From Paludibacteraceae bacterium (lineage in GTDB: Bacteria; Bacteroidota; Bacteroidia; Bacteroidales; Paludibacteraceae): a DNA stretch of 64,000 nt. The notes below the pieces were generated by a model. That model worked only from the letters and a program-made list of their open reading frames with translations, was not told the DNA's origin and ran no database searches. The translations under genes were made by a program, and so were the position numbers. The DNA lies in the NCBI GenBank assembly GCA_905234835.1, contig CAJOIZ010000013.1, forward strand, positions 1 to 64,000, read 5' to 3'. Below are positions 1 through 64,000 of this stretch, one piece after another (positions within the stretch are counted from its first letter, which is position 1; every line of letters begins with the position of its first letter).

Positions 1-58
1 ATGAAAGTTGCCTCCGCCCATGCTGCGTTTCTATCATTGCTTTACTGACATTGCGTTG

Positions 59-1627
59 TTACTTTATCTCCTGACCGACGGCGTTGTAACGGATGCCGTT
101 CTTCTCAATAACAAGAGAGCCGTTCTCCATGTACTTCTTCACGGACAGGGCGGACTGTTCGGACTGTTCGGACAGGTCGGTGGTAGTCTGGTTCTGCAGC
201 ACAATGCGGACACGGGGATGAACAGACTGAACGACTCCGTCACCGCTGTAGAAGTAGGCGCGGAAAGCACGAATCTTGTTGGCTGTATTGGGCCAGTAAA
301 GGGTGTTGTTCTGCCCGAGGAACAGGAAGCCGCTGTTTTCGCCTATCGCAAGGTCAGTCGGATGCACGGTGCCGAAGAACTTGGTCTGATCCACGTCCGT
401 GCCGGTCGTGTTGTTGGTGAAGGCAGAGCCATCCAACGTCACGCTCTCAAAGACGGGATTGACGATGTTCGAGCCGCTGACCTGCACGAGATACGGTGTG
501 CGGGCGGAAAGGGAAGTCACCTCGCTCACATTGAAGTCCAAGCCTTCGGCAGCGTCACCCGTAACAGACGTAAGGGTGTAGAACGTGGCACCGCTCATGC
601 CGGAAGCGGCAATCTGACTGGAACTGAGCGCAAAGGGGAAGCAGACGGTGTTCCACATACCGGCATAGAACGTGCGCATGAGTTGGAAGTCCATACTGCC
701 CGTGAAGGTGGAGAGCGTGCTGCTGTAGTAGGCGGTCTCCTCGTTGTCGGCGAGCGTTACGGGAATCTCCTCGAACTCGGCAACCAGCGTGTGGGCAGCG
801 GCAATGCTGCTGATGGTGTAGGAAGCGGCAGTGCCAACCTCGCTTGCGCTCTCGGTCCATCGTACGAACCGGTAACGGCGGTTGGAGGGTGTGGCTGTGA
901 GAGTCACATCATCGCCCTCGTCATACGTGCCTGTGCCGGTAACACTGCCTGCGCCTGCGGGCGATACTGTGGCAGTGACCTCATACGTGGGAGTGGCGGG
1001 AGCAGGAGCGGCATACGTCCAATAGGCTGTGTAGGTGGCATCGGAATTACCCACTGTCACATCACGATCGGACTTATACTCTATTCCAGATTCTCCATAA
1101 TCCGTTACACTGCAATCGGTATATCCGTCACTCCAGTTTACAAACCTTCCTCTCATCGTTATCCAATTGGAGGTCTGCAAGTGAACAACAGTGCCTTCAT
1201 ACAAATCCTCAATTCTTGACCCTCCGTCATTCAAACTAACTGGAGATTCTGTCATTTCTGCCTCCGCAGCGGCATCTCCGGCAAGTGTTGCATAAACCTT
1301 GTGTGTGGGCGTGCCGACGGGTACAAAGAAACCGATGCCTGTCATATCTTGATTTAGTGTAGTTTTGCCCGACGGGTTGCGTGCATCATTATTTTTATGC
1401 CTCCATTGCACGAACACCCATCCTGAAGCAGGTGTGGCGGTAAATTGGACCTTATTGCTGGTGATTGTATAAGAGACTGTGCAGCCAGCAGCCGCAGCCT
1501 CGGCAGGAAGGACTTGCGTGGAGACGGTGTAATCCGCCCACGCGGGAGCAACGCTCAAGAGAGCGAGTGCGCAAAGAGCGCGGGTTCTGGCGCGTAGTGC
1601 GCCGTGGATTGGTTGTTGCTTTTTCAT
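59..1627 (-). CDS. secreted surface protein with InlB-type repeats and C-terminal sorting-like tail
   Basis: 522 residues. A signal peptide is visible (residues about 1-31, basic start, hydrophobic core, cleavage near APAWA). Around residues 33-115 and 215-285 are segments of the kind TVSPAGAGSVTGTGTYDEGD...F.RWTE, which fit the divergent InlB B-repeat family (small extracellular beta folds). The region after about residue 290 (WNTVCFPFALS, then a FRAYF segment) resembles the C-terminal domain common in Prevotella surface proteins. The last residues (ENGSLVIEKNGIRYNAVGQ) match a tail also seen in the M6 protease and in the broken gene at 42672-43022, so it is probably a sorting or anchoring signal. 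Before it, three near-perfect 9-bp direct repeats encode an SEQSEQS stretch. The exact function is unknown; it is probably cell-surface or secreted. It stands alone with about 480 bp of non-coding DNA upstream. Confidence 0.8.
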   Translation of the reverse strand: MKKQQPIHGALRARTRALCALALLSVAPAWADYTVSTQVLPAEAAAAGCTVSYTITSNKVQFTATPASGWVFVQWRHKNNDARNPSGKTTLNQDMTGIGFFVPVGTPTHKVYATLAGDAAAEAEMTESPVSLNDGGSRIEDLYEGTVVHLQTSNWITMRGRFVNWSDGYTDCSVTDYGESGIEYKSDRDVTVGNSDATYTAYWTYAAPAPATPTYEVTATVSPAGAGSVTGTGTYDEGDDVTLTATPSNRRYRFVRWTESASEVGTAASYTISSIAAAHTLVAEFEEIPVTLADNEETAYYSSTLSTFTGSMDFQLMRTFYAGMWNTVCFPFALSSSQIAASGMSGATFYTLTSVTGDAAEGLDFNVSEVTSLSARTPYLVQVSGSNIVNPVFESVTLDGSAFTNNTTGTDVDQTKFFGTVHPTDLAIGENSGFLFLGQNNTLYWPNTANKIRAFRAYFYSGDGVVQSVHPRVRIVLQNQTTTDLSEQSEQSALSVKKYMENGSLVIEKNGIRYNAVGQEIK

Positions 1628-2105
1628 AAGCGTAAAAATTTAAGTTGGTTGAAAAATGGTTGTTAATTACGACCTCTGTGTCGTATGTTTGTTGTTATTG
1701 TTGCTTTGGTGACAAATTGTCATTTTGCAAGGGTAGCGCATTCCTTCGGCAAGGGTAGCGCACGGGTAGCGGAGAGTAAGCATCATGGTGCGGCGACATT
1801 GTGTAAGCGATAGGACGGTTTTTGCGACATTGTGGCATCGGATACGGACATAAAAAAGTTGGGTGGGTATTTCTGCTCTTGTAATAATCCTTAATTGGTT
1901 CTTTCGGGCTTCGACTCCCATCGTATCCAATTATGCAGAAATGCCCACACCTGACGTGTGAGCGTTCCGCATTATTCGAGGAATACGATTACAATGTGTC
2001 GAAGATTGAAAGAATCCTTAAATAAGCGTAACGCTATGTATGTTTATGTCTTTATGGCTGTTATGTCATAGGCAAGGTTTGAGTTAGGTTGGTGCTATAA
2101 TTGTG
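1628..2105. other. intergenic region with 11-bp repeats
   Basis: This 478-bp stretch lies between the surface protein gene and the GNAT gene, and I find no credible gene in it. It holds a four-unit 11-bp tandem array (1728-1771) and two copies of GCGACATTGTG 31 bp apart (1793-1803 and 1824-1834). I could not find a convincing TAnnTTTG promoter in the right orientation for the surface protein gene. Confidence 0.6.
1728..1771. repeat. 11-bp tandem repeat, CAAGGGTAGCG x4 (one unit degenerate)
   Basis: The units are 1728-1738, 1739-1749 (degenerate), 1750-1760 and 1761-1771, all exactly 11 bp. The same unit occurs in reverse orientation as three tandem copies at 26379-26411, so this is a dispersed family and not a single local slippage event. 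Confidence 0.85.
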
Positions 2106-2642
2106 TTACTTTATATTTTCCAAATCAAAGTAAAGGAGACGGGTCGGTGAGCCTTCGTCCTCTTTGGAGAGCGGGAGGAATCCCTGTCTATAATAGAACG
2201 GCAATGCATCAGCGTATGCATCAACCGTAATAAAACGACAACCGGCTTTGTTGTCAGCCTTATAAGAGGCGATAATCATATTGACCATCATCGTGCCGAT
2301 ACTCTCTCCGCGATATTTCCTGTCAGTAGCCAGACGGCAAATCTTAAGTGCCGGATAACTCTTGAACATCTTACCCTGCGCAAAGAATTGCTTGCGGAAG
2401 CGATTATAAGCGGAGTTGCTCGGAAAATCAGTCAAAGATATACGGTCGTGAGCAAGGCTGAAATAACCGATAATGTCCTTTGTGGTTTTATTCTCAAGTA
2501 CATAACTTGTCGCAAGGCGGACTTTGAAATACAGCAAAGCATCCGATGAGATGAAGTCGTTGAGGTCTTCATCTCCGCAGTCGAATCCGGAAATAATGTC
2601 GTTTTCTCCGAGCCGACGAAGCTGGATGTCTTCCTTGTTCAT
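2106..2642 (-). CDS. GNAT family N-acetyltransferase, probable toxin of a TA-like pair
   Basis: 178 residues from the ATG at 2642; a start eight codons upstream would run into the partner gene's stop. The acetyl-CoA-binding motif of GNAT enzymes (RKYRGESIG, about residue 105) and the C-terminal YYRQGFLPL segment are clear. The layout (acceptor-binding N-terminus with a SFDCGDEDLNDF-type start, then CRLATD) is that of TacT/AtaT-like tRNA acetyltransferase toxins rather than ribosomal or antibiotic acetyltransferases. It begins only 2 nt after the stop of the tiny upstream gene, so the two are co-transcribed and probably translationally coupled. A plain metabolic acetyltransferase cannot be excluded. 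Confidence 0.8.
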   Translation of the reverse strand: MNKEDIQLRRLGENDIISGFDCGDEDLNDFISSDALLYFKVRLATSYVLENKTTKDIIGYFSLAHDRISLTDFPSNSAYNRFRKQFFAQGKMFKSYPALKICRLATDRKYRGESIGTMMVNMIIASYKADNKAGCRFITVDAYADALPFYYRQGFLPLSKEDEGSPTRLLYFDLENIK

Positions 2643-2644
2643 GG

Positions 2645-2806
2645 TCAGAAAGCACAATTGACGCACCGTGAGCGCAGGAACTCGTAATCACTCATGATAC
2701 GCGCTTTCCGCTCCGCAGAAACAGGCTGCGGGTTGAGCATCAGCATCTCAAAACGGCGTGCTTCTTCACCGAAAAGGATAGGTGTCTCTTTAATCGGTCG
2801 TGCCAT
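2645..2806 (-). CDS. small antitoxin-like partner of the GNAT gene
   Basis: 53 residues, beginning MARPIKETPILFGEEARRF. I chose the ATG at 2806 because a purine-rich CGGAGGACA lies just before it and a promoter lies at 2849-2881; a longer in-frame reading would start upstream of that promoter. The protein is short and charged with no membrane segment, as expected of an antitoxin. Its N-terminus (ARPI.ETP.L.GE.A..F) recurs, to my knowledge, in small Bacteroidetes proteins next to GNAT genes. Two cysteines near the end (RCVNC) are notable. The antitoxin role is inferred from size and position only. Confidence 0.65.
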   Translation of the reverse strand: MARPIKETPILFGEEARRFEMLMLNPQPVSAERKARIMSDYEFLRSRCVNCAF

Positions 2807-2848
2807 AGTTGTGTCCTCCGTTTGGGTTGGGGTTTTCGTTTCAGCGGG

Positions 2849-2881
2849 CAAAGGTAAGGTGTTTATGTGAATTGGGCAAGA
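2849..2881 (-). promoter_or_regulatory. promoter of the GNAT pair
   Basis: On the minus strand the -7 box TACCTTTG (2849-2856) follows a CTTG (2878-2881) at 21 bp, close to the Bacteroidetes consensus TTTG-N19/21-TAnnTTTG. It sits about 43 bp before the antitoxin start and about 35 bp downstream of the rnpB 3' end. Confidence 0.6.
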
Positions 2882-2916
2882 GGAAAGAGGTTTTTGTGTC
2901 TTTTTATGCACAAAAA

Positions 2917-3272
2917 ACGAAAACAGCAGGTCTGTAAGCCGGGTTCTGTGCCTCAATGAAAGATAAGTTCCACTGCGGTGTCTGTCATTAATCTGGACGT
3001 ATGCATTGCTGCATCGTTCTCGCGCTCTCTACCCTCCCGCTCGGACGAGCAATCCTCAGACGCGGGTTTACATGAGATTGCAACACGTAGTGTAGCCGTT
3101 TCATCATCCCGAAGGATGCCAATCGTCGCTGTTCCAGGGACCAAACATTGCTGCCTGTCGGCCGTTAACCGATACGTTGCTCTGTGTTGCCCGGACTTTC
3201 CTCTTGCCGCGAAGTATGTTTAATGAATAAACACTTGTCAGCAACAAGCGACAGACCGACCTGCTGTTTTCG
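2917..3272 (-). ncRNA. rnpB: RNase P RNA (bacterial type A)
   Basis: This is the catalytic RNA that matures the 5' end of tRNAs. The universally conserved 5' block GAGGAAAGTCCGGGC lies on the minus strand at 3189-3203, and the conserved 3' block (ACAGAACCCGGCTTACAG) lies within 2929-2949; the two pair to form P4. The ends pair as P1: AAAACAGCAGGTC near 3258-3270 with its complement near 2920-2932. A U-rich run follows at about 2912-2918 and may end transcription. Its length of about 356 nt is usual. A TACTTTTG box at 3293-3300 may be the promoter, though it is farther from the mature 5' end than expected, which could mean 5' trimming. Confidence 0.93.
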
Positions 3273-3311
3273 ATTTTAGTATTAAACCGCCGCAAAAGTA
3301 CGGCAAAAATA

Positions 3312-4625
3312 TCATTCCGCCATCACTTTTCTGTTTTCCTGCAAAGATGGCGGCGCAAGTTCCTTTTGTTCCATTGCAATCAGCCATACGACAATGAAAC
3401 ACAATTGATAAATCCCTTCCATCCGCGAGAAACAACACTCCGTTAGCATACTCCATCCGTAAATGAGGCAGAAATACGCTGCCGTCCACCGTATATTCCG
3501 GCTATGGAAGAACGGTGCGGAAAGGACAATGAACATGAGGAACAGCATCGCTAACGGTCCAAGTTCCATCCACGTCTGCAGGTACTGGTTGTGTGCGCCA
3601 AACGAGAATTCGATGAGTTCGGGAATGCCGTCTTGTTCGTATGCGCGGTTCAGATAAGCATCTGACGAGCCGAGTCCCATCCCTTTCCATCCGTAGTCGG
3701 ACACATTGTGGAAGACGATATGCCATATATAGATGCGTGGTTCGCGTGCCAGAGGCTGTTGCTTTGAGTCTTCATAACTAACCCATTGGAAGGACTGTTT
3801 GATTTTAACTGTCACGGTGGATTGTGTCCAGAAGAACGCTCCAACCGCCCCTGCAAGAATCAGAATGACGATAGCGGCTTTCCTGAACGAGCGATGATGC
3901 CGATAGCGCCATAACACCGCCAACAGCAGCAACGGCAATAAAAGCAGTGTAGTGCGCGTTCCGGACAACACAATGGCGGCCAGCAGGATGAGGTCGCCCG
4001 TACCCAGCGTCAGCATAACGCTCCAACGGGGATACAGTTTCCGGAAGTGACGGTACAACGCTCCCGTACAACCCAGCGCCAGCAGAATGACGGTACAATA
4101 ATACGCATGGTGTTTGATATTGCTGACAGGAGGGATGTTGAAGAGGTTCCATATATCCCAGATGGCATAATTGTCATAGACGACAATCAGCGTGTTGACC
4201 CTTGCCCAATACAGCAGGAGCAGATAGGCAAACACCGATATAATCGTGGCGGCATACAGGACAATCTGCGTCTTTTCGATGCGGTAGTAGCGGTTTACGC
4301 CGAACAATGCCGCCAGCATCAAGGACAGCACCGGCAAGTGTTTGGTGAACTCCCTTACGCCGTTGGCTGTATCTTGAACCCACAGCAGCGATAATGCTTC
4401 CCACGCAATGAACACCACAATCAGCAGCATCGGTATCTGCGTGCGGCTGATACGCAGATAACGGCGTTGCAGCCATCTGCCTTCCAACAGCCACGATATG
4501 CCCCACGCTACGATGAGCGGCTGCGTGAAGTGCCACGGGAAAGGCAGTGAGCATATAACCATCAGGAAAATGGCATAGTTCAGCCTTTCTGTTGCTTCCG
4601 TATATATCTTCAAAAAGTGGTTCAT
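3312..4625 (-). CDS. O-antigen ligase/polymerase family membrane protein
   Basis: 437 residues with many hydrophobic segments (about ten or more transmembrane helices) and one large periplasmic loop. The loop carries GWKGMGLGSSDAYL...GAHNQYLQTWMELG; the H-N-x-Y-L motif there is the hallmark of the Wzy_C/O-antigen ligase family, which polymerises O-antigen or joins it to lipid A-core at the periplasmic face. It is the last gene of the minus-strand LPS cluster, and its ATG overlaps the stop of the glycosyltransferase before it (ATGA, 4622-4625). Ligase and polymerase cannot be told apart from sequence alone. Confidence 0.85.
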   Translation of the reverse strand: MNHFLKIYTEATERLNYAIFLMVICSLPFPWHFTQPLIVAWGISWLLEGRWLQRRYLRISRTQIPMLLIVVFIAWEALSLLWVQDTANGVREFTKHLPVLSLMLAALFGVNRYYRIEKTQIVLYAATIISVFAYLLLLYWARVNTLIVVYDNYAIWDIWNLFNIPPVSNIKHHAYYCTVILLALGCTGALYRHFRKLYPRWSVMLTLGTGDLILLAAIVLSGTRTTLLLLPLLLLAVLWRYRHHRSFRKAAIVILILAGAVGAFFWTQSTVTVKIKQSFQWVSYEDSKQQPLAREPRIYIWHIVFHNVSDYGWKGMGLGSSDAYLNRAYEQDGIPELIEFSFGAHNQYLQTWMELGPLAMLFLMFIVLSAPFFHSRNIRWTAAYFCLIYGWSMLTECCFSRMEGIYQLCFIVVWLIAMEQKELAPPSLQENRKVMAE

Positions 4626-5695
4626 AGTCCGTAGATTGTGTTCATTTTGTCCATGAATCGTTCGTAATTGTATTGCTCCTGAAAGTCCTTTTGGGCTTGT
4701 TCGCCCAACTGTTGCCGTAGCTCGGGGTTGCTTATCAACGAACGGAGTGCCGCTGACAGGGCATTGGTGTCGTCGGGGGGTACCAATAGTCCGTTTCGGT
4801 CGTGCTGTATGAATTCCGGTACAGCCCCGTTATTAGTGTTTACTGTTGCCAGTCCGTATGCCATATTCTCCAATGTGGTCAGCGAAAAGGCTTCCGGGAC
4901 AACCGACGGCAGCACACCGATGGAATAGTTAGGAAGCAGCTGTCGTATGTCGCTACGAAACCCCAATAGATGAATCCTATCCCTGACGGGACAGACTGTC
5001 AAGGCCTTCTGCCACTGTGCCTTGTATTCGGGCGCAACCGCACCCGCTATATCCAACTGCCACGGCAAGTCCGTAATCCGCTCCAACGCCCGAAGCAAAC
5101 CGATGACTCCTTTCTCCTCACATATTCTGCCGTGATAGATAATTCTTGGTGCAGCATAATCGGGTGCTATACAATCCTTTTGCGCCACCCTGACACTATT
5201 GTGAATCACCTCTATATGTTTGAACGAGTTTTCTAAACGGGCAGGTATGTATGTATCACGAACCAACCGGCTTACGCACACGAGGGTGTCAATCTGTCTG
5301 TAAGCCCATCTCCATAGCACATTGTCCGTCGCCTTTCTCACCAGATGCTGTCCCGCCACAAGACGAACAGGACGGCGGCACATCCGTTTAGCCATTGCTG
5401 CTTGGAAATAGGAGAAACGGCTGTTGATGTGCAGTATATCTACGTGGTTACGCTCCAATATCTTTGCCAACTGCCACGATGCGAATATGCTGAAGCGGAA
5501 CAGTTTACTTGCGAAGGGGAACGTGGGACAGGCACCAATCCCGCTGAAACACTGTATCATCTCTTTGTCGCTGCCAGCAGGAAAGAGAAATAAAGGCGTT
5601 ACTTTGCCGCCCGCTTTCATGGCACCGGCAAGGTCGAACACGTATTGCTCGCCGCCGCCCCATGTAGGAGAGGATATGTAGTAGGCAATCGTCAT
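4622..5695 (-). CDS. glycosyltransferase family 4
   Basis: 357 residues from the ATG at 5695, chosen because it makes the usual 4-bp ATGA overlap with the preceding glycosyltransferase and places the protein start at the family's first beta strand (MTIAYYISSPTWGGGEQYV). The GGGEQ acceptor loop, the IYHGRICEEKG donor-domain start and the E-x7-E motif (PEAFSLTTLE) followed by NGLLVPPDD are typical of GT-B retaining family 4 enzymes. It probably adds a sugar to the LPS core or O-chain on the cytoplasmic side. The sugar cannot be predicted. Confidence 0.88.
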   Translation of the reverse strand: MTIAYYISSPTWGGGEQYVFDLAGAMKAGGKVTPLFLFPAGSDKEMIQCFSGIGACPTFPFASKLFRFSIFASWQLAKILERNHVDILHINSRFSYFQAAMAKRMCRRPVRLVAGQHLVRKATDNVLWRWAYRQIDTLVCVSRLVRDTYIPARLENSFKHIEVIHNSVRVAQKDCIAPDYAAPRIIYHGRICEEKGVIGLLRALERITDLPWQLDIAGAVAPEYKAQWQKALTVCPVRDRIHLLGFRSDIRQLLPNYSIGVLPSVVPEAFSLTTLENMAYGLATVNTNNGAVPEFIQHDRNGLLVPPDDTNALSAALRSLISNPELRQQLGEQAQKDFQEQYNYERFMDKMNTIYGL

Positions 5696-6333
5696 TTCTG
5701 CTGTTTCCTCCATTCGTCCCACTTGGCGGCATCCTGTTTTTTGCACTTGATGTGCAGAAGGGCGTATCTGTCCTCTTTTGGCAGATGCCAATAGAGCCAA
5801 TGCCCCCTTATGCACTCGTGGATGGCACGATGCCAGCGTATGCGACCCGGGCGGTTCTTGTACAGCCTGCCCTGATAGTCAGGCCAGGACACGCGCTCCG
5901 CTTCTATCTTCTCATCAGCCGAAAGAGACGCTTTGTAAGAGGCTTCGTCCAACAGGTAGTTGATACGGGGCAGTTTGAAGAGCTCAATCAGCGGGTGATG
6001 AGCAAGTATCTCCTGCAGATGTTCCATCAGCCATTCCTGCGGCCGCTCGTCCGCATCCAACTGGAAGATATACTCGCCTTTGCACAGACTATTCAGATGG
6101 TTCTTGGCTTGTGCGAAATCCATATCCAAGGACCATTCTTCATAGGTCGTGATATGCTGTTTATGGCTTGACACCACCGCCCGTACATCATCGGTCACGT
6201 TTTGCTTGTCGGCTTGAACGACAATCTCATCGCCCTCGCTGAGATAAGCTTGCAGGAACTGCAACAGACTATGCAGCTGTACGGCTTCGTTACAGACCGT
6301 AATCGCGTAACTGATGGTCTTTCGTTTAGTCAT
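5692..6333 (-). CDS. glycosyltransferase family 2 (LPS core, WaaE/KdtX-like)
   Basis: 213 residues from the ATG at 6333; this start overlaps the preceding kinase gene by 8 bp and begins the GT-A fold directly (MTKRKTISYAITVCNE). The nucleotide-sugar and metal-binding motif is seen in IFQLDADERP. The compact size and the IRWHRAIHECIRGHW segment near the C-terminus resemble the WaaE/KdtX group, which adds a glucose- or galactose-type sugar to the inner LPS core. It lies between the LPS kinase and GT4 genes in one overlapping operon. Upstream in-frame ATGs would extend deep into the kinase gene and are unlikely. Confidence 0.87.
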   Translation of the reverse strand: MTKRKTISYAITVCNEAVQLHSLLQFLQAYLSEGDEIVVQADKQNVTDDVRAVVSSHKQHITTYEEWSLDMDFAQAKNHLNSLCKGEYIFQLDADERPQEWLMEHLQEILAHHPLIELFKLPRINYLLDEASYKASLSADEKIEAERVSWPDYQGRLYKNRPGRIRWHRAIHECIRGHWLYWHLPKEDRYALLHIKCKKQDAAKWDEWRKQQK

Positions 6334-7075
6334 ATTCGTACTTCGCTTTTCTTCCCTTGTCCCAGAAACGGTCGCGGTAATGCAGTATCCATCGCTTCGT
6401 TTCCGCCGGGTCATACCTTCTTGCTTGTGCATATTCATCGGCAAACACTTTGAAGAACTCCGTTCGGGCGCATATCCGCCGCATACTCCGGCAGCCTTCT
6501 TGTAGTGTAACCTTTTTGCCGATGCGCATACGGTTGATGTCTATAATCTCAAAAAGGAATCCGTCTCCCGTTTTGTCCCAGAGGATGTTGCCAGGTGAGT
6601 AGTCTAGATGCAGCACGCCGGCGTCATGCATACGGGCGGTAAAACGGGCAAACGGACGAATCAGGTCATTCAGTTCAGGCCGGTAATCCAGCGTGAACTC
6701 CCGCATCAGGTGAGTCAGGCGGCTTTCCCGTGTAATCAGATAACTCTCGCTGAGCAAGTGTTTGCCGCAGAGTATAAACGCTATCGGTTCGGGTGTCGCA
6801 ATCCCTTTTTGAAGCAGGCTGACGGCATTGAAATAGGCTCTTGCCGCTTTCGGCTCGCGCAAGCACGAATAGATTACACGGTTAGGAAAAAAGGGACGGT
6901 GAAAACGCTTCACAATCAGTGGTTCCTCTTCGGACCATTCTACTATGCAAGGCACTATCCTGCGTATTTGGTTGCGCGCATCATAAATCACTTCGCCCTG
7001 CGTATAGAACGTTTCCGGCAGCCGGTTCAACCATTCGCGCAACATCTCATATTTGTTGTTCAGAACAAGTCTCAT
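6326..7075 (-). CDS. lipopolysaccharide (Kdo/heptose) kinase family protein
   Basis: 249 residues with a protein-kinase-like fold. The catalytic loop HLDYSPGNILW and the metal-binding strand FEIIDINRM (a DFG equivalent) are visible, with a nucleotide-binding lysine in EEPLIVKRFHRP. This is the InaA/WaaP/KdkA-like family, which phosphorylates Kdo or heptose of the LPS inner core on the cytoplasmic face. Its start overlaps the heptosyltransferase stop by 4 bp (7072-7075), and it is followed by two glycosyltransferases, which supports a core-assembly role. The exact sugar phosphorylated is not predictable. Confidence 0.85.
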   Translation of the reverse strand: MRLVLNNKYEMLREWLNRLPETFYTQGEVIYDARNQIRRIVPCIVEWSEEEPLIVKRFHRPFFPNRVIYSCLREPKAARAYFNAVSLLQKGIATPEPIAFILCGKHLLSESYLITRESRLTHLMREFTLDYRPELNDLIRPFARFTARMHDAGVLHLDYSPGNILWDKTGDGFLFEIIDINRMRIGKKVTLQEGCRSMRRICARTEFFKVFADEYAQARRYDPAETKRWILHYRDRFWDKGRKAKYEYD

Positions 7076-8073
7076 AACGCTGCCTCAATACGTTTGATAA
7101 TCGTTTCGGGTGCGATGTCAAGGCAGTGATAGTCACGGTATTTGCAGAAGCGGTTGCCGTAAATGGAACACGGGCGGCATGGCAGATTCAGTTGGATGCA
7201 GTCGCTCTCTTTCTGCCCGTAGCCGAGGAAACCCGCCCACGGATGGGTTGCACCCCAGACGCTCAGCACCCTTGTGCCTGCGAGCGAAGCAAGGTGCATA
7301 TTCGCCGAATCCATTGTCAGCATCAGCCGCAAACCTCTCATAACCGCTATCTCCTCATCCATCTTGTACTTGCCCGCCAATGATTTCACTCCCTTGTATT
7401 TGCGTTCCCATTCGATCAGAACAGCCTGTTCTTTCTCGCCGCCGCCGAACAGCAACACTTTTTCGCCTCTGTCCGCCATCGTTTTGCCCAAAGCAGCGAC
7501 CACCTGTTCCATCTTGTCCGAGGGGTAAATCTTCCCTTTGTGGGCGGCGAACGGCGCAATGCCTATATGGGTGCGGACACCTCCGTCAACCAATGTGGCA
7601 AACTGCGTATCGGTCAGGAACCCCAGTTCGGTGAATACGGCGCGGTAACGCTCAATCATCGGCACGAGCGGCTGCTTGTGCCGGTAGTTATGCCGCACTA
7701 ACAGCCAGCGTTGCACACGTGCCTTGAACACATGCGCACACCGTTTGCCAGCAAGGAACATACGTGTACGCAGGTACTGCGAACGAAGCACATCGTGCAT
7801 ATCCGCTACTGCATCGTAACTACGGTAGTCAATCTCGTCCAGCAGGGAGGACAAGCCCCACAGACGATGGTGCCTGCCGCGCAGGTCAGCACCGTAGAAA
7901 TGCACGTTGGCAGGCATATTGCTGAATAGCGGAGCGTACTGTTGACGTGACAGCATGGTGAAATCCCAGTCGGGATAACGCTCCGCCACGTGGCGCACCA
8001 AAGGCACCAGCATTGCCACGTCCCCCAAAGCAGAGAAACGTATCACCAACAACCGCTTGCGACGCGCTTCCAT
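7072..8073 (-). CDS. glycosyltransferase family 9 (ADP-heptose:LPS heptosyltransferase-like)
   Basis: 333 residues. The N-terminal IRFSALGDVAMLVPLVRHV is the family 9 signature. The C-terminal half carries MTMDSANMHLASLAGTRVLSVWGATHP (D-S-x3-H-x-A), the ADP-heptose-binding region. A cysteine-rich tail, CRPCSIYGNRFC, is common in Bacteroidetes members. It probably transfers a heptose, or a related sugar, to the Kdo of the LPS core. It precedes the LPS kinase by a 4-bp overlap and follows the DUF4254 gene by 10 bp. Confidence 0.9.
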   Translation of the reverse strand: MEARRKRLLVIRFSALGDVAMLVPLVRHVAERYPDWDFTMLSRQQYAPLFSNMPANVHFYGADLRGRHHRLWGLSSLLDEIDYRSYDAVADMHDVLRSQYLRTRMFLAGKRCAHVFKARVQRWLLVRHNYRHKQPLVPMIERYRAVFTELGFLTDTQFATLVDGGVRTHIGIAPFAAHKGKIYPSDKMEQVVAALGKTMADRGEKVLLFGGGEKEQAVLIEWERKYKGVKSLAGKYKMDEEIAVMRGLRLMLTMDSANMHLASLAGTRVLSVWGATHPWAGFLGYGQKESDCIQLNLPCRPCSIYGNRFCKYRDYHCLDIAPETIIKRIEAAL

Positions 8074-8083
8074 AATCAGCTGA

Positions 8084-8707
8084 CTAAGCCTTGCTTTTGT
8101 ACAGCACGGGATTCAGACTCGGGTCATTGTACATCTTCATCTGACGATAGACTTTCATAATCCGTCTTCCCGCTGCATAATCGTCCAGCAACTCGGTGAT
8201 GGAGGTGGTCATATCGCCCAGCTGTCCATTCAGAACAGACAGTTTCTGTACGCACTTGTCGTGTTGCTCCCTGCTCACGTCCGTGCGGTTCACTTGTTCC
8301 TGCATGTGGTAGATTTTCACGTACAGTATGCTCAGACGGTCCACTGCCCATGCCGGACTCTCCGTATTGATACGCGCATTCTCCAGCGGTTTCACGCCAC
8401 TGAACTGCTCGTAGAAGTAGGAGTCAATGCGCTCCACGAGGTCTGTCCGTTCCTGGTTCGAGCGGTCAATGCGGCGTTTGAGTGCCAGAGCCTCCACGGG
8501 GTCAATCTGTGGGTCGCGGATGATATCTTCCAAGTGCCACTGGACGACATCAATCCAGTTCTTCTTGTACAGGTCGTATTCAATGCTTCCTTCCGTGTAC
8601 GGGTTAGGCATCGTTGCATCTACATCGTCCGTCTTGTGGTAGTCTTCCACCGCACGGCGGAAAATCTCATTGCATTTTTCTGTAAATGTCATATCGCTGT
8701 CATTCAT
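8084..8707 (-). CDS. DUF4254 family protein
   Basis: 207 residues (or 202 if the second ATG is used). It is helical, charged and soluble, with no signal peptide. Features such as NPYTEGSIEYDLYKKNWIDVVQWHLED and the IDSYFYE segment match DUF4254, a family of unknown biochemical role usually found directly before a family 9 glycosyltransferase in Bacteroidetes, as here. A link to LPS core synthesis is inferred from that conserved neighbourhood. Confidence 0.85.
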   Translation of the reverse strand: MNDSDMTFTEKCNEIFRRAVEDYHKTDDVDATMPNPYTEGSIEYDLYKKNWIDVVQWHLEDIIRDPQIDPVEALALKRRIDRSNQERTDLVERIDSYFYEQFSGVKPLENARINTESPAWAVDRLSILYVKIYHMQEQVNRTDVSREQHDKCVQKLSVLNGQLGDMTTSITELLDDYAAGRRIMKVYRQMKMYNDPSLNPVLYKSKA

Positions 8708-8762
8708 TAAATTCTAAACTCTGAACTCATAACTTCTCTCAACTCTCAACTATCAACTCTCC
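8708..8762 (-). repeat. AGTTGA-type heptamer array at the lptB stop codon
   Basis: Read on the minus strand, degenerate 7-bp units of the form AGTTGAN run from the end of lptB to the start of the DUF4254 gene. The TGA stop of lptB is part of the first unit and an in-frame TAG follows at once. The same array, also starting at a stop codon, lies at 12470-12606. Confidence 0.7.
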
Positions 8763-9508
8763 ACATCCTCCGCCCTCGATTTCTTCTTCAGCTCGAAGTC
8801 CCTGCCCAAATAGTTCTTGCGCACAGTCGGGTTGGCGGCGAGTTCCTCCGGCGTACCATGGAACAGTATCCGTCCTTCGAACAGCAGGTAGGCACGGTCG
8901 GTTATCATCAGTGTTTCGTCAACGTTGTGGTCGGTGATCAGTATTCCGATGTTCTTGTCTTTCAACCGCCACACGACATCCTGTATCTCCTGCACGGCTA
9001 TCGGGTCCACGCCAGCGAACGGCTCGTCCAGCATTACGAACTTCGGCTCTATGGCGAGGCATCGCGCAATCTCTGTGCGTCGCCGCTCTCCACCTGACAG
9101 GCGGTCGCCCAAATTCTTGCGCACGTGGTTCAAATTGAACTCGCGTATCAGCTGCTCCAGTTTCTCTTTTTGGTACTCTTTTGTGAAGGAGGTCATCTCC
9201 AGTACCGAAGCGATATTGTCTTCCACGGTCATCTTGCGGAAGACGCTCGCCTCCTGTGCCAGGTAGCCGATGCCCAATTGGGCGCGGCGGTACATCGGGT
9301 AACCCGTTATGTCCTCATCGTTCAGATAGATGCGTCCCGCATTGGCGGACACTAATCCGGTTGTCATATAGAACGTGGTCGTCTTGCCTGCTCCGTTAGG
9401 TCCCAGCAGACCGACAATCTCGCCCTGATGCAGTTCGATGGAAACATCGTTCACCACCGTCCGCCTTCCATAGCGCTTTACCAAATGCTCCGTCCGTAAC
9501 CTGTCCAT
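8753..9508 (-). CDS. lptB: LPS export ABC transporter ATP-binding protein LptB
   Basis: 251 residues. The Walker A motif GPNGAGKTT (about residues 35-43), Q-loop [18 protein letters not shown], signature [15 protein letters not shown] and Walker [16 protein letters not shown] are all intact. The FRKMTV and EPFAGVDP wording is characteristic of LptB, which with LptFG extracts LPS from the inner membrane and drives it through the Lpt bridge to the outer membrane. The C-terminus is slightly longer than in E. coli LptB (charged [11 protein letters not shown] tail). It sits 6 bp after xth in the envelope operon. Confidence 0.95.
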
Positions 9509-9514
9509 ACCTTA

Positions 9515-10276
9515 TTAACTTATCTCAAGCCCTACAGGGCAATGGTCCGAATGAACAGCGTCCTGCATAATGCAGGCACTTTGCAGTGAACTGCGTAGCG
9601 GTTCGCTTGCCCACAGATAATCGATGCGCCATCCCGCATTCCTCTCGCGTGCACCGAATCGGTATGACCACCAACTGTATTGCTCCGGTCGGGTATCAAA
9701 CACGCGGAACGTGTCAATCATGCCACTTGCTTCCCAACGGTCCATCCATTCGCGCTCTTCGGGCAGGAAACCGCTTACACCGACTTGCCGTTCAGGATGG
9801 TTGATATCTATCGGCTTGTGGCATATATTAAAATCGCCGCACACAATCAGACGTGGACGTTCGCGGCGCAACGCCTGTATCCATGGCAGGAACGCCTCCA
9901 GAAAGTCCATCTTGAATTCTTGCCGCACATCCCCTGTCGTGCCTGACGGTACATATACGCAAACCACTGTCAGGTCACCGAAATCCGCACGGAGCACACG
10001 GCCTTCGTTGTCGTAACGGCTATTGTCCATGCCTGCAACCACCTTGTCAGGACGGCGTTTGCTGAAGATACACACTCCCGAATAGCCTTTCTTTTCCGCC
10101 GAGTGGATATAACTGTGATATCCCATGTCTGTCAGCCGTTCGACAGGAATCTGTTCGGGCTGCGCTTTGCTCTCTTGTATGCAGAATACATCGGGGTTGA
10201 CCTGTCCGAGCCACTCGAACAGACCCTTGTTTGTTGCGGCACGGATGCCGTTGACGTTATAACTGATGATGTTCAT
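9515..10276 (-). CDS. xth: exodeoxyribonuclease III / AP endonuclease
   Basis: 253 residues, the full length of the family. The motifs are complete: NVNGIRAA at the start, IQESKAQ (metal-binding Glu), [21 protein letters not shown] (catalytic Asp/Asn), [19 protein letters not shown] and the terminal [10 protein letters not shown] (catalytic His). The enzyme cuts DNA at abasic sites and degrades 3' ends in base excision repair. It overlaps the M6 protease stop by 4 bp (10273-10276), so it is embedded in an envelope operon without a functional link. Confidence 0.95.
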
Positions 10277-11895
10277 AATACAATGCCGGTCGGAGTCATT
10301 ACCTTGACGTCTTTTATAATTACCAACCTGCCGTTCCGTATCTCTTTCCTTACTTCGTCGGTAGTCGTTTCTACTATTTCGTTGCCGGTCGGTACCCCTC
10401 CCTTAACGCGGAACGTGATGACTCCGTCAGTCTCTTTGATGTCCGTCAGAGGATAATCCTTTATCCCTTTATATTCTTTGGCACCCGCAGGAAAAGCGTC
10501 CCCGGGTTTGCCGAACCAAGTACGGGTCTCTCCGTCAAACTCCGGTGCCCAACCATCTGCCTCAATAAGGTCTATATGCAGGTCATTGGCAACCTTGTTC
10601 ACACTGTTGCCTTTCCACGTACCGTACACATAGTTAATCTTCGTCAGCAACATTCCGTGTCCCGGTATATGGCTGTCGAACCCTGTCTGCTGGCGGTTGT
10701 CCAATATGTAGAACACGTTCGGGTCGGGGTCATTACCTTTCATATTGCTATTGCCTGTAGCGGTAATCATCAGCACTTCGTTGCTTTTCATCAGCGGATT
10801 GAGCGTTACGTTCTCCGCCTCTTTCAGCAGGCGCGGCTTTGCCCAATCGAAAAAGAAACGCTCGTAACCCGTGTATCCGGGAGGCGTGTCACCCTCGTTG
10901 ACGTAGCAGCCATAGTCCATTATGTCCCATTCGCCGCACGTCTTATGAACGGTGTTGCCGTCCGTCGAATAGATGTCAGGCAGTCCCAGTACATGACCGA
11001 ACTCGTGGCAGAATGTGCCTATGCCCATATAGTGTTGCGTATAGGCGTTCATCTCCGGATTGCAGTTGTAGATTCTGAACGTCTTTCCCTGCTCTGTGAT
11101 GGTTTTGTAGTAGGTAACCTCATACTTGTGCGGCCAGATGGTGTTCTCGCCTCCGCCGTCGGCTTCACCGTAGCCGGCATAGATAATGCCCAAGTAGTCG
11201 ATGAAGCCATCGTTGTCCGCATCGTATTGAGTGAGGTCAATCTTGTTGCTTTTACTCAACGCAACCAGTTGCTCGCATAGCTCCGTAACAAAGTCCTTGA
11301 TGTTCTTGTCGCGGCTGTTGGCAGAGGGGTTCTCGCCGTAGTATTTCATGTTCTTGCCTACGCGCAGCGGACCGATTACATCGAATTTCGGGCTGTAGGC
11401 ACCATGACTGCTTGCCTCGAAATACTTGCGGACTGACCCGTTGGCTTTAATTGTGTACTCGTTCGTTGTCCCCGGGTAGATGTATGTATATTCGCGGTAG
11501 AAGTTCTCGGCGTTCAGCATCGAGTCCATCGTTTCTTTCGGCGTAGAGAAATGTACATCCTGAAACTCAGCCAATACGACCAACCCACGTGGCAGTACAT
11601 TCAGCGGGGTAGGAGTCTGCACTGCTTGTGGAGCCAACCGTGCTTCGCGCATTCTGCTTTGTGCATCCCTCTTCCTGTTCTCGTCCATCACCACATAGTT
11701 CCCCTCTGCGTTCTTCTCAATCCATTCGCCTGCGGCATTGGTCAGCCAACTGAAATGTTCGTCACCGTGCGCATACACCGTGACATACGTCCCGTCTGCT
11801 TGTTGCACTTTCCGGGCATCCCTGCGTGCAGGGACACTCCATAACAACATCGGGAATGCACAGCATACAAGTAAAATAACTGTCTTACGTATCAT
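10273..11895 (-). CDS. M6 family secreted metalloprotease
   Basis: 540 residues from the ATG at 11895, which begins a clear signal peptide ([19 protein letters not shown], cleaved near residue 22); a longer reading would precede it by 14 unlikely residues. The zinc-binding motif [11 protein letters not shown] lies at about residues 297-307 and places it in the M6/immune-inhibitor-A-like peptidases. Residues about 24-85 form a propeptide-like segment that is also found alone in the lipoprotein upstream. The C-terminus ([20 protein letters not shown]) resembles the sorting-like tail of the 59-1627 protein. Probably exported and surface-linked; substrate unknown. Confidence 0.88.
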
Positions 11896-11955
11896 ATCTG
11901 CAATAGAATTTGTTTCATTATTTCCTGAGTGCGACACACTCGCTTGTCCAAGTAA

Positions 11956-12423
11956 TTACCTTGTACTCCGTTTCACACCGTTTTTCTCAAGCCATTCCTG
12001 CTCCTCGGGTGTGCGCTTGCGTGCATCGTGCGCCTGACGGTCAGTGGCTTCTTTTGTGTCTGACCCTTCCACGTATTGCATATAGCATATCCTGCCGTCC
12101 TTGTCTTCGCGCACCTCGTAACCGTCCGTGGTCATTGAGAAGTGGCTCCACTCATCGCCGCGAAGGAAGACATGCAGTGTGTCGCCGTCGGGCTGGATAC
12201 GCGGGATTACACCTCGGTAAGCAGGTACACGTTGTGGGCGGGAAGGATGGGGTGCTGTTTCCGATGCCTCCGTAGTAGCATCCACAGTCTGTTCCTCTAC
12301 TACTTCAGTACGTTCTTTTGAGACTTCCTGACTTTCTGCGGCTTTCTTTTTGGTCTTGCAAGCAGTCGCCAATCCCAGCGTCAATACGCCCGTCAGCGTG
12401 TAAATCAATACTTTTCTTATCAT
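11956..12423 (-). CDS. lipoprotein resembling the M6 protease propeptide
   Basis: 155 residues from the ATG at 12423. The signal peptide ends in the lipobox LATAC, so the mature protein is lipid-anchored. An acidic, low-complexity linker follows. Then a segment (IQPDGDTLHVFLRGDEWSHF...DGYEVREDKDGRICYM) aligns by eye with the region just after the signal peptide of the downstream M6 protease ([21 protein letters not shown]...[15 protein letters not shown]). A stretch rich in R and E (ARKRTPEEQEWLEKNG) ends the protein, as it does in the protease propeptide. It could act as a separate chaperone or inhibitor of the protease 60 bp downstream; this is inference. Confidence 0.75.
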   Translation of the reverse strand: MIRKVLIYTLTGVLTLGLATACKTKKKAAESQEVSKERTEVVEEQTVDATTEASETAPHPSRPQRVPAYRGVIPRIQPDGDTLHVFLRGDEWSHFSMTTDGYEVREDKDGRICYMQYVEGSDTKEATDRQAHDARKRTPEEQEWLEKNGVKRSTR

Positions 12424-12469
12424 AATTTTTTTGTTTGCTTTCATCTGAAAACTTTCGACTCCCCAGACT

Positions 12470-12606
12470 TCTTTCAACTTTCAACTATAAACTTTCAACT
12501 ATAAACTAAAAACTTCTCTCAACTATAAACTATCAACTCTCAACTATAAAAACTCTCAACTATATACTAAAAACTTCTCTCAACTATCAACTCTCAACTA
12601 TCAACT
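12470..12606 (-). repeat. AGTTGA-type heptamer array after mlaF
   Basis: Degenerate 7- and 14-bp units of the form AGTTGATAGTTGAG, read on the minus strand, fill the whole interval between mlaF and the lipoprotein gene. The array begins exactly at the mlaF stop: AGT TGA TAG. It shares units and its position relative to the stop codon with the array at 8708-8762. Confidence 0.8.
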
Positions 12607-13362
12607 AGAATGTGCTTTCTTCACCTCCTTGTACAGGTTGCTGGCAAACACGAAGTCGTCCAACGCCTCGTTGCCGGTATGGAAAATATCGCTGCGGCTT
12701 CCCTGCCACTCTTTCTTGCCGTTCTTCAGGAAGATGATATTGTCACCAATCTCCATAATGGAGTTCATGTCGTGGCTGTTAACCACCGTGCAGATACCCA
12801 GTTCAATCGTTATGTCCCGTATCAACTGGTCAATAACGAGGCTCGTTCTCGGGTCGAGACCCGAATTAGGTTCGTCGCAGAACAGGTATTTGGGTTCCAG
12901 CACAATCGCCCGCGCAATCGCCACTCGCTTCTGCTGTCCGCCGCTGATCTCGCTCGGCATAAGGTGGAACACGTGTTCAGGCAGATTGACACGGCTGAGA
13001 CAGAAGCGTGCACGCTCCTCCATCTCCTCCTCGCTCTTGTGTGAGAACACCTCCATCGGGAAACGGACGTTCTCCATGACGGTCATGCTGTCAAACAGCG
13101 CACTGCCTTGAAAGAGCATTCCCATCTCGCGTCGCAAATGACGCATTTCTTTCTCCTGCATCGCTTTCACGCTGCGCCCATCGTACAGTATGTCGCCCGC
13201 ATCCGGCATGTGCAGACCAATCAGGCTCTTCATCAGCACTGTCTTGCCGCTGCCTGACTGACCGATAATCATATTCACCTTCCCGTCCGGCAGGTCGGCA
13301 GAGACGTGGTTCAATACCACGTTTCCATCGAAACTCTTTACTATATCGTTTACCTGTATCAT
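12601..13362 (-). CDS. mlaF: ABC transporter ATP-binding protein, MlaF-like
   Basis: 253 residues. Walker A GQSGSGKTVLMKSL (about 34-47), Q-loop MLFQGSALFDSMTVMENV, signature ISGGQQKRVAIARAI, Walker B YLFCDEPNSGLDP and the switch VNSHDM are present. GSALFDS and CDEPNSGLDP are typical of MlaF, the ATPase of the MlaFEDB complex that moves phospholipids between inner and outer membranes to keep lipid asymmetry. It follows mlaE by 15 bp. The MCE protein MlaD, usually next, is not in this window. Confidence 0.92.
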   Translation of the reverse strand: MIQVNDIVKSFDGNVVLNHVSADLPDGKVNMIIGQSGSGKTVLMKSLIGLHMPDAGDILYDGRSVKAMQEKEMRHLRREMGMLFQGSALFDSMTVMENVRFPMEVFSHKSEEEMEERARFCLSRVNLPEHVFHLMPSEISGGQQKRVAIARAIVLEPKYLFCDEPNSGLDPRTSLVIDQLIRDITIELGICTVVNSHDMNSIMEIGDNIIFLKNGKKEWQGSRSDIFHTGNEALDDFVFASNLYKEVKKAHSS

Positions 13363-13377
13363 TCTTAAAGCACCAAC

Positions 13378-14115
13378 TTATAACAGCAGTTTGGTCAGCA
13401 GCAGGTCGGCGAACAATATCAATATACTTGACCGCACAACAGCATTCGTACTTGCTTTACCGACCTCTAATGCGCCGCCGTAGGCATTGTAGCCATAGTA
13501 ACTGCTCAGACTCGTAATGATATATGCGAAAACAACCGCCTTGATGATGCCGTACCAGATGAAATAGGGATTGAAGGCGTACTGTATGCCCGTCAGGTAG
13601 TCCGCTACCGTAATCACATCCGTGAACGCACCGACTCCCCAACCGCCTACCAGACCGATGGATATGCTGACTATCACCAGCAGAGGCATCATCGTTACCA
13701 GTGCTAGAATCTTCGGAAGAATGAGGTAATTGGCACTGTTCACACCCATTATCTCTAACGCGTCAATCTGCTCCGTAATACGCATGGTGCCTATTTCCGA
13801 AGCGATGTTGCTGCCCACCTTACCGGCAAGGATAAGACACAGAATGGTGCTGGAGAACTCCAACAGCAGTGTCTCACGTGTCAGCAAACCTGTTGTGTAG
13901 GTTGGCAGTAACGGGTTCTCGGTGTTAATCTTTGCCTGAATGGTCAGGATAGCACCGATAAAGAGAGAAATAATAATGACAATGGGAAGCGACTGCAGCC
14001 CTTGTTTCTCCAACTCGAAACTGTATTGCCTCCAGAACATACGCTGCCTATCGGGCAGACGGAAAACCTTGCCCATCAAGAGAAAATACGAACCGACACC
14101 TTCCAAAAAACGCAT
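13378..14115 (-). CDS. mlaE: ABC transporter permease, MlaE-like
   Basis: 245 residues from the ATG at 14115. A longer in-frame reading (to 14190) is rejected because a good promoter lies inside it (14159-14191). There are five or six hydrophobic segments and the family signature GSNIASEIGTMRITEQIDALEIMGVN, where the permease contacts the ATPase. It forms the inner-membrane channel of the Mla phospholipid transport system. It is the first gene of the minus-strand envelope cluster, which runs on to the O-antigen ligase. Confidence 0.93.
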   Translation of the reverse strand: MRFLEGVGSYFLLMGKVFRLPDRQRMFWRQYSFELEKQGLQSLPIVIIISLFIGAILTIQAKINTENPLLPTYTTGLLTRETLLLEFSSTILCLILAGKVGSNIASEIGTMRITEQIDALEIMGVNSANYLILPKILALVTMMPLLVIVSISIGLVGGWGVGAFTDVITVADYLTGIQYAFNPYFIWYGIIKAVVFAYIITSLSSYYGYNAYGGALEVGKASTNAVVRSSILILFADLLLTKLLL

Positions 14116-14158
14116 AGCCTGATATAATAAATAGTCCTCATCCCCTTCCGCACACTCG

Positions 14159-14191
14159 CAAATGTACAATCCTCCCCATTCAGCCCGCAAA
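14159..14191 (-). promoter_or_regulatory. promoter of the mlaE envelope cluster
   Basis: On the minus strand, TTTG (14188-14191) and TACATTTG (14159-14166) are 21 bp apart, a full match to the Bacteroidetes housekeeping consensus. It lies about 44 bp before the mlaE ATG and fixes that start. Confidence 0.75.
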
Positions 14192-14242
14192 AATAATGCC
14201 TTTATTTCAGTTGTTCAAACGTTTTGTGTTTTTTATTTTGGT

Positions 14243-14298
14243 GACTGCGTGTTGGGGACTGAATGTTGGTGACTGTGTGTTGGGGAGTGAATGTTGTA
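14243..14298 (+). repeat. 14-bp tandem repeat GACTGNNTGTTGGK x4
   Basis: The units start at 14243, 14257, 14271 and 14285, each exactly 14 bp and alternating between GACTGCGTGTTGGG-like and GACTGAATGTTGGT-like forms. Members of the same family lie at 22017-22103 and, inverted, at 42041-42180. Confidence 0.85.
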
Positions 14299-14321
14299 TA
14301 TTGTTTTACTGACATACAAAA

Positions 14322-14355
14322 AGCGGCAATCCGTTTCTCATATTGGATTACCGCT
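14322..14355. terminator. hairpin, possible terminator of the hsd operon
   Basis: AGCGGCAATCC (14322-14332) pairs with GGATTACCGCT (14345-14355), with one G-U type pair. On the minus strand it is followed by a T run, so it could end transcription about 380 bp after hsdS. Confidence 0.5.
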
Positions 14356-14408
14356 AAAACAAAGATTCTGTTACAAACAGGGCTTACTTAATCCAAATAT
14401 ATAATATG

Positions 14409-14442
14409 ACACCCATATTCGGTATAATGACCGATTTGGTTA
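14409..14442 (+). repeat. left copy of the island-flanking TCGGT...GACCGA repeat
   Basis: About 30 of 34 bases match 21842-21875 in the same orientation. The core is the near-palindrome TCGGTATAATGACCGA. A third, inverted partial copy lies at 21683-21705. Confidence 0.75.
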
Positions 14443-14537
14443 GTGTAAAAATATCGCTATTACGGACCAGATTCTTCTGTAAAAAAAGCACTCGCGTAAC
14501 CGATGAATAAAGGGATGAAGGCACTTTGTGAACAGGC

Positions 14538-14570
14538 AATGAACGACGAATGAAAGACGAATGAATGACG
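14538..14570 (+). repeat. 11-bp tandem repeat AATGAANGACG x3
   Basis: The units 14538-14548, 14549-14559 and 14560-14570 differ at one position only. Non-coding, within the left flank of the restriction island. Confidence 0.8.
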
Positions 14571-14734
14571 AAAGAACAGGAACGCCGCTAATATTGACAA
14601 AACAAACTTGTAAAAAACTCCCCTTCGCAGTTGCAAACCGATCAAGGCATCTTTCGGGTCATTTTCATGGATGCAATGGTCGGAGTTTTAACCCAAATTC
14701 TCCTGTTTAATTTGTATGTTTACTGGTCTTAGTT

Positions 14735-17370
<2,636 letters not shown>

Positions 17371-20106
17371 TTATGCCGCCGCTTCACCACGGTGGTAAAT
17401 AAGGAAGCACGAAAGAGAATAGAGTGAGTTTTCACGCTCTTCCTTCGTCTTGAATATTTGGATTAGTTTGGCTGCAAGCGTCTCATCGTCACCAACGATG
17501 TCTTTCCATTCTGCAAAGCCATTGGAGAGAATGTAGTTCTGTACTTGCTGCATGACTTGTTTCTGTTCGTCGCTGAGTTCGCGTTGCATCTGACCACTCC
17601 ACAAAGCGAAATACTTGGCTCCGGATTGGTAGAGCGATTCGAGCGAGGCAATCTGCTTGTAGGCAAAGCGCACGAGTTGGATTATGCCGGTGACAGCACC
17701 TTTCTCTTTGGCTGCAAGTGATTTGACATTCTCCGGCTGGGTGATGCGGTATGCGTCCCACAAATTAGTGATAGTGAAACAGAGGTTTTGCTTGCGGAGG
17801 ATGGTTAGCAATTCTTTGAGTTGCTCATACCGCACGCGCTGGCCTGTATAGATGATTCGCAGTGCCTCTATCTCATCACGTTTGGCATGGATGAAGTGCT
17901 CAAAGTCCTCCACGGTATTCTTTGCCTCATCAACCGAGAAGCCACGGAAGATGAGTTGGTCCTCGCCCGGCATAAGAATCTTGATGAAGCCGGCATTAAG
18001 TTCGAGCAGATATGTGCGTGCCTGCGGATGCATAGCGAGCGATTGCACAAGCAGTTTGCGCTCGGCATTCGGCTCATTCACATCATTGAACGGTGGCAAT
18101 GTGCCCTTGCTCAGTGCTGCAAATATATCTTCCGCTATAGTACGCATCATCTCACCGGCAAGGTCGTAGAAGTGGTTGCGTTGCTGGGAATCTGCTTTGT
18201 TGTTGATACGCGCCAGACGGTTCGCCAACAGTTGCAGATGCTCGTCAGGCAGAAAACTGTAGGATATCTGCTCCAACAGATTGGCGAGCGTAAGAACCGG
18301 TGGATTGGTCGGTCCTTCATGGCTGCCGCCATAGGACTTCTCATGTTCGGTCACGCCGACTGCATCAACGAGATAGAACAGGTCTTTGCTCTTGGCGTTC
18401 GGGGTGACTGTTTGCAATTGTTCGTCACCTATAGTTCGGCAACCGCGGCCACGCATCTGTTGGTAGAGCTGTTCGGACATGACATCACGCATGAACATGA
18501 CCACTTCAAGCGGTTGGATGTCCGTGCCGGTGGCTACAAGCGTGACGGTAACGGCGATACGGAAATCCTTGTCGTTGCGGAACTGACGGATGAGACCATC
18601 GCTATCGCCCATCGAATAGGTGATCTGCTGCACGAACTTCTCATTATCCGGTTGGAACACTTCTTTGGCTATCTGAACAATACGGCGTGCGTGTGATTCG
18701 TCTTGCGCAAAGATAAGCGTCTTGGGCAGATAAGCGTAGTTGGGTGCTGCGGGATTCTCGCGCTCCGGCTCGCAGAACATCTCCGTAAAGACTGCATCTT
18801 TGTATGACTGCAACACAAGCCGTATCTGCTCGGGATTGACCACCGAACGGTTGAGATCGCTCTTCTCGTAGGCTTGTTCCTCCGATTGCGTCTGTTCCTG
18901 TACCTCCCCCGTACTGCGCGTGATAGTAGTCACCTGTTGTCCCTGATGAATGATGCCGCCGTTCTCACTGGCTTCGGTTTTGATGCGGTAGATACGATAG
19001 CCGACATTCACTCCGTCAATAACCGATTCCTCGTACGTATAACGGCTGACAGGTTTATCGCCAAACAGAGCTATCGTATCTTCGCCCGGTGTAGCCGTCA
19101 GACCAATCATGCGCGCAGTGTTGAAGTATTCGAGCACTTTCTGCCATTTGCCGTAGATGCTGCGGTGCGCTTCGTCAATGATGATCAGGTCGAAATAATC
19201 GCGCGGGATAGTAACCTCGTGCAGCAAATCGACAATCTGCTCCTCACTGTATTTGATGTTATCGTCATTGTCATCCGTATCGGCAACCTCTTGACCGGTA
19301 ATAACAGAGAATAGGCGTTGGATAGTGGAAATAACGACACTGGCAGACGAATCGATGTTCTTGTTCTTTAGCCTCTGCACGCCGAAGATATTCGAGAATG
19401 AATCACGACTTTCAGTCAGCCTAAATTGCGAGAAAGCCGTTTCTGTTTGCTTGCCGAGGTTGTTGCGGTCCACCAAGAACAGCACATGCTTCATATCCGT
19501 ATATGACAACATGCGGTAACTGATCAGACACGCTGTGAATGTTTTACCTGCGCCGGTTGCCAATTCGATGAGTGCACGCTGTTGTCCGTTGCGGAACGCC
19601 GTTTCAAGCGAGGTAATGGCTCGATATTGGCATGCACGCAAACCTTGCTCTTTCAGCATCGGCAAACCGGCAAATGGACTATTCAATTCAAGTTGTTTGC
19701 TCAGTTCACGAGGCGAAGGCATGGTGCCGCGTTCCTCAAAATCCTCCTTGTCTGACTGCTGGTTGTAATACAGAATCTTTTTGCTGTTAGCCAGAATAAC
19801 TATAGGTAACGGCAGATACCATGCAGCACACCAATCGGGAAGATTATGGGTGTAAAGAACCGCTTGTGCAATCACTTCGTCACCCAGTTCGTTCTCCTCG
19901 CGTTTGGCTTCTACTACACCGACAGCTTTACCTTCAATAAACAGCAGGTAATCGGCTTCAAGATTGGTACCGGAGAAGTTCATCAGTCCCTCACGCACAG
20001 CACAAGCATGTGCCGAGATCGTGTACTCGTCACGGTCAACAACCAGCCAACCAGCATCTTCCAGTTGGCGGTCGATAATCACCCGTGCTTTCTCTTCCGG
20101 TTTCAT
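17371..20106 (-). CDS. hsdR: type I restriction enzyme R subunit HsdR
   Basis: 911 residues. The nuclease motif is visible at D52 (LEADYLLF) and E66-x-K68 (VVEAKRE). The SF2 motor follows with Walker A ELATGAGKTFTA, DEAH box IIDEAHRS, GLTATP, and motif VI QMRGRGCRT. A C-terminal helical domain binds the methyltransferase. The enzyme translocates unmethylated DNA and cuts it at a distance. It appears intact, so the system is probably active. It is the first hsd gene, preceded by a 370-bp non-coding stretch with a strong hairpin. Confidence 0.96.
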   Translation of the reverse strand: MKPEEKARVIIDRQLEDAGWLVVDRDEYTISAHACAVREGLMNFSGTNLEADYLLFIEGKAVGVVEAKREENELGDEVIAQAVLYTHNLPDWCAAWYLPLPIVILANSKKILYYNQQSDKEDFEERGTMPSPRELSKQLELNSPFAGLPMLKEQGLRACQYRAITSLETAFRNGQQRALIELATGAGKTFTACLISYRMLSYTDMKHVLFLVDRNNLGKQTETAFSQFRLTESRDSFSNIFGVQRLKNKNIDSSASVVISTIQRLFSVITGQEVADTDDNDDNIKYSEEQIVDLLHEVTIPRDYFDLIIIDEAHRSIYGKWQKVLEYFNTARMIGLTATPGEDTIALFGDKPVSRYTYEESVIDGVNVGYRIYRIKTEASENGGIIHQGQQVTTITRSTGEVQEQTQSEEQAYEKSDLNRSVVNPEQIRLVLQSYKDAVFTEMFCEPERENPAAPNYAYLPKTLIFAQDESHARRIVQIAKEVFQPDNEKFVQQITYSMGDSDGLIRQFRNDKDFRIAVTVTLVATGTDIQPLEVVMFMRDVMSEQLYQQMRGRGCRTIGDEQLQTVTPNAKSKDLFYLVDAVGVTEHEKSYGGSHEGPTNPPVLTLANLLEQISYSFLPDEHLQLLANRLARINNKADSQQRNHFYDLAGEMMRTIAEDIFAALSKGTLPPFNDVNEPNAERKLLVQSLAMHPQARTYLLELNAGFIKILMPGEDQLIFRGFSVDEAKNTVEDFEHFIHAKRDEIEALRIIYTGQRVRYEQLKELLTILRKQNLCFTITNLWDAYRITQPENVKSLAAKEKGAVTGIIQLVRFAYKQIASLESLYQSGAKYFALWSGQMQRELSDEQKQVMQQVQNYILSNGFAEWKDIVGDDETLAAKLIQIFKTKEERENSLYSLSCFLIYHRGEAAA

Positions 20107-20477
20107 ATTCGATTTAATTTCATCGCAAACTCCACATACACAAAAAGCGCAGGACTGTATTTGTTACTTGTCCTGCGATTTAGAGGCCTTCGCATTGCCT
20201 ATCCACTCCAGAAACAAGCAACACAGAGCCTACGCCAAAAAGTATATAGTTCTCCCATCGTAATAGGAGGGTTATATACCCAACGCAGACATCTATTGTT
20301 GCATGTCTTGACAGTGGATTTTTGAAAGTTGCGAAGTTTCTAAATCGCCAAAACAAGCGTCAATAAACCCTATTTTACGTCTTGGGCTGCTGACGCGCCG
20401 ATAACTTGGCGGGAGTGTATATCAATTTGTGCAACCTCACACATTTTAATGAGTGAAATGCGCATTGTAAATCTTAA
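20107..20477 (-). other. structured non-coding stretch between the DUF1016 gene and hsdR
   Basis: No gene is visible in these 371 bp. It holds a terminator-like hairpin (20148-20177) and, about 80 bp before it on the minus strand, an imperfect hairpin with arms GTATATAG.TTCTCC and GGAGGGTTATATAC around 20244-20280. The interval could be a long 3' untranslated region of the nuclease gene or a separate small RNA ending in the terminator. Confidence 0.45.
20148..20177 (-). terminator. terminator-like hairpin upstream of hsdR
   Basis: CGCAGGAC (20148-20155) and GTCCTGCG (20170-20177) are perfect complements. On the minus strand they are followed by a run of five T (20142-20146), the form of an intrinsic terminator. 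Confidence 0.7.
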
Positions 20478-21611
20478 TTAGTTCTTATGTTGCTTCAATT
20501 CCAGTACCGTGCGTTCTACAACTTGCTTCAACTGGTAGGTTGCTACACCAAGCGGTTTTTGGATGTCTTGCAGCGACCATTCGACCACGGTGCTCTTGGC
20601 GGTTTTGCAGATAACAAGACCAACGGACGGGTTATCTCCTTCTCCGCGAAGCAGTTTGTCAGCAGCGGTGACATAGAAGTTCAACTTACCGGCAAACTCC
20701 GGCATAAACTTAACAGCCTTTAGTTCGATAATCACATAACGTTTCTGCGGAATGTGATAGAAGATAAGGTCGGGGAAGAACACCGTCTCATCGTCCACAC
20801 GCAATTCCATCTGCCGTCCCACATACGCAAAGCCTTGACCAAGTTCCAAAAGGAAATTGGTGATGTTCTTAACTAAAGCCTCCTCCAAATCTTTCTCGTC
20901 ATAGTTCTGTTTGAGCGAGAGGAATTCGAAGTGGTATGGATCTTTGAAGAGTTGCTGCGTCAGTTGGATTTGCTCGGCAGGCAGGGTGTTGTCAAAATTG
21001 GACAGCGCTGCACCTTGTGCTTGGTATAGTTGAGCGGCTATCTGATCTTCCAGTTTACTGCGGCTCCAGCCTTCGTTAGCAACCTTATTGATATAGAACA
21101 GAGCCTCCTCGAGAGAGTGACAATGTTCAATAATCTCTACATGATGAAACCAAGGCACACGCCCAAAAATAGCTGGCATATCCAAAAGGTCAGCAGGCTG
21201 CTGACCTTTTTCGATTTCGCCACCAAGCAGGTGGCTTTTTTCACCTTCTTTAATTAGGTCAGCAGCTTGCTGACCTTTTGTAACCGACTCATTATAAAAG
21301 TTATACCAACGCTTCATGTACTTCACATTGGAGTATGAGAAGCCTGTAGCATCGGGGAATGTCTCACGCATGTCAAAGGCGAATTGCTTTACCACACCTG
21401 CGCCCCAACGAGACTCAGCGCGCAACGTCACAAGGTCACGTCCGATACTCCAATAGAACTCCAGCATCTCCGAGTTCACTTTGATAGTCGCACGTGCCTG
21501 GCTCTCACGGAAACGTTTCTTGACATCGGATAGCCACAGTACGTAGTCAGCATCGGCAATGATGCCGTCACGGGTTACAAATTCCGGTTTGCTCTTTTCG
21601 ATATTTGCCAT
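20478..21611 (-). CDS. DUF1016 (YhcG-like) PD-(D/E)XK nuclease family protein
   Basis: 377 residues from the ATG at 21611 (an extra 11 residues are possible but bring it close to the promoter). The N-terminal DUF1016_N domain (ARATIKVNSEMLEFYWSIGRDL) and the C-terminal PD-(D/E)XK core (FFPDLIFYH...YVIIELKA) are intact. A linker at about residues 112-143 contains two similar blocks, KGQQAADLI and KGQQPADLL, encoded by DNA hairpins. DUF1016 proteins are frequent companions of restriction systems. Here it is upstream of hsdR in the same orientation, so a defence role is likely; the mechanism is unknown. Confidence 0.88.
   Translation of the reverse strand: MANIEKSKPEFVTRDGIIADADYVLWLSDVKKRFRESQARATIKVNSEMLEFYWSIGRDLVTLRAESRWGAGVVKQFAFDMRETFPDATGFSYSNVKYMKRWYNFYNESVTKGQQAADLIKEGEKSHLLGGEIEKGQQPADLLDMPAIFGRVPWFHHVEIIEHCHSLEEALFYINKVANEGWSRSKLEDQIAAQLYQAQGAALSNFDNTLPAEQIQLTQQLFKDPYHFEFLSLKQNYDEKDLEEALVKNITNFLLELGQGFAYVGRQMELRVDDETVFFPDLIFYHIPQKRYVIIELKAVKFMPEFAGKLNFYVTAADKLLRGEGDNPSVGLVICKTAKSTVVEWSLQDIQKPLGVATYQLKQVVERTVLELKQHKN
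21184..21276. repeat. three inverted repeats inside the DUF1016 gene
   Basis: The segment holds a perfect 13-bp inverted repeat with a 1-nt loop (21184-21210, arm AAAAGGTCAGCAG), a 6-bp one (21219-21235, arm GCCACC) and a 9-bp one (21256-21276, arm AGGTCAGCA). The first and third share the arm AGGTCAGCA. The whole segment stays in frame. Confidence 0.85.
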
Positions 21612-21660
21612 AACTATTCTAATTGCACTTACTGGTAAATGCACATAAAATAAAAACGCA

Positions 21661-21690
21661 CAAAGGTACTATTATTTTCTTAAACCCAAA
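21661..21690 (-). promoter_or_regulatory. promoter of the DUF1016 gene
   Basis: On the minus strand, TTTG (21687-21690) and TACCTTTG (21661-21668) are 18 bp apart. The TTTG lies inside the repeat GACCGATTTGGG (21683-21705), so a protein binding that repeat would block the promoter. Confidence 0.7.
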
Positions 21691-21705
21691 TCGGTCATTA
21701 GAATT
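21683..21705 (-). repeat. inverted copy of the island-flanking repeat, over the -33 box
   Basis: Read on the minus strand, AATTCTAATGACCGATTTGG matches the second half of the copies at 14409-14442 and 21842-21875. Confidence 0.7.
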
Positions 21706-21841
21706 TCTTGTTTAGGTTCAGAATTTTTCGAGCAGATTTTTGATTTGAGCAAGGGCGCAATGTGGGTATTGTAACTGAGTGAAAATAAAAAAATGCCGAA
21801 AAAGATGAACAGAAACGAAATAGAATAACATATATAAATTA

Positions 21842-21875
21842 ACACTCATATTCGGTCTAATGACCGATTGGGGTT
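21842..21875 (+). repeat. right copy of the island-flanking TCGGTC-N4-GACCGA repeat
   Basis: It contains the perfect inverted repeat TCGGTC-TAAT-GACCGA and is a direct, about 30/34 identical copy of 14409-14442, 7.4 kb away across the hsd/DUF1016 genes. Confidence 0.75.
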
Positions 21876-22016
21876 TAACATGCAACTACTTAGTCGATTA
21901 TCTGCAAAAAAGTATTATGCATACAATAGGGGCAGTTGTTATTAGAACACCGCAAAAATACGTCCTTGCACTGTCTCTCTAAAAGACAAGAAAAACGCAT
22001 TTTACTTCGTGTTTGT

Positions 22017-22103
22017 GAGTGAATGTTTTGGACTGCGTGTTGGCAGCTGCGCTGTTGATGACTGCGTGTTGGTGACGAAGTGTTGTCAGCGTTGCTGTTT
22101 GGG
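22017..22103 (+). repeat. degenerate 14-bp repeat array (GACTGCGTGTTGG family)
   Basis: About six units of 13-16 bp, including two exact copies of GACTGCGTGTTGG (22031 and 22060). Same family and orientation as 14243-14298. Confidence 0.75.
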
Positions 22104-22141
22104 TGTATTATTGGGTTTTATTGAACAGGAATAGTTTTTTT

Positions 22142-22173
22142 ATTGTGTATTTCCCGAAAACATACTATCTTTG
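22142..22173 (+). promoter_or_regulatory. promoter of thrS
   Basis: The -7 box TATCTTTG (22166-22173) is preceded by ATTG (22142-22145) at 20 bp. It lies about 46 bp before the thrS ATG. Confidence 0.65.
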
Positions 22174-22219
22174 CCGCCCGTTATGTTTCGACGTAGATAA
22201 TTAAAAAGAATATCTGTAT

Positions 22220-24199
<1,980 letters not shown>

Positions 24200-24204
24200 T
24201 AACA

Positions 24205-24238
24205 AATAACGGACGTATATCAATGTACGTCCGTTATT
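24205..24238. terminator. bidirectional terminator between thrS and tkt
   Basis: AATAACGGACGTA (24205-24217) and TACGTCCGTTATT (24226-24238) form a perfect 13-bp stem with an 8-nt loop and T-rich sequence after it on the plus strand. It serves the two convergent genes. Confidence 0.88.
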
Positions 24239-24263
24239 CTTTATTCTTCTTGTGATAAGGCAA

Positions 24264-26276
24264 TCAACCGATCATTGCCTTTATTTCTTGGCAGATATGT
24301 TCGGTGGTGAAGCCCAGTTTCTCTTCCAATACCTGATAGGGTGCGCTGAAGCCGAAAGAGGTCATACCGTGAATCTTGCCGTTGCAGCCGACCAGACCCT
24401 CCAATGTACAGGGCAGTCCGGCTGTCAGTCCGAAACGTTTGATTCCCTGTGGCAGAACCTCGTTCTGGTAGTCCTGGCTCTGCTCGCGGAAGCGTCCTTC
24501 GCTCGGCACGCTGACCACTTGCAGACGGTAGCCTTCCTTGCGCAGCACTTCGGCGGCAGTCTGCAACGAACTGACTTCGCTGCCCGATGCCACCAGCACC
24601 GCCTGCGGATTGTCGTCACGAGATACGATGTACGCGCCCTTGTTGAATCCTTCCTTATTGACTTCAGGCAGCGAAACGATGTCCTGACGGCTGAGAATGA
24701 GTGCGGTAGGCGTATCGGTGTTCTCCAACGCTGCACGCCATGCCAATGTCGTTTCATCCGCATCAGCGGGCCGCAGAACGAGAACCGACGGACGACCGCT
24801 ATGGTTATGCAGTTTCTCCATCAGGCGTATCTGCGCCTCTTGCTCGACGGGTTCGTGTGTCGGGCCGTCTTCGCCTACGCGGAACGAGTCGTGGCTCCAG
24901 ATGAAGATGACGGGCAACTGCATCAGCGCAGCCATACGCACGGCAGGTTTCATATAGTCGGAGAAGACGAAGAACGTGCCGCAAGCGGGAATGATGCCTC
25001 CGTGGAGTGCCATACCGATGCAGACACAAGCCATCGTCAGTTCGCTCACACCTGCTTGAAGGAACTGACCCGAGAAGTCGTCTCTCTTCAGCGCGTGGGT
25101 CTTTTTGAGGAACCCGTCCGTCTTGTCCGAATTGGCAAGGTCGGCAGACGAGACAATCATATTGCCCACGTTCTCAGCGAGGAATCCGAGTACGGATGCG
25201 CTGGCTGTGCGGGTGGCTTTGTTCTTTTGTTGACTAATCAGACTCCAGTCGATGCAGGGCGTTTCGCCAGAGAAGTATGCTTCGTATTGCTTGGACAAGG
25301 TCGGGTTCTCCTGCTGCCAGCGGTAGAACTCCTCGTAGCGGCGGTTGCATAGTTCGCGCAGCTCCGCTTTGCGGTTGTCGTACAGTTCCTTGACTTCGGG
25401 GAAGATGACGAACGGGTCATCGGGGGTGCCGCCGAGGTTCGTCACTGTCTGTGCGAACGATGCGCCGGCTTTGGAGATGGGCTGTCCGTGTGTGGCGCAG
25501 AGGTTCTCCTTGCTCGTGCCATCTTCGGCTATGCAGCCTTTGCCCATCACCGTATGACCGATAATCAGGCTCGGACGGCCTTTCTCCTCTTTGGCGCGGC
25601 GTAGTGCCTGACGGATAGCATCAGGGTCGTTGCCAGGTATCTCCTGCACGAACCAGTTCCACGCCTCATATTTCTTCACAATATCCTCCGTGTCCACGTC
25701 CTTGCAGGGGGTGGAGAGCTGGATGGAGTTCGAGTCGTAGAACATGATGAGGTTGTCCAATCCGAGGTGTCCGGCCATACGTCCTGCGCCCTGGCTTATC
25801 TCTTCCTGTATGCCGCCGTCGGAGATGTAGGCGTAGATAGTCGGGTTGTGCACACTGCCGAAGCGTTGGTTCATCCATTTGGCAGCGATAGCCGCACCTA
25901 CTGCGAACACGTGTCCCTGACCCAGCGGACCGGAGGCGTTCTCTATGCCGCGCTCGATGTTGCGTTCGGGGTGACCGGGGGTGACGCTGCCCCATTGACG
26001 GAGGTTCTTCAGGTCATCCATCGTGTATTTGCCCGTCAGGGACAGTACGGCATAGAGCATAGGTGCCATGTGACCGGGGTCAAGGAAGAAACGGTCGCGT
26101 GCCTCCCAGCAGGGGTTCTCAGGGTCGTACTCCATAAACTCTGAATACAGTACGTTGATGAAGTCGGCTCCGCCCATTGCGCCGCCCGGGTGACCGCTTT
26201 TCGCTTTCTCTACCATACTCGCGGCAAGGATACGTATGTTGTCCGCCGCACGATTCATCAGTTTCGTCGTGTTCAT
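24264..26276 (-). CDS. tkt: transketolase
   Basis: 670 residues, full length. The thiamine diphosphate region reads ISDGGIQEEISQGAG (with SDG in place of the usual GDG, a form I believe common in Bacteroidetes). The catalytic and phosphate-binding HPGGAMGGADF and GHPERN segments and the C-terminal PSEGRFREQ follow. It transfers two-carbon units between sugar phosphates in the pentose phosphate pathway. It is a single-gene unit with its own promoter (26306-26336), convergent with thrS. Confidence 0.96.
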   Translation of the reverse strand: MNTTKLMNRAADNIRILAASMVEKAKSGHPGGAMGGADFINVLYSEFMEYDPENPCWEARDRFFLDPGHMAPMLYAVLSLTGKYTMDDLKNLRQWGSVTPGHPERNIERGIENASGPLGQGHVFAVGAAIAAKWMNQRFGSVHNPTIYAYISDGGIQEEISQGAGRMAGHLGLDNLIMFYDSNSIQLSTPCKDVDTEDIVKKYEAWNWFVQEIPGNDPDAIRQALRRAKEEKGRPSLIIGHTVMGKGCIAEDGTSKENLCATHGQPISKAGASFAQTVTNLGGTPDDPFVIFPEVKELYDNRKAELRELCNRRYEEFYRWQQENPTLSKQYEAYFSGETPCIDWSLISQQKNKATRTASASVLGFLAENVGNMIVSSADLANSDKTDGFLKKTHALKRDDFSGQFLQAGVSELTMACVCIGMALHGGIIPACGTFFVFSDYMKPAVRMAALMQLPVIFIWSHDSFRVGEDGPTHEPVEQEAQIRLMEKLHNHSGRPSVLVLRPADADETTLAWRAALENTDTPTALILSRQDIVSLPEVNKEGFNKGAYIVSRDDNPQAVLVASGSEVSSLQTAAEVLRKEGYRLQVVSVPSEGRFREQSQDYQNEVLPQGIKRFGLTAGLPCTLEGLVGCNGKIHGMTSFGFSAPYQVLEEKLGFTTEHICQEIKAMIG

Positions 26277-26305
26277 ATCGAATAATTATTAAATGAAAAA
26301 CACCG

Positions 26306-26336
26306 CAAATATACAGCGTTTCGTTGATGCTGCAAA
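26306..26336 (-). promoter_or_regulatory. promoter of tkt
   Basis: On the minus strand, TTTG (26333-26336) and TATATTTG (26306-26313) are 19 bp apart, about 30 bp before the ATG. Confidence 0.75.
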
Positions 26337-26378
26337 AAATCTTGGTCAGTTTTTGTAAAGAATCAGGTCAGTCAATTC

Positions 26379-26411
26379 CGCTACCCTTGCGCTACCCTTG
26401 CGCTACCTTTG
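26379..26411 (-). repeat. 11-bp tandem repeat (CAAGGGTAGCG on the minus strand) x3
   Basis: The three adjacent units are 26379-26389, 26390-26400 and 26401-26411 (last with one change). Reverse-oriented match to the array at 1728-1771. Confidence 0.85.
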
Positions 26412-26488
26412 GGCAAGAAACGGACAGCTTGGGGTGAAGAGAATGGCGGGTCCTGGGATATATGGAGAAAGCACGTTTTTTTAGTTCG

Positions 26489-26551
26489 TTCTTAAGAAAG
26501 GTGGCTGTTTGGCGGTGAAAAATGAAGAAATCTGTTACTTTTTCTTAAGAA
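26489..26551. promoter_or_regulatory. paired TTCTTAAGAA palindromes, candidate operator
   Basis: Two perfect 10-bp palindromes (26489-26498 and 26542-26551; the second extends to 14 bp, 26540-26553) are 53 bp apart centre to centre, about five helical turns. They lie 30-90 bp upstream of the giant gene's -7 box. Confidence 0.5.
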
Positions 26552-26557
26552 AAGGTA

Positions 26558-26588
26558 TTTTCTACGTTTATGCGATGTTGTACTTTTG
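26558..26588 (+). promoter_or_regulatory. promoter of the giant surface protein gene
   Basis: The -7 box TACTTTTG (26581-26588) is a perfect TAnnTTTG; the -33 position holds TTTT (26558-26561). It gives a leader of roughly 85-90 nt. Confidence 0.65.
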
Positions 26589-26680
26589 CGGCGTTTATTG
26601 TACTCTGCCGAAGTATGTGCGGGCAATGACCGCCATCGGTTGCGTAACACGAGTAGAAAAGAATATAAATACATCATACA

Positions 26681-29600
26681 ATGAAAAGAATCAAGTACTT
26701 ATTCCTTTCGTTCCTGCTGATGGCGGGAATGGGAGTTCAGGGGCAGCAGTTGCCTGACCCGCATTTTGAGGACTGGTCGGACTCGTTTGACGGCAATGCC
26801 CAGCCGAAGGACTGGCACGGCAGCAACGTGTCGCAGATGGGTTTCAAGTTCACGTTCCTCTACAAGAAAGACGGTCGCTCGGGCAGTTGCGCCTATGTGA
26901 CGAACCAGGAGGTCGGCGCGTTTGGCGTGAAAGAAAAGGCTCCGGGCTATTTCAGCTTAGGCAAGGCTTGGAGTGCGATAGAAGGTGTCGATACGAAGAC
27001 GGGAACGGGTGGCACGGAAGGCGGCATCAGTTTCAAGTACCGTCCCGACACGTTGTCGGTGTGGATCAAGCGCACAGGCAGCGGTGCCACTGGCGAGGAC
27101 TTCAACATCGTGTTCTATTCGTGGCAGGGTACGAGCAAGGGTACGAGTTACCGTTCGAAAGGAGGTTCGTGCAAGAGTTCGACCCACTCGGACGAAGAGT
27201 GCGATATACGCCAGACGATGAACGGCAACTCATGCAACACATCGGTGCAGGCGAAGCAGGTGGCTGAAGGTTGGCATCGCGAACGCAAGCAATACGCCCA
27301 ATGGACCAACATCAAGGTGCCGATTTATTACCTCAATGATGTCACGCCGGAGAAGGTGAACGTCATTTTCTCGGCGGGTAATGCCCCGAACGCCTTTGAC
27401 AATTCGGGCATCACGGCGGGCAACGACCTGTACGTGGACGATGTGGAACTGATTTATTCCTGCAAGATACAGAAGTTGTATATCGACGGAGTGGAGTGGA
27501 ACGGTTTCAATCCGGACACGGAGGCAGAGCAGGTATATTCGCTCGGCGAAGGGGCTACGGCGGTGCCGGACATCTTTGCCATGCGCGGAGCGGGTTCGCT
27601 GACGAACTCGCAGAACAAGACAGGGACCTTCCCTGGCCGCCGTCTGTCAAGCGACGAGCTGACTATCAAGAAAGGTGCGGTGGGTGAAGTGACAACCCTG
27701 ACGGTGAAGTCGGGCGACGGTCAGAAGACGATGACCTACCACATCAAGTTCGTGAAGCAGGCTTCGACGAACGCCTACTTGGCGGGTATCAAGGTGAACG
27801 GCAAGGACTACGAGGGCTTCAACGCTTATTCCAACGAGACGGAAATAACGTTGGACTACGGAACGACGGCTGTTCCCGATATCGAACCTGTCGGCGCGGA
27901 TGCCGGTCAGACTTACGAAGTAGTCAAAGCGAAGACGCTTGGCGATGCGACGACCATCAAAGTGACGGCTGCTGACGGAAAAACGACACGCACCTACACG
28001 TTCCGATTCAAGGTAGGTGAACTGTCCGACAATACGTTGAAGGACATCCTGATTGACGGCGTTTCGGTGCCTGACTTCTCGCCACAGCAACTCAATTACA
28101 CGGTGTCATTGCCCTTGTCAACCACTGCCGTTCCCGAAGTGAAGGCGGTGTCTGCATACAATGAGGGCGACCAGACGATTGTGTATGAGGCTCCCGCGAA
28201 GATGGAGAACAACTGCCAGTACAAGATTAAGGTCAGCACGAAGGGCAATCCTGTGCCGAAGACCTATGTCATCACCTTCAAACTGGAGGCTTCGTCAATC
28301 ACGTATCTGACGAGCATCACGTTGGACGGCAAGCTGATTGAGGGTTTTGACAAGAGCAAGTACGTTTATGACGTGACCCTGCCTATGGGAAGCACCGCTA
28401 TTCCTGTCATCGGATATGAGAAAGGCGATCCCGAGCAGACGGTGACGCTGAACGGGACGGACGTGAACGGAACAACGGTCATCACGGTGAAGGCGGCTAA
28501 CGGCTCGCAGGCGGTGTACAAGATTAACTTTACCACTCCGCAGTCGGAGAACACGCTCTTGAAGGCAATCTATATTAACGGCAGTCTTGTGGAAGGTTTC
28601 GTTTCCACAAAGAGCATGTACAACGTGACACTGCCTGTCGGCTCGAGTTCCGACAATTTCCCTGCTATCACGTGGGAGACGCTGGACAATTTCCAGACAG
28701 TGGAACTGATAAAGGGAAATATTCCGGGTACAACTCGCCTTGTCGTTACGGCAGGCAACGGCGCAACGGCGCAGTACCAACTCGTTTTCACTGTCGAGAA
28801 AGACGATGCCAATCACCTCAACATGATTTATGTTGACGGCAAAGAGTTGCCGGGCTTTGATAAGGATGTGCTGTCTTATACCTATACCGTAAGTCCTACT
28901 GCCACGGTTCTTCCTACCGTAACCTACGAGCGCGGAAGCGAGAACGAGAAAGTGACGGAGCAGAAACCTTCCGGTCTGACGGGTGACTATCTGCTGAATG
29001 TCCGTTCGCAGAAAGGGCAGACACGTACATACACCATCACGTTCACGCAGAACCTGTCCGCTAATGCTAATCTGAAGATGATACGTCTTGATGGCAAGGA
29101 CCTCGAAGGCTTTAGCCCGGCCAAGTACAACTATACTTGTACACTGCCCGTCGGCACGACCACGCTGCCCGAAATCACCTGCGAGACACAGGAGGAGGGA
29201 CAGAAAACGGCTGTCGTACGTCAGGGTGACGACTATGTTATCACCGTAACTGCGCAGGACGGAAAGACCAAAAGCACCTACCGTGTGTCGTTCACCATCC
29301 AGCAGGCGGAGAACACCCTCTTGGAGGCTATTTATTTAAACGGCGAACTGTTGGATGGATTCGAGCCTGGTACCACGGTTTATACGATTACTTTGCCTGT
29401 AGGCTCCACGGACAGCGATTTCCCGACCATCACATGGAAGACATCGGACGAGTATCAGAAGGTGGAGATGACCACCGGCGGCATCAACGGAACGACACGT
29501 CTGCTGGTAACAGCGGGCAATGGGGCGACCGGGCAGTACCAGCTCCAGTTCAGTGTGGCACAGGACGAAGCGAACTACCTCAATATGATATACATTGACG

Positions 29601-32600
29601 GAAAGGAACTGGCTGGCTTCGACAAGGAGACGCTCAATTACACCTATACCTTGAGCTCCGATGCCACAGCCCTTCCCGCCGTGACCTATGACCAGGGTAG
29701 TGCATACCAGAAAGTGACGGAAAAGAAACCGGCTGACCTGACGGGCGACTATACACTCACTGTCCGTCCGCAAAAAGGCCAGACCCGTACCTATACTATT
29801 ACCTTTACGCAGAGTGTGTCCGCCAATGCCAATCTGAAGATGATACGCCTTGACGGCAAAGACCTTGAAGACTTCAGCCCCACGCGGTACACTTATACAT
29901 ATACGTTGCCCGTAGGAACCACGACGCTGCCCGAAGTGACGTATGAACAGCAGGAAGCGGCGCAGAAAGTGGTGGCGGTTCGGCAAGGCGATGACTACAT
30001 CCTTACTGTCATTGCGCAGGACGGAACGACCAAGAACACATACAAGGTGTCGTTCACCGTTCAGCAAGCCGCGAACACGCTCCTTGAGGCAATCTACCTG
30101 AATGGAAAGCTCATTGACGGGTTTGAAGGAACGAAGACGGTCTATACCGTCACGTTGCCCGTGGGCTCGACAGAGAAGGATTTCCCGACTATCACGTGGA
30201 AGACAACCGATGAGTACCAGAAAGTGGAGATGACCACCGGCGGCATCAATGGTACGACACGCATTTTCGTAACCGCCGGCAATGGAGCGACTGCCCAGTA
30301 CCAACTCATCTTCTCGGTTGCGGAAGACGAAACGAACCACCTCAATATGATTTATATTGACGGCAAGGAAATCCCCGGTTTTGACAAGGAGACCCTTACC
30401 TATACATATATGTTGGGTTCGGATGTTACTGCTCTGCCTTCCGTTACCTACGACCAGGGGAGTGAGTATCAGAAAGTGACAGAAAACAAACCTTCTGGAC
30501 TGACGGGCAACTACACGATTACCGTCCGTCCGCAGAAAGGGCAGTCCCGTACATATACCATTACCTTCACGCAGGACCTGTCCGTCAATGCCTTCCTGAA
30601 GATGATTAGTATTGACGGCGTGGATATGGAAGAGTTCAGCAGCGACCGATTCAACTACACTGTTACACTGCCCGTAGGAACGTCCGTTCTGCCCGAAGTT
30701 ACTTGCGAGAAGCAGGAAGAAGCGCAGAAAGTGGTGTTGGTACGCCAGGGTAACGCATATATCATCACGGTGATAGCCCAGGACGGAACGACCAAGAATA
30801 CCTACAAGGTGACGTTCAACATTCTCCAGTCGGAGAACACTCTCTTGCAGGCTATCTACCTTAACGGTACGCTTGTGGAGGGCTTCGTTCCCGCTACCAA
30901 CGTCTATTATATCACCTTGCCTGTTGGTACAACCGATAGTGATTTCCCGACCATCACGTGGGAGACAACCGATGAGTACCAGAAAGTGGAGATGAACGCT
31001 GGTGGTGTCAACGGTACGACGCGCATCTTCGTTACGGCGGATGACGGGGCTACTGCCCAATACCAGCTCATATTCTCTGTCCTGCAGGACGAAACCGACT
31101 ACCTCAATATGATTTATATTGACGGTAAGCCGCTGTCCGGCTTCGACAAGGATATACTTGCCTATTCGTATCCGCTGACTTCTTCGGCAACTGTCCTTCC
31201 CGATGTTACATACGACATGGGAAGCCCCTACCAGAAGGTGACCGTGCGTAAACCCGATGGCTTGACGGGTGATTATGTGCTCACTGTTCGCCCGCAAAGA
31301 GGCCCGGTACGTACTTATACCGTTACGTTCACACAGGATTTGTCTGCCAATGCTAATCTGAAGATGATCCGTCTCAACGGCGTGGACTTGGAAGGCTTTG
31401 ACGCAACGCAATACACCTATACCTGTACGTTGCCTGTCGGAACCGTTACGCTGCCCGAAGTTACCTATGAACAACAGGAAGAAACACAGAAAGTGGTGGC
31501 TGTGCGCCAGGGCAATGACTACCTTATTACCGTTAAGGCACAGGATGGTCAGACGGTCAACACCTATCACATATCGTTCACTATCCTCCAGTCCGACAAC
31601 GCCTTCCTCAAGATGATATATTTGGACGGCGCACCGCTTGCAGGATTTGAGCAGACCGTTTTCCATTATACCTATACGCTTACGTCTGCCACTTGTCCGG
31701 TTATCACGGTGGACAAAGGCGACGAAGTACAGCAGGTAACCATCGCGGCTCCCTATGCTGACGGTACGGCGCAGATAGTGGTACGCCCCCAGACGGGTAC
31801 CTCTAACACCTATACCATTACGTTTGCCTCGACGTTCGTTCCGTCTGTGCTTCTCAAGGGCATTAACTTGGACGGCACGCCGATGGCGGAATTCCGGCCT
31901 GACCAAAAGACTTATACTATTCCGATGACGACGGATGCCCTGCCTGAGGTGACGGCAGTTACCGAAGAAGGGCAGACCGTGCAGATACTCACTTCTGGCA
32001 ACACGGTGACTGTCTTTGTACAGAGTGGCGATTTGACTGGCAGGTACGACCTGACATTCACGCGCACCGTTTCTTCGGACTGCACGCTTAAGTCGATTCT
32101 GCTTGACGGTATAGCCCTTGCAGGCTTCTCGCCCGATGTCTATACCTACAAGCATACAATGGCGGTCGGCAGCACGATGCCCGAAGTAACATACGAGCGG
32201 AACGAGGTGCACCAGACCGTCCATAAGGGACAGACAGGTGATGCCACCGTGCAACTCATCGTCATTGCAGAGGACGGCAAGACCACAGCTACATACACTA
32301 TCCTCTTTGACATTCCCGCAGATAACGACACGCGCCTCAAGAACATCATCCTTGAGGGGAAAACGGACTTCGTGTACGATGAGGACAATGACTACTACAT
32401 GGTATATGAGGAAGAAGGAGTCTCGTTGCCTGCTATCCGTATTGAGACCAAACCCGGTCAGACAGCGATGATTACCACCGTCGGTCCTGACGAACAACGC
32501 ATCGATGTGCGTGCCGCAGACGGCGTAACGATGGGGTATTATACTATTTTATACATCCGTCTTCGCTCCAACAACGTTCTGTTGAAAGACATACAGATTG

Positions 32601-35600
32601 AGGGCGTGTCACTGGAAGGGTTTGACCCTGCCATCGCTGACTATACGTACACGTTGCCGTGGCGCACAGAGGTTGTACCTTCCATCCAGCCTATCGGTAT
32701 GCTCCCCACGCAAACCATCACCACCAAGCGTAGCAGTGTCAACGGAAAGACGGTTATTACCGTTCTTGCACCCGATGGCATGGCTACCGGCGAGTACACC
32801 GTTTCCTTCCCTGTGGTTAAGTCTGACAACACCGAATTGTCCGACATCTCTTTGCCTTTCAATCCGGAACTGCAACTTGAGCCGGCGTTCAATACCGAAG
32901 TAACCGACTATGAAGTGTTCCTGCCTTACGGCTTTGACACCGTACCCGCTGTGCACTATCAGAAAGTCCTTCGCGAACAGTCTGTTCAACAGGTTATCCG
33001 CGGCTTGAATGAGACTTCCGAAATCATTGTTACGGCGGAGAACGGAGACATGCGTACCTATAAGTTGAAGTTCACTGTCAAAGACCCGACGGAAGAGAAC
33101 CTGCTGACACTCCTGCGTATTGTGGAAACGAATGACACGCTGCTCGGTAAGGTCAAAGAAGTGTTTGACAAGACCAAACGTGACTTCACCGCCAACCTGC
33201 CGTTCGGCAGCCGCTCAATGACGGTTGAATACAAGAAGTCCTACGGCACACAGACTGTATTTATAGAGAGCGGCGGCATTCTGGATGTTACCCGCGTAAC
33301 TGCCCAGTCCAATGTGAAAGGCGTGGATGACGAAGTATATACCATTACGCCTAAGGTGGACCCCAGAGACCCTGCCGTACTGACAGACATCAAGGTGAAC
33401 GGCAAAACGATTGACGGTTTCGACCCCGAGCAGTTCTCATACATAGTTAATGTGAAGAATGTACCTGTGATTGACTATACGTTGAACGAGGGCGCTTCCA
33501 TCAACTACACTCCTTCCAGCAAGCACTGGCAAGCGACTATCACCTACGGCACACGGGTAAACACCTACAATATCTGGTTCTACTTCGAGGATGACGTAGT
33601 ACCGAATATGGACTTTGAGGAATGGGAGAATGCTATGACGACCACCTCTGCCCGTAAACCGAAGGGATGGAATGTGCTGGCGGATTTTGCTCCGGCTTAT
33701 ACATACGCTTTTGCCTTTACATTTACCCCTGGTGAGGAAGTGCAACAGGATGGTTCGAACTCTGTCGCCTATTTGCATACGCAGTACAACACTGCGCCTC
33801 TCGCAGGATACGTACCGGGTTATATGACGCTTGGAACCATTGATTATGTTTACGGGCGTTTTGGTAGTAGTTCTTTCTCCGTGAGGGGCGGTATTACGTT
33901 CCGTAACACACCGGATGAGATGTCCGTCCGCTTCAAAAACGACAAGGTCAACAATAACTCCCGCATTCTCTATAAACTCAATGGTAGCGGAGGAGAAAAA
34001 ACGCTATTGCAGGAAGAGGGCACGACGAGTGGCTATGTGACGCGTACGTTGAATCTGGCGGAAGCGAACGCAGTAGCGAACGAACCGACCCAGTTGAATA
34101 TCGTGTTTAACTCTTTCGACTCCGAGTCTGGCAAGAACGGTACGGCAGGCAGCGAGGCGCAGATGTATGTCGATTGGCTCCGTCTCTCGTTCAACCACAC
34201 CCTGACAGGCTTGACCGTAAACGGTATTCCAGCTATGCTGACGGGCAACGACTTTACGGTTACCCTGTCCGATCCCGAGGCGATAGAGGTTCCTCAACTG
34301 ACCTTTACCGGCGAGGTGGCTGACCAGGCGCAGACCGTGACATGGACGGCAGAAACCAACAGCGGCGAGTACGGCGTCCGCACCGCCACCATTCGCAACT
34401 TCGCGGAGAACGGCACGGACTATACGGACTATACGTTGGAGGTGAAGCGTCCGCTCGCTACCGTCAATACACTGGCAGATATACTTATCGGAGGCAAACT
34501 CCTCAAAGACTTCAAGTCGGAGGTAACAGATTATACAATTACACTTACGCCTTCGGATGTCCTGCCCGACATTGACGCGCACACCACCAGTTCGCGTGCC
34601 ACACTCTCGACCACCATTACGCATGACGAGATAACGCTCACCGTTACCCCCGAGTATGGCGCAGCTGAGACTTACACAGTGCATATCAATTGGGCTTTGG
34701 ATAGCAACACTACTCTCAAGTCAATCACCGCTTCCAAAGGCGCTATCGTTCCCGATTTCGACCCAGATACACGGGACTACACCATTGTGGCGGATACGAT
34801 GCCTGACTTCTTCTTTGTCAAAGGACATACATGGCAGACCGTAACCGCTGCCAACGGCGTTCTGACCGTCAAAGCTGAGAGCGGCGACGAAGATGAGTAC
34901 CGCATCACTCGCATACCCGAGGAGCACACTACCACTGCTCAGCTGAAAGACATCAGTCTTGACAGCAAGCCGCTGGCAGGGTTCAGCTCCGATGTCTATG
35001 AGTACCACCCCGCGGAAACACCCGTTTATGTCCTTTACCATCAGATTGACAACCGCGACTCGCTCGTCTTTATACAGGAAGAGACAGGTATGACCTTCCA
35101 CCTCTACGGTTCGCCGGCTGAGATGAAACATACCTACCGCATCGTATATCCGACCGACTATTCGGCAGAGACCAGTCTGAAGAACATCTTTGTTGACGGT
35201 CTGCCGCTGGAAGGCTTTGGTCCGGACAAGTACGACTACACGCTCGCTACTGACGATGCCGTTATCATCTCCGTAGAAAAGATGGAAGACGCGCAGACAC
35301 TGGATATCAGCGAAGCGAACGGTGTCTATACTATCCTCGTTACGGCGGAAGACGGAGTCTCTACTGCCACCTACACCCTTGCCATCGTACCCGATCTAAG
35401 TGGCGAATCGCAGTTGGCGATGATCTATGCTGACGGCACGGCGTTGGAAGGCTTCCGCTCCGATTCGACGTACTACATCATTACGCTCCCCGCACCTGCC
35501 GCAAAGACTATTGAACCGCTCCTGCCCGTCATCACGTACGAACGCAAGCAGGCACAGCAGCAAGTCGAGGTGCAGACTGCGCCGATGGGACAGTCAACCT

Positions 35601-38600
35601 TCATCAATGTCACGGCGGAGAATGGCGGAAAAACGACCTACGAGTTGCTTATCCAGGCCGAACCCAGCCATAACGCATACTTGACGGGTATTGTTGTGAA
35701 CGGCACCCCTGTTGAACGGTTCGATTTCCAACGCTTCCACTATTCGACACAGGCGCTTGTCAGCAAGTGTACTGTTGAATGGGCTTCTGAGGATAATTTC
35801 CAGACCGTTACCTTAATCGAGACGGAATACACGGACCGCACGGCATACACGCTTCACGTTGTTGCCCAGGACGGTGTAACGATGAACGACTACCAGGTGG
35901 AGATCTTCCTGAAGACTGTTTCCGGCAATACGGAACTGAGCGACATCCTGCTTAACGGTGTTACGATGGACAAGTTTGAGACAGAACTTAATCCCGGATT
36001 GGCGTTCAGCTTGAGCAATACGATGTATCGTATCAACCTGCCTGCTGCGATGACCACTCTGCCGCAAGTCTCCGCACGACTCAAAGAAGAGGGACAGACA
36101 GTGGACGTTACCTATTCGGACGACCAGGTGCTCATTACTGTTACGGCGAGAGACGGCATCTCCAAACGCGTTTACACGCTTGATTTCAAGCGCGCACTCT
36201 CGTCAGATGCCACGTTGGATATGATTTACCTCAACGGCGAAGAGTTGCAAGGATTCGATCCGGATATGTCCGGCTATTCAGTCGCTCTGCCCGAAGGTGT
36301 TGCGGCGTTGCCTTATGTGACGGCTCTCACCAAAGAGACGCAGACTGCCGTTACTACACAGGCGACCGCCAAGACCCTGCGCGCCACCGTATTCGTTACA
36401 GCCCAGGACGGCACGACAACCCGACTCTATACCATCGACTTCACGCTTTCGCTCAGTGACAATGCTGACCTGAAGATGCTCTATCTTGATGGCGAACCGC
36501 TCACATACGAACAGAACGGGGCGATACAGACCTTCTCGCCTGCCGTCCATATCTACACCATCACGCTGCCGGTCGGCACCGAACTCTTCCCCGAACTGAC
36601 GTGGGAGAAGGACGATAAGCTGCAGACAGTGGCGAAGACCGTCTTGACGAAAACTGGCGACCGCAAGAGCGAACAGGTAACTGTTACTGCTGCCAACGGC
36701 CGTCAGAGCAGTTATACCGTTAACTTCGAGATTCAGTTGTCCGACAATACGCTGCTTGACAACATCATCATTGACAACCGTCCGCTTGCAGGATTTACGG
36801 CTGAACAGACAGAGTACTTCTATCCTGTTCCGTCTTCGCAGGCCGAACTGCCTAAGGTTGAATATGAGGCAGCCGACAAGTACCAGGTTATCGAAACGGA
36901 GATAGTTGATGATCAGATAGCGGGTACGTTCGGCAAGAAGGTGCTGATTACTGTTACCGCCCAGAACAAACAGAGTAGTGTTTATACTATCCACTTCCCG
37001 TTGAATCTCTCTTCCGATGTGATGCTGGATATGATCTATCTTGACGGCGAGGAGTTGGCCGGCTTCGATCCCGGCACGTTCTACTATTCTGTTGTACTGA
37101 AGGAAGGCGTTACGCGTCTGCCCGATGTGATGCCGCTGAACAAGACCACACAGACCGTTGTGACCACTCAGGCGACCGACAAGACGATGCGTGCCACGAT
37201 CCTTGTCACTGCCGAAAGCGGACTGACGCAGACCTACACTATTGACTTCGCCTTTACTCTGAACGACAACATCGACCTCCAAATGCTCTACCTTGACGGC
37301 GAACAACTCACCTACGTGGAGGACGACAAGACGCTCACGTTCACGCCTGAGGTGCATATCTATACGATTACCTTGCCGGTTGGTACGGCATCCTTCCCCG
37401 ACCTCACATGGGATCTGAGCGATATGTCTCAGCAAGTGGTAAAGACTGTTTTGTCAGAGACTGCCGTAAGCAAGACCGAACAGGTAACCGTCATTGCCGC
37501 AAGTGGCAGACAGAGCACCTATACCGTTAACTATGAGATAACGCTCTCCGATAACACCCTTCTGGATATCGTCATCATCGACAACCGGCCTCTGTCCGAA
37601 TTCAAAGCCGAACAGACGGAGTACTTCTATACGCTGCCCAAAGGACAGACCAAACTGCCTAAGGTGGAATATGTTGCCGGTGATAACTACCAGACCATCA
37701 GTCGTGACACCTTGCCGGATCCGATTGCGGGTACTCTTGGCGAGAAGATTACACTCACTGTCACTGCGCAGAACGGTCAGAGTCGGGTATATACCTTCCA
37801 CTTCACGCAGAACCTCTCTGACGATGTGACGCTGGATATGATATACCTTGATGGAACGGAAATGGAAGGATTTGCCCCGACTACGTTCTACTACTCTGTT
37901 GTACTGAAGGAAGGTGTTACGCGTCTGCCTGATGTGATGCCTCTCAACAAGAGCACACAGACCGTTGTGACCACCCAGGCGACCGACAAGACCTTGCGTG
38001 CTACCATCGTGGTTACTGCCGAGAACGGACAGACACAGACGTACACCATCGACTTCACGCTCACGCTGAACGACAACACCGACCTCTTGATGCTCTACCT
38101 TGACGGCGAACAACTGACCTACACGCAGGACGACAAGACACTGACCTTCACGCCTGAAGTGCATATCTATACGATCACCCTGCCTGTCGGCACCGAACAC
38201 TTCCCCGACCTCACGTGGGACCTCGCCGACAAGTCGCAGAAAGTGACGCAAACAGTTCTGACAGAGACAGCCAATCTCAAGAGCGAACAGCTCATTGTTA
38301 CCGCTGCCACTGGCAGACAAGGTATCTACACCGTCAATTACGAGATACGCTTGTCCGACAACACCTCGCTCAATAACATCATTGTTGACAACCGTCCGCT
38401 TGCCGGATTCAGCGCAGAGCAGACCGAGTATTTCTATCCTGTTCAGTCGGGTGAGACCGTACTGCCCAAAGTGGAATACGAAGCGGGTGACAAGTACCAG
38501 GTTATCCGTCAGGACACCCTTCAGGACCAGATAACGGGTATGAAGACGCTCGGTCAGAAGGTAACGCTCACTGTTGCCGCACAGAACGGCATGACTCGTG

Positions 38601-40909
38601 TCTATACCGTTCATTTCGTGATGAATCTGTCCTCGGATGTAACGCTGGATATGATTTACCTTGACGGCACCAACTTGGAAGGCTTTGTTCCGACTACGTT
38701 CTTCTATTCGGTGGTTCTGGCAGAAGGTGTTACTCGTTTGCCGGATGTGCAGCCGGGCTTCAAGACAGGTCAGGATGTACAGACCACACAGGCCACCGAT
38801 GAGACGATGCGTGCTACCCTCCTCGTGAAGGCGGAAGACGGCATTACTCAGGCAGAATACACAGTTGTCTTCTCTCTCAACGTGAACAGCAATACGGAGT
38901 TGAAGATGATGTATCTGGACGGCGAGCCTCTTACCTACGAACAGGGTGAGCAAACGTTTGTTTTCACGCCCTCTGTCCGCAGTTACACCATCAAACTGCC
39001 TGTCGGAACGACTGCTTTCCCGAATCTGACGTGGGAGATGGGCGACAGCTCGCAGCGTGTGAACAAGACCGTCCTCTCGGAAACCGCCACGCGCAAGAGC
39101 GAACAGGTGGTTGTCACTGCCCAGAACGGCAGTCAGGGCGTCTATACGGTCACTTACGAGATTCTGCTGAGCGAGAACACGCAATTGGAGAGCATCATCG
39201 TGGACAACCGCCCGTTGAGCGACTTCCAATACGATAAGACGGAGTACTTCTACACGGTTGCTTCCGCTACTTCGCCGCTGCCCAAGGTCGAATACGAAAC
39301 GGCTGACAAGTACCAGGTTGTTCGGATGGACACGTTGGACGACCAGATCAAGGGAATGAAACTGCTCGGCAAGAAGATTACCATCACCGTTACGGCGCAG
39401 AATCAGGCAAGCCGTGTTTATACTATTCACTTCCCTGTTGCGCTGTCTGGCGAATCGCAGATTGACATGATTTATGTGGAAGGCGAACCGCTCGAAGGCT
39501 TTGACAAGGATGTCTATTCCTACACCTATACGGTACCTTACAACGGAACGGACCAGCACCAGATGCCCAATGTCACTGTCAGCAAGAAACTCAATACGCA
39601 GAACGTGACATATACGCAGAAGGGTGATTCTATCATGGTTATCCACGTGATGGCGGAGGACGGCATCCATGCCGAAGACTACACTATCACCTTTATCTAT
39701 GGCAAGTCGCCTGACACGGCGTTGATGGACATCCTGTTGGACGGACAGTCGTATCCGGAGTTCAATGCGGACATCTACAACTACGAGGTTCACCTCTTCG
39801 ACGATGCTACGATGCCTGTTGTTGAATGGATTAAGGGCAATCCCGACCAGCAGCTCAACGAGCAGGAGGATGATGCTGAGATAGACGGCAAACGCTACGT
39901 AACGCTCTCCTGCGAAGTCATTGCGCCCGACGAGGAAACCCGTGCGACCTACAGCATTGTCTTCGCCTTCATCAGGAACGCGCAGGACACTCTGCCTGTT
40001 GTGGTGCGCATGGATTCGTTGCTGGTACGCGGCGAACTTGTCAGCCGCAAGAACGGCTTTGACCACAACTTCCATGCCGATACGTTCGTCTATCAGATGA
40101 CCCCGTACCCGTTGGAGACGCCCGAAGAGGAGTTCTTCACAGTCGAGGACGTGCGCTATGTGACGGCTGATACGAGAGTACGGGCGGCGATGGAGTCCGA
40201 CGACAGGTTCAGTCCGCAGGACGGTACGCTCATCGAGCGCGTTATCCACATCACGCTCTTCAGCACCGTTGTTGGTGACACGGCGAATGCGCGCTACGAC
40301 CTCGTACAGCGTATCGACCTCAGCCACGACAGCACCGTGATAGCCATTCTGCTGGACGATGAGCCGTTGGCGGAGTTCGATCCCGATGTGCACTATTATC
40401 AGATTCCGATAGTAGGCAAGATACCTGGCGTTACCGTCATTGCCAACAACCCGTATGCGCAGACATCCGTACTGCCTGACGGCGACTCGCGTATCATCAC
40501 CTGCGTTTCGCAGTACGCTGGCATCTTTGACCCGAGCAACAAGAACACCTACACCATTGAGTTCATCGAGTCGCCTATTGACCAGGCGGCACGTATCGAA
40601 CCCAATGACGTGATGGTTAAGTACATTCCGGGTTCAACGCAGATTGCTGTTGCCTGCATCCGCAAGGACGCGCAGATTGCAGTCTATTCGGCGGACGGAC
40701 ACTTGCTCTTCTACCGCGCATTGCAGGCTATCGACCCGAGATATGCTATTGTGGCAACGGACGCCAACGGACAGGACTGCTTCATTGACGTGACTGACCT
40801 CTCGCAGTGCACTGTTATCACGCTTGACCCGCATACGCTTTACTTCTATACCATCTATGAGAGCGGCAAGCGCAAAGTCACTTCGGGCAAACTGCTGTTC
40901 GTACAATAA
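26681..40909 (+). CDS. giant secreted protein with two PCMD domains and about 48 cadherin-like domains
   Basis: 4,742 residues. Signal peptide 1-21 (MKRIKYLFLSFLLMAGMGVQG). Residues about 24-265 and 2308-2503 are two related PCMD-like domains (both have DFE.W or HFEDW starts, a PGY segment, GGI.F...PD..SV, and a closing YVDD/YVDW strand). After each runs a chain of about 80-residue beta-sandwich repeats (L..I.ldG..l.GF.....Y...lP.g...P.v.......q.v......V.a.dG....Y.i.F), matching the cadherin-like PF12733 type: 24 after the first and about 24 after the second. Residues 624-1639 and 3176-4257 show three-domain higher-order repeats, each four-fold. The C-terminus (about 4640-4742, VYSADGHLL...GKRKVTSGKLLFVQ) looks like a type IX secretion sorting domain. 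Probably a long surface fibre or adhesin; ligand unknown. A small lipoprotein gene follows. Confidence 0.88.
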   Translation: MKRIKYLFLSFLLMAGMGVQGQQLPDPHFEDWSDSFDGNAQPKDWHGSNVSQMGFKFTFLYKKDGRSGSCAYVTNQEVGAFGVKEKAPGYFSLGKAWSAIEGVDTKTGTGGTEGGISFKYRPDTLSVWIKRTGSGATGEDFNIVFYSWQGTSKGTSYRSKGGSCKSSTHSDEECDIRQTMNGNSCNTSVQAKQVAEGWHRERKQYAQWTNIKVPIYYLNDVTPEKVNVIFSAGNAPNAFDNSGITAGNDLYVDDVELIYSCKIQKLYIDGVEWNGFNPDTEAEQVYSLGEGATAVPDIFAMRGAGSLTNSQNKTGTFPGRRLSSDELTIKKGAVGEVTTLTVKSGDGQKTMTYHIKFVKQASTNAYLAGIKVNGKDYEGFNAYSNETEITLDYGTTAVPDIEPVGADAGQTYEVVKAKTLGDATTIKVTAADGKTTRTYTFRFKVGELSDNTLKDILIDGVSVPDFSPQQLNYTVSLPLSTTAVPEVKAVSAYNEGDQTIVYEAPAKMENNCQYKIKVSTKGNPVPKTYVITFKLEASSITYLTSITLDGKLIEGFDKSKYVYDVTLPMGSTAIPVIGYEKGDPEQTVTLNGTDVNGTTVITVKAANGSQAVYKINFTTPQSENTLLKAIYINGSLVEGFVSTKSMYNVTLPVGSSSDNFPAITWETLDNFQTVELIKGNIPGTTRLVVTAGNGATAQYQLVFTVEKDDANHLNMIYVDGKELPGFDKDVLSYTYTVSPTATVLPTVTYERGSENEKVTEQKPSGLTGDYLLNVRSQKGQTRTYTITFTQNLSANANLKMIRLDGKDLEGFSPAKYNYTCTLPVGTTTLPEITCETQEEGQKTAVVRQGDDYVITVTAQDGKTKSTYRVSFTIQQAENTLLEAIYLNGELLDGFEPGTTVYTITLPVGSTDSDFPTITWKTSDEYQKVEMTTGGINGTTRLLVTAGNGATGQYQLQFSVAQDEANYLNMIYIDGKELAGFDKETLNYTYTLSSDATALPAVTYDQGSAYQKVTEKKPADLTGDYTLTVRPQKGQTRTYTITFTQSVSANANLKMIRLDGKDLEDFSPTRYTYTYTLPVGTTTLPEVTYEQQEAAQKVVAVRQGDDYILTVIAQDGTTKNTYKVSFTVQQAANTLLEAIYLNGKLIDGFEGTKTVYTVTLPVGSTEKDFPTITWKTTDEYQKVEMTTGGINGTTRIFVTAGNGATAQYQLIFSVAEDETNHLNMIYIDGKEIPGFDKETLTYTYMLGSDVTALPSVTYDQGSEYQKVTENKPSGLTGNYTITVRPQKGQSRTYTITFTQDLSVNAFLKMISIDGVDMEEFSSDRFNYTVTLPVGTSVLPEVTCEKQEEAQKVVLVRQGNAYIITVIAQDGTTKNTYKVTFNILQSENTLLQAIYLNGTLVEGFVPATNVYYITLPVGTTDSDFPTITWETTDEYQKVEMNAGGVNGTTRIFVTADDGATAQYQLIFSVLQDETDYLNMIYIDGKPLSGFDKDILAYSYPLTSSATVLPDVTYDMGSPYQKVTVRKPDGLTGDYVLTVRPQRGPVRTYTVTFTQDLSANANLKMIRLNGVDLEGFDATQYTYTCTLPVGTVTLPEVTYEQQEETQKVVAVRQGNDYLITVKAQDGQTVNTYHISFTILQSDNAFLKMIYLDGAPLAGFEQTVFHYTYTLTSATCPVITVDKGDEVQQVTIAAPYADGTAQIVVRPQTGTSNTYTITFASTFVPSVLLKGINLDGTPMAEFRPDQKTYTIPMTTDALPEVTAVTEEGQTVQILTSGNTVTVFVQSGDLTGRYDLTFTRTVSSDCTLKSILLDGIALAGFSPDVYTYKHTMAVGSTMPEVTYERNEVHQTVHKGQTGDATVQLIVIAEDGKTTATYTILFDIPADNDTRLKNIILEGKTDFVYDEDNDYYMVYEEEGVSLPAIRIETKPGQTAMITTVGPDEQRIDVRAADGVTMGYYTILYIRLRSNNVLLKDIQIEGVSLEGFDPAIADYTYTLPWRTEVVPSIQPIGMLPTQTITTKRSSVNGKTVITVLAPDGMATGEYTVSFPVVKSDNTELSDISLPFNPELQLEPAFNTEVTDYEVFLPYGFDTVPAVHYQKVLREQSVQQVIRGLNETSEIIVTAENGDMRTYKLKFTVKDPTEENLLTLLRIVETNDTLLGKVKEVFDKTKRDFTANLPFGSRSMTVEYKKSYGTQTVFIESGGILDVTRVTAQSNVKGVDDEVYTITPKVDPRDPAVLTDIKVNGKTIDGFDPEQFSYIVNVKNVPVIDYTLNEGASINYTPSSKHWQATITYGTRVNTYNIWFYFEDDVVPNMDFEEWENAMTTTSARKPKGWNVLADFAPAYTYAFAFTFTPGEEVQQDGSNSVAYLHTQYNTAPLAGYVPGYMTLGTIDYVYGRFGSSSFSVRGGITFRNTPDEMSVRFKNDKVNNNSRILYKLNGSGGEKTLLQEEGTTSGYVTRTLNLAEANAVANEPTQLNIVFNSFDSESGKNGTAGSEAQMYVDWLRLSFNHTLTGLTVNGIPAMLTGNDFTVTLSDPEAIEVPQLTFTGEVADQAQTVTWTAETNSGEYGVRTATIRNFAENGTDYTDYTLEVKRPLATVNTLADILIGGKLLKDFKSEVTDYTITLTPSDVLPDIDAHTTSSRATLSTTITHDEITLTVTPEYGAAETYTVHINWALDSNTTLKSITASKGAIVPDFDPDTRDYTIVADTMPDFFFVKGHTWQTVTAANGVLTVKAESGDEDEYRITRIPEEHTTTAQLKDISLDSKPLAGFSSDVYEYHPAETPVYVLYHQIDNRDSLVFIQEETGMTFHLYGSPAEMKHTYRIVYPTDYSAETSLKNIFVDGLPLEGFGPDKYDYTLATDDAVIISVEKMEDAQTLDISEANGVYTILVTAEDGVSTATYTLAIVPDLSGESQLAMIYADGTALEGFRSDSTYYIITLPAPAAKTIEPLLPVITYERKQAQQQVEVQTAPMGQSTFINVTAENGGKTTYELLIQAEPSHNAYLTGIVVNGTPVERFDFQRFHYSTQALVSKCTVEWASEDNFQTVTLIETEYTDRTAYTLHVVAQDGVTMNDYQVEIFLKTVSGNTELSDILLNGVTMDKFETELNPGLAFSLSNTMYRINLPAAMTTLPQVSARLKEEGQTVDVTYSDDQVLITVTARDGISKRVYTLDFKRALSSDATLDMIYLNGEELQGFDPDMSGYSVALPEGVAALPYVTALTKETQTAVTTQATAKTLRATVFVTAQDGTTTRLYTIDFTLSLSDNADLKMLYLDGEPLTYEQNGAIQTFSPAVHIYTITLPVGTELFPELTWEKDDKLQTVAKTVLTKTGDRKSEQVTVTAANGRQSSYTVNFEIQLSDNTLLDNIIIDNRPLAGFTAEQTEYFYPVPSSQAELPKVEYEAADKYQVIETEIVDDQIAGTFGKKVLITVTAQNKQSSVYTIHFPLNLSSDVMLDMIYLDGEELAGFDPGTFYYSVVLKEGVTRLPDVMPLNKTTQTVVTTQATDKTMRATILVTAESGLTQTYTIDFAFTLNDNIDLQMLYLDGEQLTYVEDDKTLTFTPEVHIYTITLPVGTASFPDLTWDLSDMSQQVVKTVLSETAVSKTEQVTVIAASGRQSTYTVNYEITLSDNTLLDIVIIDNRPLSEFKAEQTEYFYTLPKGQTKLPKVEYVAGDNYQTISRDTLPDPIAGTLGEKITLTVTAQNGQSRVYTFHFTQNLSDDVTLDMIYLDGTEMEGFAPTTFYYSVVLKEGVTRLPDVMPLNKSTQTVVTTQATDKTLRATIVVTAENGQTQTYTIDFTLTLNDNTDLLMLYLDGEQLTYTQDDKTLTFTPEVHIYTITLPVGTEHFPDLTWDLADKSQKVTQTVLTETANLKSEQLIVTAATGRQGIYTVNYEIRLSDNTSLNNIIVDNRPLAGFSAEQTEYFYPVQSGETVLPKVEYEAGDKYQVIRQDTLQDQITGMKTLGQKVTLTVAAQNGMTRVYTVHFVMNLSSDVTLDMIYLDGTNLEGFVPTTFFYSVVLAEGVTRLPDVQPGFKTGQDVQTTQATDETMRATLLVKAEDGITQAEYTVVFSLNVNSNTELKMMYLDGEPLTYEQGEQTFVFTPSVRSYTIKLPVGTTAFPNLTWEMGDSSQRVNKTVLSETATRKSEQVVVTAQNGSQGVYTVTYEILLSENTQLESIIVDNRPLSDFQYDKTEYFYTVASATSPLPKVEYETADKYQVVRMDTLDDQIKGMKLLGKKITITVTAQNQASRVYTIHFPVALSGESQIDMIYVEGEPLEGFDKDVYSYTYTVPYNGTDQHQMPNVTVSKKLNTQNVTYTQKGDSIMVIHVMAEDGIHAEDYTITFIYGKSPDTALMDILLDGQSYPEFNADIYNYEVHLFDDATMPVVEWIKGNPDQQLNEQEDDAEIDGKRYVTLSCEVIAPDEETRATYSIVFAFIRNAQDTLPVVVRMDSLLVRGELVSRKNGFDHNFHADTFVYQMTPYPLETPEEEFFTVEDVRYVTADTRVRAAMESDDRFSPQDGTLIERVIHITLFSTVVGDTANARYDLVQRIDLSHDSTVIAILLDDEPLAEFDPDVHYYQIPIVGKIPGVTVIANNPYAQTSVLPDGDSRIITCVSQYAGIFDPSNKNTYTIEFIESPIDQAARIEPNDVMVKYIPGSTQIAVACIRKDAQIAVYSADGHLLFYRALQAIDPRYAIVATDANGQDCFIDVTDLSQCTVITLDPHTLYFYTIYESGKRKVTSGKLLFVQ
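28550..31597 (+). repeat. higher-order repeat I: four 762-bp units (three domains each)
   Basis: The unit boundaries fall at 28550, 29312, 30074 and 30836, ending at 31597. Each unit is exactly 762 bp (254 residues) and encodes three different cadherin-like domains in the fixed order A (LL.AIYLNG), B (LNMIYIDGKEL.GFDKE), C (LKMIRLDGKDLE.F). Units 2 to 4 are closer to each other than to unit 1. Confidence 0.9.
36206..39451 (+). repeat. higher-order repeat II: four 807-816-bp units (three domains each)
   Basis: Boundaries at 36206, 37016, 37823 and 38636, ending at 39451, give units of 810, 807, 813 and 816 bp. Each encodes domains in the order D (LDMIYLDGEEL.GFDP), E (L.MLYLDGE.LTY) and F (IIIDNRPL..F..EQTEYFY). 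The sequence is distinct from block I. Confidence 0.9.
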
Positions 40910-40915
40910 ACCGTA

Positions 40916-40951
40916 GCCGTCTCCGTCCTCCTCATGGGGGATGGGGACGGC
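40916..40951 (+). other. GC-rich hairpin between the giant gene and the lipoprotein gene
   Basis: GCCGTCTCC (40916-40924) pairs with GGGGACGGC (40943-40951), with an inner CCTCC/GGGGG stem. There is no T run, so it is more likely to adjust read-through, RNA stability or translation of the next gene than to terminate. Confidence 0.55.
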
Positions 40952-40970
40952 GTTTAACTGCTTTACTACA

Positions 40971-41309
40971 ATGAAAACAAGACACATCCTTTCTCTCGCA
41001 TTGTTCACCCTTGTCCTGTCTGCTTGTCAGAAGGACATAACCGATATGGGCAATATCGACAGCCCGGTGCTGACGCTTACTGAAGACACCGTAACAATGC
41101 ACGCGGGCGAAACGCATCAGCTCCGTCTCTCCTATAGCATCTCTGGTGTGGAGTGGTCTTCCGAGCACGATACCGTTGCCTCTGTGGACATCAGGGGATT
41201 AGTCACCGCACACAGACAAGGCACAACGCTGGTCACTGCCACACGCGAATCGGGCGATGACATCCTCGTCACGAGGTCGGCGTCATGTCTCATTCAAGTC
41301 AAGGAATAA
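40971..41309 (+). CDS. small lipoprotein with a BIG2-like domain
   Basis: 112 residues from the ATG at 40971. The signal peptide ends in the lipobox LSAC, so the protein is lipid-anchored. The rest is one bacterial Ig-like (BIG_2) domain: LTEDTVTMHAGETHQLRLSY...VEWSSEHDTVASVDIRGLVTAHRQGTTLVTA. It lies 61 bp after the giant gene and overlaps no upstream reading frame. It may help anchor or present the giant protein, by position only. Confidence 0.82.
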   Translation: MKTRHILSLALFTLVLSACQKDITDMGNIDSPVLTLTEDTVTMHAGETHQLRLSYSISGVEWSSEHDTVASVDIRGLVTAHRQGTTLVTATRESGDDILVTRSASCLIQVKE

Positions 41310-41320
41310 CCGCTTGTCTT

Positions 41321-41797
41321 ATGGCTAACGACAATCCTATATATGCTTGGTATGCTAACCTGACCGCTCCAACGTCGGACGACCGTGCGGATTTCGAGGT
41401 GATGCTGATGGACCGCAATAACCCGCAGGATGCCCAGTTGGCGGTCATGGGACTGATTCAGAACCTGCTCTTGAACGGCTACCGCGAACCGGTCTTCCGG
41501 CTTCTCGTTATGGGGGCAGGGAAGGAGAACGCTCTTGTTGTTAAGGCGAAAGCGCTTGCTGCTATCATCTTTATTGCAGCTACGTTTGATGACCAGATAC
41601 GCCAGTCCCCTGCCTTGCAGGAGGACTTGCTGGATATGCTTGAGCAGCAGCACGATGAGGCGCTCCTTGCCCTGACGCACTATGCGCAGATACGCAAGCA
41701 CATGATTGTGATGGGCAAGCCGCAGACCCGTCTCAACCGTACCCTCATCTTCAGTCTCGTCGTCTTGGGCAACGACGAGCACCAACTCTTCGACTAA
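41321..41797 (+). CDS. hypothetical helical protein
   Basis: 158 residues from the ATG at 41321 (MANDNPIYAWYANLT), 11 bp after the lipoprotein stop; a longer reading from 41285 would overlap that gene. I do not recognise the family. It is soluble with no signal peptide, mostly helical, with a hydrophobic segment AKALAAIIFIAATF and leucine-rich helices that could form a HEAT-like or bundle fold. It is co-oriented with, and probably co-transcribed after, the giant gene and lipoprotein. Confidence 0.65.
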   Translation: MANDNPIYAWYANLTAPTSDDRADFEVMLMDRNNPQDAQLAVMGLIQNLLLNGYREPVFRLLVMGAGKENALVVKAKALAAIIFIAATFDDQIRQSPALQEDLLDMLEQQHDEALLALTHYAQIRKHMIVMGKPQTRLNRTLIFSLVVLGNDEHQLFD

Positions 41798-41830
41798 CCC
41801 CCAACACCCTCCTACTGTTCTCCGACTTCC

Positions 41831-41918
41831 TTCCCATCTCTTTCCCATCTATTCCCCATCTCCTTCCCATAGTCTCCCAATAGTATTCCCACAGTCCCCC
41901 GTATCCCCATAGTCTCTT
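41831..41918 (+). repeat. 11-bp tandem repeat (TTCCCATNTNT-like) x8
   Basis: Eight consecutive 11-bp units start at 41831 and every 11 bp to 41908, pyrimidine-rich, increasingly diverged to the right. Confidence 0.8.
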
Positions 41919-41920
41919 TA

Positions 41921-41986
41921 CTATACGGATACTATAGGGATACTATATGGATAGCATAGGAGTATTATAGGAATAGTATAGGGAAA
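41921..41986 (+). repeat. 11-bp tandem repeat (CTATAGGGATA-like) x6
   Basis: Six units start at 41921, 41932, 41943, 41954, 41965 and 41976. The consensus is close to the reverse complement of the last units of the preceding array, so the two together form a long imperfect palindrome centred near 41915. Confidence 0.8.
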
Positions 41987-42040
41987 TCTCCCATGTTCAG
42001 CTCTCGCTCTTCTCCCCGCGAGTAACCATACAACCAACCA

Positions 42041-42180
42041 CCATTCACTCCCCAACACGCAGTAATCAACACGCAGTCCCCAATAGCCGAAGGCTGCCAA
42101 CACGTAGTAATCAACACGTAGTCACTAACACGCAGTCACCAACATTCACTCCCCAACAGCGAAGCCTCCAAACAGCAAGC
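42041..42180 (-). repeat. 14-bp repeat family, inverted copy
   Basis: On the minus strand, about nine units of 14-16 bp alternate GACTGCGTGTTG, TACTACGTGTTG and GAGTGAATGTTG forms. Same family as 14243-14298 and 22017-22103. Confidence 0.8.
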
Positions 42181-42186
42181 AACATT

Positions 42187-42230
42187 ATGTGATTACTATG
42201 TGATTATTATGTGATTATTATGTGATAACT
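42187..42230 (+). repeat. 11-bp tandem repeat ATGTGATTATT x4
   Basis: The units are 42187-42197, 42198-42208, 42209-42219 and 42220-42230. Confidence 0.9.
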
Positions 42231-42258
42231 CTGTTTTTACTATGTTTGTCAGCAAACC

Positions 42259-42485
42259 GCACCGTTATCTGACCATCCCCGCACCGTTATCTGACCATCC
42301 CCGCACCGTTATCTGACCGTCCCCACACCGTTATCCGACCGTCCCCACACCGTTATCTGACCGTCCCCACACCGTTATCCGACCGTCCCCGCACCGTTAT
42401 CCGACCATACCCGCACCGTTATCTGACCGTCCCCGCCCCGTTATCTGACCATCCCCACACCGTTATCCGACCGTTCCCACACCGT
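42259..42485 (+). repeat. 22-bp tandem repeat x10.3
   Basis: Ten full units of exactly 22 bp (GCACCGTTATCTGACCATCC-like) run from 42259 to 42478, plus a 7-bp partial. Variation is confined to a few positions (G/A at 1, T/C at 12, A/G at 17). There are no spacers, so it is not CRISPR. Confidence 0.95.
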
Positions 42486-42671
42486 AGTTTTACCGCACGA
42501 AACCAATAAATTTGAAATTTACAATTTGAAATCATAGATATTTCTTCCGTACCCTTATCCCCTCTCTCCCGCATCCTCTCCCGCTCCCTGTATGCTTATC
42601 TGCTTGCGGACAATGGCGAGGATGACTAACGTCCCCAACAACCGTAAGGCTAACCAATACGAACACATAAG

Positions 42672-43022
42672 ATGCAGATGAAGGTACAGGTGTCAGCGTC
42701 AGGATGGTATTACTTTTCGGCGCCTTCTTAACTGGAAGCGGGCAAGTGCTACATCGTCAATGCCAACAGCGCATCTAAATGCAGCCGGTAGCACGGTTTC
42801 GCCAATCGCGGAGTGTTCCGTAGTATTGGTGCGGCGGCATTAGCCATTGAGCGTATGCACATCGTAGTCGATAGTGATGAAGGCGATGAAGTGACCGAAC
42901 TCGAAGAAGTCAACAGCGTACTACAGGCAGTATCAGAGGCACGTAAGGTCATCCGTGACGGCGTTCTCTACATTGAGCGCGAAAGTGTCATCTGCGACGC
43001 AACAGGACAGCGTGTAGAGTAA
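42672..43022 (+). pseudogene. remnant of a secreted protein gene with sorting-like tail
   Basis: One frame reads on through two in-frame stops: TAA at 42729-42731 and TAG at 42789-42791. The translation SGWYYFSAPS, stop, LEAGKCYIVNANS, then VLYIERESVICDATGQRVE resembles the C-terminal region of exported Bacteroidales proteins. The last part matches the tail of the 59-1627 protein (V..NG.LVIEKNGIRYNAVGQ). There is no signal peptide or upstream part, so this is a 3' fragment. The segment after the last stop (42813-43022) could be translated from a GTG but is probably not functional. Confidence 0.65.
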
Positions 43023-43116
43023 AAAGATTATACCGGTACTCTGTACATCCGGAGTACATAACATAAGAGCAGAAGGCTCGTCGTAGCAACTCTTCGTGTA
43101 CGAGTCTGCTACTCTC

Positions 43117-43240
43117 ACTTTTGGAAAAGTAAAATCTGAGGCAAAAATTACTTTTGAAAAAGTGAAAAATTGGCTGGAATTTACTTTTGGAAAAGTGAAA
43201 AATCAGCCAAAAATTACTTTTAGAGAATAAAAAATGCTCC
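43117..43240 (+). repeat. 33-bp tandem repeat with ACTTTT..AAAAGT palindromes, upstream of the AAA ATPase gene
   Basis: Units 43117-43149, 43150-43182 and 43183-43215 are each 33 bp, and a partial fourth runs to about 43240. Each full unit begins with ACTTTTGGAAAAGT or a one-base variant, a palindrome around a 2-bp centre. The array ends just before the promoter at 43246-43278. Confidence 0.9.
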
Positions 43241-43245
43241 ATTTA

Positions 43246-43278
43246 TTTGCATATCTCTAATAAAATAGCGTACCTTTG
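43246..43278 (+). promoter_or_regulatory. promoter of the AAA ATPase gene
   Basis: TTTG (43246-43249) and TACCTTTG (43271-43278) are 21 bp apart, a full consensus match, giving a leader of about 20 nt. Confidence 0.8.
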
Positions 43279-43303
43279 CGGCGGAAAATAAAAGCATAAT
43301 GAT

Positions 43304-44512
43304 ATGTTACAAGAAGACCAGTTCAGGCAGTTGCAAAGCGCGTATTTCAGCAGAGTTCAGCGAGTCAGTTTGACCCACAAGAGGTATCTGTATGACACGA
43401 TTAACTGGCAGTCGCGTTTGATTGGCATCCGCGGATCCCGCGGTACAGGCAAAACCACCATGCTGCTGCAATACGTGAAGGAGCATTACGCTGACTTGAC
43501 AAAAGCCTTGTATGTGTCAATGGATAGCCTGAATTTCCGCCTGCTGTCTCTGTATGATGTGGCAGAATACGCCTATACGCACGGCATAGAGACCCTGTTG
43601 GTGGACGAAGTTCATTATGTGGAGCAATGGGGGCGGCAACTGAAGGAGATTTTTGATACATTCGGCGACCTGCGGATTGTATATACGGGATCGTCCATGC
43701 TGAAAATAGACGAGGCGGAGGCGGACTTGTCACGCCGCCAGACGGTGTACGAACTGCGCTGTTTCTCGTTCCGTGAGTATCTGCTTTTTATGGACGTGTA
43801 TCGGCAGGATGCCTGTAGCTTGGATTATCTGTTGGCTAACCATACACGTATGGCGATGGAAATGTCTGCACACATCAAGCCGCTTGCTTTGTTTGAGTCG
43901 TATCTGAAGACAGGGTGCTATCCGTTTGTAATGGAGGCGGGGCAGGACTATCTGATGCGGTTGGAGAGAATGATGTCGCTGGTAATCAGTCAGGACATAC
44001 CTCAGGTGGAGGACATCACATTTCCGACGTTGCAGAAAGCGCAGAAACTGCTGATGATACTTGCCACGCAGGTGCCTCTCGAGCCTAATATCAGTACATT
44101 GTGTCGTGAGGTGGGAGGAACCCGCGATATGGTCATACGGCTACTGCACCTGATGGAGAAAGCGGGACTGTTGATGCTTGCCAGCAGGCAGGCGAACAGT
44201 TACAAGACGCTGTCCCGACCCGACAAGATATATCTCAACAACACGAACCAGATGTATGCACTCACAGGCGGAGTGAACAAGGGAACGCTGCGAGAAACGT
44301 TTTTCCTCAATCAGTTGCGTCAGTCGCATACGGTCGCTTTGCCCGCTAAAGGCGATTTTCTGGTCGATGACCGTTATACGTTTGAGGTGGGCGGAGCAGG
44401 CAAGACTTACCGCCAGATTAGTGATGTCCCTGACAGTTTCCTTGCACTGGACGATATAGAGATTGGTTCTGGTAACGCCATCCCGCTGTACCTATTTGGG
44501 TTCCTGTATTAG
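43304..44512 (+). CDS. AAA_14 / DUF4143 family ATPase
   Basis: 402 residues. Walker A IRGSRGTGKTTML (about 43-55) and Walker B ETLLVDEVHYVEQW (about 96-109) are intact. The sensor segment IVYTGSSML and the AAA_14 core end near residue 170; the C-terminal part (about 200-390, DIPQVEDITFPTLQKAQKLLMILA...LCREVGGTRDMVIRLLHLMEKAGLL) is the DUF4143 winged-helix and nuclease-like region. These are numerous, poorly understood Bacteroidetes ATPases. It has its own consensus promoter directly behind a 33-bp repeat array. The array may be a binding site for the protein itself or for a regulator, which is inference. Confidence 0.85.
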   Translation: MLQEDQFRQLQSAYFSRVQRVSLTHKRYLYDTINWQSRLIGIRGSRGTGKTTMLLQYVKEHYADLTKALYVSMDSLNFRLLSLYDVAEYAYTHGIETLLVDEVHYVEQWGRQLKEIFDTFGDLRIVYTGSSMLKIDEAEADLSRRQTVYELRCFSFREYLLFMDVYRQDACSLDYLLANHTRMAMEMSAHIKPLALFESYLKTGCYPFVMEAGQDYLMRLERMMSLVISQDIPQVEDITFPTLQKAQKLLMILATQVPLEPNISTLCREVGGTRDMVIRLLHLMEKAGLLMLASRQANSYKTLSRPDKIYLNNTNQMYALTGGVNKGTLRETFFLNQLRQSHTVALPAKGDFLVDDRYTFEVGGAGKTYRQISDVPDSFLALDDIEIGSGNAIPLYLFGFLY

Positions 44513-44646
44513 TTTGTGTCTTCCGCTACCGCACTGTGGATGATAGCATTAATTGGTAATATCGGGCGGGAGAGGGCGGAAAAGGCGAGTGAAAGGTAAA
44601 ATATGCGGGAAAAGAGCGAAAAAATGTAAAAAAAGACACAATATTG

Positions 44647-44676
44647 TTTGTATATCAAAAAAAAGTTCTAATTTTG
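44647..44676 (+). promoter_or_regulatory. promoter of the 49-residue peptide gene
   Basis: TTTG (44647-44650) and TAATTTTG (44669-44676) are 18 bp apart. They precede the small gene by a leader of about 105 nt. Confidence 0.65.
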
Positions 44677-44789
44677 CGCGTTGTATTCCGTGAAAAATAG
44701 GCTGTAGAGGGATGGGTAAGCAGGAAGAGACAACAGCATAGCGGCAGATTATCAGAAAATTAGTATTAATAGATAAACGACCCAAGATT

Positions 44790-44939
44790 ATGAAAGTTAA
44801 GATGTACCAAGTTCCCGTGACGGAGATGTATGCAGTTCGCACACAGGCAGTAGTCTGCGGTACCATTCCTGATGGCGCAGCCGGTGTAGGTATCCCCGGC
44901 GGAGATGAGGATCAACACCCTGAAGTTCCGATGGACTAA
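44790..44939 (+). CDS. 49-residue peptide, unknown function
   Basis: An ATG at 44790 opens a 49-codon frame ending in TAA at 44937-44939. It starts MKVKMYQVPVTEMYAVRTQ, then has AVVCGTIPDGAAGVGIPGG and an acidic end. It has no membrane segment but a single cysteine, a central glycine-rich stretch and a charged tail, a composition I associate with small Bacteroidales peptides that may be exported or modified. A good promoter lies 105 nt upstream, and it is 120 bp before the amidase gene, so it may be co-transcribed. I do not recognise the family; coding is supported by promoter, position and non-random composition only. Confidence 0.6.
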   Translation: MKVKMYQVPVTEMYAVRTQAVVCGTIPDGAAGVGIPGGDEDQHPEVPMD

Positions 44940-45059
44940 CCGTTTAAGCGGATTGATTTCTTATTAACTTTTAGTTGCTTTGCTGAGACATTGGTCTTGG
45001 CAAAGTGGCTTGTTTGTGTGAATGTCTTTGTTGTGCGGTTTGAAGATATACGATAGAAG

Positions 45060-47720
45060 ATGAAGCGATACAGAAATGGGCAGCGGATGTTGCTTGTATT
45101 CCTGTTAGTGCTGACAGGGATGGTAGGACAGGTTTGGGAACCAGTCTATGGGCAGAAACTGAGTAAAGAACAGTTGCGGGCGTTGGGCGATTCGCTGACG
45201 GAGTACGCCCATGCACGTGCGGACGTGATGAAAGTGACGGTGAAGAGCTGTCAGCAGCGGGGGAAAGCGATTGACATTCGGACAAACTGCACGCTCTCGT
45301 GCCTGTCCATGAGTGAGGAGGACCTGAAAGAACTGCGGGGCAAAGTCAGCGAGTGGGTGCGCGGTGACCGACAGGGACGCGTGTCTATCTACAGCGATAA
45401 CCGCGAACTGGGCGAACTGATTACATCCCGCTACCGCCCGCGCAAGGAGGCGGACAAACACAAGGTCGCTGATGCGGCACTGGTGACTTGTCCCGATGCG
45501 GCTTACGAGACAAAGGACGGTTTGCAGGGGAAGAACATCGCCTTGTGGGCAAGCCACGGCATGTTCTGCCGCATACGCGACAACCGATGGATGTGGCAGC
45601 GTGCTCGGCTGTGGACCACAGTGGAGGACCTGCTGACGTTCTCCTTTACAAGTGGTTACTTGGTGCCGATGCTGGAGCAGGCGGGAGCCGTCGTACTCCA
45701 GCCCCGTGAGCGGGATATCCATCGCGAGGAACGGGTGGCATACAGCAGCGGACAGTCGCAGTCATTGGCGATGCCGGTGGCGGACAGGTATGCGCTGTAT
45801 ATCCGTTATGCTCGGGGACAGCAGAATAGTCCGCAAGCGGTCTATACGGTATGCCATCAGGGTGTACGGACGCGTGTGTCGGTAAATCAGCAGACAGGCG
45901 GAGGACAGTGGCTGTACATAGGTACGTATGCTTTCGGACCGGACTCGTTGCGTAATTATCTCACCGTTGAGGACGGCACGGGCAAACGACTGCACGTGTC
46001 GCACGAGGGCGTGAAGATAGGTGGCGGAGTAGGTGTGAGCGGCTATCCCCGCTATATGGAAGGAGCGCGATACTGGTTGGCGTACAATGGTCTGCCCGAT
46101 TCGGTTTATACCTACGAGAAACGTGAGAGTCAGTATCTGGACGACCTCGTGAGCCGTGGACGGTGGGTCAACTATATGCAGGAGCAGTTGCATGTGCCGG
46201 TTCACATGGCGTTGGCTGTCCATACGGATGCGGGTGTGCGTGAAGGGGATTCGATTGTGGGGACGCTCGCTATCTATTCGGAGAAGGACAAGGACGGCAA
46301 GACGCGTTTCCGCCGTGGCGGGAACCGTTTGATAAGCAGAGACCTGGCGGACTATGTGCAGACGCAGGTGGTCGAAGACATGCGCCGGACGCTGTGTCCC
46401 AACTGGGCAAGACGCGAACTGAAGGACGGCGTATATGCCGAGTCGCGCATACCGCGTGTGCCGACTCTGTTAGTGGAGATGCTGAGCCACCAGAACCAGA
46501 ACGATATGCGCTACGGCTTGGACGGACGGGCGAAGTTCGTTATCTGCCGCGCCATCTACAAAGGAGTGCTGCGTTTCCTGCATGAGCAGGACGGCACACC
46601 GTACATAGTCCAGCCGCTGCCGGTAAGGGATTTTGCCGTCAGCCGTGTGGCGGACTGCGATTCGGTTTGTCTGACGTGGAAGAGCCGTTACGACAGTCTG
46701 GAGACAACTGCCGTGCCCTCTTACTATGTGGTTTACACCCGCGAGGAAGGTAGTGACTGGGACAATGGTATGCGTGTGGACTGTGAGCGTGTCACGCTGC
46801 TGTTGGAACGGGGCAAACGGTACGATTTCATTGTTCGTGCGGGCAACTCGGGTGGCGTGAGTATGGTGTCGGAGCAGTTGAGTGCGTATATCGACCCGCA
46901 GGACAGAAAGCGGGCGGTAATCATCAATGGTTTTACACGCATTTCGGCACCGGAGATGATGGAGGGCGACAGCCTGAAGGGTGGCATTGTCCCGCGTTCG
47001 CTGGCTATTCCTTATGGGGTGGATGTGTCATATATCGGCGAGCAGATTGATTTTGTGCGCAGTCACCCGTGGGTGAGCGATGACGAATGTGGCTACGGGA
47101 TGTGCGCGAACGACCATGCAGGTATGCAGGTGGTCGGCAATACGTTTGACTATCCCGCAATGCACGGCAGGGTGCTGCAGGGGATGGGATATTCGTATGT
47201 GAGTCGGTCATTGGGTTCGGTAGAGAGCCTGCCGCAGGTCGATCTGGTGGATGTCATACTGGGCAAGGAGAAAGAGGGTATCGGCGTGCTGACGAAGGCG
47301 CAGCGGGATGCGGTGTCGAAGTACCTGCAAGGCGGAGGCAGACTGCTACTAAGCGGGTCGTATATAGGTTCTGGCGCGGACGGTGGCGATGCGCAGGTAT
47401 GGGCGCGGACGGTGCTTCATTACATGCCCGCGACAGGCAAGGCGACACGTAGCGGCGAGATAGAACTGCTTTTCCCTGGAAACGAAAGGACTGTCTGTCA
47501 GCTGTTCACGGAGCCGAACGAGATACGTATCGCCTGTGAGTGGCCGGACGCGATAGAGCCGGATGGATTGAGTCGGCGCGTAGGGCGTTATGCGGATAGT
47601 TATCTGACGGCGGGTGTGGCTACGGGACACAGCATACTCGTACTGCCGTTCATGCCGGAGAGCGTCTGCGAGTTCGAGACGCTGTACGGACAGTGCGTCC
47701 GTTTCTTGGAAATGAAATAA
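45060..47720 (+). CDS. secreted amidase-like protein with a golvesin-like domain
   Basis: 886 residues. Signal peptide 1-31 (cleavage after PVYG). An amidase_3-like zinc hydrolase fold (N-acetylmuramoyl-L-alanine amidase) is split by an insert. Candidate zinc ligands are His in LWASHGMF, Glu in TTVEDLLT and His in ALAVHTDAG, with the catalytic Glu in LLVEMLSHQNQ. The insert (about 240-330, YALYIRYARG...RVSVNQQTGGGQWLYIGTYAF) resembles a golvesin C-terminal-like beta domain. A fibronectin III-like domain (about 520-615) and a C-terminal glutaminase-like fold follow. It probably acts on peptidoglycan or another envelope polymer. It is followed 14 bp later by rlmD. Confidence 0.82.
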   Translation: MKRYRNGQRMLLVFLLVLTGMVGQVWEPVYGQKLSKEQLRALGDSLTEYAHARADVMKVTVKSCQQRGKAIDIRTNCTLSCLSMSEEDLKELRGKVSEWVRGDRQGRVSIYSDNRELGELITSRYRPRKEADKHKVADAALVTCPDAAYETKDGLQGKNIALWASHGMFCRIRDNRWMWQRARLWTTVEDLLTFSFTSGYLVPMLEQAGAVVLQPRERDIHREERVAYSSGQSQSLAMPVADRYALYIRYARGQQNSPQAVYTVCHQGVRTRVSVNQQTGGGQWLYIGTYAFGPDSLRNYLTVEDGTGKRLHVSHEGVKIGGGVGVSGYPRYMEGARYWLAYNGLPDSVYTYEKRESQYLDDLVSRGRWVNYMQEQLHVPVHMALAVHTDAGVREGDSIVGTLAIYSEKDKDGKTRFRRGGNRLISRDLADYVQTQVVEDMRRTLCPNWARRELKDGVYAESRIPRVPTLLVEMLSHQNQNDMRYGLDGRAKFVICRAIYKGVLRFLHEQDGTPYIVQPLPVRDFAVSRVADCDSVCLTWKSRYDSLETTAVPSYYVVYTREEGSDWDNGMRVDCERVTLLLERGKRYDFIVRAGNSGGVSMVSEQLSAYIDPQDRKRAVIINGFTRISAPEMMEGDSLKGGIVPRSLAIPYGVDVSYIGEQIDFVRSHPWVSDDECGYGMCANDHAGMQVVGNTFDYPAMHGRVLQGMGYSYVSRSLGSVESLPQVDLVDVILGKEKEGIGVLTKAQRDAVSKYLQGGGRLLLSGSYIGSGADGGDAQVWARTVLHYMPATGKATRSGEIELLFPGNERTVCQLFTEPNEIRIACEWPDAIEPDGLSRRVGRYADSYLTAGVATGHSILVLPFMPESVCEFETLYGQCVRFLEMK

Positions 47721-47734
47721 CCAATCAGAAGAAT

Positions 47735-49162
47735 ATGAGTCGTAAGAATCTTCCTTTACTGGAGAATGTAGAGATTGAGTCGATAGCCGCCGAGGGGAAG
47801 GCAGTGGCGCACGTGGACGGAATGGTGGTGTTCGTGCCATATTGTGTGCCGGGTGACCGCGTGGACTTGCAGGTGACACGCAAGAAACACTCTTTTATGG
47901 AGGCGCGTGTGGTGCGTGTGGTCAAACCCTCGGAAGTCCGCTGTGAGGCTGTGTGCAGGCACTACGGCGTATGCGGCGGATGCAAGTGGCAGATACTACC
48001 ATACAGTGAACAGTTGCGATGGAAACAGCAGCAGGTGACTGACAATCTGGTCAGGATAGGCAAGGTGGCGTTGCCGCCGATAGAGCCGATTCTGGGTTCG
48101 GAATCAGAGTACGGCTATCGGAACAAACTGGAGTTCACCTTTGCCGACCACCGCTGGCTCACACCGGAACAGATGCAGGAGCGAGTGCCTTTTGAACCCG
48201 GACTGGGGTTCCATATACCCAACTGCTTTGACAAGGTGCTGGACATAGAGGACTGCCACCTGATGCCGGAACTGAACAACCGTCTGCGCAATCGCGTGCG
48301 CGAGTATGCCCTGTCTGTTGGAATGACCTTCTACAACGAGCATACCCATGAGGGACAGCTGCGCACACTCATCCTGCGGATGAACGGAGCAGGCGAGGCG
48401 ATGGTTGTCATGGTGCTTGGCGAGGATATGGACGAGAAGGGTAGGGGACTGATGGAGATGATACGCACAGAGTTCAGAGAGGTGGTCAGCCTGTGGTACT
48501 GCGTGAACAGGAAGATGAACGACACTATCGGCGATCAGGAACTGGTGCTGTATGCCGGTCAGGACCACCTGATAGAGCGGATGGAGGACCTGCGCTTCAA
48601 GGTAGGACCGAAGTCTTTCTACCAGACGAATACCGTTCAGGCGCAGCGGCTGTACGAAGTAGCCCGCGAGTTTGCGGGGCTGACCGGCAGCGAGACGGTG
48701 TATGACCTCTATACGGGAACAGGCACGATAGCGCAGTTCGTCGCAAAGAAAGCGAAGCAGGTAATAGGTATCGAGTATGTCAGCGAGGCGATTGACGATG
48801 CGCGGGTGAATGCGGCGATGAACGGCTTGGAGAACGTGCGGTTCTTTGCAGGCGACATGAAGGATATCCTGACGCATGACTTTGTGCGCGAACAGGGGCA
48901 TCCCGACGTGGTGATAACCGATCCTCCCCGTGCAGGGATGCACGAGGATGTGGTGGAGGTTCTGCTCGCTGCGGAGCCGGATAGGATTGTGTATGTGAGC
49001 TGCAACCCCGCGACGCAGGCACGCGACATCAGTCTGCTGTCGGTAAAGTACGACGTGGTGCGGGTTCGTCCAGTGGATATGTTCCCGCAGACACAGCACG
49101 TGGAGAACGTTGTGCTGCTCAACCTCAGACAACTCAAGGCTGCCAATGAGGTGAAAGAGTGA
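47735..49162 (+). CDS. rlmD: 23S rRNA (uracil-5-)-methyltransferase RlmD
   Basis: 475 residues from the ATG at 47735 (MSRKNLPLLENVEIESIAAEG), 14 bp after the amidase stop. An N-terminal TRAM domain is followed by the cysteines of an iron-sulfur cluster (CEAVCRHYGVCGGCKWQ). The methyltransferase core has LYTGTGTIAQFVAKK for S-adenosylmethionine, the TDPPRAGMHE motif and the catalytic cysteine in VYVSCNPATQARD. It methylates C5 of a uracil in 23S rRNA; the family name RlmD (U1939) is used here although RlmCD-like specificity is possible. Confidence 0.92.
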   Translation: MSRKNLPLLENVEIESIAAEGKAVAHVDGMVVFVPYCVPGDRVDLQVTRKKHSFMEARVVRVVKPSEVRCEAVCRHYGVCGGCKWQILPYSEQLRWKQQQVTDNLVRIGKVALPPIEPILGSESEYGYRNKLEFTFADHRWLTPEQMQERVPFEPGLGFHIPNCFDKVLDIEDCHLMPELNNRLRNRVREYALSVGMTFYNEHTHEGQLRTLILRMNGAGEAMVVMVLGEDMDEKGRGLMEMIRTEFREVVSLWYCVNRKMNDTIGDQELVLYAGQDHLIERMEDLRFKVGPKSFYQTNTVQAQRLYEVAREFAGLTGSETVYDLYTGTGTIAQFVAKKAKQVIGIEYVSEAIDDARVNAAMNGLENVRFFAGDMKDILTHDFVREQGHPDVVITDPPRAGMHEDVVEVLLAAEPDRIVYVSCNPATQARDISLLSVKYDVVRVRPVDMFPQTQHVENVVLLNLRQLKAANEVKE

Positions 49163-49250
49163 AAAAACGGGAATGAAAGGGGTAAAAATGCTTAATAGAG
49201 AGAGCAAAACAAAGAAAAATGCACTTAGAATGATTTTTTTTGCGAAAAAG

Positions 49251-49282
49251 TTTGGTACGACGATAAAAATGTAGTACTTTTG
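49251..49282 (+). promoter_or_regulatory. promoter of the str-S10-spc operon
   Basis: TTTG (49251-49254) and TACTTTTG (49275-49282) are 20 bp apart, a full consensus match. It gives a leader of about 110 nt before rpsL that contains a small hairpin with arms CGTCTT and AAGACG (49348-49362). Confidence 0.85.
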
Positions 49283-49401
49283 CCTGCTTTTTGAGCGTTT
49301 ATGCCCTGTCTTAAAGCATTGATAAATCATACGAATGTGGGGCGAACGTCTTGAAAAGACGAAGAAAAATCAACCAAAAACAATTAACAAAACAAGTTAC
49401 A

Positions 49402-49782
49402 ATGCCAACAATTCAACAGTTAGTTCGAAAAGGAAGAGCAGAACTTATTGACCAGAGCAAGAGTCCCGCGCTGGACAACTGTCCGCAACGCCGCGGTGTC
49501 TGTGTCCGTGTTTACACCACCACCCCCAAGAAGCCTAATTCGGCTATGCGTAAGGTGGCGCGTGTACGTCTGACGAACCAGAAAGAGGTGAACGCCTACA
49601 TTCCTGGTGAAGGACACAACCTCCAGGAGCACAGCATCGTGATGGTTCGCGGCGGCCGTGTGAAGGACCTGCCCGGTGTACGTTACCACATCGTACGCGG
49701 TACGCTCGATACGGCTGGTGTAGCCAACCGTCTGCAACGCCGCAGCAAGTACGGTGCGAAGCGCCCGAAAGCCAAGAAGTAA
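49402..49782 (+). CDS. rpsL: ribosomal protein S12
   Basis: 126 residues from the ATG at 49402; an in-frame reading from 49351 would add a basic stretch not found in the family. Complete S12, with the decoding-site loops [18 protein letters not shown] and [17 protein letters not shown]. It is the first gene of the operon. The lysines that cause streptomycin resistance when changed (in PKKPNSA and GRVKDLPG) have the wild-type residue. Confidence 0.97.
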
Positions 49783-49927
49783 GTTCCTTTCTAACTAAAC
49801 GTTCCATACGATGGGACAGACAAAAGGGTTGATCGGTTGAGTAAGGCGGGAGAGTCCCCCTGAAGACGATAGACAACCACAAACAGCAGGCAAGGCTTGC
49901 AAGTAAACAAAAAACACAACAACAGCA
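49783..49927 (+). promoter_or_regulatory. structured rpsL-rpsG intercistronic region, possible S7 control site
   Basis: The 145-bp gap is long for this operon. It contains hairpins GTTCCAT-ACG-ATGGGAC (49801-49817), a GGGA...TCCC pair around 49849-49859, and CAAGGCTTG near 49890. In E. coli S7 represses translation by binding the rpsL-rpsG gap; an analogous site here is inference. Confidence 0.4.
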
Positions 49928-50404
49928 ATGAGAAAAGCAAAACCTAAGAAACGTGTCATTCTGCCGGATCCTAAGTTCGGAGAGGTAATGGTTGCGAAGT
50001 TTGTCAACCACCTGATGCTGGATGGCAAGAAGAGCATCGCCTACGGCGTGTTCTACACTGCACTGGACATTGTAGGCCAGCGCAACAAGGAAGAGGGCAA
50101 AACAGCTCTTGATATCTGGAAACAGGCGCTGGACAATATCACTCCCATGGTGGAGGTGAAGTCGAAGCGTATCGGTGGTGCAACCTTCCAGGTGCCGACC
50201 GAGATTCGTGCCGACCGCAAAGAGTCCATCTCGATGAAGAACATGATCAACTTCGCACGCAAACGTGGCGGTCATTCGATGTCCGAGAAACTGGCAGGCG
50301 AAATCATGGATGCCTACAACAACCAGGGCGGCGCGTTCAAGCGCAAAGAGGACATGCACCGTATGGCGGAAGCCAACCGCGCATTCGCACACTTCCGTTT
50401 CTAA
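49928..50404 (+). CDS. rpsG: ribosomal protein S7
   Basis: 158 residues, complete: the family start [18 protein letters not shown], the rRNA-binding loop segment [17 protein letters not shown], and the C-terminal helix [13 protein letters not shown]. It nucleates assembly of the 30S head. It is followed by fusA after 54 bp. Confidence 0.97.
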
Positions 50405-50458
50405 CCACTCTGACGATCGGAACACGAGAAGCCTATATATAAGGTATAGATAGCATAG

Positions 50459-52573
50459 ATGGCTAAACAGGACTTGACATATAACAGGAACATCGGTATT
50501 ATGGCTCACATCGATGCGGGCAAGACAACTACGTCCGAACGCATTCTCTACTACACGGGACTGACCCACAAGATAGGAGAGGTACACGACGGTGCAGCCA
50601 CGATGGACTGGATGGAACAGGAGCAGGAGCGCGGCATCACTATCACCTCCGCTGCCACCACGACGTATTGGAACTATGCAGGCAAGAAATACAAAATCAA
50701 CCTCATAGACACTCCGGGGCACGTGGATTTCACGGTAGAGGTGGAGCGCAGTCTGCGCATACTGGATGGTGCTGTGATGGCATTGTGCGCCGTCGGTGGC
50801 GTGCAGCCACAAAGCGAGACAGTATGGCACCAGGCCGACAAGTACAATGTTCCACGTCTGTGTTATGTCAACAAGATGGACCGCAGCGGAGCTAACTTCT
50901 TCGATGTGGTCAATCAGATTAAAGACAAACTTGGTGCCACTCCCTGCCCGATACAGATTCCTGTGGGCTCGGAGGAGAACTTCAAGGGCGTGGTTGATCT
51001 GGTGAGCATGAAAGCCATCCTGTGGCACGATGAAACGCAAGGTGCCGAATACGAGGTGGATGACATACCTGCCGAACTGCTTGCAGAGGCGCAGGAATGG
51101 CGTGACAAGATGCTGGAGACCGTTGCCGAATTTGACGACGTACTGATGGAGAAGTACTTCTCCGATCCGGCTACTATCAACGAAGACGAGATTCGTAGTG
51201 CTATCCGCAAGGGTACGCTGTCAATGTCCATCTTCCCCGTTATATGCGGTTCAAGTTTCAAGAACAAGGGCGTTCAGACAATGCTGGATGCCGTTTGTGC
51301 TTATCTGCCGAGTCCGATGGATGCTGACCATATTGATGGTACCGATCCCCGCACGGACAAACCTCTTTCCCGTAAACCCGATGAGAGCGAGCCGCTCTGC
51401 GCGCTGGCTTTCAAGATAGCCACCGACCCCTATGTGGGACGTCTGTGCTATTTCCGTGTGTATTCGGGCAAACTGGAGGCGGGCTCTTATGTGTATAACA
51501 CCCGTTCGGGCAAGAAGGAGCGTATAAGCCGCATCTTCCAGATGCACTCCAATCACCAGAACCCCGTGGACTTCATCAGCGCGGGCGATATTGGTGCCGG
51601 CGTAGGCTTTAAGGATATACGCACCGGTGATACGCTGTGCGATGAGAGCCACCCGATTACGCTTGAGTCCATCGAGTTCCCCGCTCCCGTTATTGGTGTG
51701 AGTGTGGAGCCGAAGAGCCAGGCGGATCTTGACAAACTTGGTGTTGGTCTTGCCAAACTGGCGGAGGAAGATCCCACGTTCACTGTCAAGACGGATGAAC
51801 AGACGGGGCAGACCGTTATCAGTGGCATGGGCGAACTACATCTTGAGATTATCATTGACCGTCTTCGCCGTGAGTTCCATGTCGAGTGCAACCAAGGCCG
51901 TCCGCAAGTGGCGTACCGTGAGGCGATTACCGCTCCTGTTGAACTGCGTGAGACCTACAAGAAGCAGACGGGTGGTCGCGGTAAGTTTGCAGATATGATT
52001 GTGCGTGTTGAACCGGCTGATGCTGACTTTGACGGGTCGCTGCAATTTGAAGACATCGTTAAGGGCGGCAACATACCGAAGGAGTACATCCCTGCCATCG
52101 AGAAAGGCTTCCAGACCGCAATGAAGAACGGCGTGCTGGCGGGTTATCCTATGGACAAACTGAAAGTGACCGTCATCGACGGTAGTTTCCATCCTGTGGA
52201 TTCCGACCAGTTGTCGTTTGAGATTTGCGCGCAGATTGCGTTCAAGAACGCCTGCCAGAAAGCCAAGCCCGTTCTCATGGAGCCGATTATGCAGATTGAA
52301 ATAGTAACTCCAGAAGCGAACATGGGTGACGTGATAGGTGACTTGAACAAGCGTCGCGGACAGGTGGAAGGTATGGATACTGCCCGTACGGGTGCGCGCA
52401 TCGTGAAAGCCAAAGTGCCTTTGAGCGAGATGTTCGGTTATGTGACTACGTTGCGTACTATCACTTCCGGTCGTGCCACCAGCAGCATGGAGTTCAGCCA
52501 TTACGAGGCGATGGCTCCGGCGCTGGCGAAAGCCGTACTCAAGGAGATAGGCGGAAGAGAAGACTTGATTTAA
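50459..52573 (+). CDS. fusA: translation elongation factor G
   Basis: 704 residues. The GTPase motifs are intact: [19 protein letters not shown] (G1), DTPGHVDF (G3) and NKMD (G4); the domain IV-V region with the family's GRGKFADM and the C-terminal [14 protein letters not shown] segment follow. EF-G drives translocation on the ribosome. Position in the str operon between rpsG and rpsJ is usual for the phylum. tuf does not follow, unlike in many other phyla. Confidence 0.97.
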
Positions 52574-52654
52574 CCTTTGCACGTTGAGGACTCAAGCAAA
52601 TGACTCTTTGAGCCAGGCGTGCAAACACAATAAAAAAAATAAAAACAACTAATT
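52574..52654 (+). promoter_or_regulatory. hairpin between fusA and rpsJ
   Basis: TTTGCACG (52576-52583) pairs with CGTGCAAA (52618-52625), with an inner GG-CTCAA/TTGAG-CC stem. An A-rich stretch, not a T run, precedes the rpsJ ATG, so it is more likely a processing or translational element than a terminator. Confidence 0.45.
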
Positions 52655-52960
52655 ATGAGTCAGAAAATTAGAATCAAACTGAAATCATTCGACCACAATC
52701 TGGTGGACAAATCTGCTGAGAAAATTGTGAAAACAGTGAAAGCTACGGGTGCTCTGGTAAGCGGACCTATTCCATTGCCCACCCACAAACGTATTTTCAC
52801 TGTCAACCGTTCGACGTTCGTGAACAAGAAAAGCCGCGAACAGTTCGAATTGAGCAACTACAAGCGTCTGATAGACATCTACAACTCCAATCAGAAAACT
52901 ATCGAAGCATTGATGAAACTGGAACTGGCGAGCGGTGTCGAAGTAGAAATCAAAGTGTAG
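52655..52960 (+). CDS. rpsJ: ribosomal protein S10
   Basis: 101 residues, complete: [18 protein letters not shown] start, [26 protein letters not shown] centre, and the [10 protein letters not shown] end. Binds the 30S head and also acts in transcription antitermination in the family. First gene of the S10 section. Confidence 0.97.
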
Positions 52961-53072
52961 TAAAAGAAAAGCCGCATCCCTCGGATAGCGTTGTGAGTAT
53001 CTTCGGAGAAGACGATGAACCCCGAGGGCGAGTGCGGAGAAAACAATAACTAAAAACAAATCCACTAAAAAA
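52961..53072 (+). promoter_or_regulatory. strong three-part stem between rpsJ and rplC
   Basis: CCGCA (52972-52976) and CCCTCGG (52978-52984) pair with CCGAGGG (53022-53028) and TGCGG (53033-53037). The region between folds as a TCTTC/GAAGA hairpin near 52999-53012. A long closed stem 35 bp before the rplC ATG suggests translational feedback, as known for L4 in the S10 operon of E. coli, although placed differently. Confidence 0.5.
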
Positions 53073-53690
53073 ATGCAAGGATTATTAGGAAAGAAAATCG
53101 GAATGACATCCGTATTCGGTGCTGATGGCAAGAATATCCCATGCACCGTCATCGAAGCCGGTCCGTGCGTTGTCACCCAACTCAAAACTGTGGAGAAAGA
53201 CGGTTATAATGCCGTACAGGTAGGTTTCATGCAGAAGAGCGAGAAGCATACCAACAAGGCTGAAATGGGCCATTTCAAAGCAGCTGGTGTACAACCCATG
53301 CGTCATCTTGCAGAGTTCGATGGTTTCGAACAGGACCTGAAACTTGGTGACACGCTCACCGTTTCGATGTTCGAGGAGAACTCCTACGTAGATGTAGTCG
53401 GCATCAGCAAAGGTAAAGGTTATCAAGGCGTCGTTAAGCGTCACGGCTTCGGCGGCGTAGGTCAGTCGACTCACGGTCAGGACGACCGTCTTCGCGCCCC
53501 CGGTTCGGTAGGTGCCTGCGCATATCCTTCACGTATCTTCCCCGGCACACGTATGGCGGGACACATGGGACAGGACCGCGTAACAGTTCAGAATCTGCTT
53601 GTTCTCAAGGTGATTCCTGAATACAACCTTATCATGGTTCGCGGCAGCATTCCCGGAGCTAAAAACAGTATTGTAACGATTAACAAGTAA
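53073..53690 (+). CDS. rplC: ribosomal protein L3
   Basis: 205 residues, complete: the [15 protein letters not shown] start, the FEGGQ-equivalent region, and [26 protein letters not shown] with the C-terminal RMAGHMG loop. The protein organises the peptidyltransferase region of the 50S. It follows a structured gap and precedes rplD by 5 bp. Confidence 0.97.
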
Positions 53691-53695
53691 GAGGT

Positions 53696-54325
53696 ATGGA
53701 ACTTAGTGTAATGAACCAGGCCGGTAAAGAGACCGGCAGGAAGGTAGTTTTGAATGACGCTATCTTCGGCATTGAGCCTAACGACCATGCTATTTATTTG
53801 GACGTTAAGCAGTTCTTGGCTAACAACCGTCAGGGTACAGCCAAAGCGAAACAACGTAGCGAAAATGCCCACTCGACCCGCAAACTCGGTCGTCAGAAAG
53901 GCGGAGGCGGTGCTCGTCCGGGTGACTTCAAATCCCCTGTACGCGTAGGTGGTGGTACAATCTTTGGTCCCGTGCCTCGTGACTATAGTTTCAAGCTGAA
54001 CAAGAAAATCAAACAGCTGGCTCGCCGCAGTGCTTTGAGTATGCGTGCTCAGAACGGTCAGATTATCGTACTTGACACGCTGGGTTTTGACGCTCCGAAG
54101 ACGAAAGCGATGCTGGAAGTGATGAAGAACCTGAATGTGGCAGACAAAAAGGCGTTGTTCGTAATGCCCGAAAACAATGTCAACGTAATCAAGTCGGCAC
54201 GCAACATCCAACGCACCAATGTAACTACCGTAGGCGAACTGAACACTTATGCGGTGATGAACGCCAACGTGGTCATCATGACGGAAGATGCTGTGAAAGG
54301 ACTGGAAGGGATATTTAACGTTTAA
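53696..54325 (+). CDS. rplD: ribosomal protein L4
   Basis: 209 residues, with the basic exit-tunnel loop [22 protein letters not shown] and the [14 protein letters not shown] segment. L4 lines the peptide tunnel, and in E. coli it regulates the S10 operon. Short 5-bp gap after rplC, and 15 bp before rplW. Confidence 0.97.
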
Positions 54326-54340
54326 GAAGGAGACAGAATT

Positions 54341-54631
54341 ATGGCAATTATAATCAAACCTATCGTCACCGAAAAGATGACAGCTGCCGGAGAGAAACTT
54401 AACCGTTATGGATTCCGCGTAGAACGTACTGCCAACAAGTTGCAAATCAAGAAGGCAGTCGAAGATATGTACAATGTCCAGGTTTTGGATGTGAATACAA
54501 TGGTGGTTGCTCCGAAGCGTACCCAGCGTTGGACTCGCAGTGGTCTGCTTCGCGGTAAGACCAATTCCTACAAGAAAGCCGTGGTAACATTGAAAGAAGG
54601 TGAAACAATCGATTTTTATAGCAATATCTAA
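54341..54631 (+). CDS. rplW: ribosomal protein L23
   Basis: 96 residues, complete ([14 protein letters not shown] start and the loop near [23 protein letters not shown]). It sits at the tunnel exit and is the docking site for trigger factor and SRP. rplB follows after 2 bp. Confidence 0.97.
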
Positions 54632-54633
54632 AA

Positions 54634-55458
54634 ATGGCTGTACGTAAATTAAAACCCACTACACCGGGGCAAAGACACAAAGTTATCGGCGCGTTTGAGA
54701 CAATTACCGCAAGCGCACCGGAGAAGTCTCTCGTGTTCGGTAAACTGAAAACGGGTGGTCGCAACAACACTGGTAAGGAGACCATGCGTTACATCGGTGG
54801 CGGACACAAGCAGAAATTCCGCGTAATTGACTTCAAACGCAACAAGGACGGTGTACCCGCAGTCGTTAAAACCATTGAGTATGATCCGAACCGCTCGGCT
54901 CGCATCGCTCTGCTGTTTTACGCTGACGGCGAGAAGCGTTACATACTTGCTCCCAACGGATTGCAAGTAGGTCAGACAGTTGTATCAGGAAGCGGCATCG
55001 CTCCCGAAGTAGGTAACTCCCTCCCCATTGCGGAGATTCCTCTGGGAACGATTATTCACAACATCGAGTTGCGTCCTGGCCACGGAGCCCAAATGGTTCG
55101 TTCGGCAGGTACGTTTGCGCAACTGGCAGGTCGTGAAGACAAGTACGCTCTGATCAAACTGCCTTCGGGTGAACTTCGCAAGGTGCTTGCTGCCTGCAAG
55201 GCTACGATAGGCGAGGTTGGCAATAGTGACCATGCGCTCGAAAAGAGCGGTAAGGCGGGACGAAGCCGCTGGTTAGGACGCCGTCCTCACAACAGAGGTG
55301 TGACGATGAACCCCGTAGATCACCCGATGGGTGGTGGTGAAGGTCGCGCTTCAGGTGGACATCCGCGTAGCCGCAAGGGCTTGCTGGCTAAGGGCTACAA
55401 GACTCGTCATCCGAAGAACCAGAGCAATCAATACATTATTGAGAGACGTAAGAAATAA
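54634..55458 (+). CDS. rplB: ribosomal protein L2
   Basis: 274 residues, complete. The invariant segment near the C-terminus [19 protein letters not shown] contains the histidine at the peptidyltransferase centre. The N-terminus [16 protein letters not shown] is standard for the phylum. It follows rplW by 2 bp. Confidence 0.97.
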
Positions 55459-55478
55459 CCTATAAAACAGAAGAAATT

Positions 55479-55742
55479 ATGAGTCGTTCATTAAAAAAAG
55501 GACCGTTTATCAACGTTAAGTTGGAGAAAAAGGTGCTCGCCATGAATGAGGCTAACAAGAAGGAAGTTGTCAAAACATGGTCGCGTGCATCAATGATCTC
55601 TCCTGATTTTGTAGGTCATACCATCGCAGTTCACAATGGAAACAAGTTCATCCCTGTCTATATCACCGAGAATATGGTAGGTCATAAGTTGGGCGAATTC
55701 GCTCCGACACGTATCTTCCGCGGTCATGCAGGCAAGAAATAA
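55479..55742 (+). CDS. rpsS: ribosomal protein S19
   Basis: 87 residues, complete: [19 protein letters not shown] start and [20 protein letters not shown] end. S19 is in the 30S head near the A-site tRNA. It has a 20-bp gap after rplB and a 40-bp A-rich gap before rplV. Confidence 0.97.
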
Positions 55743-55782
55743 TCCATTGAATCATTAAAACAACATTAAAATCAAGATTAAA

Positions 55783-56187
55783 ATGGGTGCAAGAAAACAC
55801 AATACGGCTGAAGCGCGTAAGGAGGCTCAAAAGACTCAGTACTTTGCTAAGCTCAACAACGTTCCTACCTCCCCGCGCAAGATGCGCCTTGTTGCAGATA
55901 TGATTCGTGGGTTGGAAGTGAACCGTGCACTGGGTGCGTTGCATTTCTCTACGAAAGAGGCTTCGCGCGCCTTGGAAAAACTTCTCAAATCGGCTATCGC
56001 CAACTGGGAACAGAAAACCGGTAGGAAAGCCGATCAAGAGACTCTGTATGTTAGTACAATTATGGTTGACGGAGGTATGATGCTCAAACGTCTCCGCACA
56101 GCTCCTCAAGGGCGGGGATATCGTATCCGCAAACGTTCGAACCATATAACAATCTATGTAGATACCAAACCTGAAAAAGCTGAGTAA
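55783..56187 (+). CDS. rplV: ribosomal protein L22
   Basis: 134 residues, slightly longer than E. coli L22 (110). The tunnel loop [22 protein letters not shown] and the family end ITIYV are present. It has a short phylum-type N-terminal addition. rpsC starts 4 bp after its stop. Confidence 0.97.
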
Positions 56188-56191
56188 GACT

Positions 56192-56959
56192 ATGGGACAA
56201 AAAATCAATCCAATTAGTAACCGTCTGGGTATCGTGCGCGGATGGGATAGCAACTGGTTCGGTGGCAAACGCTATGGTGACACTATCCTCGAAGATAGCA
56301 AGATCCGTGAGTATTTGAACGCCCGCCTTGCAGAGGCAAGTATTAGCCGTATCGTCATAGAGAGAACTCTTAAGCTTGTGACTGTAACTGTCTGCACTGC
56401 TCGCCCCGGTTATATTATCGGTAAGGGTGGACAAGAGGTTGACAAATTGAAAGAGGAACTGAAGAAAATCACCAAACAGGAGGTGCAAATCAACATCCAC
56501 GAGGTAAAGCGTCCTGAATTGGATGCTACTATTGTGGCAACTAAGATTGCACGCCAGCTGGAAGGAAAGATTGCTTACCGTCGCGCCATCAAGATGGCTA
56601 TCGCCTCTACGATGCGTATGGGAGCAGAAGGTATCAAGGTGCAGATCAGCGGCCGTCTGAACGGTGCTGAAATCGCCCGTAGCGAGATGTACAAAGAAGG
56701 ACGTACTCCTTTGCATACGCTTCGCGCTGATATCGACTATTGCCATGCCGGTGCGCTGACCAAGGTCGGCATTCTCGGTATCAAGGTATGGATCTGCCGT
56801 GGTGAGAAGTACGGAAAAGTGGATCTGGCTCCTAATTTCTCACAGAAATCGGAGACAGGCCGCGGTGGTGACCGTCGTGATGACCGCCGTCCCCGTGGCG
56901 AACGTCGCGACCGTCGTGATGACCGCCGTGGAGACTTCCGCCGTAGCAGAAAAGATTAA
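56192..56959 (+). CDS. rpsC: ribosomal protein S3 with an Arg/Asp-rich tail
   Basis: 255 residues. The core (KH domain with [16 protein letters not shown] [16 protein letters not shown], and the C-terminal S3 domain) ends near residue 215. The last about 40 residues are a low-complexity tail of RGGDRRDD and [11 protein letters not shown] type, longer than in E. coli S3 (233 residues). Such a tail is probably flexible and could contact mRNA. The protein forms the mRNA entry site of the 30S. Confidence 0.96.
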
Positions 56960-56986
56960 TGTTAAACCGATTTGTAGATTACAGTT

Positions 56987-57418
56987 ATGTTACAACCTAA
57001 GAAAACTAAATTCCGCCGTTCGCAGAAAGGTCGCATCAAAGGCAATGCGCAGCGCGGCAATGAACTGGCCTTTGGCTCTTTCGGCATAAAGAGCCTCGGT
57101 GCCATCTGGTTGACAGGTCGCCAAATCGAAGCAGCCCGTGTAGCGGTGACCCGTTATATGCAGCGTCAAGGTCAGGTATGGATACGTGTATTCCCGGATA
57201 AACCCATTACCAAGAAGCCTTTGGATGTCCGTATGGGTAAAGGTAAGGGTGCACCCGAAGGGTTCGTGGTTCCGTTGGAACCCGGTCGTATCATCTTCGA
57301 GGTGGACGGCGTACCGTACGAGACCGCCAAGGAGGCACTCCGCCTGGCGGCCCAGAAACTCCCGATTACAACCAAATTTGTCGTAAGACACGATTACGAC
57401 GCAACCCAATTAGTATAA
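56987..57418 (+). CDS. rplP: ribosomal protein L16
   Basis: 143 residues, complete: [19 protein letters not shown] start and the [23 protein letters not shown] loop near the tRNA binding sites. It follows rpsC by 27 bp and precedes rpmC by 8 bp. Confidence 0.97.
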
Positions 57419-57426
57419 TAAGGATT

Positions 57427-57621
57427 ATGAAAACTGCAGAAATCAAAGAATTAACCACTGCTGAAATCCAGGAGCGTCTGGCATCCGAAAAGGAGCAACT
57501 CACTCGCTTGAAACTGAATCACAGCATTTCGCCGCTCGATAATCCGTTGCAGATTAAGGTTGCCCGTAAGACAATCGCCCGGCTTGCAACAGAGCTTCGT
57601 GCAAGAGAATTAACCAAGTAA
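57427..57621 (+). CDS. rpmC: ribosomal protein L29
   Basis: 64 residues, complete two-helix protein ([18 protein letters not shown] start, [18 protein letters not shown] second helix). It sits near the tunnel exit beside L23. Confidence 0.95.
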
Positions 57622-57634
57622 AAATCCGACAGAA

Positions 57635-57889
57635 ATGGAAAGAAATCTTAGAAAAGAGCGTCAGGGCGTTGTTACTTCCGATAAGATGGACAAGACCATT
57701 GTCGTGGCCGTCAAGTGGAAAGAGAAACACCCCCTCTATGGCAAATTTGTGAATAAAACACGTAAGTTCCATGTTCATGACGAGAAGAACGAATGTGGTG
57801 TGGGTGATACCGTCCGCATTATGGAAACCCGTCCTCTGAGCAAAACGGTACGTTGGCGTTTAACTCAAATCATTGAAAGGGCTAAATAA
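57635..57889 (+). CDS. rpsQ: ribosomal protein S17
   Basis: 84 residues, complete: [21 protein letters not shown] start and the [11 protein letters not shown] end. It binds 16S rRNA early in assembly. rplN follows after 2 bp. Confidence 0.96.
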
Positions 57890-57891
57890 TT

Positions 57892-58257
57892 ATGGTACAA
57901 CAAGAATCAAGACTGACTGTTGCAGACAACAGCGGTGCGAAAGAAGCACTCGTCATTCGTGTTCTTGGCGGCACTAAGAAGCGTTATGCAACCCTTGGCG
58001 ACACAGTGGTCGTAGCAGTGAAGGGAGTTATTCCCGGTAGTGAAGTAAAAGACGGTGCGGTAAGCCGTGCAATCGTGGTACGCGTGAAGAAAGAAGTCCG
58101 CCGTGCTGATGGCAGTTACATCCGTTTTGATGACAACGCATGTGTACTGATCACCAACCAGAACGAACTTCGCGGTAGCCGTATCTTCGGTCCCGTAGCC
58201 CGTGAACTGCGCCAAACAAACATGAAAATCATTTCGTTGGCACCCGAGGTGCTTTAA
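57892..58257 (+). CDS. rplN: ribosomal protein L14
   Basis: 121 residues, complete: [20 protein letters not shown] start, the [13 protein letters not shown] segment and the SLAPEVL end. It lies at the subunit interface. rplX follows after 33 bp. Confidence 0.97.
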
Positions 58258-58290
58258 GGCGTCCGGCTAACGACAAATCACAGTAAAGTT

Positions 58291-58599
58291 ATGGCAAAAT
58301 TACATATCAAAAAGGGTGACATCGTATACGTGAACGCAGGTTCTTCCAAAGGCAAGACTGGTCGTGTGCTGGAAATGCTGGTGGACAAGCAACGCGCCAT
58401 CGTTGAGGGTGTCAATATGGTCAGCAAGGCTACCAAACCCAATGCCAAGAATCCGCAAGGAGGAATTGTTAAACAGGAAGCTCCTATCCACATCTCGAAC
58501 CTCAATCCTGTCGAGGACGGCAAGCCCGTACGCGTAGGACGTCAGGTTAAAGACGGCAAACTGGTACGAGTAAGTAAAAAATCAGGTAAAGAGATTTAA
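58291..58599 (+). CDS. rplX: ribosomal protein L24
   Basis: 102 residues, with the KOW motif [19 protein letters not shown] and the [13 protein letters not shown] segment. It initiates 50S assembly. It ends 2 bp before rplE. Confidence 0.96.
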
Positions 58600-58601
58600 C
58601 T

Positions 58602-59144
58602 ATGAATACCGCAAGCTTAAAACAAGATTATCAAGATCGCATTGTGCCAATCCTGATGAAAGAGTTTGGCTATACGACTGTAATGCAGTGCCCCAAGCTT
58701 ACCAAGATTGTGCTCAATCAGGGATTAGGGGATGCTGTGGCAGACAAGAAGATTATCGATGTAGCCCAGCAGGAAATGACACTCATCTCCGGTCAGAAGG
58801 CTGTAGCAACGGTTTCCAAGAAGGATATCGCTAACTTCAAGGTTCGTAAGAAAATGCCGATAGGCGTGCGCGTTACCCTTCGCGGCGAGCGTATGTACGA
58901 GTTCTTAGAGCGTCTGGTACGTGTGGCGCTGCCCCGTATCCGTGACTTCCGCGGTATCAACAGCAAGATGGATGGTCGTGGCAACTATACGCTGGGTATC
59001 ACAGAGCAGATTATCTTCCCTGAGATTAACATCGACACCATCACCAAACTGATGGGTATGAACATTACGTTTGTTACCACCGCTCCGACGGATGCCGAAG
59101 GCTTCGCGTTGCTGCGCGAGTTTGGTCTGCCTTTCAAGAAGTAA
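58602..59144 (+). CDS. rplE: ribosomal protein L5
   Basis: 180 residues, complete: [19 protein letters not shown] start, [25 protein letters not shown] and the [15 protein letters not shown] segment. It binds 5S rRNA and contacts the P-site tRNA. Confidence 0.97.
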
Positions 59145-59166
59145 CCCTTAACAAACTAAAATCACT

Positions 59167-59454
59167 ATGGCAAAAGAATCAATGAAAGCCCGTGAGGTTA
59201 AGAGGGCAAAATTGGTAGCTCGTTATGCAGCAAAACGTGCCGAACTCAAGAAAGCCGTTAATAACGGTGACTATGAGGCAGCACAGAAACTGCAGGATCT
59301 GCCCAAGAACGCCAGTCCTGTTCGGCTGCACAACCGTTGCAAGATCACCGGTCGTCCGAAAGGCTATATGCGTGCATTCGGGTTGAGCCGTATCCAGTTC
59401 CGTGAGATGGCTTCCAAAGGCCTTATCCCGGGAGTGAAGAAGGCGAGCTGGTAA
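59167..59454 (+). CDS. rpsN: ribosomal protein S14 (zinc-free type)
   Basis: 95 residues. The C-terminal [39 protein letters not shown] pattern is S14; the N-terminal extension and the lack of paired CxxC motifs identify the longer, zinc-independent form. It is followed by an unusually long, structured gap before rpsH. Confidence 0.96.
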
Positions 59455-59568
59455 AAGACAGAAAAATGCAAAGTGCACGATGCTGTGAAGCATCGTTGCA
59501 CGAGGCATGGATAACTAATAATTAAATATTGTCTCCGTTGTGGAGATTAATTTAAAAACCAAAAACAA
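59455..59568 (+). promoter_or_regulatory. two hairpins between rpsN and rpsH, possible S8 control site
   Basis: GTGCACGATGC (59473-59483) pairs with GCATCGTTGCAC (59490-59501, one bulge). A second hairpin has TTAAAT...TCTCC (59522-59536) against GGAGA...ATTTAA (59542-59555). S8 represses its own operon in E. coli; this pair just before rpsH is a plausible counterpart, by inference. Confidence 0.5.
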
Positions 59569-59964
59569 ATGACAGATCCAATCGCAGATTATCTCACTCG
59601 TTTGAGAAATGCAATCAAAGCCGGTCATCGCGTAGTGGAAGTTCCGGCTTCGAATCTGAAGAAAGAGATCACCCGCATCCTGTTCGAGAAGGGATACATC
59701 CTCTCGTACAAGTTTGTGGAGGACGGACCTCAAGGCACTATCAAGATAGCCTTGAAGTATGATCCCGTTAACAACGTTAACGCCATCCGTAGTTTGAAAC
59801 GTGTATCAACCCCCGGTCTTCGTCAGTATGTGGGCTATCGCGAGATGCCCCGCGTGTTGAACGGATTGGGTATCGCCATCCTGAGCACCAGTAAGGGGGT
59901 GATGACCAACAAGGAAGCTGTAGGTCAGAAACTGGGCGGTGAGGTTATTTGTTATGTTTATTAA
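59569..59964 (+). CDS. rpsH: ribosomal protein S8
   Basis: 131 residues, complete: MTDPIADYLTRLRNAIKAGH start, TPGLRQYVGYREMPRVLNGLG and the end GEVICYVY. It is a primary 16S rRNA binder. In E. coli it also represses the spc operon. rplF follows after 17 bp. Confidence 0.97.
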   Translation: MTDPIADYLTRLRNAIKAGHRVVEVPASNLKKEITRILFEKGYILSYKFVEDGPQGTIKIALKYDPVNNVNAIRSLKRVSTPGLRQYVGYREMPRVLNGLGIAILSTSKGVMTNKEAVGQKLGGEVICYVY

Positions 59965-59981
59965 TGTAGGAGGAAGCAACT

Positions 59982-60539
59982 ATGTCAAGAATTGGTAAAT
60001 TACCTATTGCAATCCCCGCAGGCGTAACCGTAACAGTAAGCCCCGAAAATGTTGTTACTGTCAAGGGTCCCAAAGGAGAGCTTTCACAGCAAGTGGATTC
60101 CCGGATTAAAGTGGATGTGGAAGGCGGCGTATGCCATGTCACCCGTCCTAACGATGACAAGGAAATGCGTTCCATGCACGGTCTCTATCGCGCTCTTATC
60201 CACAATATGGTTTATGGCGTGAGCGAAGGATACAAGAAAGTGCTTGAACTGGTTGGTGTCGGTTATCGTGTAGAATTGGCACAGCCTAATGTTCTTAACT
60301 TTTCGCTCGGTTATACGCACCCCATTTTCTTAGGTCTTCCCAAGGAAGTGAAAGTAGAAACCAAGTCAGAGCGTAACCAGAACCCGCTCGTTATGCTGGA
60401 ATCGGCAGACAAGCAGTTGTTGGGTCAGATATGCGCGAAGATTCGTTCGTTCCGCAAACCTGAACCTTATAAGGGCAAAGGTATTCGCTTCCAGGGTGAA
60501 GTGGTTCGTCGTAAAGCTGGTAAGTCGGCTGCCAAATAA
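59982..60539 (+). CDS. rplF: ribosomal protein L6
   Basis: 185 residues, complete with both L6 repeats: [18 protein letters not shown] start and the C-terminal [16 protein letters not shown]. It sits near the factor-binding site of the 50S. Confidence 0.97.
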
Positions 60540-60556
60540 ATGAAAGGAATAAAGTT

Positions 60557-60901
60557 ATGATTAAGAAAATCGCAAGAAGACTGAGAATCAAAGCCTCTAT
60601 ACGTCGTAACGTAAAAGGCACAGCTGAGCGTCCGCGTCTGACTGTATTCCGCAGTAACAGCCAAATTTACGCTCAGGTAATCAACGACCTTGAAGGGAAA
60701 ACCCTTGCAAGTGCATCGTCGTTGAGCATTAAAGATAAAATGACCAAGACAGAGAAAGCCGCCCGGGTAGGCAAGATGATTGCCGAGGCTGCAAAAAATG
60801 CAGGTGTGGAGGCAGTAGTATTTGACCGCAACGGTTATCTCTATCATGGCAGGGTTCAATCATTAGCAGATGCTGCCCGCGAAGCAGGTCTCAAATTCTA
60901 A
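60557..60901 (+). CDS. rplR: ribosomal protein L18
   Basis: 114 residues, complete: basic start [21 protein letters not shown] and the [17 protein letters not shown] end. It delivers 5S rRNA to the 50S. The gap to rpsE is 17 bp. Confidence 0.96.
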
Positions 60902-60918
60902 AATCACAAGACTGTATT

Positions 60919-61425
60919 ATGAATCGTGTAAAAACAACGCAGGACCTGGAGCTCAAGGAGCGCCTTGTCGCCGTCAACCGTGTGACCAAAGTTACAAAAG
61001 GTGGACGTACAATGACATTTGCAGCCATCGTGGTAGTAGGAAACGGAGCCGGTATCGTAGGTTGGGGGCTTGGTAAAGCCGGTGAGGTACAGGCCGCCAT
61101 CCAGAAGGGTACGGAAGCTGCCAAGAAGAATCTCATCCAAGTGCCCGTTCTGAAGGGAACCATCCCTCATGAGCAGTATGCTAAGTTCGGCGGTGCGCGT
61201 GTTTATCTCCAGCCCGCTACGCAAGGTACCGGAGTCAAAGCCGGTGGTGCCATGCGTGCCGTTTTGGAGTCTGTAGGCGTAACCGACGTGTTGGCAAAAG
61301 CCAAGGGCAGTTCCAACCCCCACAACCTTGTCAAAGCCACTATCGCAGCACTCGGTATGCTCCGTGATGCCCGCGAGGTCGCAAGGAATCGTGGCGTAAG
61401 CTTAAGTGTAGTGTTTAACGGTTAA
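60919..61425 (+). CDS. rpsE: ribosomal protein S5
   Basis: 168 residues, complete: the dsRNA-binding-like N-domain ([21 protein letters not shown]) and the [20 protein letters not shown]-domain. It contributes to decoding fidelity. rpmD follows after a few bases. Confidence 0.97.
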
Positions 61426-61439
61426 AAAGAGCAATGACT

Positions 61440-61616
61440 ATGGCAACAATCAAAATTCAGCAGGTTCGCAGCACAATCAAGTGCACGAAGAATCAGAAAC
61501 TGACCATGCAGGCTCTCGGTCTGAAAAAAATGAATCATATCGTGGAGCATGAGGCAACTCCTGCCGTACTCGGTATGGTCAATAACGTGAAGCACTTGGT
61601 AAAAGTATTGGACTAA
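61440..61616 (+). CDS. rpmD: ribosomal protein L30
   Basis: 58 residues from the ATG at 61440 (MATIKIQQVRSTIKC); an ATG two codons earlier (61434) is equally possible. Complete small L30 with GLKKMNHIVEHEATPAVLGMVNNVKHLVKV. It lies 14 bp after rpsE. Confidence 0.93.
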   Translation: MATIKIQQVRSTIKCTKNQKLTMQALGLKKMNHIVEHEATPAVLGMVNNVKHLVKVLD

Positions 61617-61637
61617 TCGTAAAAACAAACAAGCTCT

Positions 61638-62084
61638 ATGGAATTACATAATTTAACTCCGGCTGCAGGTTCGGTAAAGACCGCAAAACGTGTTGGTCGC
61701 GGCGCAGGTTCCGGCCTGGGCGGCACATCAACCCGCGGACATAAAGGTGCCAAATCCCGTTCCGGTTACTCGAAGAAGATAGGATTCGAAGGCGGTCAGA
61801 TGCCTATGCAGCGTCGTCTGCCCAAGTTCGGATTCAAGAACATCAACCATGTGGAGTACAAAGCCATCAACCTCAGTACGCTTCAGGCTCTTGCCGAAGC
61901 GAAGAAACTGGAGAAGATCGGTTTGCAGGAACTCCGCGAGGCAGGCTTTGTCAACAAGTCGATGCTCGTCAAGATTTTGGGTAACGGTGCGCTGACCTCC
62001 CGTTTGACCGTAGAAGCCCATGCTTTTTCAAAGAAAGCGGAAGAGGCTATTACTGCCGCAGGCGGACAGATCGTAAAACTCTAA
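61638..62084 (+). CDS. rplO: ribosomal protein L15
   Basis: 148 residues, complete: RVGRGAGSGLGGTSTRGHKGAKSRSGY start region and the KGALTSRLTVEAHAFSKKAEEAI-type end (NGALTSRLTVEAHAFSKKA). It follows rpmD by 21 bp and ends 6 bp before secY. Confidence 0.97.
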   Translation: MELHNLTPAAGSVKTAKRVGRGAGSGLGGTSTRGHKGAKSRSGYSKKIGFEGGQMPMQRRLPKFGFKNINHVEYKAINLSTLQALAEAKKLEKIGLQELREAGFVNKSMLVKILGNGALTSRLTVEAHAFSKKAEEAITAAGGQIVKL

Positions 62085-62090
62085 ACAACT

Positions 62091-63437
62091 ATGCGTAAGT
62101 TTATAGAAACAATTCAGAATATCTGGAAGATCGAAGATCTCCGCAACCGTTTAGTCACCACACTCCTTTTTGTGCTGATTTACCGGTTCGGATCGTTCGT
62201 TGTTCTTCCGGGTATCAATCCGGATGCCTTGTCCGCACTGCATAACCAGACTGCGGGCGGCTTGATGGCTCTGCTTGATATGTTTTCGGGTGGCGCGTTT
62301 TCCAATGCATCCATCTTTGCATTGGGTATTATGCCTTACATCTCTGCTTCCATCGTAGTGCAACTGCTCACGATAGCGGTTCCCTATTTCCAGAAGATGC
62401 AGAAGGAAGGTGAAAGCGGCCGTCAGAAAATGAACCAGATTACACGCTATTTGACCGTGCTGATTCTGTTGTTCCAAGGTCCCAGTTATCTGGTCAACCT
62501 CAGTGTACAGATGGCGCAGGCGGGACAGGCTGTAAGCATCGGTTTCAACTGGTTCACTATCAGCAGCACCATCCTGCTGTGTGCAGGCTCAATGTTTGTG
62601 ATGTGGCTCGGTGAGCGCATTACCGATCGCGGTGTAGGAAACGGTATCAGTTTCATCATCCTGATTGGTATTATCGCCCGTCTTCCGGGTGCGTTCGTGC
62701 AGGAGTTCTCCATGCGTCTTAATGATAACGGAACAGGCGGTCTGATGGTCTTCATGGCCGAGATTATCGTTCTGCTCCTTGTCTTCGCGTTCGCTATCAT
62801 GCTCGTGCAGGGAACACGTAAGATTCCCGTACAGTATGCCAAGCGTGTGGTAGGCAACAGGCAATATGGCGGCGTGCGTCAGTACATTCCTTTGAAAGTG
62901 AATGCTGCCAACGTGATGCCGATCATCTTTGCGCAGGCTATCATGTTCATCCCCATCGCTATTGCGGGGTTCAATTCGGATGGCAGCAATGCTTTCGCAC
63001 GTGCCTTTATGGATAACGACGGCTTCTGGTATAACTTTGTGTTCGCTATTCTTATCATCGCTTTCACCTATTTCTATACGGCGGTTATTATCAATCCCGT
63101 GCAGATGGCGGAGAACCTGAAACTGAACAACGGTTTCATCCCCGGAGTGAAGCCCGGTAAGAAGACAGCGGAGTACATTGATACCATTATGTCGCGCATC
63201 ACTCTGCCCGGTTCCATCCTTCTCGCTATCATCGCCGTTCTGCCGGCATTTGCCCGCTTGTTCGGTGTATCAATGGGTTTCGCTCAGTTCTTTGGCGGAA
63301 CGAGCCTGCTCATTATGGTAGGCGTGATATTGGATACCCTGCAGCAGATTGAGAGTCATCTGCTTATGCGTCACTACGACGGTTTCTTTGACAACGGTAT
63401 GCGTATCAAGGGCCGCTCGAACGCTATGGCGTACTAA
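62091..63437 (+). CDS. secY: preprotein translocase subunit SecY
   Basis: 448 residues, full length, with ten hydrophobic segments. The start MRKFIETIQNIWKIEDLRNR, the FSGGAFSNASIFALGIMPYI plug region and the C-terminal cytoplasmic loop NNGFIPGVKPGKKTAEYID are typical. SecY is the channel that exports the surface proteins encoded earlier in the window. Next gene: map, 32 bp later. Confidence 0.97.
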   Translation: MRKFIETIQNIWKIEDLRNRLVTTLLFVLIYRFGSFVVLPGINPDALSALHNQTAGGLMALLDMFSGGAFSNASIFALGIMPYISASIVVQLLTIAVPYFQKMQKEGESGRQKMNQITRYLTVLILLFQGPSYLVNLSVQMAQAGQAVSIGFNWFTISSTILLCAGSMFVMWLGERITDRGVGNGISFIILIGIIARLPGAFVQEFSMRLNDNGTGGLMVFMAEIIVLLLVFAFAIMLVQGTRKIPVQYAKRVVGNRQYGGVRQYIPLKVNAANVMPIIFAQAIMFIPIAIAGFNSDGSNAFARAFMDNDGFWYNFVFAILIIAFTYFYTAVIINPVQMAENLKLNNGFIPGVKPGKKTAEYIDTIMSRITLPGSILLAIIAVLPAFARLFGVSMGFAQFFGGTSLLIMVGVILDTLQQIESHLLMRHYDGFFDNGMRIKGRSNAMAY

Positions 63438-63469
63438 GAAGGGTCAATGGTTGAATTGTCCAGAGTAAA

Positions 63470-64000
63470 ATGATTTATCTTAAGACGGACGAGGAAATCG
63501 AGTTGATGCGTGAAAGCAACCGCATCCTGGGAATGGCTTATGGCGAAGTCGCCAAAGCCATTGCCCCGGGTGTGACGACTGCATACATCAGTCGGATAGC
63601 CGACGAGTTTGTCCGTTCACAAGGCGGCATCCCTTCATGTCTCGGATATGAGAATTATCCTGCCGCTTTCTGTGTATCGGTGAACGAGCAGTTGGTTCAT
63701 GGTATTCCCAATGAGGAAACAGTCCTGAAGGATGGTGACATTGTGACCATCGACGGTTGTGTTCTCTACAAGGGATTCCAATCCGATTCGGCATATACGT
63801 TTCCTGTCGGTGAGATAAGCGACGAGAAGATGCGCCTGCTACGTACTACCAAGGAATGTCTCTACATCGGCATCGAACAAGCCGTGACAGGACATCGTTT
63901 AGGCGATATAGGCTATGCCATCCAGACGCACGCAGAGAAAGCAGGGTTCCAAGTATGCCGTGAGTTTGTAGGTCACGGCATCGGCAGAGAAATGCATGAG
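63470..64000 (+). CDS. map: methionine aminopeptidase, type I (cut by window edge)
   Basis: 177 codons are visible from the ATG at 63470 (MIYLKTDEEIELMRESNRIL); the gene runs off the end. The metal ligands seen so far are the two aspartates in TIDGCVLYKGFQSDSAYTF and His in GHGIGREMHE; the substrate His lies in EQLVHGIPN. It removes the N-terminal methionine from new proteins. Its place after secY is the standard spc-operon order. Confidence 0.95.
   Translation, partial: MIYLKTDEEIELMRESNRILGMAYGEVAKAIAPGVTTAYISRIADEFVRSQGGIPSCLGYENYPAAFCVSVNEQLVHGIPNEETVLKDGDIVTIDGCVLYKGFQSDSAYTFPVGEISDEKMRLLRTTKECLYIGIEQAVTGHRLGDIGYAIQTHAEKAGFQVCREFVGHGIGREMHE

Follow-up and report, generated by a model that had tools for sequence, protein, structure and literature searches.

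The giant protein encoded in the window (the whole 64,000-nucleotide stretch of Paludibacteraceae DNA analyzed here) carries two arms of repeated modules whose numbers are matched and whose expansions lie at mirror positions, and we consider these mirror-matched arms a result worth following up. The protein is probably a surface rod in which one polypeptide folds back on itself so that its arms lie antiparallel; in this reading, we infer the pairing, its occurrence within a single chain, secretion, anchoring, and ligand binding. With a little more reserve, we also favor the fuller proposal that the rod is a self-paired, two-stranded hairpin whose arms evolve in lockstep as mirror images, with insertions of two or three modules being compensated at the facing place such that the register is kept. 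PCMD1, the first PCMD-like domain, would then lie at the base of the rod and the fast-changing PCMD2 at its tip.

A giant gene with two PCMD-like domains and two module arms

The open reading frame (ORF) of the giant gene, which spans positions 26681 to 40909 on the plus strand and encodes 4,742 aa, was confirmed to be real. As described in the earlier note, this single ORF holds two PCMD-like domains and ~48 modules; the two domains proved to be homologous, and each is followed by 24 cadherin-like modules, in agreement with the ~24 proposed. Residues 1 to 21 (26681 to 26743) likely form a signal peptide, judged by eye from the sequence, and are followed by PCMD1 (residues 24 to 262; 26750 to 27466) and the 24 modules of arm 1 (residues 263 to 2300; 27467 to 33580), of which modules 5 to 16 are a three-module block present four times (residues 627 to 1642; 28559 to 31606). 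PCMD2 (residues 2301 to 2520; 33581 to 34240) precedes arm 2 (34241 to 40591), whose 24 modules, one of them divergent, end at residue 4637. Modules 9 to 20 of arm 2, which are modules 5 to 16 when counted from the C-terminal end, are also a three-module block present four times (residues 3179 to 4260; 36215 to 39460). The chain ends in a domain of ~105 aa (40592 to 40906), a tentative candidate for a type IX secretion system (T9SS) sorting tail. All of these features lie on the plus strand.

A search with the Pfam models PF13201 and PF12733, which the earlier note had proposed, was positive in part. PCMD1 scored 34.7 bits against PF13201 over residues 29 to 258 (gathering cutoff, 28; 34.2 bits in the genome search), and the cadherin-like model PF12733 reached 34 bits in two stretches of the giant protein relative to a gathering cutoff of 24.2, with the remaining modules being assigned using a profile derived from the protein's own sequence. 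In contrast, the PCMD2 piece gave no PF13201 match, remaining below the Pfam gathering cutoff. PCMD2 has a PCMD-like fold: it is homologous to PCMD1 and shares the fold of solved PCMD-type proteins, and carbohydrate-binding modules are among the fold neighbors that rank below the PCMD-type structures. Pairwise identity among relatives with 15 modules per arm was 0.62 for PCMD1 and 0.34 for PCMD2, and a conserved PCMD1 with a variable PCMD2 would be expected if PCMD2 were an exposed tip. Sequence searches against solved structures, both with single PCMDs and with profiles, returned nothing firm, and we gave no weight to Foldseek matches to ciliary proteins, cadherins, and Dscam (TM-scores of 0.04 to 0.31). 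An NCBIfam YxeA match above its cutoff was read as a chance beta-strand match, and the PF12733 search of the protein's own genome, which gave no match anywhere, carries no information.

The PCMD-type Bacteroides proteins with solved structures (3hbz, 4het, 3s30, and 4jrl) are chains of 254 to 348 residues, whereas the window protein combines two PCMD copies with 48 modules in its 4,742-aa chain. The same genome encodes a second PCMD protein (G000:C4:29454-30185), a 328-aa frame that scores 64.1 bits against the Pfam PCMD model, higher than the giant protein. In the literature searched, outside which most subscription papers fall, we found no paper on the PCMD domain, the putative carbohydrate metabolism domain, or PF13201, none on cadherin-like domains together with type IX secretion and a giant protein, and nothing on matched repeat arrays within one protein.

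Relatives were found using the N-terminal piece as a query, which had a match in 163 of 300 genomes sampled from the family; the 21 named relatives comprise 8 Paludibacteraceae and 13 other Bacteroidales, with a ruminant host being given in 7 titles. The database proteins are the best 120 of 1,206, 757, and 891 matches from three protein searches. Both PCMDs were present in 320 of the 323 proteins and ORFs screened (280 database proteins, including the window's own, designated P0001, plus ORFs from loci), and because the relatives were selected by PCMD1, this figure bears on PCMD2 alone. Database proteins and loci may partly represent the same gene. Both PCMDs were carried by 111 locus ORFs, of which 4 that reach the end of their stretch (L044, L046, L047, and L141) were dropped; the 107 complete homologous ORFs left, from 105 loci, encode 1,608 to 5,621 aa, measured from stop to stop.

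Matched arm lengths and mirror-placed expansions

When arm 2 was measured from the end of PCMD2 to the C terminus, its length across the 107 complete ORFs equaled 0.997 times that of arm 1 plus 107 aa (r = 0.98), with arm 1 ranging from 502 to 2,512 aa; the standard deviation of the difference between the arms, 53 aa, is less than one module. The 107-aa offset fits the C-terminal domain of ~105 aa, and once 105 aa was subtracted, the arms differed by <85 aa in 103 of the 107 ORFs. Arm lengths were correlated with r = 0.987 in the 24 ORFs outside the main ~15+15 class and with r = 0.34 in the 83 ORFs within it, where length is nearly constant.

Module counts were likewise equal in 97 of the 107 ORFs, from 6+6 up to 29+29, in counts that place divergent modules by arm length (counts from the profile alone show more noise, such as 15/14 or 15/13). 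The equal classes were (15,15) in 76 ORFs, (10,10) in 6, (11,11) in 4, (19,19) in 3, (6,6) and (7,7) in 2 each, and (24,24), (29,29), (20,20), and (9,9) in 1 each; these are not population frequencies, since loci were chosen by frame length and unusual lengths were included deliberately. Six of the 10 unequal ORFs are (14,15), and all of these (L079, L096, L117, L125, L127, and L131) are without module N9 only, that is, the ninth module of arm 1. The other four are L040 (19,20) and L074 (15,14), whose counts are one apart; L048 (13,11), for which a GEVED insertion like that seen in arm 1 of its relative P0133 has probably raised the count, the profile alone counting 11 and 11 in both proteins; and L056 (24,19), a real exception. 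Among 279 database proteins, including the window's own, 260 had equal counts (248 of them 15+15). The 19 unequal ones include P0064, which is without the last modules, and P0172 (29/27). P0172 shares its PCMD1 region with L037 (29/29) and differs from it by one two-module unit in arm 2, a mismatch attributable either to an allele whose arms are unmatched or to a collapsed assembly.

Arm length changed repeatedly, as judged from a tree of 122 proteins rooted at its midpoint. Starting from (15,15), parsimony required 25 shifts between arm classes, one-module differences being counted, and independent contrasts of the two arms gave r = 0.85 with a slope of 0.98 (r = 0.63 without the 10 largest contrasts and 0.46 without the 20 largest). 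When one protein was taken to represent each of 15 lineages that had changed, 14 had exactly equal counts, although a small number of the lineages may go back to a common event; over 300,000 permutations of the 15 representatives, the number of equal pairs averaged 1.8 and never exceeded 9. P0122 (15+15) clusters with P0125 and L036 (24+24) inside P0001, which implies that the state with nine extra modules in each arm was either gained more than once or gained and then lost.

The positions of the added modules were resolved by comparing P0001 with P0122, which is 84% identical to it over the N-terminal 290 residues. Relative to this protein, modules 5 to 7 of arm 1 are present four times in a row in P0001 (modules 5 to 16), and modules 9 to 11 of the 15 in arm 2 are also present four times (modules 9 to 20). 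Given that modules 9 to 11 of 15 are modules 5 to 7 from the C-terminal end, P0001 has gained nine modules in each arm at mirror positions, and its layout is 4+12+8 in arm 1 and 8+12+4 in arm 2. P0125 and L036 exhibit the same expansion pattern. When P0157, the reference chosen by PCMD score, was used in place of P0122 to assign the modules of P0001, no clean order was obtained.

In another lineage, L037 (29+29) carries recent two-module duplications at mirror positions in both arms, with the copies being 87 to 90% identical in modules 10 to 15 of arm 1 and 72 to 98% identical in modules 10 to 15 from the C-terminal end of arm 2. The repeat unit thus matches between the arms of each protein, at two modules in L037 and three in P0001. 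More generally, the pattern of within-arm self-similarity agreed better between arms in mirror order than in the same order in 13 of 14 expanded proteins, which are not independent of one another; the exception, P0156, had no mirror preference (0.13 versus 0.14).

Covariation between the arms followed the same mirror order. We compared column covariation between module i of arm 1 (Ni) and module j of arm 2 (Cj) in 324 proteins of the 15+15 class (Neff, 147) after removing row and column effects. The mean excess was 25.9 for module pairs at i+j=16, relative to 12.5 and 8.4 at sums of 15 and 17. This anti-diagonal signal had a permutation P of 1.5e-5 without N13-15 and C1-3, whose very strong mutual signal was omitted because it could reflect linkage around PCMD2; the permutation assumes that module pairs are exchangeable and does not amount to a phylogenetic null. 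For the same-order diagonal (i=j), P was 0.90. Linkage along the gene depends on j-i rather than on i+j and therefore does not explain the anti-diagonal signal. The result held in an earlier set of 283 proteins (P = 2e-4), in the main cluster of 308 proteins (P = 1.3e-4), after dereplication at 60% to 82 proteins (P = 0.011), and when only the single best residue pair per module pair was used (P = 0.008).

The expected partner ranked first for N1, N2, N3, N4, N6, N12, and N14, 9th for N10, and 11th for N9. Since this is the lowest rank and N9 is the module missing from the (14,15) ORFs, it is perhaps a place of loose pairing. At the level of residues, the excess was modest. In the zone that omits N13-15 and C1-3, 9 of the 60 strongest residue pairs were at i+j=16 (5.0 expected by area), as were 32 of the top 200 (16.6 expected) and 76 of the top 500 (41.5 expected). 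Pairs at sums of 15 to 17 accounted for 18 of the top 60 versus 14.2 expected, a weak signal for single pairs. Mirror symmetry of module conservation was also looked for and was absent (rho, -0.23).

A proposed folded-back rod and its alternatives

If the arms are paired, any gain or loss of modules in one of them has to be answered by an equal change at the mirror position in the other. In the arrangement that we favor, module i of arm 1 would lie antiparallel beside module n+1-i of arm 2, and the rod would be lengthened or shortened as a two-stranded unit. PCMD2 would make the turn and thus form the far tip, and PCMD1 would come back to lie at the base, next to the C-terminal domain, which may serve in type IX sorting. 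The likely use of such a rod would be to hold a variable, putatively carbohydrate-binding head (PCMD2) away from the cell, with the conserved PCMD1 putatively binding something constant near the surface.

Scores from structure prediction lend this arrangement some support. An AlphaFold2 (AF2) model of PCMD2 with five modules on each side (1,026 aa, 89 sequences) had a pLDDT of 90.9 and a pTM of 0.61, compared to a pLDDT of 88.1 and a pTM of 0.36 for a lone-arm control consisting of 12 modules of L042 (997 aa, 76 sequences). These scores fit a defined overall arrangement around PCMD2, although the pTM of 0.61 may owe part of its value to the large central PCMD.

The main rival, which we regard as unlikely, is an antiparallel homodimer in which two extended chains would lie head to tail, arm 1 against arm 2 of the other chain, with the PCMD2s meeting midway, either on the same membrane or in a bridge between cells. 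Equal arms, mirror-placed expansions, and anti-diagonal covariation are predicted equally well by such a dimer. The higher pTM of the single-chain, PCMD2-centered piece weakly favors pairing within a chain, and two chains anchored by their C termini on one cell could not easily lie antiparallel over their full length. An open loop, in which the arms make no contact and the N and C termini have to meet at a base held by PCMD1, would account for the equal lengths and for PCMD1 being the conserved copy; we nevertheless consider it improbable, as it leaves unexplained both the mirror positions with the same unit size and the covariation between individual modules.

A cause at the level of DNA, whereby the similarity of modules N5-7 and C9-11 lets both arms grow through recombination and their match arises incidentally, would include the remnants of the head-to-tail gene fusion that the earlier note had suggested. 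By profile score, N5-N7 and C9-C11 do rank among the modules with the greatest likeness between arms, and the amplification in the window's lineage involves these same modules. However, recombination gives no reason for equal counts in nearly every representative of the changed lineages, and since both arms are read in one direction, a copying mechanism would give same-order rather than mirror placement. Module profiles also carry no trace of a shared order from one arm to the other (i=j, P = 0.89), which argues against both recombination and fusion, and show instead a weak mirror tendency (P = 0.008); we therefore think a DNA-level cause very improbable. Least credible of all is the extended, single-file adhesin of the earlier note, a fiber of 150 to 200 nm with binding heads at its tip and halfway along. 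The domain order agrees with it, and tandem beta modules usually form rods, according to a review of Periscope Proteins (PMC9704523), but a single file gives no reason for the co-scaling, mirror placement, or anti-diagonal covariation, all of which fit arms lying side by side. With the arms side by side, PCMD2 would mark the distal end and PCMD1 would lie close to the C terminus, at about half the extended length; at the earlier figure of ~4 nm per module, the doubled-back rod would measure about 100 nm.

Spectrin heterodimers and alpha-actinin form antiparallel rods of repeats whose lengths must correspond. The proposed folded-back rod resembles them in placing two repeat rods of corresponding length antiparallel, and differs in that their repeats are helical, eukaryotic, and carried on separate chains, whereas those of the window protein are beta modules, probably on one chain with a PCMD at the turn. 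Periscope Proteins (PMC9704523) are bacterial surface rods of highly identical tandem modules in variable number; like them, the window protein is a single chain of tandem beta modules, and its relatives differ in how many they have. The window protein differs from Periscope Proteins in having two arrays per chain, matched and mirror placed, and in varying between species, with 6 to 29 modules per arm and copies that are mostly well diverged. The SprB gliding adhesin of Flavobacterium, which forms filaments, is a large Bacteroidota surface adhesin, as the window protein would be; type IX export of the latter is possible.

Giant repeat proteins are usually drawn in single file, whereas here sequence evolution alone points to a doubled-back rod and to which modules face each other. 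The expected topology would be reversed, the exposed head being a domain in the middle of the chain rather than at the N terminus. The system lends itself to testing, in nature, how whole domains evolve in compensation for one another, and searching single genes for co-scaling, mirror-placed repeat arrays is a general method.

One-PCMD relatives, the C-terminal tail, and neighboring genes

A fusion of two ancestral proteins might have left long homologues with one PCMD, for which the earlier note had proposed a search; none that was convincing was found, leaving the fusion reading unsupported. Of the single-PCMD ORFs read, seven are 361 to 456 aa long with one or two modules, and P0079 (1,719 aa, with hydrolase Pfam domains) was set aside as chimera-like, its end reading as a hydrolase. 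Among 12 further loci with short frames, the frames of L188, L190, L191, L193, and L194 reach the contig end, those of L187, L189, and L192 are adjacent, unjoined part-frames, and L186, L195, L196, and L197 have one PCMD in another or an unclear architecture. Proteins of <0.55 of the query length fell outside the protein searches, so short one-PCMD forms are undersampled. Duplication of the PCMD itself, without fusion of whole proteins, remains as an explanation for the two copies.

In L037 (882-2249), L045, and L046, a short gene encoding a PCMD and one module (369 to 456 aa) immediately precedes the giant gene, and in other genomes it lies on a different contig or in a different place; it is possible that this gene encodes a partner or represents an ancestor of the PCMD unit. 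L062 and L063 each hold tandem paralogues, with a 3.1-kaa copy adjoining a 1.6-kaa (6+6) copy, and L074 holds in tandem a 401-aa PCMD ORF, a 2,642-aa ORF (25 modules, without PCMD1), and a 3,164-aa copy.

A scan of the giant protein's tail with TIGR04183 (T9SS type A) gave no match, and 6 of 39 family tails matched weakly (E values up to 10; best, 0.0038). An hhalign comparison with 12 tails of the same genome gave 47.6% over 16 columns. The genome holds a PorU sortase and 14 TIGR04183 matches, 12 of them above the cutoff, and judged by these sequence matches, type IX export of the giant protein is possible. A match of the tail profile to UspA1 (E = 0.0014 over 31 positions) was given no weight.

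Directly downstream of the giant gene, a small gene (40941 to 41309) encodes a bacterial Ig-like Big_2 domain with a subthreshold lipoprotein-attachment match. It is followed by intergenic tandem-repeat arrays with units of 11 and 22 bp (41831 to 42485), one of which has ~10 copies of 22 bp, and by a gene for an 886-aa protein with Golvesin_C and a subthreshold Amidase_3 match (45060 to 47720). On the other side, a type I restriction R subunit-like gene (17371 to 20106, minus strand) adjoins a YhcG/DUF1016-type nuclease gene (20478 to 21644, minus strand).
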